Assembly: GCF_030285785.1 (NCBI RefSeq)
Contig: NZ_CP127248.1
Location: 1 to 58,037, forward strand
DNA length: 58,037 nt
Direction: 5' to 3'
From: Parasedimentitalea psychrophila
GTDB taxonomy: Bacteria > Pseudomonadota > Alphaproteobacteria > Rhodobacterales > Rhodobacteraceae
The position numbers were made by a program, and so were the translations under genes. The notes beneath the pieces are model-generated. The model was not told the DNA's origin. It searched no databases and saw only the letters and a program-made list of their open reading frames with translations. Position 1 is the stretch's first letter; each line of letters opens with the position of its first letter. Below, piece after piece: positions 1 to 58,037 of the stretch.

Positions 1-849
1 GTGGCGCGGGAGACCGAGCAGCTTGAAAAGCGTCGCGAGCAGATCCGCGATCAGATTGTTGGGATCAAGGCGCAGCAGGACTCGATGGTACTGCAACTGG
101 AGCTGATCGGCGAGGAACTGGTAAACCAGCAATCTCTGCTGGACCGCGGATTGGCGCAGGCGGGCACCGTTTTGAACCTGCGCCGCACCTCGGCGGATCT
201 GCAGGGCTCGCTGGGAGAGCTGGTCGCAACCGAGGCGCAGGCCGAAGGTCGCATTACCGAGACCGAGATTGAGATCCTGAAGCTGGGCACCGGCCAGCGC
301 GAGGAGGCGATCACCCGGCTGCGCGACCTGCGCTATCAGGAACTGGAACTGGCTGAAACCAGGCGGTCGCTGCTGGACCAGTTGGATCGGCTTGATATCC
401 GGGCGCCGGTTTCGGGAATTGTCTATGGATTGCAGGTCCATACCCTCCGTTCGGTGATCCGCGCCGCTGAGCCGGTATTGTATCTGGTGCCGCAGGATCG
501 ACCGCTGATTGTGGCCGCACAGGTGTCGCCGATCAACATTGATGAGGTCTATGTTGGCCAATCGGTGACGCTGCGGTTTTCGGCGCTGGATCAGCGCGAG
601 ACCCCGGAACTGTTTGGCACCGTGGTGCTGTTGTCGGCGGATTCCTTTGAGGACGAAGCCAGCCGTCAGCCCTATTACCGGGCTGAAATTGAGCTGCAAG
701 AGGGCGAGGTCGACAAGCTGCCAGAGGGCGTGGTGCTGATCCCCGGCATGCCGGTGGAAAGCTTTATCCGCACCGCCGATCACTCGCCGCTGTCCTATCT
801 GATCAAGCCGCTGGCCGACTATTTCAACAAAGCCTTCCGCGAGAGCTGA
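1..849 (+). CDS. HlyD-family type I secretion adaptor, C-terminal part
   Basis: This is the 3' part of a periplasmic adaptor (membrane fusion protein) that links an inner-membrane type I ABC exporter to an outer-membrane channel. The reading frame is open from the first base and begins inside an alpha-helical hairpin rich in Glu, Gln and Arg (residues 1-120). It is followed by the lipoyl-like and beta-barrel part, with the typical DIRAPVSGIVYGLQVHT at about residues 131-147 and VPQDRPLIVAAQVSP near 162. It ends in FNKAFRES. The first codon is GTG, but it lies mid-coiled-coil, so it is not a true start. The gene at the other window edge (57583-58037) supplies the matching N-terminus of the same family. 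The sum is about 434 residues, normal for PrtE/HlyD adaptors. The family call is firm; identity with the gene at the other end is inferred. Confidence 0.93.
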   Translation: MARETEQLEKRREQIRDQIVGIKAQQDSMVLQLELIGEELVNQQSLLDRGLAQAGTVLNLRRTSADLQGSLGELVATEAQAEGRITETEIEILKLGTGQREEAITRLRDLRYQELELAETRRSLLDQLDRLDIRAPVSGIVYGLQVHTLRSVIRAAEPVLYLVPQDRPLIVAAQVSPINIDEVYVGQSVTLRFSALDQRETPELFGTVVLLSADSFEDEASRQPYYRAEIELQEGEVDKLPEGVVLIPGMPVESFIRTADHSPLSYLIKPLADYFNKAFRES

Positions 850-875
850 TCCCCGGCCTGGTTGCCAGCCTGGTT

Positions 876-947
876 GTCGGGCAGGCGGGTCGGGCAGGCG
901 GGTCGGGCCTTAAGACTGGCCTGGCGGGTTGACTGGCCTGGCGGGTT
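876..947. repeat. Two short tandem repeats between convergent genes
   Basis: Unit GTCGGGCAGGCGG occurs twice in tandem (876-888, 889-901), with a partial third copy. Unit GACTGGCCTGGCGGGTT also occurs twice (914-930, 931-947). They fill the gap between the adaptor stop codon and the stop codon of the convergent luxR-type gene. Confidence 0.85.
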
Positions 948-2065
948 CAGGACGCGCGCCCCAGCGAGGCCTGCCAGGTCAGCCGCTGCGCCATTTCCGC
1001 GCGGCAGCCAACGTGGAGCTTGGACAGCACCCGTTTGGCGTAGGTCTTGAAGGTCTGTTCCTTGAGGCCGGCGATTTGCGCCGCCTCGCGATTTGGCAAA
1101 CCCAGCTGCATGAGTGCGGCCACCCGCGCCTCGGCCGGGGACAGGCCCATTTTCTGCGCCAGCATCTCGATCCGGCTGCGCTTTGGCTGGCACGGCAGGA
1201 TTGCCACCACCAGCGGAGTGGTGGTGGTGGTGCAGCGGTAGCAGGTCAGCGAGATTGGCAGCCGTATGCCCTGTTCGCTGTCCTCAAGGAACAGGATCTT
1301 TTCGCGGTTCTGGGCGGGTGGCGACAGCGCACAGCTGCGCAGCGCTGCGTAAAAGCCCTTGGTTTCAGTGTCATTGGCGCAGCGCAGCCCGCCGCTGTCC
1401 CTGCGCAGCAGGGTGCCGGCGCTGAGCAAATCACGGCCGGAATCATTGCTGTGCAGCAATCGTCCGGCGGCATTGAACACCAAGACGGCCGAGTCGGCTT
1501 TTTTCAAAATGGTCCAGAGCAGGGCGCTGGTGACCGCAGAATCACTCTGGTCGGCAATTTCTCGCAGGATGTCCTCGCGCAGCACCGGCCAGATTGCGGC
1601 GAGGATATGGGCGCAATGGCCATCATGCTGGCCGCCGTGCAGATGCAGGGTGATACGGTCTTGGCTGCCATCCTCAAAGCAGCAGGCAAATTGCACCCAA
1701 GCGGCGCCGCTCGGGCTCACGCCATCCGCATCGGTGTCGGCGGGGCCACAGGCGGGCAGACTGGCGGGCAGACTGGCGGCCAGACCGGCGGGCAGACCGG
1801 CGGGCAGCCATTGCGGCGCCGCCTGGCTGCAGTCCAGTGCTGCAAATGAGCGAATTGCGCCGGGCTGGAACAGTCGCCGCAGGTTGATCTTATCCTCTTC
1901 ACAAGCTGCAGTCAGCGCGGTGCCGGTGCTGATCACCGGAACCCCGGCTCGGTTGTGGCCGAGCTGTGCAAAACCTGTGGTGGTAATAGAAGAGATTTGC
2001 CTTTGAAACGATCGCGAAAAAACCACGTTTCCCGCCTGAACAGCGGCCTCGTTAAACATACCCAT
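947..2065 (-). CDS. LuxR-family HTH transcriptional regulator
   Basis: A 372-residue protein with a C-terminal GerE/LuxR helix-turn-helix of about 60 residues (LSPAEARVAALMQLG through TFKTYAKRVLSKLHV), preceded by a PAS-like middle region (ADSAVLVFNAAGRLLHSN). No autoinducer-binding or receiver domain is recognisable, so the signal is unknown. The start chosen is ATG at 2065 (MGMFNEAAVQ), behind a GGGGGG ribosome-binding stretch; the open frame upstream to 2317 looks non-coding. A Leu-Pro-Ala-rich segment (LPAGLPAGLAASLPASLPA, residues about 86-104) is encoded by five 12-bp tandem repeats. Together with the LuxR-type gene at 2778, this gene sits between the type I secretion adaptor and the TolC-like gene, which suggests control of secretion or polysaccharide genes. 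That role is inferred. Confidence 0.85.
   Translation of the reverse strand: MGMFNEAAVQAGNVVFSRSFQRQISSITTTGFAQLGHNRAGVPVISTGTALTAACEEDKINLRRLFQPGAIRSFAALDCSQAAPQWLPAGLPAGLAASLPASLPACGPADTDADGVSPSGAAWVQFACCFEDGSQDRITLHLHGGQHDGHCAHILAAIWPVLREDILREIADQSDSAVTSALLWTILKKADSAVLVFNAAGRLLHSNDSGRDLLSAGTLLRRDSGGLRCANDTETKGFYAALRSCALSPPAQNREKILFLEDSEQGIRLPISLTCYRCTTTTTPLVVAILPCQPKRSRIEMLAQKMGLSPAEARVAALMQLGLPNREAAQIAGLKEQTFKTYAKRVLSKLHVGCRAEMAQRLTWQASLGRAS
1751..1810. repeat. Five 12-bp tandem repeats inside the luxR-type gene
   Basis: GGCGGGCAGACT-like units at 1751, 1763, 1775, 1787 and 1799. The period is a multiple of three, so it keeps the frame and encodes the four-residue repeat LPAG/LAAS/LPAS. 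Confidence 0.9.
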
Positions 2066-2777
2066 GTTGCCCCCCGGCGTCTCACAACGAATAGGCTTTA
2101 GCCTAGCATATTGCCATGTCGGGAAATATGGAGCAGAGGAGGTACGCCGATGGTCTAGAACCAGCCGGATACCCCTGCCGCAGCCGCGCAATCTAATACC
2201 AAAGTTGTAATATCTGCAGGTAATTTCTACCACTAAATCTGCTTGTGGCTGAAGTGTGTTGAGGAGAAATCCGTATAAATTGCAAAAACTTACCTGCAGA
2301 GACCGTGGTGCTGCCAAATTGACAATTCATCTCGGAGTTTTCCAGTTGTATTAAATTATTTGAAATCACCGCACTACCAAGAAACCACGGGTTTTGAGCC
2401 GGGCCAGGCGCCAAAAACAACCAAGTCAAGCAGTGAAATACCTTAACAAAACGGCCTCGAAACGGTACTATTTATGTACTGCAGTGTGCATTGAAAGATG
2501 CCTAAAGGTTTTCGACACTGCTGGGAGTCCGGGAATTTCCTGGGGCGGATTTTGGTTGCTTCGACCATATCATCCGAGCAATCCCCTTTTGGGCCACGGG
2601 CTTCAATATACTTGGAATTAAGGCTGACGGAGACTTGGACGCGGCGCTGACATTGTGGTCAAGCGGTTGCGGTGTTGCGCCATTATTAAGCTGGCTGGTG
2701 CGGGCAGGTTTGCCTGTCGGGTTGGTGTGTGTGCTGGGAGACACCCCAGTTGGTATCAGTTGTAAGGGGGATGTTTT
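2066..2777. other. Long divergent intergenic region, likely regulatory
   Basis: About 710 bases lie between two divergent LuxR-type genes. The short open frames here (for example 2394-2621) have no recognisable product and poor start sites. AT-rich stretches at about 2200-2380 suit promoters for both genes. No clear hairpin or known riboswitch was seen. Confidence 0.5.
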
Positions 2778-3416
2778 ATGCCTGTCCATATTGTGGGGGA
2801 AAGCAGGCTGATCCGGGATATGTTTTTGGCAATCTGCCTATCGCAGGACTACCAGATTGGAACATGTTGCAGCGATTTAGATGAATTACCGGGATTAACG
2901 GTTCATGATCTGGTTTTGTTTCACAGCCATGACGGCGCCGCCGGGCTGTTGGAGCGAGTGCGCTTGTTTCGCGACAACCATCACGACGCCCTGCTGATCA
3001 TTGTCACCAGCGAGGAAGTGCCAGCCGCAACCCAGGTGGCGCTGAGCAGCAGGGCCGAGGCGATCATTACCGAACAGAAATCCGCCGAGGCTCTGATCGC
3101 GGCGCTGAAAGTGGTGCAGGACGGCTACCGGATGATCGCGGCCCGGGCCGCCCAGACGACCCGGACGACCCAGGGGCCAGACAGCAGCCAGACATCCACA
3201 GCGCCTGGGCCGCAGCCCACCCCCATCCGGGGCACTCTCACCGAGCGCGAACGCAGCATCCTGCAGAAACTCACCGAAGGCGGTACCAATAAAAGCATCG
3301 CCAACGAGCTTGGGATCTGCGAGGCCACCGTCAAGGTGCACCTGCGCACTTGCTTTCGCAAGATCGGCGCCAAGAACCGCACCCAGGCAGCAATCTGGGC
3401 GGCCGACCAGCTGTAA
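2778..3416 (+). CDS. LuxR/NarL-type regulator with degenerate receiver domain
   Basis: A 212-residue protein with a response-regulator layout: a receiver-like domain (about 1-118), a Thr/Pro/Gln-rich linker (about 120-152) and a C-terminal GerE helix-turn-helix (LTERERSILQKLTEG to FRKIGAKNRTQAAIWA). The acidic pair expected near the start is replaced (HIVGESRLIRDMF). The phospho-acceptor region reads LVLFHSHDG, and the usual conserved Lys is not obvious (IITEQKSAEAL). It may therefore act without phosphorylation. A GGGGG ribosome-binding site at 2766-2770 precedes ATG 2778. The gene is divergent from the LuxR regulator at 947-2065 and upstream of the TolC-like gene. The family is certain; its targets are unknown. 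Confidence 0.88.
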   Translation: MPVHIVGESRLIRDMFLAICLSQDYQIGTCCSDLDELPGLTVHDLVLFHSHDGAAGLLERVRLFRDNHHDALLIIVTSEEVPAATQVALSSRAEAIITEQKSAEALIAALKVVQDGYRMIAARAAQTTRTTQGPDSSQTSTAPGPQPTPIRGTLTERERSILQKLTEGGTNKSIANELGICEATVKVHLRTCFRKIGAKNRTQAAIWAADQL

Positions 3417-3451
3417 GGCGCGCTCACGCAATGGCGCCGCCCAGTGTGACC

Positions 3452-3481
3452 CAGTGGTGGGGCAGTGGTGGGGCAGTGGGG
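3452..3481. repeat. Short tandem repeat upstream of the TolC-like gene
   Basis: CAGTGGTGGGG occurs at 3452-3462 and 3463-3473, then CAGTGGGG. It is in the intergenic region, about 130 bases before the next start codon. Confidence 0.85.
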
Positions 3482-3609
3482 CGCAAAAGGCGCAACACAC
3501 ATAAGGTTTCGCAGGCTTCTTGTTTCGATGCTTGGTCTGTGGCAGCCTTGAGCGCGAGGAGACCCATCAAAAAAAACTGAACAAGCAGTTGGGTGGGCAG
3601 GAGCAGGTA

Positions 3610-5031
3610 ATGGCAGGGATTGATCACTGGCGTAAACCGCTGCGCGGTTTTATGTGCGTTACAGCGGCTATGGTTGTGGCGTCTTGTGACCTGAGCTCTG
3701 TTTATAACGCGCCTATATTCCCTTTTGCATCTTCATTTGCGGCCAGGCCTTCGGGCTCTCCGGTGCTGCTGGACAACGCCGCCTGGTGGACCGGCTTCAA
3801 CGATCCCACCCTGAATACGCTGATCGAGCAGGCGCTGAGCCAGAACCTTGATCTGGAAATTGCCCGGGAACGGGTGATCGAAGCACAGGCGCTGGCCGCG
3901 ACGATCTCTGATCCGCTGAGCATCAGCGGCGACGTGAATGTCGGCCACCGCGGCGGCAGCTCTGTCTCGGGGCGCAACGGCGGTGATGGCAGCCTTGGCT
4001 TTGACTGGCTGTTTGATCCTTACGGCGGCCGCAAGGCCGAGCGCCGAGCAGCGGCAGGCCGGGTTGAGGTGGCCGAGGCAAATCTGGACGCCGCCCGCCT
4101 GCTGCTGTTGTCAAATGTGGCCATTGCCTATGTTGATCTGCGGTTTTACCAGACCGCCCGGCGATATCGCCAGGAGGAGCTGAGATCCCGGCAGAAGACG
4201 ATGGATCTGTTGCACAACCTGCTGGATCTTGGCGCTGCCAACCGGCTGGATGTGGTGCGCGCCGAAGCGCTGGTCTCGGAAACCCGGTCTCTGATCCCGG
4301 GTGTTGAGGCGGCAATCCGGGTGCAGCAAAACCGGATTACGGTGTTACTGGGGCGGGCTCCGGGGCAGTCTGAAACGACACTGGCTGGCAATGGCCGAGG
4401 CCAACCGATTTCCACAATGCCTGCGGATATCGGGGTGCCGACAGATCTGTTGCGCAATCGGCCTGATATCCGGGTGGCCGAGCGGTCCTATTATGCGGCT
4501 GTTGCCGACATTGGATCTGCCCGTGCGGCGCTTTATCCTTCGCTGTCGCTGGGCGGTGAAATCTCCCTGTCGGCGTTTGGCTCACCAACCAGCCACAATT
4601 ACTTTTTTGGACCAACCCTGAATTTGCCAGCCCTTCCCAACGGGCCGCAAAAAGCGGCGGTAAAGGTCCGTGAATCCCGGGCCCGCCAGGCGCTGACCGA
4701 TTGGCGGGCTTCGGTGCTGCGGGCGATCGAAGAGGTGGAAAACGCGCTGGTGGAATATTCCGGCAGCCAGGCCTCTGTTCGTGCGTCCCGCAAGACCGTG
4801 CAACTTCGCCGCGAGTCGATTGGCCTGACCCGTGAACTGATCGGTCGGGGCGGGGCGACAATCCGTGATTTGCTCGACGAGGAACAATCGGTTGCCCGTT
4901 CCAATTTTCTGCTCTCGCAGAACCTGCGCCAGCTTGGTCAGGACTTTGTCATCGTCAATGTCAGCCTGGGGTCGGGAAACGGGTCGGGAACCGGACCTGG
5001 GGAAGACGCCAAGGTTGCAGCCGTAGAGTGA
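3610..5031 (+). CDS. TolC/NodT-family outer-membrane efflux lipoprotein
   Basis: A 473-residue outer-membrane factor that forms the exit duct of tripartite exporters. It has a lipoprotein signal peptide with a VVASC lipobox (Cys26), then the two-fold repeated OEP domains. Family hallmarks are WWTGFNDPTLNTLIEQAL near the N-terminus, LRNRPDIRVAERSYYAAVADIG in the middle and ALYPSLSLGGEIS after it. The start is ATG 3610, with AGGAG at 3599-3603; the longer frame from 3520 has no support. The gene is on the same strand as, and across the window junction close to, the type I ABC exporter and adaptor, which otherwise lack an outer-membrane partner here. It most likely completes that system, although NodT proteins also serve RND pumps. 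Confidence 0.9.
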   Translation: MAGIDHWRKPLRGFMCVTAAMVVASCDLSSVYNAPIFPFASSFAARPSGSPVLLDNAAWWTGFNDPTLNTLIEQALSQNLDLEIARERVIEAQALAATISDPLSISGDVNVGHRGGSSVSGRNGGDGSLGFDWLFDPYGGRKAERRAAAGRVEVAEANLDAARLLLLSNVAIAYVDLRFYQTARRYRQEELRSRQKTMDLLHNLLDLGAANRLDVVRAEALVSETRSLIPGVEAAIRVQQNRITVLLGRAPGQSETTLAGNGRGQPISTMPADIGVPTDLLRNRPDIRVAERSYYAAVADIGSARAALYPSLSLGGEISLSAFGSPTSHNYFFGPTLNLPALPNGPQKAAVKVRESRARQALTDWRASVLRAIEEVENALVEYSGSQASVRASRKTVQLRRESIGLTRELIGRGGATIRDLLDEEQSVARSNFLLSQNLRQLGQDFVIVNVSLGSGNGSGTGPGEDAKVAAVE

Positions 5032-5286
5032 TTCCGCCCTGCGGTCAGGGCCGCCTGATCCTCACCTTGGGCCCGGCAAGTCACACCACCTAGACGGGAG
5101 TGACCGGAAAATAGGAAATATTGCGCGACAATAGTGTGTTAATCCGCTATTCATGGTCCAATTCATCAGATCATCAGCACCGCCTGTTCAGGGCTTGGAA
5201 AAGAATTAATTGAATGTATCTTTTAGAAGATTGGGGCAGAGCCCAACTCTGATAAATAACTGCAATCCGGCGAAAGGAGCTCCCAT

Positions 5287-5907
5287 TTGCAACGGTTCGG
5301 CAATGCCCTCCCAGCGATTGCACTGGTCGGCTGCGTCGCTTTAATCGCCCTGATTGTGCCGCTTGCGGAGATCTCCGGCCGGGGCTACGGGTTTTTCACC
5401 CGTGATCCGACGCAGATCGGTCAGATCCCGTATTATTCCGGCTATCTCTCAAGCCTTGGGGTGCTGACCTGGGCAACCGGTGCCGCGGTGGCGCTGTTTT
5501 CAGCCGTGCTGCTGGATGGACTGGCGGCGGACCGCTCTGAAGCAACCTTTCTTTTTTATTTCGGATGCTTAACAGCGCTGCTCGCCCTCGACGACCTGTT
5601 TCTCATTCATGAGAATTTCTTTTTGAATGAAAAAATCGTCTTTCTGGCCTATATGTTGATTGCCCTGACCGGCTGTGTGTTGTTCAAAAAGCATCTCTTG
5701 CGGCAGGCAACAGGTTTTGCAATCGCCGCTGCCTGCGCCTTTGCGCTCTCCCTGATAATCGACAGGTTCCAATACGCAATCCAAGAGAGGATTGGCGATT
5801 TCCGAATTCTATTTGAAGATGGCTCAAAGTTTTTCGGCGCCGTATGCTGGGCAATTTTTCTGTGCAAGGCCAGCGCCGCGTCCATTTTGCAAAGTGCGCG
5901 GTCATGA
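5287..5907 (+). CDS. Polytopic membrane protein of unknown function (DD...HE motif), first of a pair
   Basis: A 206-residue, very hydrophobic protein with about six predicted membrane segments. It carries an acidic-histidine motif, LALDDLFLIHE, at about residues 98-108 next to a membrane helix. The start is TTG 5287 behind a strong AAAGGAG site. The stop codon overlaps the next gene's start (ATGA at 5904-5907), so the two are translationally coupled. The downstream protein carries a similar motif (AYDEAAQVHE), which suggests related subunits or a duplicated family. The D-D/E-x5-HE arrangement could bind a metal or form an active site in the membrane, but no known family was recognised. Confidence 0.75.
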   Translation: MQRFGNALPAIALVGCVALIALIVPLAEISGRGYGFFTRDPTQIGQIPYYSGYLSSLGVLTWATGAAVALFSAVLLDGLAADRSEATFLFYFGCLTALLALDDLFLIHENFFLNEKIVFLAYMLIALTGCVLFKKHLLRQATGFAIAAACAFALSLIIDRFQYAIQERIGDFRILFEDGSKFFGAVCWAIFLCKASAASILQSARS

Positions 5908-6725
5908 CAAAACCGCCGCCACAGGAAAGCGGCGACGGCCGTCAGCTACCCGCGGCGCCGGATGAAATAAGATTGACGCTGTCGTCGCAATATCTGTGGA
6001 AATTCATTCTTTACGGCATTCCGGCGATGGCCGTTCTTTCGGTGCTGATGACGCTGGTGAAAACCCGCAGCGATAATTTTGTGATCGTCGAGATCGCCGA
6101 TCGCTTTATTCTCAACAACGAGGCCAGCATTCCAACAGTGCTGAGCTTCTTGCTGATGCTCACGGCGGCGCAACTGGCTTTTCTGGCCTTTGTGTCCGTG
6201 CAGAAACATCACAAAACGGCGCTCAACCTTTACTGGCTGGCGGCGGGGCTGATTTTGATCGCGCTGGCCTATGACGAAGCGGCCCAGGTTCATGAAACGA
6301 TCAAGGCCGTGGTGATGCGCGAGGTGTTCCAGAACCATGGCTGGATCTTCGTCGCCATGCCGGTGGTTTTGACCGTTGCGGTGTTCTTTGTTCCGTTCTT
6401 GCGGTCGCTGCCGCCGAGGCTGGCGAAGCAGCTCATCATCGCAATAGCCATTTTTCTATCCGGCGCCATTGTGATCGAAGGCATTGGCGGTCTCTATAAC
6501 TTTCAGATGGGAAAGGACCTGATTTACAGATCTATTACGGTGCTTGAGGAATCGGTTGAGCTGGTTGGCATCAGCTACTTGAACATTGTGCTGCTTGAAC
6601 ACGCCGCCAGACAGCGGATCAGCCTTCGGTTCTGCGGCGCAGAGGCGGCGACGTTGGATGACAGATCTGCACCAGAGCAAGATCAACAGGCCGACCGCGA
6701 GATCCGTCGGCAGGACCGCCGCTAA
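5904..6725 (+). CDS. Polytopic membrane protein of unknown function (DE...HE motif), second of a pair
   Basis: A 273-residue protein with a roughly 30-residue hydrophilic N-terminus, about six to seven predicted membrane helices and a charged C-terminal tail (DQQADREIRRQDRR). The motif IALAYDEAAQVHE (about residues 120-132) mirrors LALDDLFLIHE of the upstream protein. The start is ATG 5904, overlapping the upstream stop; the longer frame from 5844 lies inside the upstream gene. The gene ends 22 bases before the convergent nucleotidyltransferase gene. The function is unknown. The position between the secretion genes and the polysaccharide locus hints at an envelope role. Confidence 0.75.
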   Translation: MTKPPPQESGDGRQLPAAPDEIRLTLSSQYLWKFILYGIPAMAVLSVLMTLVKTRSDNFVIVEIADRFILNNEASIPTVLSFLLMLTAAQLAFLAFVSVQKHHKTALNLYWLAAGLILIALAYDEAAQVHETIKAVVMREVFQNHGWIFVAMPVVLTVAVFFVPFLRSLPPRLAKQLIIAIAIFLSGAIVIEGIGGLYNFQMGKDLIYRSITVLEESVELVGISYLNIVLLEHAARQRISLRFCGAEAATLDDRSAPEQDQQADREIRRQDRR

Positions 6726-6747
6726 GGCCGATATATATCACCGAGGA

Positions 6748-7731
6748 CTACCGTTCAGAGCGCCGCATTCCGACGACCCGGGCGGCGCTCAACCCGTAGC
6801 GAACCAGCTGCCACTCGATCTGGCCCAGACGCGGATTGCGGAATTTCAACAGCCGCCGCCAGTGCAGCAGGCGCACCAAAAATTCAGGCGGCTCTGTCGC
6901 CGGGACCGCCACGCCGAGAAGGTCGTCAAGCATCATCAGCTGCAAGTCGAAAGCGAGGCGAAACCGCCAGTTGTGCCTTTTGCTTTGCAGCCAGCCCCAG
7001 TCAAGCTGGGTCTGCGGGTCCTTGATCTGCTCGGCCAGGGTCAGCAAATAGCGCAGGTTTGTAGCGCCGCTTGCCAGCGCGGTGTGATGCAGCATGTCAT
7101 GGGAAATATTGATCAGAAACCGCAGGCTGTCGTCTGGAACCCGAAAGATTATGCCGTCCCGCTCCTGTAGCGTCAGACGCGCGTTGAGATCTTCGCCGCT
7201 CAACAGGCAGGCGATGCGTTCGGGAAATGAGCTGTGCAGATCAACCGCAGCCACCGTACCAGGGCACCAGTAACTGCCCGGCGAATGTTGGTATTGGCTG
7301 TCTGCCAGCAGCTCAAACCCGAGCTGGTCAAACGCCTGCTCGACCGCTGGTAGTTCGTCCGGTTCAACCAGCAGATCCACATCAATCAGCAGGCGCGAGT
7401 ATTGCGACGGATCGGCCATAAGGGCCATCTCGCTGGCGCCTTTGATCAGCGTCGGGGTCACACCCTTTGCGTTGAAGCCTTTGATCGCCTTGCAAACCAG
7501 CGCCCACAGGTTGCGGTTGCGGGCCTGATTGGCACGCTCCAGCTCTGCCAGATAGGCCCGCGCCTCTGGTTCGGCGCGCGCTGCCGCATCCGAGGCCTCC
7601 AGGCTGCGGCAGAGCACCGGGGCCACAAATTCGGCATTCGCCGTTGAAATCAGTTCAAACCAATTGGATTCGTCGTTGAATTTGCCGCCTATGCAATCTG
7701 TGAGCCGCTCTAGCGGCGAGGATGCAGTCAT
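6748..7731 (-). CDS. Uncharacterised nucleotidyltransferase (NTP_transf_5-like)
   Basis: A 327-residue protein of the nucleotidyltransferase fold. It contains the family pattern TLIKGASEMAL (about 95-105), then SRLLIDVDLLVEP (about 112-124), whose D-x-D is the likely metal-binding pair. The start is ATG 7731 behind AGGAG; an alternative GTG at 7761 would place it one base from the upstream stop. It lies directly after the HPr-kinase-like gene, which in turn follows a small peptide gene, all on the minus strand, so the three are probably one operon. Proteins of this family occur next to HprK-like kinases and PqqD-like proteins in peptide-modification loci and in polysaccharide loci. The substrate is unknown. 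Confidence 0.8.
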   Translation of the reverse strand: MTASSPLERLTDCIGGKFNDESNWFELISTANAEFVAPVLCRSLEASDAAARAEPEARAYLAELERANQARNRNLWALVCKAIKGFNAKGVTPTLIKGASEMALMADPSQYSRLLIDVDLLVEPDELPAVEQAFDQLGFELLADSQYQHSPGSYWCPGTVAAVDLHSSFPERIACLLSGEDLNARLTLQERDGIIFRVPDDSLRFLINISHDMLHHTALASGATNLRYLLTLAEQIKDPQTQLDWGWLQSKRHNWRFRLAFDLQLMMLDDLLGVAVPATEPPEFLVRLLHWRRLLKFRNPRLGQIEWQLVRYGLSAARVVGMRRSER

Positions 7732-7762
7732 TTTAGGCTCCTGGGGTGAAATGTGGCTCACG

Positions 7763-8923
7763 TCAGACCGGCTCCCTTAAAGCTGGCGCGCCATCGCAAA
7801 AGCGCTGGAGGAGGTCCACCGCCATCGAAAGATCGCAGTAGCGCAGCCGGACGCAGCTGGCGCCGTCGACACATGCGGCCAGCGCGCTGAATTCCTCTGG
7901 TGTCAGCGCGGTTTCCCCCGACCATGCAGATCCGATCAGGCCAGAAATCGTTTCTGGCGCGGTGACTGGCGAGACGCTTGGGGAGTGGCCTGGCGAGTGG
8001 CCCTCAGTCCGGTCGAGAAAAACAATCCAGCCGACAGCACGCGGTTTGAGCGCCGTTTCACCATCGACAGCCAGATAGCGCACATGGCGATCATCGGGGC
8101 GCAGATGGGTTGCGGCAGCGGCTATTTCGACCTGGCGATCCTTCAATAGGGTCCAGGAGCCGGTTTTCAGGGTGACGGGAAATGGCAAGGCGCGCACTGT
8201 TCCATCGGGCGACAGGGTGGCGAGATCATCGCCGGCCAGTGTGAACCCCTTGGCTCCCAGCGCCGTTGCCAGGGTACTTTTACCGGCGCCGGGCCCGCCC
8301 ACCAGCAATATTGCCCGCTCCCCTTTGTGCAGCAGCGCGACATGCAGCAAAAGATCGTCCATATTATCCAGCACCGCGTCGGTGATGGCGATCTTCAGCA
8401 GCGGCACCACCTCAGACGCCGAGGCCCACTCAATTGGGCTGCCCCGCAGGGCAACACCCAGCTTGTCGCCGGACCGCTGCACCGAAATATAGGCGTCACA
8501 GGGCAGGGGGGACGACTGGGGGGACGACTGGGCCATATGGGCGAATTCGGCGGCAATCAGATCGTGCAGACCCGCGTCACCGTAACAGACGAGAACCCTG
8601 GCGGCGCCGGTATTGACGAGCTGTGTGCTGGCAACCGGGGCAACACCGCCTTCGGTCAAAAGCGGCTCAATAGCGCCAACCGAAAGAAGATCGCCGACCA
8701 CCGAAGGTGCGCAGAGACCAGAGACCAGCGGCACTACACCGTCGCAGACCACGCCAGTCTCGAAGCGGGGCCAGGCCGCGGCAGCCTCGCTGTTCAGGGC
8801 ACAAACAGATTGTTGCGCTTCAATGAAAAGATAGGCTTGGCCGCCGATCCAAGCCAGCCGGTTTCCGTCGGCGGATATCAGCAGTTGCGTTGCTATTGTG
8901 CCCTCTCCCCACTGTCCCGGCAT
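7763..8923 (-). CDS. PqqD-like / HPr-kinase-like fusion protein
   Basis: About 386 residues. The N-terminal part (about 15-95) has a PqqD-like pattern (CALNSEAAAAWPRFETG through DLLSVGAIEPLL), as in peptide-chaperone domains. The C-terminal part is an HPr kinase/phosphorylase-like P-loop domain with GGPGAGKST (about 209-217) and the acidic pair in LAGDDLATL (about 229-237). Such stand-alone kinases phosphorylate serine in HPr or, in some peptide gene clusters, in a precursor peptide. The start is uncertain: ATG 8923 is given, and TTG 8950 is the only in-frame alternative after a stop codon. Neither has a good ribosome-binding site. Short duplications encode SSPQSSP and GHSPGHSPS. The gene lies between the nucleotidyltransferase and small-peptide genes on the same strand; the partner peptide is inferred. 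Confidence 0.75.
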   Translation of the reverse strand: MPGQWGEGTIATQLLISADGNRLAWIGGQAYLFIEAQQSVCALNSEAAAAWPRFETGVVCDGVVPLVSGLCAPSVVGDLLSVGAIEPLLTEGGVAPVASTQLVNTGAARVLVCYGDAGLHDLIAAEFAHMAQSSPQSSPLPCDAYISVQRSGDKLGVALRGSPIEWASASEVVPLLKIAITDAVLDNMDDLLLHVALLHKGERAILLVGGPGAGKSTLATALGAKGFTLAGDDLATLSPDGTVRALPFPVTLKTGSWTLLKDRQVEIAAAATHLRPDDRHVRYLAVDGETALKPRAVGWIVFLDRTEGHSPGHSPSVSPVTAPETISGLIGSAWSGETALTPEEFSALAACVDGASCVRLRYCDLSMAVDLLQRFCDGAPALREPV

Positions 8924-9036
8924 GGGGTGCGCGGCCGCGGATGGCTGCAAGGTTTGACCGATCCGGCAGCTTTACGAGCCTTGCCTCGGCTTTTCCAAAG
9001 CGCCGGTCCTGTCGGTTCATTCAGCAAGCGACCAGG

Positions 9037-9312
9037 TCAGGAACCCCAGCCATTTCGGCGGGCCATCCTTCTCAGTCTCCTAATCTGCTGCGGTCTCATA
9101 TTCCTGCCGCGGTTCCAGCGGCGATGGCTCTGCCCGTGCGCCCTGCCACCACCGGATCTGAAAATACCGGATGCTTCAGCATCCTTGGCGGTCGACAAAA
9201 GAACAACCACAGCGGCCGGAGTAGCGGCAGCGTAACACCCGGCTTTTACCAGCAGTTCGCGCCGTTCAGGCATTTCGGGAAGTTCGCCTTGATTTTTTTG
9301 AGAATCAGTCAC
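9037..9312 (-). CDS. Small exported-looking Arg-rich peptide
   Basis: A 91-residue protein. Residues 17-24 (RRELLVKA) resemble a twin-arginine export motif, residues 25-40 are hydrophobic, and AEA at 45-47 is a plausible signal-peptidase site. The remaining 44 residues contain 13 Arg, two His, several Gly and no Asp, Glu or Lys. They end in NGWGS with a C-terminal serine. The start is GTG 9312 with AAGGGG six bases upstream. It is followed on the same strand by the PqqD/HprK-like and nucleotidyltransferase genes, a context compatible with a modified secreted peptide. No homologue was recognised, so modification and function are hypotheses. The ORF itself is supported by its start site, export-signal layout and operon position. 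Confidence 0.6.
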   Translation of the reverse strand: MTDSQKNQGELPEMPERRELLVKAGCYAAATPAAVVVLLSTAKDAEASGIFRSGGGRAHGQSHRRWNRGRNMRPQQIRRLRRMARRNGWGS

Positions 9313-9818
9313 TTCAAACCCCTTACAATGGAATTACCATCAAATATTAACCAAGTTATATATCAAATCAAGACTTGAAGTATTTTTATCACAGCATCGT
9401 TTACCGCAGCCTATGGCTTGACTATTTACCTGATAGTGCTCCGAGGTGGTGTCTCAAGCCCTCATTCAGCCATAACAGGTTTTATAATCACCAAAGCCGA
9501 AGCACAGGCCGCCAATAGCACAGCCCGAAAGAAGGCTGTTCTGCTCATTCTGAGATTGACCTAAGCCACTAATTTTCAAGAAAAATTTAGGGCCTCTGAA
9601 AGGGGAGACGCGTCTTGCGCGATTGCAATCGGGGCAGGCCGAGCAAAACCTTTCCGGTGCCGGGACCGTGGCAGACCGGTCGAAACGCGACGTGCCAGTG
9701 TCGATGCCGCGATGGTCTGGTCTAGGGATTGGGTCCAAACTATGGTATTGGAGTATCCTATATTAACCTTTTCATAGCGCATTTACCAGCGTGTTGCGCC
9801 GGTCAAAGGTGGGGCCGC
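9313..9818. other. Divergent intergenic region, likely promoters
   Basis: About 500 bases lie between the small-peptide gene (minus) and the flippase gene (plus). The part next to the peptide gene (9313-9430) is AT-rich and suits its promoter. Short ORFs here look spurious. No distinctive hairpin was seen. Confidence 0.45.
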
Positions 9819-11282
9819 ATGACCGACAGCATAAAACCCGACAATGTGGACGACAGCGTCAGGAGTATTTTCTGGGCCTATGCCTCGTTTTTTTGCACCA
9901 AAGTTCTCAACCTGATCTCAATTGTCGTGTTGGCCTGGTATCTGCAGCCTGCCGAATTCGGCCTGTTGGCAATTTGCCTGGCGGTTATGGGTTATTTCGA
10001 GATCATTTCGCAATTTGGAATGGGGGCGGCGCTGATTTCTGCCCGCGAAAAAATCGAGGAAACCGCCAGTGCGGTGCTGCTATGCGGCCTGGTGTTTTCC
10101 TGCACCCTGGTGGCGCTCATCTTGGTGAGCGCACCAGCGATCGCCGACTGGTACGGCGACCCAAAGCTGGCGGATCTGTTGCCGGTCATTGCCATCACCC
10201 TGCTGGTGCGCGCACTCACCACGGTGAATACCAGCTTTCTTTTTCGGGACCTGCGTTTCAAGGCGAAGCTGCTGCCGGACGTGGCGCGCGGCCTGACCAA
10301 GGGGCTGCTGGCGATCGCTCTCGCGGTACTCGGCTTTGGCGTCTGGGCGCTGGTGTTCGGTCACCTTGCCGGGGCGGTTGCCGGCAGCATCGTCACCTGG
10401 ATTGTGCGGCCCTGGCGGCCGAAACGCTGGCCCGATCTGGCGACATTCAAATACATCGCCCGGTTTGGCGCCAACCTGATCGGCGCCCAGACCATAAACG
10501 CCACCCCGCGACTGCTCGACACCCTGCTGGTTGGCAAAGTCCTGGGCATGGCATCGCTTGGCATCTATTCTCTGGCCTTCCGCATTCCCGAGCTTGGCAT
10601 CAAGACTTTCACCAATGTTGTCGGCTCGGTGCTGCATCCGGTCATGTCGAAGATCCAGTCCGATCCTGTTGAGCTCAAGGCCTATTACTATGGGGCGCTG
10701 AAATACTGCGCCCTTTTGATGTTCGGAGCGGGCGCTGCAATCGCGATCCTTGCCGAGCCGCTGATCCACGTTCTCTACGCGCCGAAGTGGTACGCCATGA
10801 TTGTGCCGATGCAGTTGCTGGCCGTGGGTTTTGCGATCGGCACCATCAATATGGTGCCTGGCAATCTGTTCAAGGCTTTGAGCCGGACCGACCTGATGCT
10901 CAAGGTCTCCTTGATCAACCTGCCGTTTTTCCTGGTTCTGATATGGTTTGCGGTTCCCTATGGCATCACAGCAGTGGCGTTTATTCAGCTGGTGCTGGCG
11001 CTGATCAGGTTTGTGCCGAACTACCTGTTGCTGCAGCGCGCTCTGGATATATCGGTGCGGGATACATTTGCTGCCCTGAAGCCGGGCATTGGCTGCGCCC
11101 TGGCCGGATCTGCGGCCGGGATCATCACCCTGAGGCTAGACTTCACCAGCAATGAGCTGACACGGCTGCTGGTGGTCGCCCTTGTCTTTGTCGGCGCCTA
11201 CCTTCTGTGCGTGCGTCTGGTGATGCCGGAAATATTTCGCGAGATTGCCCGCCGGACATTGGGAAAAACCGGTCCCGCCTGA
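9819..11282 (+). CDS. Wzx-type oligosaccharide flippase (MOP superfamily)
   Basis: A 487-residue inner-membrane protein with about 12-14 hydrophobic segments. It has the polysaccharide-transporter pattern: SIFWAYASFFCTKVLNLIS near the start, FGLLAICLAVMGYFEIISQFG, then RFGANLIGAQTINATPR and VLGMASLGIYSLAFRIPE in the middle. It resembles WzxC-like exporters that flip undecaprenyl-linked repeat units to the periplasm. The start is ATG 9819 (MTDSIKPD), preceded by AAAGGTGGGG; the longer frame from 9729 is not supported. It fits the Wzx role in the Wzx/Wzy pathway whose polymerase, copolymerase and export genes lie downstream. Confidence 0.9.
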   Translation: MTDSIKPDNVDDSVRSIFWAYASFFCTKVLNLISIVVLAWYLQPAEFGLLAICLAVMGYFEIISQFGMGAALISAREKIEETASAVLLCGLVFSCTLVALILVSAPAIADWYGDPKLADLLPVIAITLLVRALTTVNTSFLFRDLRFKAKLLPDVARGLTKGLLAIALAVLGFGVWALVFGHLAGAVAGSIVTWIVRPWRPKRWPDLATFKYIARFGANLIGAQTINATPRLLDTLLVGKVLGMASLGIYSLAFRIPELGIKTFTNVVGSVLHPVMSKIQSDPVELKAYYYGALKYCALLMFGAGAAIAILAEPLIHVLYAPKWYAMIVPMQLLAVGFAIGTINMVPGNLFKALSRTDLMLKVSLINLPFFLVLIWFAVPYGITAVAFIQLVLALIRFVPNYLLLQRALDISVRDTFAALKPGIGCALAGSAAGIITLRLDFTSNELTRLLVVALVFVGAYLLCVRLVMPEIFREIARRTLGKTGPA

Positions 11283-11377
11283 GCCAGCCAGAAGCGCGCA
11301 ATGCCCATAAAGAGGCAACCATAAAGAGCGGGTGAGGCGGCGTGCCGCCTCACCCTATGTCAATCAAGCTATGTCAA

Positions 11378-13585
11378 TCACGCAAACAGCGCGTCAGCAA
11401 AGATTTCGATGCTGTCGATACGCAGCGGTTCGCCGCCGTCGGAATAGCCTTGCAGCACGATGGATTCGCCGGCCTCAATATGGACATCCTGGATCATATG
11501 GCGCGCCAAGCTGTCGGGAGCCGCAAGATCCTGTTCGGTCTCCTGATCCCAAGTCCAGCTATCGACCACAACACCACCAACAAGCACCTCAAGGAAGCTC
11601 GCCCCATCGGCCTCGTCGAAGTAATCGATGGCGATATCGTGGTTGCCGGTTTCCCCCTCGAAGGTTGTCGACGCCTTTGCCTGGCCGTTTTTACTGGCCT
11701 TGATCAGCTCACCACCGGAGGCACTGGAGTTCTCGCGAACTTTCCACCCGGATTCCAGCAACATTGATTCCGCTTCAATCTTGTAGCTCGGCTGGTCGGG
11801 ATCCGGTGTTGGATCGGGGTCAACCTCGCCGGGGTCACCGGAGCCCTGCAGCTGGAAGTCGAAATAATCGACCCTGAGCTGTTCTTTGCCACCGCTGGTG
11901 CCGGAAAAGGTGATGGTGTCGCCGGCATTGATCTGCACGCCCTCGATCGCCCGTTCGGTATGGGTGTTGCCGTCGGCGAAATTGGAGCCTAACTCCTGGT
12001 CCCAATCCCAGCTGTCAACCATGTTGCCATTGATGAAAACAGACATGTTCGAAACGCCATCGGCCTCATCGAAATAGCCGATATCAAGATTGTAGGTGCC
12101 GCTCTCTCCGGCAAATACCGTCGAGGCTTCGCCACTGTTTCCGGCTTTGACGCCAATCAGCGCATCCCCCGAAGCGGAGCCATTCGACGAAACGGAGAAC
12201 CCGGTTAGCGAGCCAAAGTCTTCGCCCTCAAGCCGGATCACCGGGGCATCGTCGGTCGGTGGATCGGTGGGTACCACGGGATCAACCGGATCAACCGGAT
12301 CAACCGGGTCAGGATCGGTAGGTGGCGTGGTGATCGGGCCATCTGGATCGGAGGGCTGGCCGAAGCCGTCGATCAAGCCGTTGATGTAATCCTCGATGTT
12401 AGACACACCGTTGCCATCGGCATCGCCGTGCGCGTCAAACAGGTCAGGATTGGTGCCAAACAGCACTTCGTGGGCGTCCGGTATCCCATCGTCGTCCCGG
12501 TCGCTCGGGGCTTTGGTGTTGTCAACAGGATCATAGCCGCCGACGTCATCTGGCGAGTCGATGATGCTCCCGGTGCCGTCAATCACCGATTGGATGATCC
12601 GCGCATCGGTTGCAGTCAGATCCGGGTAGCGCGCGCCGGCGTTCTCCAGAACGTAGTCGACAACTTCGGACGACGGCAGCACGGTGACATTGCTCGGGTC
12701 AAACACGTAACTATCGGTGATCTTTGAGGTGGCGGCGCCAGCGACTTCGGCGATGTTGTCTTCAAGGTAATAGGCGGTGCCATCCTCAGGTGATTTCAGC
12801 TGGATGGCCGCACGGCCCGCCGAATCCTCACCCGCGATATAGACGTTGCCGATGATGTGGGCGGTTGTTCCCTCGTGGCCAAGAAAGCCGTTCGGTCCGT
12901 AATTGTAGATAACGTTGTTGATGAACTCGATCTGCTGCGAGTCATCTTTGATCGTGGCATTACGGAACTCGTTATGGGCAATCAGGTTGCCAGAGATGGT
13001 GACGTTGGAACTGCCATCGCCAACCAGCAGCGCCATCGAGTGATCGCCTTTTGAGTGGAGCGAACTCTGCAGCGCCTCGGACATGATGTTGTTGGAGATG
13101 GTGATGTTCTGCGAGCCGTACCAAACCGTGACCAACTCGTCGATCGACCAGCTGAACGAGTTGCCATCAAGCACAACGTTTTCGACGGTCTGATCCTTGT
13201 TGCCGATTGATATCCCGTCGCGGTTGTCCGGGGTATCACCGTCGCCGTCGCCTGGGCGAAACTGCATGCCACGGATGATGACATCACTCTCCAGGATCCG
13301 CAGTTTGGCTCCGGTCACAGTAATGCCATCCGGCGACGTCTGACCGGCGACAGTGACATCGCCATTCACAGCGATGGAATCTTTCAGCTCGATCTGGCCG
13401 CTGACTTCAAAGACCACAATCCGTGGCCCGTCGAGTTCCTCTAGCGCCCATCTGAGCGATCCCGGACCGGAGTCCGCCAGAGTAGTGACCTTCACGATCT
13501 CTCCGCCGCGCCCGCCATCTGCCTCAGAGCCAAATCCTTCGGCTCCGGCAAAGGCCAGGTCGGCCTCCAAAATACTTTCAGTCAT
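11378..13585 (-). CDS. Secreted pectate-lyase-like protein with two carbohydrate-binding-like modules
   Basis: A 735-residue protein. Residues about 10-330 are a right-handed beta-helix of the polysaccharide lyase 1 type (AEGFGSEADGGRGG, DSGPGSLRWAL, RDGISIGNKDQTVENVVLD, SFSWSIDELVT). Residues about 365-405 hold calcium-binding Asp-rich motifs (DRDDDGIPDAHE, DADGNGVSNIEDY). After a Pro/Asp/Thr linker there are two beta-sandwich modules (about 450-580 and 605-735) with a shared YFDEADG signature. There is no signal peptide. The C-terminus ends EPLRIDSIEIFADALFA, an acidic residue followed by hydrophobic residues, as in type I secretion signals. The end of the 2087-residue protein at 27277 is similar. 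It probably binds or trims the exopolysaccharide. The start ATG 13585 has AAGGAA upstream. The exact substrate is unknown. Confidence 0.87.
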   Translation of the reverse strand: MTESILEADLAFAGAEGFGSEADGGRGGEIVKVTTLADSGPGSLRWALEELDGPRIVVFEVSGQIELKDSIAVNGDVTVAGQTSPDGITVTGAKLRILESDVIIRGMQFRPGDGDGDTPDNRDGISIGNKDQTVENVVLDGNSFSWSIDELVTVWYGSQNITISNNIMSEALQSSLHSKGDHSMALLVGDGSSNVTISGNLIAHNEFRNATIKDDSQQIEFINNVIYNYGPNGFLGHEGTTAHIIGNVYIAGEDSAGRAAIQLKSPEDGTAYYLEDNIAEVAGAATSKITDSYVFDPSNVTVLPSSEVVDYVLENAGARYPDLTATDARIIQSVIDGTGSIIDSPDDVGGYDPVDNTKAPSDRDDDGIPDAHEVLFGTNPDLFDAHGDADGNGVSNIEDYINGLIDGFGQPSDPDGPITTPPTDPDPVDPVDPVDPVVPTDPPTDDAPVIRLEGEDFGSLTGFSVSSNGSASGDALIGVKAGNSGEASTVFAGESGTYNLDIGYFDEADGVSNMSVFINGNMVDSWDWDQELGSNFADGNTHTERAIEGVQINAGDTITFSGTSGGKEQLRVDYFDFQLQGSGDPGEVDPDPTPDPDQPSYKIEAESMLLESGWKVRENSSASGGELIKASKNGQAKASTTFEGETGNHDIAIDYFDEADGASFLEVLVGGVVVDSWTWDQETEQDLAAPDSLARHMIQDVHIEAGESIVLQGYSDGGEPLRIDSIEIFADALFA
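12281..12307. repeat. Three 9-bp tandem repeats in the lyase linker
   Basis: ATCAACCGG is repeated three times without change, encoding the DPVDPVDPV segment of the linker before the first carbohydrate-binding-like module. Confidence 0.9.
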
Positions 13586-14033
13586 GTAGTTTCCTTTTCT
13601 CGATCTCGACGGACGTGCCGCCGGGCCTCATGACCGCCAGTATGTTCCGGCGGGTCATTTTTGGTTTTACAGTTATGCCGAGCCTTCGGTTCAAGGCCAA
13701 AGGTCTCGCGTTCGGCACCCTTCGTATACACCAGCCATTTGAAAGCCAAATTACGCCCCGGCGGAATGTGCCCAAGACTGGGCAGAACCTTGCCAGATTG
13801 AGCTGGAACGACGATTTCCACAGAAAACCTAGGCGAATTCACGCCACTGATGGACAATTATCGGCAAAACCTTGCTAAAACTGGTTAACATTACCGGGCA
13901 GCAAGGTGGGTTGAGGTCCCAAAAGCAACACTTTCGCGCCTGCCAGGACCCGCTCAGATTTTTCGGCGACTGCGAGAATCATATTTTCCGGCGCCTGGGG
14001 GATAGCCGCCAACGGGAATCATGGGATGGTAGT
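13586..14033. other. Divergent intergenic region
   Basis: About 450 bases between the lyase-like gene (minus) and the double glycosyltransferase gene (plus). It probably contains both promoters. No coding sequence or distinct regulatory motif could be supported. Confidence 0.45.
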
Positions 14034-16469
14034 ATGACAAAAATTAGGATTCTTGCGCTGACAAAATCGACCGGCGGCATCTCGTTTTACAACAAGATGC
14101 TGTTGGCGGCACTCGATCCCGCGAAATTCGAGTCCCATACCATATGCCTGTCGGACAACGCCGAAGCCTACGCGGCCAATTTGCAAGCGGCGGGCCAAAG
14201 CGCAGAAGTGTTTGCCATGGCGCGCTACCGGATCAGCCCTGCCAGCGACTTGGCGGTGCTGCGCCATGTGCTTGCGGTCGCCCGGGACCGGCGCAGCAGC
14301 CTGCTGCTGGGCCACGGCAGCAAGGCCGGGTTCATTGCCCGGGCGGCGGGGCGGATCGCGGGAATCCCGGCCATATACAGACAGGCCTCAATGCCATTCC
14401 TGAGACGGTTTCAGGGAGGTAAAGCGCCGATCTACTGGGCGCTGGAACACGGGGCAGGCCGTCTCGGTGGTAAAACCGTGGCCATAACCGAACATGCCCG
14501 CCGCGAGACGCTGGCCAAACGGGTGGCCACGGCAGATGCAATCCAGGTGATCCGGACCGGCATCGACACCGGCCAATTTCAACCTCAAGGAATTCGTGAC
14601 ACGGTCGCCGCCGAACTGGGTCTGGATCCTGCCCGCCCGATCGTCGGCTGGCTCGGCAGGCTGGAGCCACAAAAGGCGCCGCTCGACTATGTGGCGGCGC
14701 TGCGCAAGGTTGCGCCGTCCCACCCGGGTGTTCAATTTGTCATCGCCGGCGAAGGCAGCCTGCGTGCAGAGGTCGAGCGGCAGCTGAACGACACGCCGTT
14801 GGACAATGTCCGGCTGCTGCCTTGGCAGGATGACCCCGGGCGGGCCTATCAGGCCATGGATATCTTCGCGATGAGTTCGCTCTGGGAGGGCCTGCCGCTG
14901 ACCCTGCTGGAGGCGATGGCCAGTGGCTGCGCGCCCATATCGACAACGGTGGACGGCTGCGCTGAGGCAATCGAGAATGGCGTCAGCGGCCTGCTTATTC
15001 CCCCCGCATCACCGGCTGCGATGGCTGCGGCTCTGGATGACCTGCTGTCGTCCCCGGACCGTCGGCGCGCCTTTGCCAGCGCCGCGCGCCAAAGGGTGCA
15101 GCAGCTGTTTGACCGGCGGCGGATGGTCGGCGAGTGGGAAACACTGCTGTCAGAGCAGGCGGCGGCGGGCACGGGGAGGGGTCCTAAACCAGCCCCCCCT
15201 GCGACATCGAGCCGACATATTGAGGTTCGGACAGCGCAACGTCGAACCGGCCTGCGGATCTGCATGGTGATATCGTCTTATCATCCGGTTGTTGGCGGCG
15301 CTGAAAAGCAGGTCGCGCAGCTTGCCCGCATCATGATTTCCAAAGGCCATTTGGTGCGCGTCATCACCCGCCGCTATCCCGGTCTGTCTGCGATGGAGGT
15401 AATAGACGGCGTCGAGGTACAGCGGGTGCGCACGGGCGGCGCCAAAGCCCAAGCGGCGGCAAGCTTCATAACAGGGGCGGCACGGGCCATTCGCCAATAC
15501 GCGCCCGATGTGGTGCATTGCCACTCGGCCTTCAGCCCGACCCTCGCCGGACTGCTCGCCCGCAGCTTTGGCAAGCTTCCACTGATCGTCAAGCCAATGT
15601 GCAGCGGCGAAATCACCTCAGTCCTCGAAAAACGCGGCGGCAGCCTGCGCCGGGCAGCCCTGAAGCGCCGGGTAGACTATTTCATTGCCGTCAGCCGTGA
15701 GATCGAGGACGAGTTGCAGCAGTTCGGCTTTGCCAAGCGCCAGATCCTTCGGATACCAAACGGTGTCGATACCGCAACCTTCCGTCCCTGCGGTGATCCG
15801 GCTGAGAAATCTGAACTGAGGCATAACCTCGGGCTGCCTGACGGCACCTTATTCCTGTTTGCCGGCCGTATTGCCCGGCAAAAGCGGCTGCCGCTGCTGC
15901 TTGAGGCCTGGCCGGAGGTAAGGTCGCGCTGTCCAGACGCCAAACTGCTGATTGCCGGCGCCAATCGAATGACATCCTCAGGCTTCAATGCAAATGTCGG
16001 CGATGCCGAGCAGGTACCGCCACATCTGTTGACGCAAGAGGGCGTGTTTGCCCTTGGCCATGTGGACGACATGCCGGCCTATCTGCGCGCCTCGGACATT
16101 TTTGTTCTGCCATCCGCAAGGGAGGGATTGTCCAACGCGCTGCTGGAGGCCTGTGCCTGCGGATTGGCGGTCATTGCCTCACAGATCGGCGGCACCCAGG
16201 ATTTGATCGAGAACGGCAAAAACGGCCGCTTGTTCGCACCCGATAATCTTGCCGAATTGACCGAGGCCATGATCAAGCTGGCCGGCGATGCCGAGCAGCG
16301 TCAGATCCTTGGCGCCGCTGCGGCCGAAACCATATGCCAGCAGTTTGACATCCGGCAAACGGCGGATCGCCTGCTGATGGCCTACGCCAGCCTGTGTGAA
16401 GCTGAGACCGCCGCGCCAGCGGCTACCGCCCGCAACGCGCCAGATCCCGACAGGAGACAAGGGTCATGA
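14034..16469 (+). CDS. Fused double glycosyltransferase (GT4-GT4)
   Basis: An 811-residue protein made of two complete GT-B glycosyltransferases of family 4 type in tandem. The first spans about 1-375 (ILALTKSTGGISFYNKM; EGLPLTLLEAMASG at 285-298). The second spans about 403-800 (CMVISSYHPVVGGAEKQ; EGLSNALLEACACG at 697-710). Each has its own nucleotide-sugar-binding Glu motif, so the protein may add two consecutive sugars. A roughly 30-residue Ala/Pro-rich linker joins the halves. The start is ATG 14034 (MTKIRILALT); the frame upstream to 13872 looks non-coding. The stop overlaps the next sulfotransferase start (ATGA at 16466-16469), indicating coupled synthesis. Donor and acceptor sugars cannot be read from sequence. 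Confidence 0.9.
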   Translation: MTKIRILALTKSTGGISFYNKMLLAALDPAKFESHTICLSDNAEAYAANLQAAGQSAEVFAMARYRISPASDLAVLRHVLAVARDRRSSLLLGHGSKAGFIARAAGRIAGIPAIYRQASMPFLRRFQGGKAPIYWALEHGAGRLGGKTVAITEHARRETLAKRVATADAIQVIRTGIDTGQFQPQGIRDTVAAELGLDPARPIVGWLGRLEPQKAPLDYVAALRKVAPSHPGVQFVIAGEGSLRAEVERQLNDTPLDNVRLLPWQDDPGRAYQAMDIFAMSSLWEGLPLTLLEAMASGCAPISTTVDGCAEAIENGVSGLLIPPASPAAMAAALDDLLSSPDRRRAFASAARQRVQQLFDRRRMVGEWETLLSEQAAAGTGRGPKPAPPATSSRHIEVRTAQRRTGLRICMVISSYHPVVGGAEKQVAQLARIMISKGHLVRVITRRYPGLSAMEVIDGVEVQRVRTGGAKAQAAASFITGAARAIRQYAPDVVHCHSAFSPTLAGLLARSFGKLPLIVKPMCSGEITSVLEKRGGSLRRAALKRRVDYFIAVSREIEDELQQFGFAKRQILRIPNGVDTATFRPCGDPAEKSELRHNLGLPDGTLFLFAGRIARQKRLPLLLEAWPEVRSRCPDAKLLIAGANRMTSSGFNANVGDAEQVPPHLLTQEGVFALGHVDDMPAYLRASDIFVLPSAREGLSNALLEACACGLAVIASQIGGTQDLIENGKNGRLFAPDNLAELTEAMIKLAGDAEQRQILGAAAAETICQQFDIRQTADRLLMAYASLCEAETAAPAATARNAPDPDRRQGS

Positions 16470-17383
16470 CTGGCGGCCCGATCTTCATCCTTGGCCTGCA
16501 GCGTGGCGGCACAAATCAGCTGCTGAACATCCTGCGGTCACACCCCGATACCACCTGGCCCAACGGTGAGTTTCACGAGGTATTGCGGCCAAAGTGGGCC
16601 TCCATCGCCTTTCCGGCAAAATTTTCCCGTCAGCTCTATCGGTATCTGCCAGTTCTGTTGCGCAAGGGCGACGTTCTCAGCCCGCATAAGCCGCCGGGTT
16701 CCGGGGCGCTGGACCAGCGTATCCGTGCTTGGATGGCAAAGAGACTGGAGCAGGCCACATCACGCAATGCGGCGGAGGTGGCCCGTTTCAGAGCGGCCAT
16801 GCAGTCGCAGGGTTTTGGTCCCAATGGTTCGGCGGCCCACTCGCGGATGGTTGTGAAGCTGGTCAACTTCAATGTGGGCTTGGCACGGGATCTGCAGCTG
16901 ATGTACCCCGAGGCCCGTTTCATTGGCATTACCCGGGAAGCCATCGGCGTTTGCGAAAGCATGATTTCCCGTGGGATGGCGCCTGAAAAAGCATTGCCGC
17001 TCTACCAATTCGTAAGCCGCCAACTGCTCGAGATGCGCGACGGCGGGCTCCCAATCCTGCTTGTCCGCTTTGAGGAGATCATTGCCGACATTGTTGCAGT
17101 CAGTGCCAGAGTCTATGCCCACTGCGGGCTTGATGCGGATGCGGTGACCGGGTTCTGCCTGCAGGACAAAACACGGCTGTTGGATAGTGATGGTCAAGTT
17201 GTCGGTGTGCAAAAAGTGGATGCGTTCTTTGATCTGACCAGCGCCGGCGATCATCTACGAGGTGACGTCAATACCTCAGCCCGGGCCCGCATGCCCGAAG
17301 ATCTCAGGCGGCAGATCGACGAAAGCTGTGGGCCGATCATGCAGCAACTCGGCTATGTGTCAGACCCCATCCGCACCCTTTGA
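16466..17383 (+). CDS. PAPS-dependent sulfotransferase-like protein
   Basis: A 305-residue protein with a sulfotransferase P-loop-like 5'-phosphosulfate-binding motif at the N-terminus (GLQRGGTNQLLNILRSHP, from residue 10) and a second region, GITREAIGVCESMIS (about 152), in the place of the 3'-phosphate-binding site. The family transfers sulfate from PAPS to a hydroxyl or amine, often on a sugar. The start overlaps the stop of the double glycosyltransferase, so both probably act on the same glycan. The 3' end overlaps the convergent polymerase gene by 24 bases. It is one of four sulfotransferase-like genes in the locus. Family assignment is good; the acceptor is inferred to be the exopolysaccharide or its lipid-linked precursor. 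Confidence 0.83.
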   Translation: MTGGPIFILGLQRGGTNQLLNILRSHPDTTWPNGEFHEVLRPKWASIAFPAKFSRQLYRYLPVLLRKGDVLSPHKPPGSGALDQRIRAWMAKRLEQATSRNAAEVARFRAAMQSQGFGPNGSAAHSRMVVKLVNFNVGLARDLQLMYPEARFIGITREAIGVCESMISRGMAPEKALPLYQFVSRQLLEMRDGGLPILLVRFEEIIADIVAVSARVYAHCGLDADAVTGFCLQDKTRLLDSDGQVVGVQKVDAFFDLTSAGDHLRGDVNTSARARMPEDLRRQIDESCGPIMQQLGYVSDPIRTL

Positions 17384-18916
17384 CCCAGTTCTCATACGGC
17401 CAAGTTTCATACGGCCAGTTCTCATACGGCCAGTTCTGATGCTGCCGATCCTCATACTGCCGGTCAACAGCAACGGATCCGCACCAAAGGGCGCGCGGCT
17501 GCCAGACGGCCCGTTTGATTTTGCCTCAAGCCGCAGCCGCACCAGCCGCCCGGACTCGATGCCCAGCACAATCACAATCCAAAGGAAGCGTGGATAGGCG
17601 TCGTGCAACAGTGTCATTCCCGCCAGATAACCAGCCAGCCCCGCACCAAACGCCACCATGTGACTGGCCAGACGGCGATCCCCCGCCGCGCGCGCCTGCC
17701 GGTAGGCCACGACGATCCCGGCCGCCGCAAACCCGATCATCAGCAGGAAATACATCAGCCCCAGCAAACCCTGTTCCGTCAGCACCTCCAGATACAGGCT
17801 ATGGGTGGATCGGCCTTCGCCCCGGAAGATCAATCCCAGTTCCAAGGCAAAATCCTGATACAGCAGGTTGAAGTTTCCGGCGCCGACACCCAGCCAGGGA
17901 TGCGCCTTGAATATCTCACCCGCCACCGACCAACTTGCCAGCCGACCCTCGGTGCTCTTGTCAATGCCGCCCGAGCTGGCCATCTCGCCGATCGTCGCCA
18001 GCCGCTCAAAGGCCTGCTCGCCGACAAAGGCAGAGGCCACCATAATAACCGCAACAAACACCGCCAATGCGGCCAGCTTCTGGCGCGCGCGCAACTGCAG
18101 AAAAAGGATGCCAAGGCCAACACAGAGCGCCAGAATCCCGCCGCGCGATTGGGTCGCCAAAAGCCCAAACAGCAGCAGGCATGTGGTCAGGCTCCAGAAC
18201 AAAAATGCGGTTAGTTTTTGCGATCCAAGCAGTTGAAACAACGCCAGTGGGACGCAGAACACCACAACCACGGCAAAGAAATTTTCATCCTCAATCGGTC
18301 CGGCAAAGCGGCCATTGAATTCACCAAAGCGGGAAAACAGCGAAAAGCCACCCGGAAGATCGAAGCCGATCACCTGAATAAAACCCAACCCGCAGACCGC
18401 AGCAATGGTCAAAACCGCCGAGGTGGTGATTGTCTCAAAGCCTTTGCGGTAACCCATGAAGGCCAGCGCGAGCATAGCAATGATAGCATCTTTGATGAAG
18501 TCGGCGGTGTCACTCAACGTCTGCTGCCAATCTGGCGCATAGGTCGCGCCAAACAGCTTTAGCGCCAGCAAACCAACCAGCAGCCACAGCGAGAGCCAGC
18601 CAATATATGGGCGTTCGCCCCAAAGCACATAGCGAACCCCAAGCAAGGCAGCCAGACCCGGCGCGGCAAGTTTGGCGGGCGAGGGGGCCCCAAAACCCTG
18701 GATCAGATTGGACGAGAGATTGGAGACGATCATTATGATCAACAGGGACAGGCCGACCAGCGGATTGCGCAGCGTCACCAGGCAGAGCATCGCAAACAGC
18801 GCCAAAGCCATCAGGTCCATCGGCGAGGAGTCTCCGATCGCCAGTGCGCCAGCCCCGGCCAGCAGCCCAATGCCAACCAGCTTTGCCGCGTCCTTGAGCC
18901 TGCTCCACAGGGTCAT
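17360..18916 (-). CDS. O-antigen ligase / Wzy-type polymerase
   Basis: A 518-residue inner-membrane protein with about 12 hydrophobic segments and a large periplasmic loop. It has the family Wzy_C pattern: LATQSRGGILALCVG, then RLASWSVAGEIFKAHPWLGVG and STHSLYLEVLTEQGLLG. In this locus, with Wzx, Wzz and an export protein, polymerisation of repeat units in the periplasm is more likely than lipid A ligation. The C-terminal tail is unusual: five-residue repeats (SIRTG, RMRTG, RMKLG, RMRTG) encoded by 15-bp tandem repeats make a strongly basic end, which should be cytoplasmic. The start ATG 18916 is the first of the frame. The gene follows the 18981-19967 sulfotransferase on the same strand with a 64-base gap. 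Confidence 0.87.
   Translation of the reverse strand: MTLWSRLKDAAKLVGIGLLAGAGALAIGDSSPMDLMALALFAMLCLVTLRNPLVGLSLLIIMIVSNLSSNLIQGFGAPSPAKLAAPGLAALLGVRYVLWGERPYIGWLSLWLLVGLLALKLFGATYAPDWQQTLSDTADFIKDAIIAMLALAFMGYRKGFETITTSAVLTIAAVCGLGFIQVIGFDLPGGFSLFSRFGEFNGRFAGPIEDENFFAVVVVFCVPLALFQLLGSQKLTAFLFWSLTTCLLLFGLLATQSRGGILALCVGLGILFLQLRARQKLAALAVFVAVIMVASAFVGEQAFERLATIGEMASSGGIDKSTEGRLASWSVAGEIFKAHPWLGVGAGNFNLLYQDFALELGLIFRGEGRSTHSLYLEVLTEQGLLGLMYFLLMIGFAAAGIVVAYRQARAAGDRRLASHMVAFGAGLAGYLAGMTLLHDAYPRFLWIVIVLGIESGRLVRLRLEAKSNGPSGSRAPFGADPLLLTGSMRIGSIRTGRMRTGRMKLGRMRTGSKGADGV
17386..17460. repeat. Five 15-bp tandem repeats at the polymerase C-terminus
   Basis: Units related to CAGTTCTCATACGGC begin at 17386, 17401, 17416, 17431 and 17446. 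The first and third are identical. On the minus strand they encode the basic pentapeptide repeats of the polymerase tail. The repeat starts three bases after the convergent sulfotransferase stop codon. Confidence 0.9.
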
Positions 18917-18980
18917 CGGCGCGCGCCCCTAGGATTACGCCCCCCAGCAGCAGGTCGCAGGTCGCAGGGGACCATTGCCG

Positions 18981-19967
18981 TCACGGCGCGTTGCGCCGCT
19001 TCTGGAGCCTGTTGCCGATACTGATCCTGATGCCATTAACCAGCCCTTTTCTGCGGATCTTATGGGCCACAGATCTGGCCCCGTCCACCAGCGCCAGCCA
19101 TGTCCTGACAGAGGGCGACAGCACCCTGTTGTGATGGGCGTAGTCCAATATATAGGGGGTGCCCTCTACGGCGTCGTGGACGATTTCCTCTATCCGCTTT
19201 TGGCGTTTTGGCAACAGCACCCTGCGGAATTTTTCAACATTGGCGGCGTCGATATACAGCTTGCCCTTTGCGGTGCCTATATTTTCGGATGGCGCCGAGA
19301 GAGTCGTCATTTCCATTTCAAAGGCATGCCCGAGAAAATCGGAAATGCGGCGCAATTCCATCTCGGGGTTTTCCAGCAATTGTTCATAATACACCTGCAG
19401 GTAATCGCCACCAAGGCGGCTTGCGCTTTGACGGGCCGCCGCCATGTCGCGCGCCCATTTGCTCGCCACTCGCAGCACATTGTGGCGCCAGGCTTTCTGG
19501 GCTGAGACAGCAACATCGCGCGGGTCCCGGATGATGTGCACAAATCGCGCCGTGGGAAAGATGGTTTTCAGCAGGTTCATTTCCAGCACATATGACGGTG
19601 TCTTGTCGCCCCAAACGCCCTGCCCGGGCACAGCACCTTCGCCGTAAAACCGCAGTATGACCTCAAACGCCTCACCCCAGTTCTGCGCCTGTCCCACTGT
19701 CTCAAAATCGGCACGCTCCATCACCACCTGCCCCTTGCTGCGGCGGTAGATCTGGAAGGGCGTTCGCTGAAAATCCTCATACAGCCGGTCAAGATCCACC
19801 TCGAACCTCTCGGGATCGCCGCCATGTCTCTGAAACAGGAAGGGGATAAAATGGGACTCGGGGTCACAGAGGTTGATGACAGAATTTCGGTTCAGCAGGT
19901 CGCGAAGCAGCTTGGTGCCGCTCCTCGGGCTGCCGACAAGAAACAGAGGTCCAGAAAAATGCTGCAT
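18981..19967 (-). CDS. PAPS-dependent sulfotransferase
   Basis: A 328-residue sulfotransferase with a clear PAPS-binding 5' motif, VGSPRSGTKLLRDLLNRN (from residue 11), and a 3' motif, FVHIIRDPRDVAVSAQKAW (about 145-163). It has the helix-rich C-terminal half typical of the sulfotransferase_1/3 group. The start chosen is ATG 19967 (MQHFSGPLFLVG), because the glycine-rich loop normally lies close to the N-terminus. The frame runs upstream to 20117 through a region of 13-14-bp repeats with no family similarity. The gene lies upstream of the polymerase on the same strand, probably in one transcript. The likely acceptor is the exopolysaccharide repeat unit. Confidence 0.88.
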   Translation of the reverse strand: MQHFSGPLFLVGSPRSGTKLLRDLLNRNSVINLCDPESHFIPFLFQRHGGDPERFEVDLDRLYEDFQRTPFQIYRRSKGQVVMERADFETVGQAQNWGEAFEVILRFYGEGAVPGQGVWGDKTPSYVLEMNLLKTIFPTARFVHIIRDPRDVAVSAQKAWRHNVLRVASKWARDMAAARQSASRLGGDYLQVYYEQLLENPEMELRRISDFLGHAFEMEMTTLSAPSENIGTAKGKLYIDAANVEKFRRVLLPKRQKRIEEIVHDAVEGTPYILDYAHHNRVLSPSVRTWLALVDGARSVAHKIRRKGLVNGIRISIGNRLQKRRNAP

Positions 19968-20000
19968 GTTCTCAGTCAACCTGAAACGATTTGGCGCATT

Positions 20001-20040
20001 GGGAAAAGACACGGGAGAAAGACACGGGGAAAAGACACGG
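20001..20040. repeat. Three 13-14-bp tandem repeats in a divergent promoter region
   Basis: GGGAAAAGACACGG, GAGAAAGACACGG and GGAAAAGACACGG follow each other between the divergent sulfotransferase (start 19967) and chain-length gene (start 20148). They could be a repeated protein-binding site or only a duplication. Confidence 0.85.
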
Positions 20041-20147
20041 GCGGCCAAAAACGATTTATAGATATTAGGTCGCCCCAAGCTAATTAGTAAAGCTCCATAC
20101 TGGCTAAACAGCGGCAACCGGTGTTTTATTGTGAGGATAGCAGTCGC

Positions 20148-21428
20148 ATGCTAGGCTCGCTGAAAGGTATTGAATGGGGGTGTTTTGTATTTAGGAGTAG
20201 CGATTTGTATCGGCCCTTAAGACTTTCATGGAAATTCGTGAGGATTACCCTCTTCGTTGCCATTTGTGTGTTCCCGGCACTGGCCTATTACGTGCTGCTC
20301 AAGCCACCGGTTTTTGAGGCAAGGTCGCTGATCCTGTTCGCCTTGGGGCGGGAATACATCTATGTTCCTGACGCGATTGGCACCGGCAGCAAGGCCCCCA
20401 ATCCGGGCGATTTCCAAGGCGTCGTCAACGCCGAGATGCTCTTGCTCGACAACCCGGAGCTGAGCCGCGAGGCGCTGGAGGCGGTCGGGATTGACCGGGT
20501 TTATCCCGGCTTGCCAAACGACGAGGATGCGATCCGCCAGGCGGTGCTCTGGTTTCAGGCATCGACCACTGTCGAGCTCATCACCGGATCTTATGTGGTC
20601 AAGGTTACTGTCCGCCACCTGGAGCCTGACCTGGCTGCTGAATTGACCAACAAACTGACCGAAGCCTTCCTGGATCGCCGCCAAAAGCTATACACCGCCA
20701 GAGAGGCCGCCAGCCTGCAGATCCGCTTGCAGGCCGCCACCAGTCAGGAAATTGAAATAAACAATGAAATCTCCGAGCTGCTCGACGGCTTGGATCCACT
20801 ATTCATCGCAACAGATCTCGAAAAAACCTCAGAGGACCAGGCCAACCTCTCCAGGCTGATGCGGGAATCGCGAACAACCCTTGCCGCTCTTCAGGCCCGC
20901 AGAGATCTCTTTGCAACCCGTCTCGGGGTGGAGGAGCGGCTGTTGATGACAGAGCTTGCGACCCGCGAAGAGCAGGCGCGGCTTGACTATATTGAACGCT
21001 CGATGGTCGAGAACCGGCAGAAGATGAAACGCCTGTCCAGGCTGATGCCGGCGCTGCGGCCGTTAGCCGAACTTCAAAGGCAGCAGGCGGAACGGATTGC
21101 GGGCCTGAAGCTGCGTCTGCGCGACAGCCAGGCGCTGAGCGGCGCAGATATCCAGGGCAACGTCCGGGTGATTGAGGCTGCGGTTTCGCCGCTCCGGTCA
21201 AGCTCTGCCTCCCTGAAGGTGCAGCTTGCGATCGTCGGTATCGTCTCGCTGCTTGCGGGGATGTCCACCGCCGGATTGAGCGCGCTGTTGCGCAACACCG
21301 AGCCCGTTGCAAGCCCTTCATCGACTAATCTGACGGACGTGCGGACCAGTGGCCCCGTGCAAACAGACCAGCCGCAGACAACCGGCAAGCGGCGTTCAGA
21401 ATTTTCGCGGCGCCGCACCGCTATGTAG
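20148..21428 (+). CDS. Wzz/GumC-type polysaccharide copolymerase without kinase domain
   Basis: A 426-residue chain-length-determinant-like protein. A transmembrane helix at about 30-50 (ITLFVAICVFPALAYYVLL) is followed by a periplasmic domain with long coiled coil (about 175-350) and a second transmembrane helix near 370-390 (VQLAIVGIVSLLAGMSTAG). It then has a short basic cytoplasmic tail. No tyrosine-kinase P-loop domain is fused, unlike many GumC/ExoP proteins. In the pathway it should set chain length and link the polymerase to the export channel. The start is ATG 20148, preceded by GAGGA; GTG 20121 is an alternative. It is followed on the same strand by a glycosyltransferase and a sulfotransferase. 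Confidence 0.83.
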   Translation: MLGSLKGIEWGCFVFRSSDLYRPLRLSWKFVRITLFVAICVFPALAYYVLLKPPVFEARSLILFALGREYIYVPDAIGTGSKAPNPGDFQGVVNAEMLLLDNPELSREALEAVGIDRVYPGLPNDEDAIRQAVLWFQASTTVELITGSYVVKVTVRHLEPDLAAELTNKLTEAFLDRRQKLYTAREAASLQIRLQAATSQEIEINNEISELLDGLDPLFIATDLEKTSEDQANLSRLMRESRTTLAALQARRDLFATRLGVEERLLMTELATREEQARLDYIERSMVENRQKMKRLSRLMPALRPLAELQRQQAERIAGLKLRLRDSQALSGADIQGNVRVIEAAVSPLRSSSASLKVQLAIVGIVSLLAGMSTAGLSALLRNTEPVASPSSTNLTDVRTSGPVQTDQPQTTGKRRSEFSRRRTAM

Positions 21429-21484
21429 GACAGCACCGTCAGCAGGCCGCGTGGGATTTTCCTGCCGCAGCAAAGGCCGACTAA

Positions 21485-22795
21485 GTGGGGGAACGTGCAG
21501 TGCGGAATGGCAACAAAGCCCAGCCACCTAAGGTGGCGAATAAGGCCCAGCCACCCAAGGTGGCAAATAAAGCCCAGCCACCCAAGGTGGCAAATAAGGC
21601 CCAGCCACTTAAGTTGGCCTATATTGTAGACACGCTGGTAACCGGCGGCGCAGAACGTCTGGTGGTGACCTTCGCACGGGCGGTGAAATCGCGCCAGGAT
21701 ATCGATCTGACGGTGTTTGTGCTGAGCCACGGCGAAACGGCCTTCTTCAAGGAACTGAAGGGCGCCGGGGTAGAGGTTGTCTGCCTGCCGGGGAAAAGCC
21801 TGATTGATGCCGCCCGGTTTCTGCGGCTGGTGTCGGCGCTGAGGTCGAGATCGATCGAATACGTGCATGCACATCTCACCACCTCGACCATAGTGGGGGG
21901 CTTTGCAGCGGCCCTGCTGGGCATTGCCTTTGCCACCACGATTCACAACGTTAAACCCAGCACCGCGCGGGTCAGCAAAACCCGCTCCTTCCTCTATCGC
22001 CGCGTCCTGCGGATGTCGCGAACAACGCCAATTGCCGTCGGTCAGGCGGTCGCCGAAGCGGCCTTGGCAGATACCGGGCAACGCGATTGTCTGGTGGTTG
22101 CCAACGCCGTCTCGCCCGAGGCCGTAGCGCCGGCAGGCGCAGGCGCATTGATCCGCACCGATTTGGGCCTGCAGGAGCACCGGGTGCTCATCGCGGTCGG
22201 CGCGATCATTGGCCAAAAGGCCTACCAGGATCTGCTTGCCGCTTTCTCCCAAGTGGCCGGCCAAAACCCCGATGCCGTGCTGCTGATCGTCGGCAATGCC
22301 CCGGAAGCGGGCCGGTACGCTGCGCTTCAGGCACAGGCGCGCGATCTGCGGATCACTGGCCAGGTGAGGTTTCTCGGGCTCAGGCGCGACATCCCGGACC
22401 TGTTGGCCGCGGCGGATCTATTCGTCAGCGCCTCGCATTGGGAGGGGGCCCCGGTGTCGCTGCTCGAGGCGATGGCCAATGGGCTGGCTTGCGTTATGAC
22501 CGATGTGGGCGATAACCGCCAAATCCTCTCTGGTACCGGGTCACCCATCGTGCCTGCCAGGAACCCCGAGGCGCTGGCAGAGGCGCTGAATGACATGCTC
22601 AATGATCCCCCGGCGCGGGCCCGCGTCGGACAGGCGGCGCGCACCCGCGCCTTCAAACACTATGGCGTCGAGGCCTGGGTCAATAGGCTCATCGCCATAT
22701 ATAAAAACGCCGGTGCAGCACAGCATCGCCAAAGCGCCGCCGACGATAGGGCGCCATTGCAGCCGGACCCCAACCGCAAGGACGGTGTATCATGA
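21485..22795 (+). CDS. Glycosyltransferase family 4 with N-terminal nonapeptide repeat
   Basis: A 436-residue GT-B glycosyltransferase. The catalytic part begins at about residue 43 (LAYIVDTLVTGGAERLVVTFA) and holds the donor-binding motif EGAPVSLLEAMANG (320-333) and the preceding LFVSASHW. The first 45 residues are unusual: four copies of NKAQPPKVA (the last NKAQPLKLA) encoded by 27-bp tandem repeats at 21512-21619. The start is GTG 21485; with the repeat in frame, translation must begin at or before it. The stop overlaps the start of the next sulfotransferase (ATGA at 22792-22795), implying coupled expression. Sugar specificity is unknown. Confidence 0.88.
   Translation: MGERAVRNGNKAQPPKVANKAQPPKVANKAQPPKVANKAQPLKLAYIVDTLVTGGAERLVVTFARAVKSRQDIDLTVFVLSHGETAFFKELKGAGVEVVCLPGKSLIDAARFLRLVSALRSRSIEYVHAHLTTSTIVGGFAAALLGIAFATTIHNVKPSTARVSKTRSFLYRRVLRMSRTTPIAVGQAVAEAALADTGQRDCLVVANAVSPEAVAPAGAGALIRTDLGLQEHRVLIAVGAIIGQKAYQDLLAAFSQVAGQNPDAVLLIVGNAPEAGRYAALQAQARDLRITGQVRFLGLRRDIPDLLAAADLFVSASHWEGAPVSLLEAMANGLACVMTDVGDNRQILSGTGSPIVPARNPEALAEALNDMLNDPPARARVGQAARTRAFKHYGVEAWVNRLIAIYKNAGAAQHRQSAADDRAPLQPDPNRKDGVS
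21512..21619. repeat. Four 27-bp tandem repeats encoding NKAQPPKVA
   Basis: Four consecutive 27-bp units at 21512, 21539, 21566 and 21593. Each contains a small inverted repeat of the form CCACC-nnn-GGTGG (degenerate in the last copy). The first three copies encode identical peptides. Confidence 0.93.
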
Positions 22796-23664
22796 GCGCC
22801 CTGGACCAGGTCCGCCGACGGCTGCGGCGCAGTTTTGCCTATTCACTGGCCCGCAATGCGCAACTCCACCTCCGCAACCTGATGGATAAATCGCGGGTAC
22901 TGCCCAGTTTCATCATCATTGGAGCCCACAAGGCGGGGACGACGTCGTTCTACCAGAACCTGACCTCACATCCGCAGATCTGGCCAGCCTGGACCAAGGA
23001 GGTCCATTATTTTGACCGCAGCCCCCTGCCGCCGCTCAGCTGGTACCAAGCACATTTCCCGCCCGAACGCGCCTTGGCCGCTGAGGATGGCATTACCGGC
23101 GAGGCGAGCCCCTCTTACTGTCTTTTTCCGCATCTTCCGGAGCTGATCCGCCACCACATGCCGCAGTGCAAATTTATCATGCTGCTGCGCGACCCGGTTG
23201 CGCGGGCCTATTCGGCCCACCAGTACAACAGCCGCGGCGGCATGACCGGCATCTCCTTTGAGGACTGGATTGATCGCGATTTCCGGCTGCTTGATGGCAA
23301 GCCTGTAGACGCGGGCCGGTTTGCCGAGCTCCTATCGAAATCCAACTCTGCTGAAAGGACACCGCTGGCGCTGTTGCGGGGCATCTATGTTGAGCAGATC
23401 AAACTTTGGCACCGGGTGTTTCCGCCAGAGCAGTTGCTGATACTGAACAGCGCCGACTATTTTTCCGACCCGCCAGCGCTGCTGCGATCGGTGGCGGGTA
23501 AGTTTCTTGGCCTGCGTGACCACCCGTTCACCTATCACAAAACCCGAACCGAGGCGCGGCGCTATCCACAGATGCGGCCAGAGACGGCCCAAAAGCTTCG
23601 CACCTTCTATCGCCCCTATAATGAGACGCTCGCCAACTATCTTGGCCGCGACTTTGGCTGGTAA
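22792..23664 (+). CDS. Heparan-type sulfotransferase (sulfotransferase domain)
   Basis: A 290-residue protein with a strong 5'-phosphosulfate-binding motif, FIIIGAHKAGTTSFYQNL (44-51 is GAHKAGTT), followed by HPQIWPAWTKEVHYFDR. The 3'-phosphate motif is MLLRDPVARAYSAHQYN (about 127-143). This arrangement matches the group containing heparan-sulfate N- and O-sulfotransferases and bacterial Nod-factor or polysaccharide sulfotransferases. Acceptors there are sugars. The start overlaps the glycosyltransferase stop. The gene converges on the export-protein gene 17 bases downstream. It is one of the two clearest sulfotransferases in the locus. Confidence 0.9.
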   Translation: MSALDQVRRRLRRSFAYSLARNAQLHLRNLMDKSRVLPSFIIIGAHKAGTTSFYQNLTSHPQIWPAWTKEVHYFDRSPLPPLSWYQAHFPPERALAAEDGITGEASPSYCLFPHLPELIRHHMPQCKFIMLLRDPVARAYSAHQYNSRGGMTGISFEDWIDRDFRLLDGKPVDAGRFAELLSKSNSAERTPLALLRGIYVEQIKLWHRVFPPEQLLILNSADYFSDPPALLRSVAGKFLGLRDHPFTYHKTRTEARRYPQMRPETAQKLRTFYRPYNETLANYLGRDFGW

Positions 23665-23681
23665 ACACCGCTGCAAACCGA

Positions 23682-24848
23682 TCAGTTCACCACCCTTTTG
23701 AAGGTCACAACCAGAACATCGTCCGGTTGTAGCTTGCTGGTTAATGTCACCGGCTCGGGCTGGCCCGCCGTGCTGGAGTGGTAAACCTCAAACACCGTTT
23801 CCATCTGCTCTTCGATCGTCAGCGCCGTCGTCGGCGACGCCAGTCGCAGGTAGTTCATCGATGCGCTGAGGTTTGAGCGGAGCAGTTCAACCTTCTGATC
23901 GATCAAGATCTTTTCCCTTAGTAAGTCACGATGATAACGGGTCACAGCGACGCCAATTTCGCTTTCGGCATTGGCGCCGGTTTGCTCCGCCTTTGCTGCA
24001 AAAGCCAGGGTTTCAAGCTCGTCAGCGCGGTAATTGTCCACATCAACTTGCAGATCGACAAGTCTTTCACGCCGGGACAAGCCCTGAGACACCAATGCGT
24101 TGATATCCGCAAGTTGGCCTTCGATGACCACCAGTTGCCGCCCGATGATCTCGCGGCGTTGGGAATAAAAACTGGTCTCCGCCTCCGCCAGCGCCTCCCT
24201 GCGATGAAAACCCTCGATGGTCTCGTCCAGGATGGCCCGGCTCATCTGAAAAAGCTCAACCTGATCCGGATTGATCTCGGCGGGCGCTGGCACCATGACC
24301 TCCGGGTCAGCAGAGTGCAGCCGCTCAAGCTCTGCCGCGATCGCTTTTTGCTCGTCCTGGGCAAAGCGCAGGCGTATTTGCGCATCTATTGCACGCCGCT
24401 GCGCCTCCAGTACCGACCGCTCATCCGAGTCCTCGGCATTGGCGCGCTCATAGCCTCCGGCCAGAGCGATGGCCTTGATCACCGTCATGCCGGGGGCAAA
24501 CGGATAGGAGCCAGAGGTCTGGACATTGCCAAGCACAAAGATCGGCCGGTACTGGGCGATGCCGACAACGATCGAAACCGAGCCGTCGAACAGGCTGTCG
24601 GCCCGTTTCACGATCTGATCCTCGATTTCGGACAGCGTCCGCCCGGCGGCCTCAACCCGGCCCAGCAGGTGCAGCCGGATCGATCCATCGCCCCTCACTT
24701 CTGTTACCCGCGTGAACTCGTCCCGTCCAAAGACTGAAATGCTCAGCTTGTCGCCGGGGCCAATAATGTAATTCTGTGCTGCAACCTCGGCCAGCAAACC
24801 GGTGCAGAGCACCGCCGCAGATACCAGAATTTGAACGAGTGACCGCAT
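23682..24848 (-). CDS. ExoF/Wza-type polysaccharide export protein
   Basis: A 388-residue periplasmic or outer-membrane export protein. It has a Sec signal peptide (about 1-24, ending EVAA before QNYIIGPGDKL), a Poly_export domain (GPGDKLSISVFGRDEF, residues about 30-105) and an SLBB-like segment (GNVQTSGSYPFAPGMTVIKAIALAGG, about 108-133). A long coiled-coil region follows (about 150-330). The lack of a lipobox and the long coil resemble rhizobial ExoF more than Wza. It should carry the finished polymer through the envelope. It begins the minus-strand series that continues away from it; the two glycosyltransferase genes lie upstream, at 24901-27224. Confidence 0.9.
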   Translation of the reverse strand: MRSLVQILVSAAVLCTGLLAEVAAQNYIIGPGDKLSISVFGRDEFTRVTEVRGDGSIRLHLLGRVEAAGRTLSEIEDQIVKRADSLFDGSVSIVVGIAQYRPIFVLGNVQTSGSYPFAPGMTVIKAIALAGGYERANAEDSDERSVLEAQRRAIDAQIRLRFAQDEQKAIAAELERLHSADPEVMVPAPAEINPDQVELFQMSRAILDETIEGFHRREALAEAETSFYSQRREIIGRQLVVIEGQLADINALVSQGLSRRERLVDLQVDVDNYRADELETLAFAAKAEQTGANAESEIGVAVTRYHRDLLREKILIDQKVELLRSNLSASMNYLRLASPTTALTIEEQMETVFEVYHSSTAGQPEPVTLTSKLQPDDVLVVTFKRVVN

Positions 24849-24900
24849 ATACCTATCCCATCAATCAACTTCATTAACCGCGCACAGTCTTAACACAGTA

Positions 24901-26031
24901 TCAAATACCGGCGGACTCTGCCGTCGCCGCCGCCGACTTGGAATAAATTGACCATAGTCGATCCATCATCGCGGCACCAGAAAAGCGCGCCCGGACTGTC
25001 GCCAAACCGGCCTCGCCAAGACGCAGGCGGGCAGGCGGGTCCGCAATCAAATGCCGCACCGCGCCCGCCAGGGCCGCAGGATCGGTCGGCGTGACCAGCA
25101 TGCCATTCTCGCCATCCTGGATCAACTCCGGCACGCCTCCAACCGCCGTCGACACGATGGGCACACCCATCGCCATCGCTTCCAGCAGAACCATCGGCAG
25201 CCCCTCCCACTTTGAAGCCAGCACAAAAATATCAATGGCCGCAAGCAGTTCCGGCATCTCTCGCAGGTTGCCGGTAAACGTCAACCTGTCGTCGCCCAGG
25301 CCAAGGCCACGGGCTCGCTCTCGGACCTTTCCCAAAAGCTCTCCGTCTCCGACGATCAGAAAATGCGCCTCTGGCTGCCGCTTGGCCAGGATTGAGACGG
25401 CGTGCAGAAAGTTGTCGTGATCCTTTTGAGCCGTAAGCCGACCGATCTTTGCGATCACAACAGCATCTTTTGATATCCCGTAACTGGACAGATCCCTCGG
25501 CTGCACCTGCCCGGCGGCAAACCGCTGCAGATCAACACCGTTCTGAACCACCTCAATGGCGTCGCGGTCATAGCCGCCGCAATTGGCGACATGGTCTGCG
25601 ACGTTGCTGGTCACCGCAACACAGGCATCCGCCCCGCGGGTAATGCTTCGGTAGATGCCAGATAGAATTTTGTTTTTGCGCCAGGGGTCGGTGTTGTGCA
25701 GGGTGATAACACGGCGGCGATTGGCAACCCGAGCCGCCAGCTGGCCAACCAAATCGCTTTTGACCAGATGGGTGTGAACCACATGCGGATCCCAGGCCCG
25801 GATCAGGCGCACCGCCCGCAGCAGGGCCCGCGGATCGCGCAGGCCCGAGCGGCTTAGCCGGGTCATTTCAACGCCGCGGCGTGCCACTTCCAACACCAAT
25901 GGTCCGGGGGTGAAATAAGCGACATGGGCGCTGTCTCCGCGCTGCTGCGCCGCGTCGAGAAGATCGAGAAGCAGCGTTTCGGCGCCGCCGACGCGAAGGC
26001 TGTCGATGATGTACAACAGGCGAAGGTTCAC
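24901..26031 (-). CDS. Glycosyltransferase family 4
   Basis: A 376-residue GT-B enzyme. The N-terminus LLYIIDSLRVGGAETLLLDLL is the classic acceptor-side start, and the donor-binding motif is EGLPMVLLEAMAMG (276-289) with VSTAVGGVPELI after it. The start GTG 26031 overlaps the upstream gene's TGA (GTGA), so the two glycosyltransferases are translationally coupled. It is likely to add one sugar of the exopolysaccharide repeat at the cytoplasmic face. Specificity cannot be assigned. Confidence 0.9.
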   Translation of the reverse strand: MNLRLLYIIDSLRVGGAETLLLDLLDAAQQRGDSAHVAYFTPGPLVLEVARRGVEMTRLSRSGLRDPRALLRAVRLIRAWDPHVVHTHLVKSDLVGQLAARVANRRRVITLHNTDPWRKNKILSGIYRSITRGADACVAVTSNVADHVANCGGYDRDAIEVVQNGVDLQRFAAGQVQPRDLSSYGISKDAVVIAKIGRLTAQKDHDNFLHAVSILAKRQPEAHFLIVGDGELLGKVRERARGLGLGDDRLTFTGNLREMPELLAAIDIFVLASKWEGLPMVLLEAMAMGVPIVSTAVGGVPELIQDGENGMLVTPTDPAALAGAVRHLIADPPARLRLGEAGLATVRARFSGAAMMDRLWSIYSKSAAATAESAGI

Positions 26032-27224
26032 CAGCGCAACTCCTCGGCGGCAGGGCGTTCAGCCGCCCCCGGCGCATGGGCGGCGATCCGGCGCACCACC
26101 GCTTCCCAGGTGAACTGCCGCCCCCGGTGCTGCGCAGCGCGCCCCATCTCGCGGCATGTTCCGGGATCTGCCAGCACCTGGTACAGGGCCTGGGCCAGCT
26201 CAGCGCTGTTTCTGGGCGCGACCAAACGACCGGTGACCCCATCCTGCACGATGGCGCCGATATCACCGACGGTGGTGGAGATCACAGGCAATCCAAATTG
26301 CATCGCTTCCAGAAAAACCACCCCGAAGGGTTCGACCCGTGACGGCATGCAAAAGCAGGACGCCCGGTGGAAATACTCCGCCATCTCAGCGATCGGCAGC
26401 CGTCCGATCACCTGGCAGCCATCAACCTCAACATCCGGCGCGCAGCCGATAATGGTCAGCGTAGCATCCGGCAGGGTTTTGCGGAGCTGGCAGAACGCTT
26501 TGATCAGCTCGGGGCCGCCTTTGCGCTCCCATTCGACCCCTACGAACAGGATATTGCGGCGCCCATAGCGCTCCTGCGAGCTGTCAACCTCCCGTTCTGG
26601 CGTCACCGAGGCGCCCGCCCCAATCGCCGAGACCTTGCCCGGCGCCATGCCGTAATCGTTGAGCAGAAAGTCGCGGATCTTTGGGCCAAAAGTAAAGACA
26701 TGCTCAGCCTCCGCATAGATCTCGCTTTCGCAATTCAGCCAGACCTCAGAGGGCTGGCCGGTGCCGTCCTGATCTTCATCCGCCAGCCGGGCACGGGCCA
26801 CGTGGTCGGTATAAACGAAGTTCGGACACCCTGTGAGCGCCGCCGAAAACAGCGACTGCGTTTGCACGGTGAAATCAAAACCCCGATCCCCGAAACGCCG
26901 TTTCAGCATCCGCCTGACCGTCTCGAAAAAGGCCTTGCTGCGGAACAGGCGGTAGCGCAACAGCGCCCGCGACCCAAGACTTGAAAACCCGTATTCCCGC
27001 AGGGTGCCCAGCACACAGCCAAACAGCGCCGGGTACTCCGACTGCATCCGCTCTGAGACCCCAAAACTCTCAAATTCCACGTTGGGAAACTCCGATTGCA
27101 GGGCCTGCAACATCTGCGCGTTGATATGGGAGAAGTCGCCCGCAGTGACAAAAAGCGCCCGGTAGCTGGTGCCCTGTTTCGGGCTCACTTCGCCAGTATT
27201 CACAGCATTCACAGTATCCCGCAT
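26028..27224 (-). CDS. Glycosyltransferase family 4
   Basis: A 398-residue GT-B enzyme. The donor domain is well conserved (ILFVGVEWERKGGPELIKAF near 183, VEPFGVVFLEAMQFGLPVI near 294). The N-terminal half is less typical of the family (LFVTAGDFSHINAQMLQALQ). The start ATG 27224 (MRDTVNAV) sits 52 bases from the stop codon of the giant secreted-protein gene upstream. The stop overlaps the next glycosyltransferase. It is part of the exopolysaccharide assembly set. Confidence 0.88.
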   Translation of the reverse strand: MRDTVNAVNTGEVSPKQGTSYRALFVTAGDFSHINAQMLQALQSEFPNVEFESFGVSERMQSEYPALFGCVLGTLREYGFSSLGSRALLRYRLFRSKAFFETVRRMLKRRFGDRGFDFTVQTQSLFSAALTGCPNFVYTDHVARARLADEDQDGTGQPSEVWLNCESEIYAEAEHVFTFGPKIRDFLLNDYGMAPGKVSAIGAGASVTPEREVDSSQERYGRRNILFVGVEWERKGGPELIKAFCQLRKTLPDATLTIIGCAPDVEVDGCQVIGRLPIAEMAEYFHRASCFCMPSRVEPFGVVFLEAMQFGLPVISTTVGDIGAIVQDGVTGRLVAPRNSAELAQALYQVLADPGTCREMGRAAQHRGRQFTWEAVVRRIAAHAPGAAERPAAEELRW

Positions 27225-27276
27225 CTATCCCCCTTGCCGGCCCGCGACGCGCCGCGCCGCTCCTGTTGCACAAAAC

Positions 27277-29679
27277 CTAAGCGATCAACTCATCATTGAA
27301 CACAAAATCGATATAGTCGGTGCGCAGCGGTTCGCTACCATCCTTGAAGCCGACGAACTCGATCACGTCACCGGCTGTCAGCGACAGGTCGCTGATGATG
27401 TGTTCGGTAAAGGAGGTCTGGTCGGCCGTCGCCGATCCGGCATCGGCATTCCAGATAAAGCTGTCGACCTCAAACCCGTTCACCAGGATGCTCATTTGCG
27501 ACTGGCCGTCGGACTCGTCGAAATGGCCAATTTCCAGATCATAGATGCCACTGGCCGCTGCAAATGCATAAGATGCCCGCTGTTCGCCGCTGCCGTTGGC
27601 CTGCAGATACTGGCCGCCCGAAGCCTGGTTGTTGTTCTTGACGTTAAAACCGCTGAGGATGGTGAGCGTCTCAGCTTCGACCCGGAACGGACCCGGCGGC
27701 GGCACCGACAGATCAACCGTGAAGCCCTGCATCGCTGGGTCACCCGACACGAAATTGCCGCTGGTGTCCTGAACCTCCGCCGCCAGAAGCGCTACAGTAT
27801 AGCTGCCTTCGTCGGCCACATCCCAGGTTCCACCCGGCGCGTCCACCGTATAGGTCGCGGTGCGCGGGGTTCCATCACCGCTGATGTCGACGCTGACGGC
27901 GCTGACCAAAAGCGCACCACCCGGACCGGTGACGGTGATGTCGCCGGTGTCGATGGAGGAGACGTCGATCGCCACATTGTCAGAGAAGGTCACTGTGACA
28001 TCCATACTCACCGTTCCGGCCCCGGCAGGGCCGACGTCGGGGGCCAAAGACGACTGGATGAAAGGTGATGTCGTGTCGCCACCGCCGCCGCCATCGACAA
28101 ACACAAAGTCGATATAATCGGTGCGCAGCGGCTCGCCTCCATCCTTGAAGCCGACGATCTCGATCACGTCACCGGCAGACAGCGACACGCCACTGATCGC
28201 GTGTTCGACAAAGGAGGTCTGGTTGGCGGAGGAGGCTCCTGCGTCGATGTTCCAGATAAAGTTGTCGATCTCGGTCCCATTCACCAGGATGCTCATTTGC
28301 GACTGGCCGTCGGACTCGTCGAAATGGCCAATCCCCAGATCATAGGTGCCGCTCACCGCTGCGAACGTGTAGGACGCCCGCTGCTCGCCGCTGCCACCAG
28401 CCTGCAGATATTGCCCGCCGGAGGCCTGACCATTGTTCTTGACGTTAAAACCGCTGAGGATGGTGAGCGTCTCAGCTTCGACCCGGAACGGATCCGGCGG
28501 CGCCGCGGACAGGTCAACCGTGAATCCCTGCATCGACGGATCGGCCGACACGAAATTGCCGCTGGTGTCCTGAATTTCCGTGGCCAGAAGGGCGACGTTA
28601 TAGCTGCCCTCGTCGGCCACATCCCAGCTGCCACCCGGCGCGTCCACCGTATAGGTCGCGGTGCGCGGGGTTCCATCACCGCCGATGTCGACGCTGACGG
28701 CGCTGATCGTGAGCGCACCACCCGGCCCGGTGACGGTGATGTCACCGGTATCGATTGAGGACACATCAATCGCCACGTTGTCAGAGAAGGTCACTGTGAC
28801 ATCCATAGTGGCGCTACCGGCCTCAGCAGGGCCGACGTCGGGCGCCAAAGACGACTGGATGAAAGGTGATGTCGTATCACCGCCACCGCCGCCATCGACA
28901 AACACAAAGTCGATATAGTCGGTGCGCAGCGGCTCACTGCCATCCTTGAAGCCGACGATCTCGATCACGTCACCGGCAGACAGCGACACGCCACTGATCG
29001 CGTGTTCGACAAAGGAGGTCTGGTTGGCGGTGGAGCCTCCGGCGTCGATGTCCCAGACAAAGTTATGGATCTCGGTCCCATTCACCAGGATGCTCATTTG
29101 CGACTGGCCGTCGGATTCGTCGAAATGGCCAATCCCCAGATCATAGCTGCCGCTCACCGCTGCGAACGTGTAGGACGCCCGCTGCTCGCCGCTGCCGCCA
29201 GCCTGCAGATACTGCCCGCCCGAAGCCTGATTGTTGTTCTTGACGTTAAAACCGCTGAGGATAGTGAACGTCTCAGCTTCGACCCGGAACGGATCCGGCG
29301 GCGCCGCCGATAGATCAACCGTGAAGCCCTGCATAGACGGGTCGGCCGACACGAAATTGCCGCTGGTGTCCTCAACCTCGGCGGCCAGAAGGGCAACGTT
29401 ATAGCTGCCCTCGTCCGCCACATCCCAGGTTCCACCCGGCGCGTCCACCGTATAGGTCGCGGTGCGCGGGGTTCCATCACCGCTGATGTCGACGCTGACG
29501 GCGCTAACCAAAAGCGCACCGCCCGGACCGGTAACGGTGATGTCGCCGGTGTCGATGGAGGAGACGTCAATCGCCACGTTGTCAGCGAAGGTCACGGTGA
29601 CATCCATACTGACAGTGCCGGCACCAGCAGAGCCAATGTTGGGCGCCAAAGAGGACTGAACCACCGGCGCGGCTGTATC
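27277..29679. repeat. Three 801-bp tandem coding repeats
   Basis: Three near-identical 801-bp units (267 codons) make up the 3' third of the giant gene. Landmarks recur exactly 801 bases apart, such as the stretches at about 27300, 28101 and 28902. Long stretches differ at only a few bases, so unequal crossing-over could change copy number. Confidence 0.93.
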
Positions 29680-32600
29680 GCCGCCGCCCGGGTCAAACGT
29701 CAGGAAAACCGGCTGGGTCACCGCACCCAGCGGCGCGTTGGCGTCGGCAGGGTTGATAATCGAGGCCACAAAGGCGAGAGGAACTTCATCCTCGCCGTCA
29801 AAAGTATAGTCGGCAACACCAGAGAAATCGAACGTCGACGAAATGTCTTGGTTGGTGCCATCGAGGGTAATGTCGAAGGTCTGCAGTTCGACAATATTGT
29901 TGGCCGGGAAGTCGCTGGCCGCCAGCGTGGCAAGCTGGGCATCAAGCTGAGGCGCGTAGGCCTGATCCTCACTGTTGCCGTTGTAAAACTCGTTGGTTAC
30001 CGGCTGAATAAAGCCTTTGACCAGGGTCACCCGCGCCACATGCCCGGTCGGACCGTTCAGGATCACTGTCGGACCGCCGGTTCCGTAGGTTCCGGTGTCA
30101 CCCGCCGCCACACCGTTCACTGAAAGAGTTGGCTCTAGCCCCGGTGTGGCCTGCGACGACACCGTGTAGGCGCCGCCATTGTTTTGCGCACTGATCAAAT
30201 CACCGGTGCTGGTGGTGCCGTCCGCGTAGGTGACGGTTACCGTCGAGGCGATGATCTCGGCGCCGGATATTCCGGCGGCATCCCAGCTCATGAACGAACC
30301 GGCATCCAGCAAGGTCTTCTTGCCGCCCAGCAGCGAATTCGGGTCCACGTCGATCGAGAAGGTGACCGTTTCGCCGGGATCAAAATCGTCGAAGGTCACA
30401 ATGAGACCCTCATAACCGGCGGCGCCGCCGAGGCCTACATAGTTCGACGCATCAGGCGTGGTATCCACGCCGGTTGATCCCGCCGAGTCGATGGTCAGCC
30501 CCTTGAAAATGGTATCGCCAGCCTCGCCAAACGGATCAAAGACCGCGTCCGGGATGATGCCGTTGGTCAGGTCAAACTCGACCTGTGTGATTATCTTCTC
30601 GCCGACATTGGCAATCTCAAAAGAGCCGGCTGAAAAGGTCGATTGGTTGATGTTGTCCGAGCCTTCATTGACACCAATCCGAGCCGCCCCGACCACCGGG
30701 TCGATGTTGTCGACGTCGATCCAATCCCAGGAGGCGGCGAAGGAATCATCACCGTCCGGCGCCGAGGCCATCATGCCGACAAAGGCACCGGTGGTGGCAC
30801 CCAAATTGTCGTATTGCCCTTTGACCGCGGCAATCACATCCGGCGGCAGCAGCAACGCCGATGTGGAGACCCATTCGGTATAGGCGCCATCCTCGACATA
30901 GCGCGCCTGCGCCCGGACGGAGTCGATCCCGGAGGTCAGGTTCAGATCAATGGCCACCTGGAAATTCGGATCGCCAAGCCCGGCGATAATCGGCGCTTCG
31001 ATGCCGGGGATTTCAACAAATCTGGTGACTGCAACATCGTCTGTTTCCACCAGCAACTGGACGCCATATTTCATCGTGCCGCCCTGATCAACAACGGCTA
31101 TGGCCGCTTCGACATAGTTGGACTGATCACCTGGCCCCAGCACCAGCCCGACTTTCTCGCCGCCGTCCCAGACCTTGGCAGGCGGATCGGTGTTCAGCGA
31201 ATAGGTAAAGATATTCACCATCTCGGTGGTGATGGTTAGCTGGGTGGCATCCGGGGTGGCAAAGCCAATGCCCAGAACATCCTGCTGGCTGTTGGTGACC
31301 CCCACAGCGGTTCCGTCATGCGCCACATCAAGGCTGACAAAACTGGAGGCACCGCCCAGATTAAACACCCCACCATTAAACAGACCCGCAGCTTCATCAC
31401 CGCCATTTTCAACCGCTGGCAGCACGCCATTGCGCCAAGCGGCATTGATCCCGATACCGCCGGCGATGCTGTTGCCCGGCGGCACCGCACCAGACGGTGT
31501 GGACGACGGATTGTTGAGCTCGAAATCCCAGAGGGCTGAATTTCCCTGGGTGATAAGCACACCAAGACCGTTGAGCGGATCACCGACATGGCTGTCCAGG
31601 ATGTCGTTGAGCCCGTCCAGATCCAAGTCATTACCGGGGTCGATCGGGGTGCCGCCCGGCACCAGGAAGGTGATCACATTGGCGCCATAAGTCGCCACCG
31701 CAATCACTCCCGAAAAATCATCAATGCCATCGCCGGTATTGTCGATCAAAGCTGCCGACAGGCCCTGATCCGGCAGCGCCACCAGCGCCAGAGGATTAGA
31801 CCCTGCAAGCGATACCGTATGAACAATGCTGGCGCTGTCGGTGCGGCCATCGCCATCGGTGTCTTCGGGCATTGCAAAATATAATGTCTCGTCAAAGCTC
31901 GCCGCGACAATGGCGCCCTGCAACTGACCGTTGAAATAGGTGGCGGTGAACTCGGTCAGCCCGTTGGTCGACTCCGGCGTCTCAATCAGCGAGCCGTCGT
32001 TGGTTTCGTCAAGCGACTGCGATTCAGGCGAGTAGGGGGTGCCATCCATCACGCTGGTGCCGTCAAAGAAATCCAGCGGGTTGTCGATCGAGCTGCCGGG
32101 ATGTGCCCAGTCATAGCCGGACAGCACGTCGAACAGGTCGGCCGGCAAGCCAGTATCTGAGGTCACGTCATTCCAGGACCCGGATCCGTCCTGCTCATAA
32201 ATGATCAGCAGTTGCGACAGATAGTTTTGCGCGTCTGCCTCGTTGGCAAAAATCTGGATGCCATCGACAATAATCGGATCCGACGATGTGGCCCCCTTAT
32301 AGCTGCCATCGCTGTTAAAGGACGCCTGCAGCGCGGTTTGCGCCGCCCTGAGCGGGCTGGCATGGCCGCCGTAAGTTCCGTAAGCGTCGGTGACATTGCC
32401 GAGATAATGCAGCTGGTCACCAAAACCGCTGCTGCCGCTTTCATTAAACGCGTTGGTGGCGAATTCAGTGGTCCAGTCGTCAACGATTGCGCCATCGGAA
32501 TAGGACAGAGGTTGTCCGCCCCAGCCGCCATTGGGGCCGTTGTCCCAGGTGAAAACCTCGCCCGAGCTCATTGCGATGACATCGTAAGGATTACGGTATC

Positions 32601-33540
32601 CCGGCGCGAACAGCTCCACCGGGTTGCTCACAAGTTTGAGCTGGCCGCCGTCGCTGACCAGAACGTAGTCGGTGATCTTGGCCTGGTTCAGACCATTGTT
32701 GCCGCCCGCCCAGTCGGGTTGCAGCACGCCGCCAATCTCTCCGTTGTCATCAAGTGTGAAATTGGGGTCCAGAGCAAGATCCTGGATCGACAGGGTTGCG
32801 AGGTCGATATTTGTCCGCGTTGGATCATCCAGCGTTGGCAGATCGAGAATATACTGGTTGCCGTTGGCATCCGTCCTGATGTCGTAGGATTCCAGTTCGG
32901 TGAGGTTGATCTTGATGATTGCGCCCGACCAGGCAAAATCAGTTGTGCCGGCAAAGTTGTTGCCCGGCGCGCCCTTGTTGGTGATGCCACCCACCGCGAC
33001 ATACATGATCACATCGCCAGTGTCGGGATCGATTGCCAGGTCGATACCGTTGTTGGCGTGGTTCTCTTCGGAGCGTGGCAACCCGCGCAGAACGGCAACG
33101 CTGGAGAGCACTGCGCCAGTGTCCGGATCCAGCGTAATGCGGTGGACCTGGCCGGAATTGGTATCAAGGCCGCTGTCTTCGCCAACGGCGATCCGCCAGT
33201 CGGAAGACGAGACATAAAGCACATCATTGCCGGCCGCGTCCTTGGTCACCACCATGCCAGTGACCTGACGCTGTTGGGTGCCATTCAGGGTGCCGTCATC
33301 ATCAAAGTTCTGCACGTCTTCCGGCACAACATCGATCAATGTGGTGCCGGTCACCACAAATTCATCCGTTGTATCCGCATCCGGACCATCGGGCTGGCGT
33401 TCTATTTCATACCGGTAGATGGACCCGTCCTGCTGCGCCACGAACAAAGTGGGGTTGCCGGTCTTGCTAAAGTCGATTGCGGTTGGGTTGACTGAAACGT
33501 TACCGCTCAGATCGGTTATGCCGAACGTGATAGGCTCCAT
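27277..33540 (-). CDS. Giant secreted sugar-dehydrogenase-like protein with three Ig/carbohydrate-binding repeats
   Basis: A 2087-residue acidic protein with no signal peptide. Residues about 1-640 resemble a glucose/sorbosone dehydrogenase-type beta-propeller (TLFVAQQDGSIYRYE, NHANNGIDLAIDPDTGDV, GYRNPYDVIAM, YDWAHPG). Asp-rich calcium motifs follow (DTDGDGRTD, DNTGDGIDDF, DLDGLNDI, about 565-690), then a lectin-like beta region (about 700-960) and beta-rich sequence to about 1285. The C-terminal 800 residues are three 267-residue repeats. Each has an Ig-like domain (SSIDTGDITVTGPGGAL) and a carbohydrate-binding-like module (GHFDESDGQSQMSILVNG). The end, EPLRTDYIDFVFNDELIA, resembles the lyase-like protein's tail and a type I secretion signal. 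It probably acts on or anchors to the exopolysaccharide. Catalysis is unproven, and no RTX repeats are seen. Confidence 0.87.
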   Translation of the reverse strand: MEPITFGITDLSGNVSVNPTAIDFSKTGNPTLFVAQQDGSIYRYEIERQPDGPDADTTDEFVVTGTTLIDVVPEDVQNFDDDGTLNGTQQRQVTGMVVTKDAAGNDVLYVSSSDWRIAVGEDSGLDTNSGQVHRITLDPDTGAVLSSVAVLRGLPRSEENHANNGIDLAIDPDTGDVIMYVAVGGITNKGAPGNNFAGTTDFAWSGAIIKINLTELESYDIRTDANGNQYILDLPTLDDPTRTNIDLATLSIQDLALDPNFTLDDNGEIGGVLQPDWAGGNNGLNQAKITDYVLVSDGGQLKLVSNPVELFAPGYRNPYDVIAMSSGEVFTWDNGPNGGWGGQPLSYSDGAIVDDWTTEFATNAFNESGSSGFGDQLHYLGNVTDAYGTYGGHASPLRAAQTALQASFNSDGSYKGATSSDPIIVDGIQIFANEADAQNYLSQLLIIYEQDGSGSWNDVTSDTGLPADLFDVLSGYDWAHPGSSIDNPLDFFDGTSVMDGTPYSPESQSLDETNDGSLIETPESTNGLTEFTATYFNGQLQGAIVAASFDETLYFAMPEDTDGDGRTDSASIVHTVSLAGSNPLALVALPDQGLSAALIDNTGDGIDDFSGVIAVATYGANVITFLVPGGTPIDPGNDLDLDGLNDILDSHVGDPLNGLGVLITQGNSALWDFELNNPSSTPSGAVPPGNSIAGGIGINAAWRNGVLPAVENGGDEAAGLFNGGVFNLGGASSFVSLDVAHDGTAVGVTNSQQDVLGIGFATPDATQLTITTEMVNIFTYSLNTDPPAKVWDGGEKVGLVLGPGDQSNYVEAAIAVVDQGGTMKYGVQLLVETDDVAVTRFVEIPGIEAPIIAGLGDPNFQVAIDLNLTSGIDSVRAQARYVEDGAYTEWVSTSALLLPPDVIAAVKGQYDNLGATTGAFVGMMASAPDGDDSFAASWDWIDVDNIDPVVGAARIGVNEGSDNINQSTFSAGSFEIANVGEKIITQVEFDLTNGIIPDAVFDPFGEAGDTIFKGLTIDSAGSTGVDTTPDASNYVGLGGAAGYEGLIVTFDDFDPGETVTFSIDVDPNSLLGGKKTLLDAGSFMSWDAAGISGAEIIASTVTVTYADGTTSTGDLISAQNNGGAYTVSSQATPGLEPTLSVNGVAAGDTGTYGTGGPTVILNGPTGHVARVTLVKGFIQPVTNEFYNGNSEDQAYAPQLDAQLATLAASDFPANNIVELQTFDITLDGTNQDISSTFDFSGVADYTFDGEDEVPLAFVASIINPADANAPLGAVTQPVFLTFDPGGGDTAAPVVQSSLAPNIGSAGAGTVSMDVTVTFADNVAIDVSSIDTGDITVTGPGGALLVSAVSVDISGDGTPRTATYTVDAPGGTWDVADEGSYNVALLAAEVEDTSGNFVSADPSMQGFTVDLSAAPPDPFRVEAETFTILSGFNVKNNNQASGGQYLQAGGSGEQRASYTFAAVSGSYDLGIGHFDESDGQSQMSILVNGTEIHNFVWDIDAGGSTANQTSFVEHAISGVSLSAGDVIEIVGFKDGSEPLRTDYIDFVFVDGGGGGDTTSPFIQSSLAPDVGPAEAGSATMDVTVTFSDNVAIDVSSIDTGDITVTGPGGALTISAVSVDIGGDGTPRTATYTVDAPGGSWDVADEGSYNVALLATEIQDTSGNFVSADPSMQGFTVDLSAAPPDPFRVEAETLTILSGFNVKNNGQASGGQYLQAGGSGEQRASYTFAAVSGTYDLGIGHFDESDGQSQMSILVNGTEIDNFIWNIDAGASSANQTSFVEHAISGVSLSAGDVIEIVGFKDGGEPLRTDYIDFVFVDGGGGGDTTSPFIQSSLAPDVGPAGAGTVSMDVTVTFSDNVAIDVSSIDTGDITVTGPGGALLVSAVSVDISGDGTPRTATYTVDAPGGTWDVADEGSYTVALLAAEVQDTSGNFVSGDPAMQGFTVDLSVPPPGPFRVEAETLTILSGFNVKNNNQASGGQYLQANGSGEQRASYAFAAASGIYDLEIGHFDESDGQSQMSILVNGFEVDSFIWNADAGSATADQTSFTEHIISDLSLTAGDVIEFVGFKDGSEPLRTDYIDFVFNDELIA

Positions 33541-33627
33541 GATATTGCCGTCTCCTTCCTTGCCCTAAAACGGGTCTGCAACCCTGCTGCCATCGCCCTA
33601 AAACCGGTCGCCAACCCTGCTGCAGAG

Positions 33628-34902
33628 TTACCTCTTGGCGCGCTGCTCCGGTAAGGTTGCAAGACCCGGACTGCGGCCGATACGTCCGAATTTTCTGCGC
33701 AACGCTCGGATCAGGCGGCCGGGCAGGAAATGTGAATGATGCGGCACCACGACGCGCTGCAACAGGTAGCGCTCGAGAATGTGGTGGGAATAGTCGCTGA
33801 CCGGTTGGTAGCGCAGCACCCATTGGCCGGTGGCGCCCAGAACCTTGCGCTCAGAGCAGATCCTGGCCATCCGTTTGACGCCATTGGGAAGGGTGATAAT
33901 CAACGCGCCGGACCCGGCCACACAGCCCTCGGAAAGCAGGATATGCGTCTCGTCGATCCGCAGCACCGGATAGAGCCCCGAGCCGCCACAGCGGTACTGC
34001 ACATCGACGCCAGTCTCAGCGGCAAGATTGCCCACCGCGTGGTGAGCATCAGCTTTCCGGCCAATCGCCAACAGCTTGTTCATGAAGATGGAGAAGGCCC
34101 TGGCGATGACGCAAGAGGGCACCAAGAGTATCATCTCGAACTCTCGCTGGTAGCTCACCGGACTGCTGCACATGGCCGCGTTCAAGCGGGCGCGGACCGC
34201 TTTTGGGGTGCCGTGCCCCATGAAGGCCTGGGCCGGACCAAGCAGGCCGGGTTTGACATTGAAACGCGCGTCATAGTTGCGAATTTTGGATCGGTGCATA
34301 TTGGCTATTTCGGGGCGGACCGGGCGCGGACCGCAGATATTCATGTCGCCTCTGAGGACGTTCAGCAGCTGTGGCAGCTCGTCGAGCCGTGTCTCCCTGA
34401 GAAAACCGCCCAATGGGGTCTCCAGCCCAGATCCATTGGGCAGAACCCGGTCCTTGGTGAGCATCGCCGCAGTCGCGGTATCCAGAGTGCGGAATTTCAG
34501 GATCTCGAAGGGCCTGCCGCGCTGGCCGGTTCGCAGCCCACGGTAGAAAATGGGCCGCCCCTGGGTGAGATAGACCAACAGGCTGATGAACCCGATCAGA
34601 GGCAGCGCCAGCACGAGCAGACCGCCCGCCAGCGCCGCATTATACAGCCGGTGCAGCCGTTCCGAGCGCGGCAGGAAGCCGAATGTCGCGCGCCGGTTTT
34701 GCCGCGATCGGGCAGGCGCGCCACTCACCGCGCCAGCCTCGCCTTTCTTAACCACATATTCGGGAGTAGTTTTGGCCATTTGGCCGACCGTCTCCAAAGC
34801 CTTTGACTGCGGCGCTTCTGGTTGGGCCTGATGTGCCAGTTTCGCGTCACCGCCCCAAAACATGTAGCGTCGAAGTGCAAGTTCGCTTTTCTTATAGGAC
34901 AC
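33628..34902 (-). CDS. Initiating bacterial sugar transferase with C-terminal extension
   Basis: A 424-residue polyprenyl-phosphate sugar-1-phosphate transferase of the ExoY/WcaJ type. A membrane helix is at about 88-112 (AALAGGLLVLALPLIGFISLLVYL). The catalytic core follows: FEILKFRTL, then GFLRETRLDELPQLLNVLRGDMNICGPRPVRPE (about 165-200). It loads the first sugar phosphate onto undecaprenyl phosphate. The core ends near residue 225. The remaining 200 residues are not part of the usual family and hold a small beta-rich segment (VLRIDETHILLSEGCV). The start GTG 34902 follows a GGGGGGG stretch; ATG at residue 14 is an alternative. It is 87 bases upstream of the giant gene and probably its transcriptional leader. 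Confidence 0.88.
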   Translation of the reverse strand: MSYKKSELALRRYMFWGGDAKLAHQAQPEAPQSKALETVGQMAKTTPEYVVKKGEAGAVSGAPARSRQNRRATFGFLPRSERLHRLYNAALAGGLLVLALPLIGFISLLVYLTQGRPIFYRGLRTGQRGRPFEILKFRTLDTATAAMLTKDRVLPNGSGLETPLGGFLRETRLDELPQLLNVLRGDMNICGPRPVRPEIANMHRSKIRNYDARFNVKPGLLGPAQAFMGHGTPKAVRARLNAAMCSSPVSYQREFEMILLVPSCVIARAFSIFMNKLLAIGRKADAHHAVGNLAAETGVDVQYRCGGSGLYPVLRIDETHILLSEGCVAGSGALIITLPNGVKRMARICSERKVLGATGQWVLRYQPVSDYSHHILERYLLQRVVVPHHSHFLPGRLIRALRRKFGRIGRSPGLATLPEQRAKR

Positions 34903-35567
34903 AACGCCCCCCCATTAAACAACTGAACTAATTACAAAATTGACCTGCTCAACCCCAAGAATCCCGCGCAACAAGCAGAGATAGGGGAACAACAGCAGGG
35001 CTACTGCCAGTATTTTCTGAACATCCTCGACTGCCGCACTGAATACCTGCGGTCCGGCCGAGGTTGAAAAGGCAACTCGCTGCCTGCCTGATTAGTAAGG
35101 CGCCAATTCGCCTATCTGGCTGCCCCCAAATGGGGGCATATTTTCGCCAAAATGTGCAGTAGCTACCATAATCACGCCAATCGTCTTGCGCCTGTCCCGG
35201 CTTTGATGATGGCTTGGATGCCACCGCCCCACGGCCTCTTCATGTACCCATGTGGTGTTTGCTACGGCATCACCTAAAGAGGAAGCATCCAAGCCTTCAA
35301 CAAAGCTGGGCGCGGTTGGCAGACCGCGCCCAGCTTTTGAGTTCGGTTTTACTGAATCGCGAGACGGAATTTCATTGGACTGTTTGGCAGCCGCAGCCAT
35401 CGGCCTAAATTGTCGCCTAAGTGACGACTTGTTGCCTGCCCGGGGAGCGCTTTGATTAGAACCTGCGATGGGGTTTCAGGGACCAGAGGACCAGAGGACC
35501 AGTCCTGCGCCGCCAACATAAGGTCACCCGTAGTTTGAACTATGTGATGTTTACGATCTGAAATTCA
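34903..35567. other. Long divergent intergenic region with a strong hairpin
   Basis: About 665 bases lie between the sugar transferase (minus) and a sulfotransferase (plus). It holds a perfect 15-bp hairpin (35302-35337) and a 9-bp triplet-like duplication of GGACCAGA at about 35480-35502. Open frames here have no recognisable product. Promoters for both flanking genes are expected. Confidence 0.5.
35302..35337. terminator. Perfect 15-bp stem-loop, terminator-like
   Basis: AAAGCTGGGCGCGGT (35302-35316) and ACCGCGCCCAGCTTT (35323-35337) are exact reverse complements around a six-base loop. The flanking A and T runs are short on both sides, so it could stop transcription in either direction. 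No gene ends next to it, so a small upstream transcript or an attenuator is possible. Confidence 0.6.
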
Positions 35568-36590
35568 GTGATTATTTATCGGACCATTGGCAATATGCGA
35601 CTTGCAAAATCAGGCCCTCAACCGATCTTTCCCCCTCGGGGATATATCATTGGAGCACCAAAATGCGGCACCACGGCGCTGGCACAATACCTCTCAGAAC
35701 ACCCTCAGGTAGCATTCAGCAAGCCAAAAGAGCCGCATTATTTCGCCAATGACCTGCCGGGGCTGCAGCGCACCCAAGACCTCAAACTGTATCGTTCGTT
35801 CTTTGCCCCCACCAACAAGACCCGGCTGCTGATGGAGGCCTCGGTGTGGTATCTCTATTCACAGACGGCGGTCCGCGCCATTCGGCAAGCGCGCCCGGAC
35901 GCCCGCTTTATTGTCATGCTGCGAAATCCGGTGCGGATGCTGCCGTCGCTGCATCGCCAACTGGTGAACGCCTTCGACGAGGACGAGCAGGATTTCGAGA
36001 CTGCCTGGCGCCTGTCGGACCTTCGCGCCCGGGGCCAGCAGATCCCCAATCGGTGCCGGGCGCCTGCCACATTGATTTACAAACACACAGCCGCGTTCGG
36101 CGAGATGCTGGACCGCCTGTGGTCCGAGGTTCCTCGCGACAGAACTCTGGTGCTGTTCCAGGAAGATATGCAGGCGGATACCGCAGCGGTCTATCGCCGC
36201 GCCCTAGCGTTCCTGGGTCTTGACGACGACGCCCGGCAGGTCTTTCCCCGGGTCAATGCAGCCAAGAGGCCCCGGTCCAGGCTATTGAGCTATACCATCG
36301 CCCGCGGCGGCGCGCTGCGCCAGCTGGTCTCGCGTCCGATCAAGACGGCATTCGGGATAAAATCCCTCGGGGTTACCAAGCGTCTGAAACAGGCGAATTC
36401 CGTCCCACTCAGCAAGATATCTTTGCGGCCAGAGTTTGAGCAGGAGATCGCCCAGCATTACGCCGACGAGCTTCGCCAGCTGGCGGCGCTATTTAAGGGT
36501 CAGATCCCTAGGCAATTTGGCTGGCCACCGCAGGACAAACCAGCGGCGCCAACACAGCCTGCGCAGATCAGCACGCAAGACGAGGACTAA
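35568..36590 (+). CDS. PAPS-dependent sulfotransferase
   Basis: A 340-residue protein with the 5'-phosphosulfate motif YIIGAPKCGTTALAQYLSEHP (GAPKCGTT at 29-36), then KPKEPHYFAND. The 3' motif is FIVMLRNPVRMLPSLHRQL (about 112-130). This is the same heparan-type sulfotransferase group as the 22792 gene. The C-terminus is Pro/Ala/Gln-rich (KPAAPTQPAQIS). Two starts are possible, GTG 35568 and ATG 35595, neither with a strong ribosome-binding site. The UDP-sugar decarboxylase gene follows 37 bases downstream on the same strand. It is the fourth sulfotransferase of the locus. Confidence 0.88.
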   Translation: MIIYRTIGNMRLAKSGPQPIFPPRGYIIGAPKCGTTALAQYLSEHPQVAFSKPKEPHYFANDLPGLQRTQDLKLYRSFFAPTNKTRLLMEASVWYLYSQTAVRAIRQARPDARFIVMLRNPVRMLPSLHRQLVNAFDEDEQDFETAWRLSDLRARGQQIPNRCRAPATLIYKHTAAFGEMLDRLWSEVPRDRTLVLFQEDMQADTAAVYRRALAFLGLDDDARQVFPRVNAAKRPRSRLLSYTIARGGALRQLVSRPIKTAFGIKSLGVTKRLKQANSVPLSKISLRPEFEQEIAQHYADELRQLAALFKGQIPRQFGWPPQDKPAAPTQPAQISTQDED

Positions 36591-36627
36591 AGCCAAGCAA
36601 CTCATTCAATAGCAAGGTGGAAAACGC

Positions 36628-37596
36628 ATGCCAAGACACTACCGAAGCCGCAATAGAATTCTCGTGACCGGTGGCGCCGGATTCCTCGGCTCGCATCTTT
36701 GCGACAGACTGCTGGAAGCCGACAACGAGGTGATTTGCGCCGATAACCTGTTCACCGGAACCAAACGCAACATCGACCACCTTCACAACCACCCACGGTT
36801 TGAATTCCTGCGCCACGACGTGACCTTCCCGCTCTATGTCGAAGTCGACCAGATCTACAATCTCGCCTGCCCGGCCTCTCCCATCCACTATCAGCATGAT
36901 CCGGTGCAAACCGCCAAGACCTCGGTGCATGGGGCCATCAACATGCTCGGCCTGGCAAAACGGCTGGGCTGCAAGATCCTGCAGGCGTCAACCAGCGAGG
37001 TCTACGGCGATCCGCATATGTCGCCGCAACGCGAGGACTATTGGGGCAACGTCAACCCGATTGGCATAAGGTCCTGCTATGACGAAGGAAAGCGCTGCGC
37101 CGAGACGCTGTTCTTTGACTACCACCGTCAGCACAACGTGCCCATCAAGGTGGCGCGGATCTTCAACACCTATGGTCCGCGAATGCATCCCCGCGACGGC
37201 CGCGTGGTGTCGAACTTTATCAGTCAGGCGCTGGCCAACGAGCAGATCACCCTCTACGGCGACGGCAGCCAGACCCGTTCATTCTGCTATGTAGACGAGC
37301 TGATCGACGGGCTGGTCCGTCTGATGGCCACCGACACGGACGTGGTCGGGCCGGTAAACCTCGGCAATCCGGTGGAGTTTTCGATTCTGGAACTGGCCGA
37401 ATTGATCATCCGCAAAACCGGATCGAAATCGACCCTGAGCTACCACCCGCTGCCGAGCGATGATCCCACCCAGCGGCGGCCCGACATCAGCCTCGCCAAA
37501 GAGCAGCTGAACTGGACCCCGACGATCTCTCTGGACCAGGGTATCGGCTATACCGTGAATTATTTCAGGGACTTGTTCAAACTCTGGAAGCAATAG
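36628..37596 (+). CDS. UDP-glucuronate decarboxylase (UDP-xylose synthase)
   Basis: A 322-residue short-chain dehydrogenase of the extended type. It has the NAD-binding loop GGAGFLG (15-21), the catalytic Tyr151-xxx-Lys155 ([11 protein letters not shown]) and the UXS hallmark [11 protein letters not shown] (about 80-90). TSEVYGDP comes before the catalytic site and [18 protein letters not shown] after it. It converts UDP-glucuronate to UDP-xylose with NAD. In this locus it would supply xylose (or its 4-keto intermediate) for the repeat unit. The start ATG 36628 follows AAGGTGG. UXS is recognised with high confidence; epimerase alternatives lack the PASPIHYQ signature. Confidence 0.93.
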
Positions 37597-37732
37597 GGCT
37601 TTGGCCATTGCAGCGGCCGTTTACCGCGCGCTCAACCGCGACCGGCGTTAAACTGCTACAACTGGCGAAATTTGCCAAAAATGGCCTGATCAAAGGCACG
37701 ATAACTGCTACTGTGCAAAAAAAAGAGGAGCA

Positions 37733-37939
37733 GTGGCAGTGTTGGGAATTCTTCTATTTTGCATTTTGACGGGCCTGGTCTGTGCGGCGACCAGCCTGAT
37801 CATCTTCGATGCAACGATCTGGATCGCGGTGTTATGGTACGGGGTTGGATGCTGTGCTGGATTGGCCGTTATCATGGAAATTTTCGTATTGGCCAAAACG
37901 TCGCGAAAACGGGCAACCGCATCCCTGCGCCCGGAGTAG
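37733..37939 (+). CDS. Small membrane protein
   Basis: A 68-residue protein with two hydrophobic segments (about 3-26 and 28-52) and a short basic tail (KTSRKRATASLRPE). GTG 37733 or GTG 37739 follows AGAGGAG, which supports translation. The function is unknown. It lies after the UDP-xylose synthase gene with a gap of 136 bases, so it may have its own promoter. Confidence 0.55.
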   Translation: MAVLGILLFCILTGLVCAATSLIIFDATIWIAVLWYGVGCCAGLAVIMEIFVLAKTSRKRATASLRPE

Positions 37940-38117
37940 GGTAAACCGGTCACGTCCAGGCAAGCGGGTTTATCGGCGAGCGGCCCGCGGCTGCAAACAA
38001 GGGGTGTCTGGCCGCAGGCTGCTCTCCCCGCCCATGTGCTGGGCGGATTGCAACAGGCATATTCCGCAAATTGAGATCGGTTCAGAGAAGGCGGCGTTAC
38101 ACCGCAGCTGGCTTTTT

Positions 38118-38405
38118 TCAGGTTCTGATACTGTAGCTGCGCAGCGACGGCAGGTAATAGGGATCCTTCAGGATCAGTTTTTCCACAGCTTCGCGGCTGT
38201 CGGCCTCGACGGTCCAGGTCGCACCGGCGACGTCCTGGCTGGGGCGCTGCGCCATCGGCCCAACAACTGGCCCAACAACTGGCCCGACAATGGCCAACTC
38301 GGGATGCGCGCGCACATAGGCGACATGCGCATCATGGCGGCTCCTGTCGCCGCGGATCTTGGCCATTTCAGGGGAATCTTGAAAGGAGACTGTCCAGCAG
38401 GTCAT
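38118..38405 (-). CDS. YciI-like protein
   Basis: A 95-residue protein of the YCII dimeric alpha-beta barrel type. MTCWTVSFQDSP starts the first strand; DRSRHDAHVAYVRAHPELAIVGP carries the conserved His-Asp pair; the end is KDPYYLPSLRSYSIRT. The enzymatic role of the family is largely unknown. The segment GPVVGPVVGPM results from a 12-bp tandem duplication and lengthens a loop. The start is ATG 38405; GGAGG lies 13 bases upstream, which is rather far. The neighbours give no functional hint. Confidence 0.75.
   Translation of the reverse strand: MTCWTVSFQDSPEMAKIRGDRSRHDAHVAYVRAHPELAIVGPVVGPVVGPMAQRPSQDVAGATWTVEADSREAVEKLILKDPYYLPSLRSYSIRT
38257..38292. repeat. Three 12-bp tandem repeats in the yciI-like gene
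   Basis: GGCCCAACAACT at 38257 and 38269, then GGCCCGACAATG at 38281. They are in frame and encode the VGP-VVGP-VVGP segment. Confidence 0.88.
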
Positions 38406-38601
38406 AGTGAGTATTTTACCTCCAAATGAGTGTGGAGATGGGCGTAAGACATCAAGATGCGTGGCCCGCAAGCCAGCAAAGTAAGCATTGACGGACCTGG
38501 CAGAAGCTCTCCCCCATCCACGTAATTGGCCGATTATTATGAGTATAGTTCGGAAGCGAGAAGGGTCCAGACAAGCGCGCCCTCACTGTGAGCGATATGT
38601 G

Positions 38602-39688
38602 AAGTGCGACTCTTGTTGAGCTCAGGGTAGGGGGCTCATCGCATTTCCTCCAATATCTTTTCGCGGAAGACTTCGGCCGGCGTTTTCCATCCAAGGCATT
38701 TGCGGGGTGTGTTGTTGAGGCGGTCACTAATTTCCTTGATGTCGTGGTCAGACATTGACCGGATGTCACGCTTCCGCGGCAACCAGCGCCTGGCTCGTCG
38801 ATTGGTGTTCTCGACTGTGCCTTTCTGCCAGGGTGAAGATGGATCACAAAACCACGTCAGGGTCCCGATCTCGGCTTGCAGATGCGGCCAGGAAACAAAC
38901 TCGGTTCCGCGATCAAAGGTGATGGATTTACGGGCCATGAAGGGCAGATCTCTGATCGCCTTGATGATCTTGCCCATGACCGGTTTTGTGCGCTTGCTTG
39001 GATTCTTCAGCAGCACCGTGAAACGGCTCACGCGTTCAACCAGAGTAGTAACGTTCGTCTGCCCAAGCTTCTGTTTGAACAGGATCAAGTCTGCTTCCCA
39101 GTGGCCAAATTGACGCCGGTGGGCCACATCATCCGGGCGAAACAAGATGCTGACATCGCGGTTAAATTTCGGGAGTAGGTGCTTTCTGGCGCGCCGCGGT
39201 GTACGTGATTTGCGGTGTGTTGGAAGATACCACCACAGCTCTTTGTTCAGGCCTTCCTTTGAGTAGATGTAGCGATAGATTGTCTCTTGGCAGACCCGCA
39301 GTGCTGCGTTGTCGTAAATCATGCGGTTGCCGATCTGCTCAGGTGTCCAACCGTTTTTGAGACGTTCGACCACGTACTTACGTAATGCCCGATGCTTGAT
39401 CAGTTTACGTTCTCGCGCACGCCGCCCGGACGCCACCAACTGGGCAGCAGCACCGTAGTACCCATCACACTTCGGCATACACGGGTCAGAGAAATGGTTG
39501 CGCTTCAGCTCTCGAAATATCGTAGATCGACAACGCTTCAAAACACGTGCCATCTCGTCAACAGGGACCTTTGCGTGTCTCCAGCGTTCTATTCTGCGTC
39601 GTTCTGTGATACTAAGTTGGCTATAAACGGTTCCCATGCCGATTCCTCTTGTTAGATAAACTACTGTTTTCTAACAAGAGTCGCAGTT
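38602..39688 (-). mobile_element. IS30-family insertion sequence
   Basis: An element of 1087 bases with one transposase gene. The terminal inverted repeats AAGTGCGACTCTTGTT (38602-38617) and AACAAGAGTCGCAGTT (39673-39688) match at 15 of 16 positions. No clear target duplication was found. The right end abuts a palindrome (GGGGGT...ACCCCC, 39689-39707). Confidence 0.9.
38636..39637 (-). CDS. IS30-family transposase
   Basis: A 333-residue intact DDE transposase. An N-terminal helix-turn-helix (QLSITERRRIERWRHAKVP; STIFRELKRN) is followed by the DDE core, with the first Asp in FGHWEADLI, the second in SITFDRGTEF and the Glu in SPWQKGTVENTNRR. The latter is a strong IS30 signature. The start ATG 39637 lies just inside the right inverted repeat. 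The gene appears complete, so the element may be active. Confidence 0.95.
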   Translation of the reverse strand: MGTVYSQLSITERRRIERWRHAKVPVDEMARVLKRCRSTIFRELKRNHFSDPCMPKCDGYYGAAAQLVASGRRARERKLIKHRALRKYVVERLKNGWTPEQIGNRMIYDNAALRVCQETIYRYIYSKEGLNKELWWYLPTHRKSRTPRRARKHLLPKFNRDVSILFRPDDVAHRRQFGHWEADLILFKQKLGQTNVTTLVERVSRFTVLLKNPSKRTKPVMGKIIKAIRDLPFMARKSITFDRGTEFVSWPHLQAEIGTLTWFCDPSSPWQKGTVENTNRRARRWLPRKRDIRSMSDHDIKEISDRLNNTPRKCLGWKTPAEVFREKILEEMR

Positions 39689-39982
39689 GGGGGTAGCGCG
39701 CACCCCCACTACAGATAAAGAATCCCATAATAGTGATTATGTAATATATCAATGTATCGGAGCCGCCGCAGTTTATGGTGTTGCTGTTGAACTGATCCAC
39801 AATTTCCCTCCAGCTTATGAATAGTCTTTGGGGCCAAACCTAGTGAAGGTTTTGGTGGCAACTTGCCGTAAGGTGAGGCTTTTCTGCACGCGGTGAGACT
39901 TTTCTAATGTCACCCTGTTGCGGTATTGAGTGATTGTTTTCTAATATGATCCATCAAAAGTGACGATTTTCGAGGATGGGTG
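39689..39982. promoter_or_regulatory. Upstream region of the Fic operon with short direct repeats
   Basis: An AT-rich region carrying GGTGAGGCTTTTCT and GGTGAGACTTTTCT, 20 bases apart (about 39872-39905). A third looser copy, TGATTGTTTTCTAATATG, lies nearer the gene. The repeated T-tract motif could be an operator. A hairpin (39689-39707) borders the insertion sequence. Confidence 0.4.
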
Positions 39983-41527
39983 ATGAATTTCTACGGCAGA
40001 AAGTTACCAGAAGAAGGCCGGGTTGCTGGATATGGCTGGCTCATTGATCAGCTCAAGATGCCCATTCCACTGCCCCAGTGTCTGGCGCTGGTGGCGCGCC
40101 ACCACCGTCGGTTTTCGACAGCGGATTGGCAGGTGTTCCGGTCCCAGCAATGGCCAGGCGACACTGTCTTTGACCACCTGATTTTTGCAATCAAGAATGA
40201 GGGAATTGATCTGAGGGTGCTCGAGAGGGTCACCCAGGTCGTCGAGAGTAGCGAGATTGCCGAGATTGAACGACGGCTTTATGGCTCAACCGGTATTTTT
40301 GCCCGCAGGCTGTGGTTTGTCTGGGAGTGGCTGACCGGTCAGCAGCTGGATATCCCCGACCTCGGCAAGGTCAAATACATCCCCGTGCTTGAGGGGGACA
40401 AGTATTTCGCGCTGACTGAGGGCGAAAAATCCCCCCGTCATAAGGTCATCAACACCTTTCCCGGTGTGCGATCTTTCTGCCCTTTGATCCGGCGCAGCGC
40501 AGCGCTTGAGCGGGCTCTGGCAATGGGTCTTGCTGGCCGGGCGCTGGCCGAAGTTGACCGGGCGCCGACCCATATCATCGGCCGGGCCGCGGCCTTTCTT
40601 CTGCTGGATGATTCAAAGGCCTCCTTTGAGATTGAGCAGGAAAAGCCGGGGCCTCAGAGGGCGGCGCGGTGGGCGCGGGCCATCTCGGAGGCGGGGCAAC
40701 ACGATCTGTCGATCGCAGAGCTTGGCCGGTTACAGCAAATTGTATTGCAGGATCAACGGTTCCTGAAAATGGGCATACGTAAGGAAGGCGGCTTTATTGG
40801 TCGACATGATCGGCAGACCCAGAGGCCTGAACCGGTCCATATCAGTGCACGCCCTGAGGATCTCGGCGACCTTCTGCAGGGGCTGGCAGCCTATGAAGCG
40901 CGGGCCCTGGGCGGCGGCATCGATCCCATTGTGGTGGCGGCGGCGCTGGCCTTTGGCTTTGTCTACATCCACCCCTTTGAGGATGGCAATGGCCGCATCC
41001 ACAGATACCTGTTTCACCATGTTCTGGCGCGCGGTGGCTTCAATCCGCCGGGCATCATTTTCCCGGTCAGCGCGGTAATCCTGAGACGTATCAATGACTA
41101 TGAAGCGGTTTTGAAATCGGTCTCTGCGCCGATGCTGGAGCATATCTCCTGGGCGCCGACCACAAAGGGCAATGTCGAGGTGACGGGTGAGACAGCCCAT
41201 CTCTATCGCTATTTCGATGCCACTGTTCATGCGGAGTTCTTTGCCGACTGTGTGAAGGATACAATTGAGCTCGATCTGCCGCGCGAGATCGCCTATCTGG
41301 TCAGTTTCGATCAGTTCAAGTCAGCCGTAGAGGCGCGTCTCGACATGCCGGCCAACCTGGTTGAGCTGCTGAAGACCTTCCTGGCACAGAACGGTGGCCG
41401 GTTGTCGGCGCGGGCCCGAAAGCGTGAGTTTCAGGCGCTCACTGCGGATGAGATTGAGGCGATTGAGCACGCCTATGCGATGGCCTGGCCGGAGGATCAA
41501 ACGGCTTTGGAGATCCCTCAGGCATGA
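39983..41527 (+). CDS. Fic-domain protein (probable AMP/nucleotidyl transferase)
   Basis: A 514-residue Fic-family protein. The catalytic motif HPFEDGNGRIHR is at 330-341, complete with the His that normally attacks the hydroxyl-nucleotide bond and the phosphate-binding GNGR. A candidate inhibitory helix, SFEIEQ (S214, E218), fits SxxxE with Gln in place of the usual Gly or Asn, so intramolecular inhibition is likely. The N-terminal 200 residues and C-terminal 130 are helical regions of unknown role. The start is ATG 39983 behind GAGGA; GTG 39980 is adjacent. The stop overlaps the next gene (ATGA 41524-41527). The target protein is unknown. A role in stress or phage response, or as a toxin, is only inferred. 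Confidence 0.87.
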   Translation: MNFYGRKLPEEGRVAGYGWLIDQLKMPIPLPQCLALVARHHRRFSTADWQVFRSQQWPGDTVFDHLIFAIKNEGIDLRVLERVTQVVESSEIAEIERRLYGSTGIFARRLWFVWEWLTGQQLDIPDLGKVKYIPVLEGDKYFALTEGEKSPRHKVINTFPGVRSFCPLIRRSAALERALAMGLAGRALAEVDRAPTHIIGRAAAFLLLDDSKASFEIEQEKPGPQRAARWARAISEAGQHDLSIAELGRLQQIVLQDQRFLKMGIRKEGGFIGRHDRQTQRPEPVHISARPEDLGDLLQGLAAYEARALGGGIDPIVVAAALAFGFVYIHPFEDGNGRIHRYLFHHVLARGGFNPPGIIFPVSAVILRRINDYEAVLKSVSAPMLEHISWAPTTKGNVEVTGETAHLYRYFDATVHAEFFADCVKDTIELDLPREIAYLVSFDQFKSAVEARLDMPANLVELLKTFLAQNGGRLSARARKREFQALTADEIEAIEHAYAMAWPEDQTALEIPQA

Positions 41528-41901
41528 CCGCAACCTTGCTGCTTAAGATTGTTCTTGAAGTGACCTACGCAATCCGCAAGAAGCCACTGCATTTCGCGTT
41601 CAATCCAGGCAAGTCTGCCGCTGACCATGTTCTTGGTCTTGATAAACGCAAGGCCCCTGCGATCATCGGCAAAGCGATCAAAGCCAGTGGACAGGGCGTT
41701 AAAGTGAGCTTTGGCCTCTTCGAGCTGGATGGCAAGATCCTGATGCTGACCACTGAAAATAGCCCATTTAGTCGCCACCGGACAAGTGAAGGCGGCGGTG
41801 AAACTGAGTCTGAGCCTGCAAGCTGCTGTCGACAAAGTCTCAACGCAGAAGGCAGCGGTTGCCAAACCACAACAGCCCCGCCAGCCCCGATTGCCTGCTG
41901 A
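41524..41901 (+). CDS. Unknown protein coupled to the Fic gene, probably frameshifted
   Basis: A 125-residue frame starting in the Fic stop codon (ATGA). The first 84 residues (MTATLLLKIVLEVTYAIRKK; FGLFELDGKILMLTTEN) look like real protein. The rest (CCRQSLNAEGSGCQTTTAPP) looks like out-of-frame sequence. From about 41775 the plus-one frame reads ATGQVKAAVKLSLSLQ then AAVDKVSTQKAAVAKPQQP, which is protein-like. From about 41880 the third frame continues into the next gene. This may be one gene of about 344 codons disrupted by two single-base shifts, or two overlapping genes. No family was recognised. Confidence 0.5.
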   Translation: MTATLLLKIVLEVTYAIRKKPLHFAFNPGKSAADHVLGLDKRKAPAIIGKAIKASGQGVKVSFGLFELDGKILMLTTENSPFSRHRTSEGGGETESEPASCCRQSLNAEGSGCQTTTAPPAPIAC

Positions 41902-42557
41902 AACTGCTGGAACTCGGGGCCGGCCCCAAATCCAGCGGGATCTACACTTCAGAGGATCTGACCCGGCGCTGTGATGCGCTGGCAGCCATCGCCAGCAAGC
42001 TGGATGACAGTGCTGCCGCCGGGCTAAAAACGATCCTTGCAAATGGTGGCTTCGGCACCGACCCGGTGGTGTTGGCACAGCTTGTCGGCACCGGTTGTGA
42101 AGGCGGTGGCGGTGGCACCGGCGCCAAAGAGCCACAGGTTCTGGTCAACATGATCGGCGAGTTCCGCGGCACCGATGCAGGCAAGTTCAAGGACCTGATG
42201 ACCACGGCAGGCTTTGATGCCACCAATGATGTCTCTCGACTGCGCAGCGGCGAGATAATCGAAGAGGCCGTGGCCGCGGCACAGAGCATAGACCCTGACA
42301 GCTTTGCCGTGCATTATCAGCTCGAGGGCGGATTGCGTATCTCTTGCGGTGGCGGACAGGTCGAACTGGATGATGCCCTGTTCTGGCTGATCCCGGCCCT
42401 TTGTTTCGACGCCCCCGTCGAGCTGCAGCACGCGGGTCGCTTTACCCAGGCCGCCTGGAGCAATGGCGATGACTATAAAATGCGCCGCGAGGCTGACAGA
42501 AACCAATTGCACGCCCGGTGTGAGGTCGCCGAAGCGGCCCTATTGACCACTTCCTGA
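41859..42557 (+). CDS. Unknown protein, likely the downstream part of the frameshifted Fic partner
   Basis: A 232-residue frame with a TTG start and no convincing ribosome-binding site. The body looks coding: CLLKLLELGAGPKSSGIYTS, EDLTRRCDALAAIASKLDD, VELDDALFWLIPALCFDAP. There is a glycine stretch (CEGGGGGTG) near residue 80. It converges on the ATPase gene of the sugar transporter 12 bases downstream. Its weak start and overlap with the upstream open frame argue that it was once continuous with the gene at 41524. No function could be assigned. Confidence 0.5.
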   Translation: MPNHNSPASPDCLLKLLELGAGPKSSGIYTSEDLTRRCDALAAIASKLDDSAAAGLKTILANGGFGTDPVVLAQLVGTGCEGGGGGTGAKEPQVLVNMIGEFRGTDAGKFKDLMTTAGFDATNDVSRLRSGEIIEEAVAAAQSIDPDSFAVHYQLEGGLRISCGGGQVELDDALFWLIPALCFDAPVELQHAGRFTQAAWSNGDDYKMRREADRNQLHARCEVAEAALLTTS

Positions 42558-42569
42558 TCCGGGACGGGC

Positions 42570-43661
42570 CTAGCGATACAGCAGCGATTGGCCGTTGTGA
42601 AAGATGTGGATCTTTGAGGCCGTCGCAGTCAGCCGCAGTTTCTGCCCGCGCAAACCGTTGTGAATCCCTGGCAATTTGGCAATCAGTGGGTCTTTACCCT
42701 GACCAGACTTAAAGTAGAGCACCGTCACTTCGCCAAGCGCCTCTACGATATTGACGGTGGCCTCCATCACCCATTGGTGGGTTTTGGTCACCACCATATC
42801 CTCTGGCCGCACTCCGATATTGACGCTCAACCCCAGGTCACTGTCGCGGCTGGGCACGTTTGACGTCACCTCGCCACCCGTCGCAAGGCGCAGGGTTGTG
42901 ATCTCACCAGTGCCGGTGATCTCGGCGGCAAACAGGTTCATCGCAGGTGATCCGATAAATTGGGCGACAAACTCGTTTTCGGGGCGCTCATACAGCTCTA
43001 GCGGTGTGCCCACCTGGGCAATGCCTTTGTTGGCCAGAACCACGATCCGATCCGCCAGGGTCATCGCCTCGACCTGATCGTGGGTGACATAGACCATGGT
43101 GCTGTCTGGCATCGCCTCTTTCAGTTGTGAAATCTCAATCCGGGTGGCGACGCGCAGCGCCGCATCCAGGTTCGAGAGCGGCTCGTCGAACAGATAGACC
43201 TTGGGGTCGCGCACGATAGAGCGGCCAATCGCCACCCGCTGGCGCTGGCCACCGGACAGGGCTTTTGGCAGCCGATCTAACAGCTCGTCCAGTTGCAGGG
43301 TCTTGGCGACCCTATCGATAGTGGCGTTGATTTCGGCCTTGGGCTTGCCTGCAATCTTCAGGGCAAATGCCATGTTGTCGCGCACCGTCATATGCGGATA
43401 AAGCGCGTAAGACTGGAACACCATGGCAATGCCGCGTTGTGCGGGGGGGATGTCATTCACCACCTGACCGTCGATTTCCAAACTCCCTGAGGAGATCTTC
43501 TCCAGTCCCGCAATCATCCGCAGCAATGTGGATTTGCCGCAGCCCGAGGGGCCGACAAAAACAATCAGCTCGCCGCTTTGAATGTCGAGATTGATGTTGT
43601 TGAGAACGTTAACCGTGCCGCCATAGGTCTTGGCAAGATCGGTCAATTTCAAATTGGCCAT
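42570..43661 (-). CDS. aglK: Alpha-glucoside ABC transporter ATP-binding protein
   Basis: A 363-residue MalK/UgpC-type ATPase. Walker A is GPSGCGKST (about 37-45), the Q-loop is VFQSYALYPHMTV, the signature is LSGGQRQRVAIGRSIVRDPKV, Walker B is YLFDEPLSNLDA and the H-loop is VTHDQVEAMTLADRI. A C-terminal OB-fold regulatory domain follows (GVRPEDM near 275). The start ATG 43661 has GGGAGA upstream; the frame running on to 43850 overlaps the hydrolase gene. It ends the aglE-F-G-A-K series and energises the two permeases. The symbol rests on synteny and family similarity. Confidence 0.9.
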   Translation of the reverse strand: MANLKLTDLAKTYGGTVNVLNNINLDIQSGELIVFVGPSGCGKSTLLRMIAGLEKISSGSLEIDGQVVNDIPPAQRGIAMVFQSYALYPHMTVRDNMAFALKIAGKPKAEINATIDRVAKTLQLDELLDRLPKALSGGQRQRVAIGRSIVRDPKVYLFDEPLSNLDAALRVATRIEISQLKEAMPDSTMVYVTHDQVEAMTLADRIVVLANKGIAQVGTPLELYERPENEFVAQFIGSPAMNLFAAEITGTGEITTLRLATGGEVTSNVPSRDSDLGLSVNIGVRPEDMVVTKTHQWVMEATVNIVEALGEVTVLYFKSGQGKDPLIAKLPGIHNGLRGQKLRLTATASKIHIFHNGQSLLYR

Positions 43662-43675
43662 GTAGGTATCTCCCT

Positions 43676-45352
43676 TTACTCGTTCAGACCCGGCGCGCCA
43701 GACAGGGTTGCCAGACAGGGTTGCCATGGCTGTAAGCTCACCACATTGCCTGCTGAAATTTCCGCACTGCCCAGTTCCGCGCCGATCTGCAGCCAGTTGC
43801 CCTTGGGCAGGGTCAGTTGGCGGCGCCTGTCGCCAAGGTTGAAAGCACAAAATAGCGTTTCAGAGCCTTGGGTTCTGACAAAACTCAAAACCCCATCTGC
43901 GGATTTCATATCTGCCAGCTCACCTTTGATGAGTGCCGGGTTGGCGCGGCGCAATGCAATGGCGCGGCGATAATGGTGCAGGATCGCATCTGGATCGACG
44001 TCCTGCACCGCCACCGCCTGGGCCAGATGCTCTGCCCCCAACGGCAACCAGGGCTTGCCAGTTGTGAACCCGCCGCTGGAGTTTGATTTTTCCCAGACCA
44101 TCGGCGTGCGGCAACCATCGCGGCCTTTGAACTGGGGCCAGAATTCAATGCCGTAGGGGTCTTGCAGGTCTTCAAAAGTGACGTCGGCCTCGCTCAGGCC
44201 CAGTTCCTCGCCCTGATACAGGCAGACGGTGCCGCGGAGGCACAGCATCATGGTGGTGAACAGGCGTTGCGCCGCTGGCGACAGATCCCAGCGCGAGGCG
44301 TGGCGCATCACGTCGTGGTTGGAGAAGGCCCAGCAAGCCCAACCGTCGGCGGCGACAGTGTTCAACCGGTCAAAGACCTCAAAAATGCGCGTCGCCGTCA
44401 ACGGCGATTGCTCAAGAAATTCAAAGGCATAACACATGTGCACAAAATCGTCGCCAGCAGTGTACTGGCCTAGGATTTCCAGCCCAAGCTGGGCATCCCC
44501 CACCTCGCCCACTGCGGCTTTGTCGGGGTATTGATCCAGCAGGCTGCGGAACCGGCGCAGGAACTCCAGGTTCTCGGGCTGGTTTTTTGAGTACAGGTGC
44601 TGCTGGTGGTTATAGGGGTTTACTGAGGGTGCGATGGTGGAATTGCGCAGCTCAAGCGGCAGCGCCGGGTTGTCGCGCAGCTGCTTGTCATGGGTGTAGA
44701 AATTGATGGTGTCCAGCCGGTAGCCATCAACGCCCCGGTCCAGCCAGAACCGGGTGGCGTCCAGCAATGCGTCCTGAACGGCCGCGCAGTGAAAGTTGAG
44801 ATCAGGCTGGGTGGTCAGGAAATTATGCAGGTAATACTGCTCGCGTCGGCTATCCCATTGCCAGGCCGGTCCGCCAAAGATCGACAGCCAATTGTTGGGC
44901 GCGGTGCCATCTGGTTTGGGGTCGGACCAGACGTACCAGTCCGCCTTGGCATTGGTCCGGCTGGCGCGGGATTCCGCGAACCAGGGGTGTTGATCCGAGC
45001 TATGCGACAGCACCAGATCAATCATCACCCGCAGGCCCAGCCGATGGGCGCTCTCAACCACCACATCAAAATCGGCCAGCGTGCCGAACATCGGGTCCAC
45101 ATCGCAGTAATCACTGACGTCGTAGCCAAAATCCTTCATCGGCGAGGTAAAGAACGGCGAAATCCAGATCGCGTCCACCCCGAGCGAGGCGATATAGGGC
45201 AGACGCCGGGCGATCCCCAGCAGATCACCAATGCCGTCGCCGGTGCTGTCTTGAAAGCTGCGCGGGTAGATCTGATAGATCACCGCGCCGCGCCACCAGT
45301 CTGGATCGGCGGTTTGGATTGGCTGAGGCGTGATTTGGGCGTCATTTGTCAT
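43676..45352 (-). CDS. aglA: Alpha-glucosidase (GH13)
   Basis: A 558-residue cytoplasmic GH13 hydrolase of the oligo-1,6-glucosidase/alpha-glucosidase group. AVIYQIYPRSFQDSTGDGIGDL begins the barrel. GVDGYRLDTINFY carries the nucleophile Asp, AAVGEVGDAQ the acid-base Glu and FSNHDVMR the third Asp. It splits maltose, trehalose or sucrose-like glucosides after uptake. The start chosen is ATG 45352 (MTNDAQITPQ); the open frame to 45499 overlaps the permease gene and looks spurious. It lies between the permease and ATPase genes, as in aglEFGAK operons. Confidence 0.92.
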   Translation of the reverse strand: MTNDAQITPQPIQTADPDWWRGAVIYQIYPRSFQDSTGDGIGDLLGIARRLPYIASLGVDAIWISPFFTSPMKDFGYDVSDYCDVDPMFGTLADFDVVVESAHRLGLRVMIDLVLSHSSDQHPWFAESRASRTNAKADWYVWSDPKPDGTAPNNWLSIFGGPAWQWDSRREQYYLHNFLTTQPDLNFHCAAVQDALLDATRFWLDRGVDGYRLDTINFYTHDKQLRDNPALPLELRNSTIAPSVNPYNHQQHLYSKNQPENLEFLRRFRSLLDQYPDKAAVGEVGDAQLGLEILGQYTAGDDFVHMCYAFEFLEQSPLTATRIFEVFDRLNTVAADGWACWAFSNHDVMRHASRWDLSPAAQRLFTTMMLCLRGTVCLYQGEELGLSEADVTFEDLQDPYGIEFWPQFKGRDGCRTPMVWEKSNSSGGFTTGKPWLPLGAEHLAQAVAVQDVDPDAILHHYRRAIALRRANPALIKGELADMKSADGVLSFVRTQGSETLFCAFNLGDRRRQLTLPKGNWLQIGAELGSAEISAGNVVSLQPWQPCLATLSGAPGLNE

Positions 45353-45377
45353 AGTCGTGTGTCCGTAAAGTCGTGTG

Positions 45378-46532
45378 TTATTTGACCGAGCCTGCCAGCA
45401 GGCCGCGCACCAGGTATTTCTGCATTGCAAAGAAGACCACCAGTGGCACCGAGATGGAGACAAAGGCCGAGGTGGCCAGGATCTCCCAGTTGCCGCCACG
45501 GGTGCCCAGCATCTCGACGATCTGTTTGGTCATCACCGTGGTCTCACCGGTTGAATCAATCAGGAACACCAGCGCCACCAGCAGGTCGTTCCAGGTCCAC
45601 AGGAACTGGAAAATGGCAAAGCTGGCCAGCGCCGGAAAGCTGAGCGGCAGCACGATGCGGGTGAAGATCTGGAAATCGGTGGCGCCATCGACGCGGGCGT
45701 TCTCAATGATGTCGCGGGGGATGCCGATCATGTAGTTGCGCAGCAGGTAGATCGCCAGCGGCAGGCCAAAACCGGTATGGGCCATCCAGGCGCCGAGATA
45801 GCCTTTGCCGATACCGATCTCGTTGTGAACCTTCAGCAGCGGGATCAGCGCCAGTTGCAGCGGCACCACCAAAAGGCCGACAATGGCGGCGATCAGCAGC
45901 GCACGACCGGGGAATTCCATCCAGGCCAGCGCATAGGCGGCAAAGGCGGCGATCAGGATCGGGATGATGGTGGCCGGAATGGTCACTGTCAGGGTGTTGA
46001 AAAACGCCTTGGCCATATTGTCGGTGGCGCCACCGCTGATCAGAATGGTTTGATAGTTCTTCAGGGTGAATTCTGGCGGCACCACGGCGGTGATGAACAC
46101 CCGAGGGCCGCGCTTGCCACTTATTTCAGTGTCACTTTCCAACCGATAATGCCCGTCGGCCTGAACCGTGAGCCGACCACCTTTGCGCAGCTCGCCCTGT
46201 TCGCCGGGCTGATAGGCGCTGATGTCACGGGCAGAGGTGCCCCAGGCAGAAATCACCGCGCTTTGTCCGGCTTTGGCGTCAAACAGGCTGCCCTCGATCA
46301 CATAGAGATCGCCGATCTGGGTCTGAGTGCCGGGGGCGGCCGTGCGCAGGGTCAGGTTTTGCTCGGTTGGGAACAGGGCGCGCCACCAGCCGCCAGAGGA
46401 GATCTGATCCGCGGTGCGGAACGAGGAAATGAACAGCCCCAGGGTTGGGAAAATCCAAAGCCCCACCAGCAGCACAACCGAGATGTGCACCGCCCAGGTC
46501 AGACCCGATTTTTGTCCGGCAATCGAATTCAT
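45378..46532 (-). CDS. aglG: Alpha-glucoside ABC transporter permease
   Basis: A 384-residue inner-membrane permease of the MalG type. The first transmembrane helix is at about 14-33. A roughly 120-residue periplasmic segment (40-150) follows, longer than in usual MalG, then five helices with the EAA-type coupling motif (ENARVDGATDFQIFTRIVLPLS). It has a C-terminal helix and ends in GLLAGSVK. The 11-base gap to the upstream permease indicates one transcript. Specificity for alpha-glucosides is inferred from operon context. Confidence 0.9.
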   Translation of the reverse strand: MNSIAGQKSGLTWAVHISVVLLVGLWIFPTLGLFISSFRTADQISSGGWWRALFPTEQNLTLRTAAPGTQTQIGDLYVIEGSLFDAKAGQSAVISAWGTSARDISAYQPGEQGELRKGGRLTVQADGHYRLESDTEISGKRGPRVFITAVVPPEFTLKNYQTILISGGATDNMAKAFFNTLTVTIPATIIPILIAAFAAYALAWMEFPGRALLIAAIVGLLVVPLQLALIPLLKVHNEIGIGKGYLGAWMAHTGFGLPLAIYLLRNYMIGIPRDIIENARVDGATDFQIFTRIVLPLSFPALASFAIFQFLWTWNDLLVALVFLIDSTGETTVMTKQIVEMLGTRGGNWEILATSAFVSISVPLVVFFAMQKYLVRGLLAGSVK

Positions 46533-46543
46533 CGCAGGTCTCC

Positions 46544-47563
46544 TTAGCGCATTTCACGGCGGGCGTTGTAGACGTTCCAGATCAGGATCGGCGACACCAG
46601 CAGCATGATCACCATGGCGCTGGCCGAGCCGACCCCCCAGTCATTGGCGCGGAACAGTTTGTCGAACATGTAATTGGCCAGCACCTGGGTCTGCCATTGG
46701 CCATTGGTCATCGCAAAAACGATGTCGAAGACCTTGAGCACCACAATGGTGATGGTGGTCCAGACCACCACGATGGTGCCGGTGATCTGTGGCAACTTGA
46801 TGCGAAAGAACACCTGAAACGGGTTGGCGCCGTCAACAATGGCCGCTTCGATGGTGTCTTCGGGCACCCCGCGCAGCGCCGCCGACAGGATCACCATGGC
46901 AAAGCCGGTCTGGATCCAGATCAGCACCGCCATCAGGAAGAAGCTGTTCCAGAACGGAATGGTCAGCCATTGCTGCGCCTCGGCACCGCCAAAATAGATA
47001 TAGATCGCATTCAGCACGCCGATTTGTTCGGTGCCCGGCGGGCGGGCGTCATAGACCAGTTTCCAGATCACCGCCGCCCCGACAAAGGAAATGGCCATCG
47101 GCATGAATATCAGTGACTTGGCAATGTTGCCCCAGCCAATACGGTCGGTCAGCTGCGCCGCCAGCAGGCCAAAGGCGGTTGATCCTGCAGGCACCACCAG
47201 CAGCCAGAGGAAGTTATTGCTCAGTGCCTCCCAGAATTTATCCTCGCCCAGCATCTGGCGGTAATTGTCCAAGCCGACAAAGGCAGAGCCGCCGCCGGGC
47301 AGACGTTCCGTCAATGACAGGCGCAGGGTCTCAAAAACCGGATAGGCCAGATACAGCCCCAGCGCCAGCAGAGCAGGCAGCAGGAACAGCCAGGGCCGGA
47401 TGATATTGGCGCGGCGAATATTGCGGGCGATATGGGTGCCGCGGGCGGGAAATATCACCTGATCCAGGATGATGTTGGACAGGTAGAAATAGCCAACGCA
47501 GCCGCCGACACCAAAGGCGATGGTCAGAAGTCCTTGCAGGGCTGGATGCATATCGGGGTCCAC
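46544..47563 (-). CDS. aglF: Alpha-glucoside ABC transporter permease
   Basis: A 339-residue permease of the MalF type with about eight transmembrane segments. It has an early short hydrophobic N-terminus (GLLTIAFGVGGCVGYFYLS) and the EAA motif EAAIVDGANPFQVFFRIKLPQI. It pairs with the downstream permease to form the channel. The gap to the binding-protein gene is 67 bases. The start ATG 47563 is followed by DPDMHPALQG. Confidence 0.9.
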   Translation of the reverse strand: MDPDMHPALQGLLTIAFGVGGCVGYFYLSNIILDQVIFPARGTHIARNIRRANIIRPWLFLLPALLALGLYLAYPVFETLRLSLTERLPGGGSAFVGLDNYRQMLGEDKFWEALSNNFLWLLVVPAGSTAFGLLAAQLTDRIGWGNIAKSLIFMPMAISFVGAAVIWKLVYDARPPGTEQIGVLNAIYIYFGGAEAQQWLTIPFWNSFFLMAVLIWIQTGFAMVILSAALRGVPEDTIEAAIVDGANPFQVFFRIKLPQITGTIVVVWTTITIVVLKVFDIVFAMTNGQWQTQVLANYMFDKLFRANDWGVGSASAMVIMLLVSPILIWNVYNARREMR

Positions 47564-47630
47564 GCGGTGACTGGGTTGCAGTAAGGCCGCCCGACAAAAC
47601 AGGGCGACCTTTGGTTTATGGGTGCTGCGC

Positions 47631-48983
47631 TTACTTCAGCGCATCCCAGGATTTCTGGATGTCGGCCGCCGCATCGGCAGCTGATTTGCCACCGGCATAA
47701 TCCACCATGCCGGTCCAGAACGATCCGGCACCAACACCGCCCGGCATCAGATCCGATGCGTCAAAGCGGAAAGTGTCAGCTGACAACAGGATTTCTCCCA
47801 TCTTTTTAAGGGTTTCGGTGGCGTAGACCTCGGTGTTCACCCCCTTGTGTGGCGTCAGGAAGCCCTGCTGCGCCATCCACAACTCGTGCGCGATGGGGGA
47901 TTTGAGGAATTCCATCAAAGCCCGGGCACCTTTGGAGTCATTGGTGATCGACCACAGGGTCCCTGCCCCCAGAACCGGACTGCCAAGATCCTTTTCGGCG
48001 TAGGCCGGGAAGTAGAAGAAATCAGCGTCTGCGCCCACTTCGGTCCCGTCCGGAAAGAAGGCCGGAATGAACGAGGCCTGACGGTGCATCAAACACTGCG
48101 CCGGGCTGGAGAACAGCCCCTTGGGGCTGTCACGGAAATCGGTCGAGGCAACAGCAGCGGCCCCCCCCGAGACATAGTCATCGTTACGGGCAAAATAGCC
48201 AAACTCTTCGATGGCAGCGACAACGCGGGCGTCGGTGAAGGGGATCTCGTTTGAGACCCATTGGTCATAGACCGCAGGCGCCTGGGTGCGCAGCATCAGG
48301 TCTTCGACCCAGTCAGTGGCTGGCCAGCCGGTGGCGCCGCCAGATCCCAGACCAATACACCAGGGGGTGTTGCCGTCGGCGACCATCTGATCTGTCAGCG
48401 CCTTCAGGTCTTCCATCGAGGCGGGCACATCATAGCCAAAGTCCTCAAAGTTTTCGGGCACGTACCAAACCAGCGATTTCACATCGATCTTGAAGAACAT
48501 GCCGTAGAGATCGTCACCGCCATCCGGGCCGGCGAAGGTGCTGAGATCCACCCAGGAGCTGCCAGCCGCATAGTTGTCACGCACCCAATCAGCGGTGTCG
48601 CTGCCCAGCGGCGCAAGAAAGCCGCGCGATGCCATATCTGCGGCAAGTCCGGGCTGCGGGAAGATTGCAACGTTGGGGGCTGAACCGGCTTCGGCATCCA
48701 CCATGATCTGCTGCTCAAAGCTGTCAGAGCCGACATAGCGAATGTCAGCACCGGTGGCCTCGCCAAAATAGGCCAGTACGTTTTCGGCCAGCTCCTGATC
48801 CGGGCCCAGCCAGGGACCAAAGACAGTGACCTGTTCCCCGTCCAGTTGCATCGACTTCAGGGCCTCATAGCTTTGCCAGTTGAAATCACCCTCTCCAACT
48901 GGAAACAGCATTTTACCCTCGGCGTAAGCCAGCCCCGACGACAGTGCTAAGATACCCGCTGCTGCGAGAAGCTTGGTTTTCAT
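47631..48983 (-). CDS. aglE: Alpha-glucoside-binding periplasmic protein
   Basis: A 450-residue family 1 sugar-binding protein. The Sec signal peptide MKTKLLAAAGILALSSGLAYA is followed by the mature start EGKMLFPVG. The binding lobes contain features such as GLGSGGATGWPATDWVEDLML and VSGGAAAVASTDFRDSP. It captures alpha-glucosides in the periplasm and hands them to the permease pair. It is the first gene of the operon, with a 236-base control region to the divergent LacI-type gene. A run of eight C (plus strand) lies inside the gene at about 48161-48168. Confidence 0.92.
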   Translation of the reverse strand: MKTKLLAAAGILALSSGLAYAEGKMLFPVGEGDFNWQSYEALKSMQLDGEQVTVFGPWLGPDQELAENVLAYFGEATGADIRYVGSDSFEQQIMVDAEAGSAPNVAIFPQPGLAADMASRGFLAPLGSDTADWVRDNYAAGSSWVDLSTFAGPDGGDDLYGMFFKIDVKSLVWYVPENFEDFGYDVPASMEDLKALTDQMVADGNTPWCIGLGSGGATGWPATDWVEDLMLRTQAPAVYDQWVSNEIPFTDARVVAAIEEFGYFARNDDYVSGGAAAVASTDFRDSPKGLFSSPAQCLMHRQASFIPAFFPDGTEVGADADFFYFPAYAEKDLGSPVLGAGTLWSITNDSKGARALMEFLKSPIAHELWMAQQGFLTPHKGVNTEVYATETLKKMGEILLSADTFRFDASDLMPGGVGAGSFWTGMVDYAGGKSAADAAADIQKSWDALK

Positions 48984-49044
48984 GATTGATCCTCCCTTAC
49001 CGCGCTGACCCAGCGCATGGTCTAGTCCGGCTCTGGCACATCAT

Positions 49045-49210
49045 CCAAAGCGATTTGGTAATGGAAAAGTTCAGGATTCCATTGGCTCTGTCAATGGTGA
49101 ATGTAATTTGGGCATAAAAATAACAGGCTCATCAGCCGCAACTATCTGGATAATGCGCTTTGACCTGGCCTGGTCAGCAGGTTAAGTTGGCAAAATTGAT
49201 AGCGCTTTGG
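49045..49210. promoter_or_regulatory. Candidate LacI-type operators between aglE and its regulator
   Basis: Three related sites: CCAAAGCGATTTGG (49045-49058, arms perfectly inverted), ATGCGCTTTGA (about 49153-49163) and AGCGCTTTGG (49201-49210). They share GCTTTGG/A and resemble LacI/CcpA-family operators. The third lies 10 bases before the regulator's start codon, which suggests autoregulation. Confidence 0.55.
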
Positions 49211-49219
49211 AAAACACAA

Positions 49220-50251
49220 ATGAACCTCAAGGATCTGGCTGCCCTTCTTGGATTGTCACAAACCACGGTGAGCCGGGCGCTGAACGGCTATCCCGAAGTC
49301 AGCGAGGCAACCCGACAACGGGTTGCGGCGGCGGCGGAAAAACACAGCTACCGGCCAAATACCCGCGCCAAGGGGCTGGCCACCGGTCGCGCAATGGCGA
49401 TCGGCCATGTCATCCCAATTTCTGCGCAGCACGAAATGGTGAACCCGGTTTTTGGTGATTTCATTGCCGGAGCCGGTGAGGCTTATGCGGCGGCGGGCTA
49501 CGACATGGTGCTGTCCCTGGTGCAGGACAATCAGGAGGAGCGGGTTTATCGCGACATGTTTGCCAAGGGCAACGTCGACGGCATCGTTGTCCACGCGCCT
49601 GAGATGCGGGATCGACGCATTGCTCTGTTGCTGGAAATTGGCTTGCCTTTTGCCGTTCACGGTCGCGCCTCAGAGATCACAACCCCTTACAATTGGCTGG
49701 ACGTGAACAACAAGAGCGCCTTTCAGCGGGCGACGGATTTCCTGATTGACCTGGGCCACCGGCGCATTGCTCTGCTCAACGGTCTTGAGACCATGGATTT
49801 TGCCCACAGACGCCGGGCTGGCTATGTTGAGGCCTTGTTGAGCCGTGACCTTGCCGTCGATCCACAGTTGATGCGAAGCGAAGAGATGACTGAAACCTAC
49901 GGCTATCAGGCGGTGCGCCAGATGATGAAGCTGGCCGAACCGCCAACCGCCTATCTGGTGTCGTCAATGATCTCGGCGATCGGCGTACGGCGGGCAATTC
50001 ACGACGCCGGGCTGGTCATGGGGCGGGATATATCCGTCATCACCCATGACGATGATCTGTCCTATCTCAGAAACGGTGACGATGTCGCGCTGTTTACCGC
50101 AACCCGCTCCTCGGTGCGCGACGCCGGGCGGCAGCTGGCACAGATTCTGATCGAGCAGATCTCTGATCCCCAGCATGCCCCAAGAACCAAATTGCTGGAG
50201 GCAGACCTGACAGTGGGACGCTCCACCGGTGCAAATACGCAAGGCCGCTGA
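49220..50251 (+). CDS. aglR: LacI-family repressor of the alpha-glucoside operon
   Basis: A 343-residue LacI/GalR regulator. The N-terminal helix-turn-helix is MNLKDLAALLGLSQTTVSRALNG (1-23) with the hinge RPNTRAKGLATGR. A periplasmic-binding-like effector domain follows (about 60-330, with HRRIALLNGLETM and VITHDDDL). The start is ATG 49220; the open frame from 49160 is upstream leader. It is divergent from the agl operon with operator-like palindromes between. The likely role is repression relieved by an alpha-glucoside. The symbol is given by synteny. Confidence 0.85.
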   Translation: MNLKDLAALLGLSQTTVSRALNGYPEVSEATRQRVAAAAEKHSYRPNTRAKGLATGRAMAIGHVIPISAQHEMVNPVFGDFIAGAGEAYAAAGYDMVLSLVQDNQEERVYRDMFAKGNVDGIVVHAPEMRDRRIALLLEIGLPFAVHGRASEITTPYNWLDVNNKSAFQRATDFLIDLGHRRIALLNGLETMDFAHRRRAGYVEALLSRDLAVDPQLMRSEEMTETYGYQAVRQMMKLAEPPTAYLVSSMISAIGVRRAIHDAGLVMGRDISVITHDDDLSYLRNGDDVALFTATRSSVRDAGRQLAQILIEQISDPQHAPRTKLLEADLTVGRSTGANTQGR

Positions 50252-50426
50252 TGCAAGGCCCCTGCCCCTGCCCCGGCAGAGCTCGGCGCCAGTTGCCGTT
50301 TCCGGCTCAACATCGCTTGGAGTTTTTGATCTTCACGGTCAAACGGCGCCGCACCCTCTGACCGTATTTGATAATCCATTGGCACCTGCCCTCTGGCTAT
50401 GAAATCGGAGCCTCAGGCCTTAAAGG

Positions 50427-50481
50427 CCCAAAACCTGGTATTTGCCAAAACTCAAGGCATTGAAAACTAACAGGTTTTGGG
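50427..50481. repeat. Perfect 11-bp inverted repeat across the repC stop codon
   Basis: CCCAAAACCTG (50427-50437) and CAGGTTTTGGG (50471-50481) are exact reverse complements with a 33-base spacer. The second arm covers the last codons of repC. It could terminate repC transcription or be a binding site. A smaller hairpin, GGCCTTAAAGGCC, precedes it. Confidence 0.75.
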
Positions 50482-51648
50482 ATTGTCAGCTGACAATTTC
50501 AGCCCATTACTGGCGGCAGACAGCGCATTTAGCATTGGCAGCACTGAAAACTGACCTGATCGGGCCTTTTGCGTCAATCGCCGCAGATAGGCGCCGGGAC
50601 TGCGAATATCACCCAATCGCTGCAGAATGCATAACACCACCGTCGCCGCCTGCCGTCGTCCCATAGCCGCGCGGGCCTCTTGCAGCACCGGCAGATCAAT
50701 ACCTATCATCGGCGACAGGTTCTCGGTCACCCGGTCCAGATCCTGCCATTGGTGCACCGGCTCTGGGTAAAAACTCTGGAATTCGGGGCAAGCGTTGAGA
50801 ACCTGCGCAAGATCTGCCTCAGTCTTGGCTTTCTTAGCTTGCTTGGGTTTTTCCGTGTCGCTGGCCTTGGCGATTTGGTGAGCGTCCCTTTCAGAGTCAA
50901 AAGTATATTCTATTGAATCCTGTATGTGCCGCTCATTATGGCTGTCAGCGGCGCTCATTTTAGCAAACGCGGTTTCTTCGACGGCAGCGACCTGTTGGCT
51001 GCACTGCACTGTGACGGCCTCTTGCAACTGCTGGTGCAAAGCGATGAGTGTGGCCTCGTCAGGCTTGCGGCGCAGGCTGAGACGGGCCTCTTCAAGCAAT
51101 GATGAGGCGGCGCCCTGCCCGGCCTCGATCAGCGCCAGCCGCAGAGCGGCAATATGGTCGCGCAGGACCCTTAGGCGCTGTTGTTGCAGATCGGCCTGGT
51201 GGGCCACCAAGAACAGCTGCTGCGCATGGCGCGCCAAGGGCGACAGATCAAAGCCAAAGGCCAGCGATATACCCTGCCCCACCCGACGGGCAAACCGCTT
51301 GCCATTGGGGCTGCTGTGACGGCTGACAATACCAAGTGTCACCAGCTGTGACAGGTGCCGCCTGAGGGTGCTTTCGGGCATGCCGTTAAGCCGGTCTGAC
51401 AGGGTGCGGTTGGAGGGAAACACAATGGCGCTTCCCGGCTCAGATGTGATGTCACGATCGGGCAGAAACGTCATCAGTGCCTTGAGCACCGTCAGGTTGC
51501 GGTGGGACAGGTCAAAGTCCGGCGCCGCTTTGGTCAGCGCCGCCAGCAGATCCCATTTGTCAAAATCACTCTGGGTGGGGGCGGCTTGGTCTGGCGTCAG
51601 GACATAGGTCTCTGACCGCCCAAACGGCGTTTGGGTCGTATTCTGCAT
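50467..51648 (-). CDS. repC: RepC replication initiator of a repABC replicon
   Basis: A 393-residue RepC-family initiator. Hallmarks are KWDLLAALTKAAPDFDLSHR, FPSNRTLSDRLNGMPESTLRRH (winged-helix DNA-binding part) and SPNGKRFARRVGQG (about 110-125). The C-terminal domain (KARSGQFSVLPMLNAL) is typical. RepC binds the origin, which in this class lies within repC. An AT-rich stretch at about 50890-50945 is the best origin candidate. The start ATG 51648 has only a weak ribosome-binding site, as expected for a gene limited by antisense RNA. It follows repB after 180 bases, the spacer that holds the antisense RNA. Confidence 0.93.
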   Translation of the reverse strand: MQNTTQTPFGRSETYVLTPDQAAPTQSDFDKWDLLAALTKAAPDFDLSHRNLTVLKALMTFLPDRDITSEPGSAIVFPSNRTLSDRLNGMPESTLRRHLSQLVTLGIVSRHSSPNGKRFARRVGQGISLAFGFDLSPLARHAQQLFLVAHQADLQQQRLRVLRDHIAALRLALIEAGQGAASSLLEEARLSLRRKPDEATLIALHQQLQEAVTVQCSQQVAAVEETAFAKMSAADSHNERHIQDSIEYTFDSERDAHQIAKASDTEKPKQAKKAKTEADLAQVLNACPEFQSFYPEPVHQWQDLDRVTENLSPMIGIDLPVLQEARAAMGRRQAATVVLCILQRLGDIRSPGAYLRRLTQKARSGQFSVLPMLNALSAASNGLKLSADNPKTC

Positions 51649-51698
51649 ATTTAATTCACGATAGGCATAGTTTCCCCGGCTCCACGCGATACGCAGAG

Positions 51699-51727
51699 TT
51701 GACAGATATGATTCGGAGCGGCTATTT
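51699..51727 (+). promoter_or_regulatory. Candidate promoter of the antisense RNA
   Basis: A perfect -35 TTGACA (51699-51704), then 17 bases, then a -10-like CTATTT (51722-51727). It points opposite to repABC transcription, upstream of the terminator hairpin at 51751-51787. Confidence 0.6.
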
Positions 51728-51733
51728 CAAAGG

Positions 51734-51787
51734 TGCGAAGATTGATAATGGCCTTCCGGGATGATCATCCTGGGGGGCTTTTATTTT
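51734..51787 (+). ncRNA. repABC counter-transcribed RNA (incompatibility RNA)
   Basis: A predicted 54-nucleotide RNA in the repB-repC spacer, antisense to repABC mRNA. It ends in an intrinsic terminator built on CCGGGATGATCATCCTGG (51756-51773), followed by TTTTATTTT (51779-51787). Size, place, direction and terminator match the known small antisense RNAs of repABC plasmids, which limit RepC synthesis and determine incompatibility. Transcript ends are estimated. Confidence 0.75.
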
Positions 51788-51828
51788 GCCGTCTGCTCGT
51801 GCCTCCTCTGTGTTGCACTTGGTTTTTG

Positions 51829-52839
51829 TCAGTCGTCTGTCCGCTGATCTTTCCAACGGTTGTGAAGCTCGCTCACCAGGGCCTCGGCATGGGTGTTGAA
51901 CCACTCGTCAAAGCCGTCAGCGGTGCGCGATGGGATGTTCAGGGTCAGGCCTTTGGTGGTCTTGCGCAGATCCGCCAGCGCCTTGCCATCGTCGCTGCGC
52001 AGGGTGCGCGGTTTGGCGCGGGCAGGGGGGGTCACCTGCGCCTCTGGCTTGGTCTCGGCAGCAGCCAGCACCGCCTCAAACCGCGCGTCGGATTCCAGCG
52101 TCAGAAATTCGGGGCGGCTCATCAGGGCGGCAGCGCGGCTGGCACCGCCGGCTAGCTCACGGGCCTTGGCCAGCGCCATCCAGCGTTCGCGACCAATACC
52201 AGGGGCCGAGCCGATCTGGCGCAGAAAGGGCAGCGGGAAGGCGGTTCCCACCTTCAGCATCCGCGACACCATGGGCTGGTCGATTGACAGGGCGGCGGCA
52301 ATTGTCTGCCGTTCATAACCCGCCTCTTGCAGCTGGGCCGCGAATGAGGCTTTTTCGATAAACGACAGATCCTGCCGCGAGGTGTTTTCCTGGCCCTGGG
52401 CCATCACCAGCGCATGGTCATCCAGTTGCCGCACCAGCGCCTTGACCGGTTGGCCCAGGCCCTTGAGCGCCTGCAAGCGGCGGCGGCCATAGACGATTTC
52501 ATAGCGCCCGGTCTGTTTGGGGTGCGGCCGCAACAACACCGGCACCTGCTGACCATAGATGCGCAGGCTTTCGGTGAGCTGCCTTTGGGCGCCGCTGTCC
52601 AGCCCAAGACGATCCTCATAACCGGCGTCGTCGATCAGCGCGCAGTCAATCTCCTGTACGGCGTTTTCCTGCAGCTTGGTCAGCGACGATTGCAGCGCCC
52701 CAACTGCGCCGCGCGGCCTCATTCTGGCGATTGGCGCGGCGGGTTTAGCGGCGGGCTTGTCGGTTGATTGAGCGGCCAAGCCGGTTGGTTGGCTTGTGGG
52801 CTTGTTGATTGCGGTAGTGAGAATGCCTTTGCGGGCCAT
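51829..52839 (-). CDS. repB: RepB (ParB-type partition protein)
   Basis: A 336-residue ParB/RepB protein. The N-terminal arm MARKGILTTAINK is typical of RepB. A ParB nuclease-like domain follows (about 70-170: QQVPVLLRPHPKQTGRYEIVYGRRR; QENTSRQDLSFIEKASFA), with a helix-turn-helix (RQTIAAALSIDQPMVSRMLKV, about 178-198). It binds parS sites and links the plasmid to RepA. The start ATG 52839 shares a base with the RepA stop (TAATG); an alternative ATG lies at 52851. It is middle gene of the cassette. Confidence 0.93.
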   Translation of the reverse strand: MARKGILTTAINKPTSQPTGLAAQSTDKPAAKPAAPIARMRPRGAVGALQSSLTKLQENAVQEIDCALIDDAGYEDRLGLDSGAQRQLTESLRIYGQQVPVLLRPHPKQTGRYEIVYGRRRLQALKGLGQPVKALVRQLDDHALVMAQGQENTSRQDLSFIEKASFAAQLQEAGYERQTIAAALSIDQPMVSRMLKVGTAFPLPFLRQIGSAPGIGRERWMALAKARELAGGASRAAALMSRPEFLTLESDARFEAVLAAAETKPEAQVTPPARAKPRTLRSDDGKALADLRKTTKGLTLNIPSRTADGFDEWFNTHAEALVSELHNRWKDQRTDD

Positions 52840-54014
52840 TAGCGACTCCATGCCTGTTGCAACAGCGATTCAATCTCATCGTTGACTTGATTCAGTGAAT
52901 CTACCGCGCGGTCATAGGTGTTGCGGTGGAATTGTGAGCGATCCACCTCGTAGATGGTCTGCTGGGTCAGGCCGGCATCCGAAATCGCGGTGGACTTGAG
53001 CATCGAGCCGATCATCACCTCGTCCTCGAACAATTGGCGCAAAAAGGCCACCACCTGCTGCTGCGGGCCGTCATTGGGCTCGTACCGGTTGATCAGAAAG
53101 CGCAGGAAATCGAACTCCATGCTGGCGCCGGCATTGGAGACAACGTCGAGCAATTCAGCGCTCATTTGCAGGAACTGCGACATCGAGGCGACATCGAGCA
53201 TATTGGGCACCACGGTGATCAGCACCCCGGTAGAGGCACAGAGCGCCGACATGGTGAGGTAGCCCAGTTGCGGTGGGCAATCAAAGATGATCACATCGTA
53301 ATTGGCTTCGACCTCTTGCAACACCGCCGCCATCCGGGCGAAGAACGCCGGCTGCAGATTGTTCATCAGCGCCTGCGGTGTTTCATGCTCAAATTCCTGC
53401 AGGATCAAACCACCCGGCGCCAGGTCGATGCCGGTGAAATAGGTCTGCTGGATGATCTGTGACAGGGGCAGGGGGTCATCATAGCGGATGGCGTCGTAGA
53501 GGGTGCCGGACTCCAGAAAATCCACCTCGGGTCGATAGCCAAACAGCGTCGTCAGCGAGGCCTGAGGATCGACGTCCACCGCCAGCACCCGGTATCCTTT
53601 CAGCGCCAGTCGCTGGGCTGTGTGGATGGCGCTGGTGGTCTTGCCCGAGCCGCCCTTGAAGTTCAGGAAGGACAGCACCTGGACCTTGTCGCCGTCGCGC
53701 CGGCCGCGCAAATAGGTGCCTTTGACCTTGGCGGTGCTCTCCAGGATCTTGCGGATTTCTAACAAGTCGGCGGCGGAATAGTGCCGCCGTCCACCCGGCG
53801 TTGTGTGCACCTCGGGGACCCGGTCCTCAAAATGCAACTTGCGCAGAAAGCTGGTTGAGATGCCCAGCATCTCGGCGGTTTCGCCGGCACTGAACAGCCG
53901 CAATTCCTTTCTTGCATCCGGCGCAAAATTCTTCAGCATATGCTCATTGAGCGCCGCAGACAGATTCTGGGCATTCTCACGGATACGTTGATTGATGTGG
54001 ATTGCTGCTGCCAC
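52839..54014 (-). CDS. repA: RepA (ParA-type partition ATPase with HTH)
   Basis: A 391-residue Walker-type partition ATPase. The N-terminal MerR-like helix-turn-helix is SAGETAEMLGISTSFLRKLH with TPGGRRHYSAADLLEIR. The deviant Walker A is FKGGSGKTTSAIH (about 116-128), with VDVDPQASLTTLFGY and the Walker B-like IIFDCPPQLGY. RepA segregates the plasmid and represses the operon. The start GTG 54014 has AGGGGG at an ideal distance; TTG 54077 is an alternative. It is divergent from the Rep_3-type initiator, with the origin-like region between. Confidence 0.93.
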   Translation of the reverse strand: MAAAIHINQRIRENAQNLSAALNEHMLKNFAPDARKELRLFSAGETAEMLGISTSFLRKLHFEDRVPEVHTTPGGRRHYSAADLLEIRKILESTAKVKGTYLRGRRDGDKVQVLSFLNFKGGSGKTTSAIHTAQRLALKGYRVLAVDVDPQASLTTLFGYRPEVDFLESGTLYDAIRYDDPLPLSQIIQQTYFTGIDLAPGGLILQEFEHETPQALMNNLQPAFFARMAAVLQEVEANYDVIIFDCPPQLGYLTMSALCASTGVLITVVPNMLDVASMSQFLQMSAELLDVVSNAGASMEFDFLRFLINRYEPNDGPQQQVVAFLRQLFEDEVMIGSMLKSTAISDAGLTQQTIYEVDRSQFHRNTYDRAVDSLNQVNDEIESLLQQAWSR

Positions 54015-54151
54015 GAACTGCCCCCTCAGAGTAACGCTGTTTTCCGTCAGCGCATTGTTTACCGTTTCTTTAAGCAAGCGGCGCGTGGTTTGACAACTAA
54101 TAATTGCAGTTGAGGGCCTGCCTGGTTGTATTATGGGCCGCCTAAGTTTTG

Positions 54152-54165
54152 ATCGCGGCTGCGAT
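54152..54165. promoter_or_regulatory. Palindrome upstream of repA, candidate parS or operator
   Basis: ATCGCGGCTGCGAT has five-base inverted arms around GGCT and a central GC, the centre seen in repABC parS sites. The outer GTT/AAC of the usual consensus is absent, so this is a weak candidate. RepA operator binding is an alternative. Confidence 0.3.
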
Positions 54166-54257
54166 TTTTCCCTGTAACTTATTGAAAATAATTAAATTAA
54201 AACGCTTGGTCAGTCAATTTCACCGATCCCTTCAGGCTGTCAGAAAGTTTTGGGCCT

Positions 54258-54266
54258 TGTGGATAA
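54258..54266 (-). promoter_or_regulatory. Perfect DnaA box
   Basis: TTATCCACA on the minus strand. It lies between AT-rich stretches (about 54172-54205 and 54398-54450) and upstream of the iterons, as in iteron-type plasmid origins. Confidence 0.7.
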
Positions 54267-54502
54267 CTGTTGTTTTCAGGCTCGGGTCCGAATCAAGGCT
54301 GGCGCCAGACTAAGGCAATGTATCAGCCCCGGCGGCTGGGGCGCTGAAAGGCCAATCCGCAATAACGGATCTTTTAGTGCGGCGGTGCAGCATTACCCAA
54401 ATATAGACCAAAAATATATAAAACCCTGCTGTTCAATAAGTTCTTGATTCAGAGTTCATCAGCGGCAATCTCTTGGAAACATTGGAAAACAACTGCTAAC
54501 CC

Positions 54503-54629
54503 TTACATATCGGGTGCTTAAAGTTACATATGGGGTGTTTTAACTTACATTTTGGGTGCTTTGAAAAACATTTGGGGATCGCCGCCCTTCATGTTTTGGC
54601 TGCGCGTTAAAGCTTACATTTTGGGTGCG
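54503..54629 (+). repeat. Iterons of the Rep_3-type origin
   Basis: TTACATATCGGGTGCT (54503), TTACATATGGGGTGTT (54524), TTACATTTTGGGTGCT (54545) and a degenerate AAACATTTGGGGATCG (54566) follow at exact 21-base spacing. A fifth copy, TTACATTTTGGGTGCG, is at 54614-54629. They lie just before the divergent initiator gene and are its likely binding sites, forming the origin. Confidence 0.88.
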
Positions 54630-54710
54630 ATCAGATTGCTTGCTGGCTTGGCCAAACTTACCTAGGGTTAAGGGACTAAGCACCGTGGTAAGAAATGAGC
54701 GAAAGCAAAA

Positions 54711-55685
54711 ATGGCCCGAACCGCCAGCGCATTCGCTTCTGGCTATCGTACGCTTGAAGCGCGCCCCAATACAGATTCCCTGATCAAGCCCGGTGAGCTT
54801 GTGGACCTGATCGAGGTGACGCCGCTCACTCTGGTCGACCGTCGCATCTACAATCAACTGCTGGACCATGCCTGGGACAGGATTGACCAGCCGGTGACCC
54901 ATGTGATTTCCAAATCGGCGCTGCGCGGCAGTCACAATTCCAATGATCGGGTTGGCGAGTCGATTGAGCGGCTGATGATGGCCATCGTGCGGGTGGCGGT
55001 GACCCGCGACGGTGCGTCGGCGGTGGAACGGGTGCAGCTGCTGGGCGGTAATGTTGAAACCCTGAGCCGCAACGGGCTGCTGGAATATGAGATCCCGCAG
55101 CGGCTGCGTCGTATCCTCCAGGAGTCGACGGTGTTTGCCCGATTGCAGCGCAGGGTGATGTTTGCGCTGACCTCGAAATATGCGCTGACGCTTTATGAGA
55201 TGGTGCAAAAGCGCGGCAACCTGCGCTGGCGTGCCTCTGAACGGTTCACCCTGGCCGGGTTGCGCGGCATTCTGGGGGTGCCCAAGGGACGGCTGACAAC
55301 CTGGTCGAACCTGCGCCTGCGCGCCATTGATCCGGCGGTGCAAGAGGTCAACCGGCTGTCGGATTACCAGGTTGAAATCCTGCCGTCCAAAACCGGTCGC
55401 AGCGTCACCCATGTGGAGCTGCATTGGCGCCGCAAAGACCGCAGCGGCGCTGGTCCCGACACCTCACCAGTGGCTGCCAAGCCGCGACCGGCCTGGCTGG
55501 ACCGGCAGGGGCCGCCGCTGGCCGCGCAAACCTATGAGCTCGCCCGCAGACGCCATGGCGGCTATGATATCTACACCGTTGAGGCCGAATGGCGCCGTTG
55601 GGCCAAGGACAAACCCCCGGCCAAGGACCCGGACCGGGCCTTTCTCGCCTTCCTCGCGAAATTCGCCGCAGCGCATCCCTTATGA
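54711..55685 (+). CDS. Rep_3-type plasmid replication initiator (RepB-type)
   Basis: A 324-residue replication initiator with two winged-helix domains. The first holds VTPLTLVDRRIYNQLLDHAW and ISKSALRGSHNSNDRVGES (about 35-90). The second holds FALTSKYALTLYEMVQKRG and FTLAGLRGILGVPKGRLTTWSNLR (about 145-205). A Pro/Arg-rich C-terminal part follows. The iterons and DnaA box immediately upstream support an iteron-controlled origin. The start ATG 54711 is 12 bases after a GAAATGAGCGAAAGC stretch with a weak ribosome-binding site. It is divergent from repA, so the plasmid appears to have a second initiator beside RepC. In the roseobacter nomenclature this protein would be of the RepB replicase type. 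Confidence 0.87.
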   Translation: MARTASAFASGYRTLEARPNTDSLIKPGELVDLIEVTPLTLVDRRIYNQLLDHAWDRIDQPVTHVISKSALRGSHNSNDRVGESIERLMMAIVRVAVTRDGASAVERVQLLGGNVETLSRNGLLEYEIPQRLRRILQESTVFARLQRRVMFALTSKYALTLYEMVQKRGNLRWRASERFTLAGLRGILGVPKGRLTTWSNLRLRAIDPAVQEVNRLSDYQVEILPSKTGRSVTHVELHWRRKDRSGAGPDTSPVAAKPRPAWLDRQGPPLAAQTYELARRRHGGYDIYTVEAEWRRWAKDKPPAKDPDRAFLAFLAKFAAAHPL

Positions 55686-55852
55686 CCAAATAGGCTGGCC
55701 GCCAGCTGCCAGCCGGAGGGCGGGGGCGCTGTCACCGGTGGACCAAAATACCGTGCAGCGGTTCTGTGCTTGGCCAATTAGCCTTTGGACTATTTTGGAG
55801 TATAAGGGCCACAACCGACTCCGGTCCGGTACAGCGCAAATGCAGGCCTATT

Positions 55853-57586
55853 ATGACAAACACCCTATACAAAAACGGTTTGGACGAGTTGCGGGGGATC
55901 CGTCGTCGCAGTCGCAACCTGTATTGGTCTGTCGGGCTGTTCAGCTTCTTTGCCAATATGCTGATGCTGACCGGGCCTTTGTATATGATGCAGGTCTATG
56001 ACCGGGTGCTGGGCAGCCGCTCTGAACAGACGCTGGTGGCGCTGTCGCTGCTGGTGGTGTTTCTCTATGGCATGATGGGGCTGCTGGATTATTCCCGGGG
56101 TCGGATCATGGCGCGGGTTGGGGCGCGGTTTCAGGCGGCGCTGGACCGGCGGGTGTTTGATGCGATGATCCGGCGTTCAGCGCTGACTTCGGACCCGGTG
56201 GCGCAAACCGGCCTGTCTGATCTGGAATCGGTGCAGCGGCTGATGGCCTCGCCGGTGCTGATGGCCGGGTTTGATATGCCGTGGACGCCGATATTCTTGG
56301 CTGGCATTGCGCTGTTTCATCCCTGGCTGGGGCTGCTGGCGGTGGGCGGCGGCGCGGTTCTGGTTTTGATCGCGCTGCTGAACCAGCTGTTCTCAAGGGC
56401 GCCGCAATTGCAGGCAAGCCTCGCCTCGCACCGGGCTGGCATGATGTCCGAGGAAATCCGCAGCGAAGCCGAGATGATCCAGTCCATGGGCATGCGCGGC
56501 GCCGCCTTTGGCCGCTGGAAGGTGGCCCGCGACACGGCGCTGGTGGAAACCATCTCGGCCAATGATGTCGGCGGCAGCTTTACCTCGCTGACCAAGACGC
56601 TGCGGCTGTTTCTGCAATCGGCGATGCTGGGGCTGGGCGCCTATCTGGTGTTGCAGGGTGAGGTATCGCCCGGCGCGATGATTGCCGGCTCGATCCTGAT
56701 GGGGCGGGCCTTGGCGCCGATTGAACTGATGCTGGGGCAATGGGCGCTGGTTCAGCGCGCCCGCAAGGGCTGGGCCAGTCTGGCGGAGCTGCTGACCAAG
56801 GTGCCGCAGGAACAAGAGCGGCTGGCGCTGCCCAAGCCCAAGGCCCGGCTGGAGCTGCAGGCGGTGACGGTGGTGCCGCCGGGAGAAAAGACGCCGCAGT
56901 TGCGCAACGTCACCTTCAAACTGCAGCCGGGGCAGGCGCTGGGGGTGATTGGCCCTTCGGGCTCGGGCAAGTCGACATTGGCGCGGGCGCTGACCGGCGT
57001 GTGGCGGGTGGCGGCTGGCACCATCCGGCTGGACGGGGCGGCGCTGGATCAATATGCGCCCGATGTGCTGGGCCAGCATATCGGTTACCTGCCGCAGCGG
57101 GTGCAATTGTTTGAGGGGACAATTGCGCAGAACATTGCCCGCCTGGCGGAGACGCCGGAGGCTGAAAAAGTGGTCGCCGCCGCCAAGAAAGCAGCGGCGC
57201 ATGCGATGATTACCAAGCTGCCCGACGGCTATGACACCCGGATCAAGGCGGGGGGGGGGCGCCTGTCCGGCGGCCAGATGCAGCGGATTGGCCTGGCGCG
57301 GGCGCTTTATGATGATCCGGTGATCCTGATCCTGGATGAGCCAAATTCAAACCTGGACAACGACGGGTCGGTGGCTTTGAACGCCGCGATCAAACAGTTA
57401 AAATCCGAGGGCAGATCAGTGCTGATCATGGCCCACCGGCCTGCGGCGATACAGGAATGTGACCTGCTGCTGGTGCTGGATCAGGGCAATCAGACCGCCT
57501 TTGGCCCCAAGGACCAGGTGCTGCGCCAGATGGTGGTGAACCATGAGAAGATCCAGAAAACCGCAGCAGCGAGGCAGGCCCAATGA
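55853..57586 (+). CDS. Type I secretion ABC transporter (PrtD-like)
   Basis: A 577-residue fused permease-ATPase exporter. The membrane domain is at about 20-310 ([25 protein letters not shown] is the PrtD-type start). The ATPase domain has Walker [10 protein letters not shown] (367-375), Q-loop [13 protein letters not shown], signature LSGGQ (471-475), Walker B VILILDEP (490-497) and the H-loop His at 528. There is no N-terminal C39 peptidase, so substrates need no leader cleavage. The start is ATG 55853 (MTNTLYKNG); the open frame from 55766 has no support. The stop overlaps the adaptor start (ATGA). A G10 run lies just before the signature codons. Likely cargo is the lyase-like and 2087-residue proteins. 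Confidence 0.95.
57250..57259 (+). repeat. G10 homopolymer in the exporter ATPase gene
   Basis: Ten G in a row encode the end of Ala and three Gly ([10 protein letters not shown]) directly before the ABC signature. Loss or gain of one G would remove the signature, so the tract could switch secretion off by slippage or reflect a sequencing error risk. Confidence 0.9.
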
Positions 57587-58037
57587 CGCAAGAAACCACA
57601 TGGTCGGCCCGGCGTCCGGTTTTCATCGGTATGCTTGGCCTGTTGCTGCTGGTCGGCGGCTTTGGCACCTGGTCGGTGCTGTCGTCGATTGCCGGCGCGG
57701 TGGTGGCCAGTGGCCGCATTGAGGTCGATCAGAACCGCCAGGTGGTGCAGCATCTGGATGGCGGCATCGTCTCGGAAATCCTGGTGCAGGAGGGCGACGC
57801 GGTGGCCGAGGGCGCCTTGTTGCTGCGCCTTGATGCCAGCCGGCTGAGCTCGCAACTGGTGATCACCGAAGGCCAGTTGTTTGAGCTGACCTCGCGTCGG
57901 GGGCGGCTGGAGGCGGAACGCGACAGTGCCGCTGCCATTGTCTTTGATGCGGACCTTATTGCGCTGGCTGCAACCCGACCCGAGGTTGCGGAGTTTATGG
58001 CGGGGCAAGTGCGATTGTTCCTGGCCCGGCAGGATTC
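57583..58037 (+). CDS. HlyD-family type I secretion adaptor, N-terminal part
   Basis: The first 151 codons of an adaptor cut by the window end. The cytoplasmic start [12 protein letters not shown] is followed by a transmembrane helix at about 13-35 ([21 protein letters not shown]). The first half of the lipoyl-like domain follows ([21 protein letters not shown], about 42-62; [20 protein letters not shown]), then the start of the helical hairpin. It ends ...[10 protein letters not shown]. The family continuation, a segment like VARETEQLEKRR, is exactly what stands at base 1 of the window. The start overlaps the exporter stop codon. This strongly suggests that both pieces are one gene on a circular molecule. 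Confidence 0.94.

Follow-up and report, generated by a model that had tools for sequence, protein, structure and literature searches.

A candidate operon for the modification of an exported small peptide by an HprK-like kinase with an RRE-like domain and by an NTP_transf_5 enzyme

Three adjacent genes in the window (the whole 58,037-nucleotide stretch of DNA analysed) are interpreted here as an operon for a small exported peptide that would be phosphorylated on a serine by an RRE-kinase, modified further by an NTP_transf_5 enzyme and exported by the Tat route, a reading which, taken as a whole, we hold to be moderately probable. That the two enzymes probably act on the peptide, as proposed in the preliminary description, is supported by the adjacency of the genes and by the RRE match of the kinase. 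At the level of sequence, the evidence consists of a recurrent gene set, a conserved leader, a conserved Ser, the identity of the RRE and kinase domains and a set of conserved active-site residues. All three ORFs are present where they were first described, on the reverse strand (Table 1). The ORF for the NTP_transf_5 enzyme starts one base after the kinase stop codon, although translation could also begin at an inner ATG (7731). In a congener carrying the same triad (G007), the GTG of the peptide gene is also preceded by AAGGGG. A scan for promoters and terminators gave signals within one standard deviation of those from shuffled sequences, and no match to the triad DNA was found when plasmids were searched with blastn. 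The replicon carrying the triad is probably a marine bacterial plasmid.

Table 1. Positions of the triad genes and of their sequence features in the window
Feature	Position	Strand	Remarks
Precursor peptide	9037..9312	-	91 aa, GTG start; ORF where first described
Shine-Dalgarno-like AAGGGG	9319..9324	-	6 nt before peptide GTG
Twin-arginine (Tat)-type leader (residues 1-47; AEA at its end)	9172..9312	-	
Arg17-Arg18 of leader	9259..9264	-	
Ser53-Gly-Gly-Gly, proposed phosphorylation site	9145..9156	-	aligned with family Ser
Fusion kinase, RRE(PqqD-like)-HprK-like	7763..8950	-	395 aa, TTG start as listed
RRE/PqqD-like N-terminal domain, approx. residues 20-96	8663..8893	-	family profile versus lasso RREs
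HprK-like kinase domain, residues 198-383	7802..8359	-	TIGR04352; H203, K224 (P-loop), D241
NTP_transf_5 nucleotidyltransferase-fold enzyme	6748..7761	-	337 aa; PF14907
NTP_transf_5 motif K107-G108 ... R123 ... D127-x-D129	7375..7443	-	invariant, 18 aligned members

The precursor peptide

The composition reported for the mature part of the peptide is accurate: the 44 residues that follow AEA (residues 48-91) include 13 Arg, no Asp or Glu and a C-terminal Ser. No NCBIfam family was found for the window peptide or its 22 aligned homologues, and a Pfam search of the same set produced two stray single-member matches only. In the alignment of these 23 peptides, the RR, L, G and A of the leader were invariant, and the leader consensus was RRxFLxxCGxFAxATPPAVxLLLSTS. 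When all 45 strong ORFs, many of them close relatives, were recounted without cutting at the RR, the RR was present in 44, and Ala was found at the -3 and -1 positions of the cleavage site in 43 and 36, respectively. An uncharged hydrophobic stretch begins at residue 24 of the window leader, with a mean hydropathy of 1.84 over 16 aa. With its twin arginine, uncharged hydrophobic stretch and A-x-A, the leader has the sequence characteristics of a Tat signal.

The most conserved residue beyond the leader was a Ser located just after the signal-type cleavage site. A Ser aligned with Ser53 of the window peptide was present in 42 of the 45 strong homologues, with Gly as the next residue in 37, and after clustering at 80% identity the Ser was found in 31 of 34 clusters and the Gly in 26. 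The aligned Ser was absent from L021 (two peptides) and L056, and a Ser directly after the A-x-A was not kept in the divergent loci L140, L143, L144 and L145, whose leaders scored 8e-3 to 3e-7, a range that also takes in unrelated Tat signals (L094, 1e-4). Judging from its conservation, this Ser is likely to be the phosphosite. A second Ser-Gly in the window peptide, Ser48-Gly49, directly follows the AEA.

The charge of the tail, counted from the 37th residue after the RR, ranged from -18 to +16 across the relatives, in a set where peptides were cut at the RR, making the RR invariant by construction, and where L087 was cut wrongly. Strongly basic tails (+12 or more) were found in the window and G007 peptides, in Leisingera and in one of the two L021 peptides. 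This range rules out a cationic tail as the defining property of the family, and the earlier suggestion of charge-based binding does not extend to a general role.

Distribution and co-occurrence with the kinase

The search for the same triad in other genomes that accompanied the preliminary description as a proposal has been run, and homologous leader peptides adjoin homologous kinase/NTP genes in other genera, which indicates that the triad is more than a chance arrangement. Homologous sets were found in Leisingera, Sinorhizobium/Ensifer and other alphaproteobacterial genomes; gene order and strand differ among the relatives and the set stays together. In a sample of the order (n=297; cut-offs of E<=1e-40 for the kinase and E<=1e-4 for the peptide), the kinase was detected in 18 genomes, the peptide in 14 and both in 11 (Fisher p 3e-13), and in a sample of the class (n=385, own genome included) the numbers were 17, 14 and 8 (p 6e-9), with both p values overstated because the genomes are related and the profiles contained G000 (in the order sample also G756). 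Absences are soft in these whole-genome searches, as few kinase candidates (5 or 6) were scored per genome.

In the order sample searched with the kinase only, and thus kinase-selected, a leader ORF was found on the fetched stretch for 12 of the 18 kinases, eight of them clear (E<=3e-7) and four at E 2e-5 to 8e-3, and one further was found by eye. For eight of 36 kinase loci the HMM search detected no peptide on the stretch, although one of these eight has a peptide by eye; the count of 28/36 with a peptide is biased upward because L146-L159 were taken from the peptide search, and the L049 and L050 stretches were cut by contig ends. Inspection by eye of seven deep kinase loci showed an RR-leader ORF upstream in six (not L053).

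The peptides could also be ordinary Tat-exported proteins of the surface or matrix, with tails of low complexity, that are modified by a kinase/NTP pair in some lineages only. The variable tails and the presence of several copies per genome (six peptide matches in G947) would fit, as would orphan peptides in G512, G520 and S. meliloti, where they are carried by pSymB records; a kinase search covering plasmid records only matched 28 of them, and NC_003078.1 was not one of these. However, while G512 and G520 gave no kinase match, the class sample has six other strong-peptide genomes, and the kinase was found in all six. It was also found in all eight further strong-peptide genomes, in seven of these on the same 13-14-kb stretch. 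The Ser is, moreover, kept in the orphans too, which suggests an enzyme that acts, or once acted, in trans. We consider this reading, with modification confined to some lineages, fairly unlikely. The genomes that carry the peptide without the kinase speak against strict coupling of the two, as does the rarity of the kinase within the family to which the window belongs (4 of 394 genomes). The peptide was clear in two of eight same-genus genomes. The peptide search gave 7/121 matches, of which two (G000 and G007) were counted; the weak ones (G055, G069, G076, G104 and G004; E 2e-4 to 0.007) were a 201-aa frame in G076 and long or stop-interrupted frames in the other four. A scan of genome contigs found at least three distant matches among 589 candidate stretches.

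The two enzymes and the proposed modification

The kinase had been described as a PqqD/HprK fusion. The HprK-like part stands: the window kinase matched TIGR04352 (E 2e-21, 76 bits versus a cut-off of 200), the kinase-family profile matched HprK/P in the PDB (1ko7, E 2e-6), and the AF2 model (mean pLDDT 85.5, residues 1-19 at low confidence) has a PEPCK/HprK fold. H203 and K224 were found in all 16 aligned kinases, D241 in 15, and D242 in 13 (replaced by Glu in the others). As to the PqqD part, Pfam detected no PqqD match in the window protein itself; PqqD was found by Pfam in eight of the 16 aligned members, and the N-terminus in the family profile matched lasso RREs of the B1 kind, namely TbiB1 (5v1u, E 5e-8) and TfuB1 (6jx3, E 3e-6). 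TIGR04353 (PqqD family chaperone) gave no match in the window kinase and a weak one in a single member of the 16. As the N-terminus of the family matches lasso-peptide RREs, the leader is the likely ligand of this RRE-like domain. Compared with G007, Ka/Ks was 0.26 for the kinase gene and 0.23 for the NTP gene, indicating purifying selection, and 0.73 over 90 codons for the peptide, a value at which selection is not shown.

The assignment of the third protein to NTP_transf_5 was confirmed by PF14907 (E 7e-22, above the cut-off). The solved folds nearest to its AF2 model (pLDDT 88.6) included ANT(2'')-Ia, TM1012 and FKRP (E 1e-3 to 5e-3), while its profile reached at best E 0.08 against PDB sequences. 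FKRP transfers ribitol phosphate, and its acceptor is a phosphorylated glycan. This enzyme could itself be the main modifier, nucleotidylating (e.g. adenylylating) the peptide directly, with a supporting or regulatory kinase, and the aminoglycoside and lincosamide nucleotidyltransferases among its best solved folds, together with the invariance of K-G...R...D-x-D in the 18 aligned members, are consistent with such a role. Against it, the kinase is the fusion partner of the RRE-like domain, and FKRP is also among the nearest folds. In pseudomycoidin, moreover, it is the kinase that acts first, according to passages of PMC9266682, and direct nucleotidylation seems quite unlikely.

The target of the kinase may instead be HPr or a different cytosolic protein, with the peptide as a bystander or sensor. 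The HprK-like domain of the kinase and the genomes with a peptide and no kinase might suggest this, but the RRE-type N-terminus of the kinase and the co-occurrence and adjacency of the genes make this very doubtful, and the same genome has a separate chromosomal HprK-like gene (148 aa, Hpr_kinase_C above the Pfam cut-off), so the triad kinase need not serve HPr. Phosphorylation of the C-terminal Ser91 was favoured in the preliminary description. The window peptide does end in Ser and, as passages of PMC9266682 have it, paeninodin-type kinases use a C-terminal Ser. This reading is nevertheless hardly credible and was rejected for lack of conservation, since the G007 peptide (87% identical) ends in GWG, the last residue varies among other relatives (H, R, W, K, F, E and others), and the conserved Ser follows the cleavage site.

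In the phosphorylation reading that we prefer, the RRE-like domain of the kinase would bind the leader segment RR...GxFAxxTPPxVxLLLSTS, and the HprK-like domain would phosphorylate, perhaps polyphosphorylate, the conserved Ser-Gly serine, for which we infer Ser53, with Ser48 as an alternative. The NTP_transf_5 enzyme would then add a nucleotide or sugar(-phosphate) group onto the phosphoserine. Modification would precede export, the product leaving by the Tat route and the leader being cut by an ordinary signal peptidase. The modified peptide, with its lineage-specific tail (Arg-rich here), would come to lie on the cell surface or within the matrix, and in the window strain it may end up beside the sulfated exopolysaccharide system.

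Known systems and the polysaccharide setting

Linear peptides tailored by a kinase and an NTP transferase already have a precedent, and the novelty first claimed for a linear phosphorylated peptide no longer applies. A paper of 20 May 2026 (PMC13381572, Nat Commun) describes the LPPs (linear polyphosphorylated peptides), which come from Bacillota. In passages of that paper the core peptide is linear and is phosphorylated by LppK on Ser3, and LppN showed no activity, making the NTP step the least certain of those proposed for the triad. From the same passages, both systems have a small precursor with a conserved N-terminus and a variable C-terminus, an HprK-like kinase, an RRE and an NTP transferase. 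The phosphoserine of LPPs, described as linear, is near the start of the core, comparable to the conserved candidate Ser of the triad, and LPPs are found in capsule/exopolysaccharide loci, just as polysaccharide genes are near several triad relatives. In contrast, the RRE of LPPs is discrete and that of the triad is fused to the kinase, the LPP leader motif YxxPxVLxHQxIxFETxxS was not matched by eye in the twin-arginine (Tat-type) leader, and the triad is found in alphaproteobacteria. LPPs also have a SipW-like signal peptidase (LppS) and an MsbA-like exporter, whereas none dedicated was seen beside the triad, with neither detected by Pfam in the part of the window ORFs scanned. An ABC-exporter-like ORF is located at 55.8-57.6 kb of the window.

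Paeninodin/pseudomycoidin tailoring (PadeK/ThcoK, PsmK and PsmN), as far as passages of PMC9266682 describe it, is also similar, and H203, K224 and D241 of the window kinase appear alike by sequence. There, PsmK and PsmN perform phosphorylation, then hexose addition, with the NTP-transferase homologue acting on phosphoserine, and the triad has NTP_transf_5. Lasso peptides are cyclised, and those of the paeninodin group are phosphorylated on a C-terminal Ser, unlike the triad peptides, where that Ser is not conserved; no macrolactam cyclase or leader peptidase B2 was found by Pfam in the part of the window ORFs scanned.

The same enzyme set is annotated in NCBIfam as HPr-rel-A (TIGR04352 HprK-related kinase A, TIGR04353 PqqD family peptide chaperone and a nucleotidyltransferase), and an RR-leader protein is first in the annotated Sphingomonas locus L160 and in seven of eight TIGR04352 loci of family f39. 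In the loci read, PqqD and the kinase are separate genes and the first protein is 90-220 aa, whereas in the triad the two are fused and the window kinase falls below the TIGR04352 cut-off, with a neighbouring nucleotidyltransferase gene present. Among the open-licence PMC papers listed, no description was found of the triad system, of the HPr-rel-A set, of an HPr kinase and PqqD with a nucleotidyltransferase and exopolysaccharide or of a RiPP precursor with a Tat signal. The bufferin signal is of the Sec type, unlike the Tat-type leader of the triad peptides. Bufferins (MNIO-modified RiPPs; PMC12452194) combine cytosolic modification with a general secretion signal, as proposed for the triad, but differ in enzymes and chemistry. 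A word search of two RRE papers (PMC12710340 and PMC7470986) gave no 'kinase' or 'HprK'.

Nine window ORFs were scanned and yielded four sulfotransferases together with Poly_export, Wzy_C and Bac_transf, which bears out the sulfated-polysaccharide setting noted previously. This setting is not special to the window, a possibility ruled out when other loci were checked by blastp and Pfam. The kinase has polysaccharide-type genes nearby in the window/G007, Leisingera, G014, G756, G778, G1005 and G1029 loci, among others, though not in all. When stretches were compared by blastp with the window EPS proteins and by Pfam, leaving out the short L107 and L115, a glycosyltransferase, Wzx, Wza, sugar-transferase or sulfotransferase relative was found on 9 of 42 non-window kinase stretches (L139 weakly) and on 1 of 22 kinase-free peptide stretches, counts that come from stretches of unequal length and are compared without statistics. 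Pfam added ManC and Wzz on the L022 stretch. The remaining kinase loci gave no polysaccharide relative in this search, which misses some EPS families. A more speculative proposal, which we rate as improbable, concerns a class of alphaproteobacterial exported peptides with a Tat-type leader, a Ser-Gly site and a free tail. RRE-HprK kinases would phosphorylate these peptides, and NTP_transf_5 would then cap the Ser-Gly with a glycan or sugar-phosphate, yielding a bacterial proteoglycan-like phosphoglycan peptide. On EPS plasmids like that of the window, its basic-tailed version would tether or organise the sulfated exopolysaccharide.

The triad provides a candidate substrate for the NCBI-annotated alphaproteobacterial kinase/PqqD/nucleotidyltransferase set, for which no described function was found among the open-licence PMC papers listed. 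It would bring the kind of peptide phosphorylation known from lasso peptides and LPPs to a Gram-negative export route, with a single testable residue. On the window plasmid, such a peptide is connected with genes for sulfated exopolysaccharide; polysaccharide genes recur near several relatives of the triad and, in the passages of PMC13381572, near LPPs. If true, the phosphoglycan-peptide proposal would also supply a substrate for the uncharacterised HPr-rel-A gene families.

Conservation of the peptide and its association with the enzyme genes

The peptide, kinase and NTP transferase genes lie in tandem on one strand, as in the preliminary description, and the peptide from residue 48 onwards comprises 44 amino acids, 13 of them Arg and none acidic. 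The same triad was recovered in a second genome of the genus (G007), with Ka/Ks values of 0.26 for the kinase, 0.23 for the NTP enzyme and 0.73 for the peptide (90 codons). The other six genomes of the genus searched contained no clear peptide, and the kinase was found in 4 of 394 genomes sampled from the family; the triad is thus an accessory set.

Positions of the features discussed (L numbers denote fetched stretches)
Feature	Record	Position	Strand	Remarks
Precursor peptide, 91 aa	window	9037-9312	-	GTG start, AAGGGG upstream
Kinase	window	7763-8950	-	begins 86 bases past peptide
NTP gene	window	6748-7761	-	begins one base past kinase
Beta-helix protein	window	11378-13585		
2087-aa ORF	window	27277-33540		three near-identical repeats
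Apparent alpha-glucoside ABC transporter/glucosidase/LacI operon	window	42570-50251		from ORF list
RepA/ParA/ParB-like genes	window	~50-55 kb		by eye, ORF list
HprK-like gene, 148 aa	G000:C1 (own chromosome), L009	1222-1668		
Adjacent leader peptides	L021 (genome G144)	10129-10374, 10594-10815		upstream of one RRE-kinase
Tandem RR-leader peptides	L090	6927-7838		three copies
Tandem RR-leader peptides	L092	6028-6456		two copies
Orphan leader peptide	NC_003078.1	1319212-1319349		
Secreted-looking protein, ~600 aa	L086	5377-7233		convergent to orphan peptide
Secreted-looking protein, ~600 aa	L089	7362-9164		convergent to orphan peptide

A tblastn search of plasmids with the kinase returned 28 records, from Leisingera, Sinorhizobium, Ensifer, Rhizobium, Novosphingobium, Methylosinus and Sphingomonas. 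In the four plasmid loci fetched, and likewise in G156 and G014 from the window's family, the kinase and NTP genes adjoin a short ORF whose leader is homologous, lying upstream in Leisingera and downstream in Sinorhizobium and Ensifer. The small ORF is thus real and accompanies the enzyme genes despite changed gene order.

Among 385 genomes sampled from the class, the window's own included, the kinase (E<=1e-15) was found in 17, the peptide (E<=1e-3) in 14 and both in 8; in an order-level sample of 297 the figures were 18 (E<=1e-40), 14 (E<=1e-4) and 11. The Fisher p values, 6e-9 and 3e-13 respectively, ignore relatedness and come from profiles that include sequences of the window's genome and G756. 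In the order sample, the three genomes with a peptide but no kinase had weak matches inside frames of 354-388 aa. A leader ORF was detected by HMM at 28 of 36 fetched kinase loci (E < 1e-39; a partly peptide-selected set), with one more found by eye, and in the kinase-selected order sample at 12 of 18 (8 clear, 4 weak), again with one more by eye. A strict Tat-like pattern (same-strand ORF of <=260 aa, <=1.5 kb upstream), which by construction cannot detect peptides lying downstream or on the opposite strand, was found at 11 of 32 kinases versus 9 of 305 control ORFs (p 9e-8).

The association is not strict. Genomes G512 (100% complete) and G520 contain the peptide with no kinase match, S. meliloti pSymB retains orphan peptides, and the L021 and L056 peptides and the most divergent peptides do not include the family Ser described below. 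In some lineages, therefore, the peptide may do without the kinase or be served by one acting in trans. Orphan leader peptides occur at up to three places per record in S. meliloti and S. medicae plasmids (L124-L127), with no kinase on the stretch, and of 92 plasmid records hit by the Sinorhizobium peptide, 71 belong to Sinorhizobium. The ~600-aa proteins of L086 and L089 are similar to each other and have no Pfam match.

Predicted modification site and enzymes

The 45 strong peptide homologues (E < 1e-10) form 34 clusters at 80% identity. The leader RR is found in 44, Ala at -3 in 43 and Ala at -1 in 36; the Ser after them is kept in 42 and Gly comes next in 37 (by cluster, Ser in 31 and Ser-Gly in 26). 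The window peptide has two Ser-Gly pairs after AEA, at Ser48 and Ser53, and the family Ser aligns with Ser53. The tails are Gly/Asn-rich, Lys/Arg-rich, Thr-rich or even poly-acidic. The C-terminal Ser, earlier suggested as the phosphorylated residue, is not conserved, as the G007 peptide ends in GWG and C-terminal residues vary among homologues; charge-based binding fares no better, with tail charges from -18 to +16. This is the pattern of a leader for recognition, followed by one predicted site of modification and an effector portion that varies. The adjacent L021 peptides have a poly-Arg (+12) and a poly-Asp/Glu (-18) tail. The L090 and L092 peptides contain no Ser-Gly and differ in their cores (Cys-rich, Pro-rich).

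All 16 aligned kinase members matched HprK_rel_A (E 0.01), with PqqD in 8 and Hpr_kinase_C in 10. The family profile matched the lasso RREs of TbiB1 (positions 10-96) and TfuB1 (6-89), whose structures were solved together with leader peptides, and HprK/P at positions 171-236. An AF2 model (pLDDT 85.5) has the PEPCK/HprK fold; His203 and Lys224 occur in every aligned member and Asp241 in 15 of 16. The separate chromosomal HprK-like gene, distinct from the plasmid kinase, adjoins a sensor-kinase-like ORF. It scores above the Hpr_kinase_C cut-off; NCBIfam hpr-ser is its best match, yet below cut-off.

In the NTP enzyme, K107, G108, R123, D127 and D129 are invariant in 18 aligned members. No solved fold reached an E value under 1e-3; the closest, at 1e-3 to 5e-3, were ANT(2'')-Ia, a fungal nucleotidyltransferase-like protein, TM1012 and FKRP. 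FKRP is a ribitol-phosphate transferase with a phosphorylated glycan as acceptor, which would fit an NTP enzyme acting after the kinase. The Leisingera locus also includes a glucose-1-phosphate cytidylyltransferase. These are only hints.

Polysaccharide setting

The window makes up the whole of contig 2 (58,037 b) in a 4-contig genome of 5.0 Mb and is therefore probably a plasmid. Of the first 24 kb, ~5% matches Phaeobacter and Leisingera plasmids, in a LuxR-type pair at ~0.9-3.4 kb. Nine scanned ORFs included four sulfotransferases, Wzy_C, Bac_transf and Poly_export, so the original description of a sulfated polysaccharide locus is sound. By eye, the C-terminal modules of the 2087-aa ORF resemble those of the beta-helix protein.

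The kinase has polysaccharide genes nearby in the window and G007, Leisingera (Poly_export), G014 (ManC, Wzz) and L053 (Poly_export), with a sugar transferase in G756, G1005 and G1029 and a glycosyltransferase in G778 and L140. None were seen in the annotation around the Sinorhizobium kinase or, in a search of limited reach, at most other kinase loci. In three genomes (L045, L152, L154) a relative of bacterial sugar transferases (priming glycosyltransferase type) lies <= ~5 kb from the kinase.

Relationship to known systems

A phosphorylated linear peptide is no longer unprecedented: in the linear polyphosphorylated peptides (LPPs) of Bacillota (PMC13381572), LppK adds one to four phosphates to core Ser3 and LppN had no detected effect; the authors suggest a role in biofilm. 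LPPs lie in capsule loci, resembling the several kinase loci here near polysaccharide genes. For pseudomycoidin, a review (PMC9266682) states that PsmK phosphorylates and that hexose addition requires PsmN. Overall, the observed gene set is confirmed and its reading as a peptide-modification set is supported in part; the C-terminal site, the charge idea and the novelty are not supported.

The 'HPr-rel-A system' annotated by NCBI in Sphingomonas likewise has a first gene encoding an RR-leader protein, found at seven of eight loci above the TIGR04352 cut-off (10 genomes, family f39) and, by eye, at six of seven deep loci. At six such loci (L052 (=L161), L054 (=L162), L163, L164, L166 and L167) it differs from the short peptides, being a Cys-containing protein of 170-220 aa with a similar C-terminal region. 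Given how common RR-leader first proteins are in these loci, the window triad can be seen as a fused-RRE branch of the larger HPr-rel-A group, with a Tat-type peptide as the proposed substrate.
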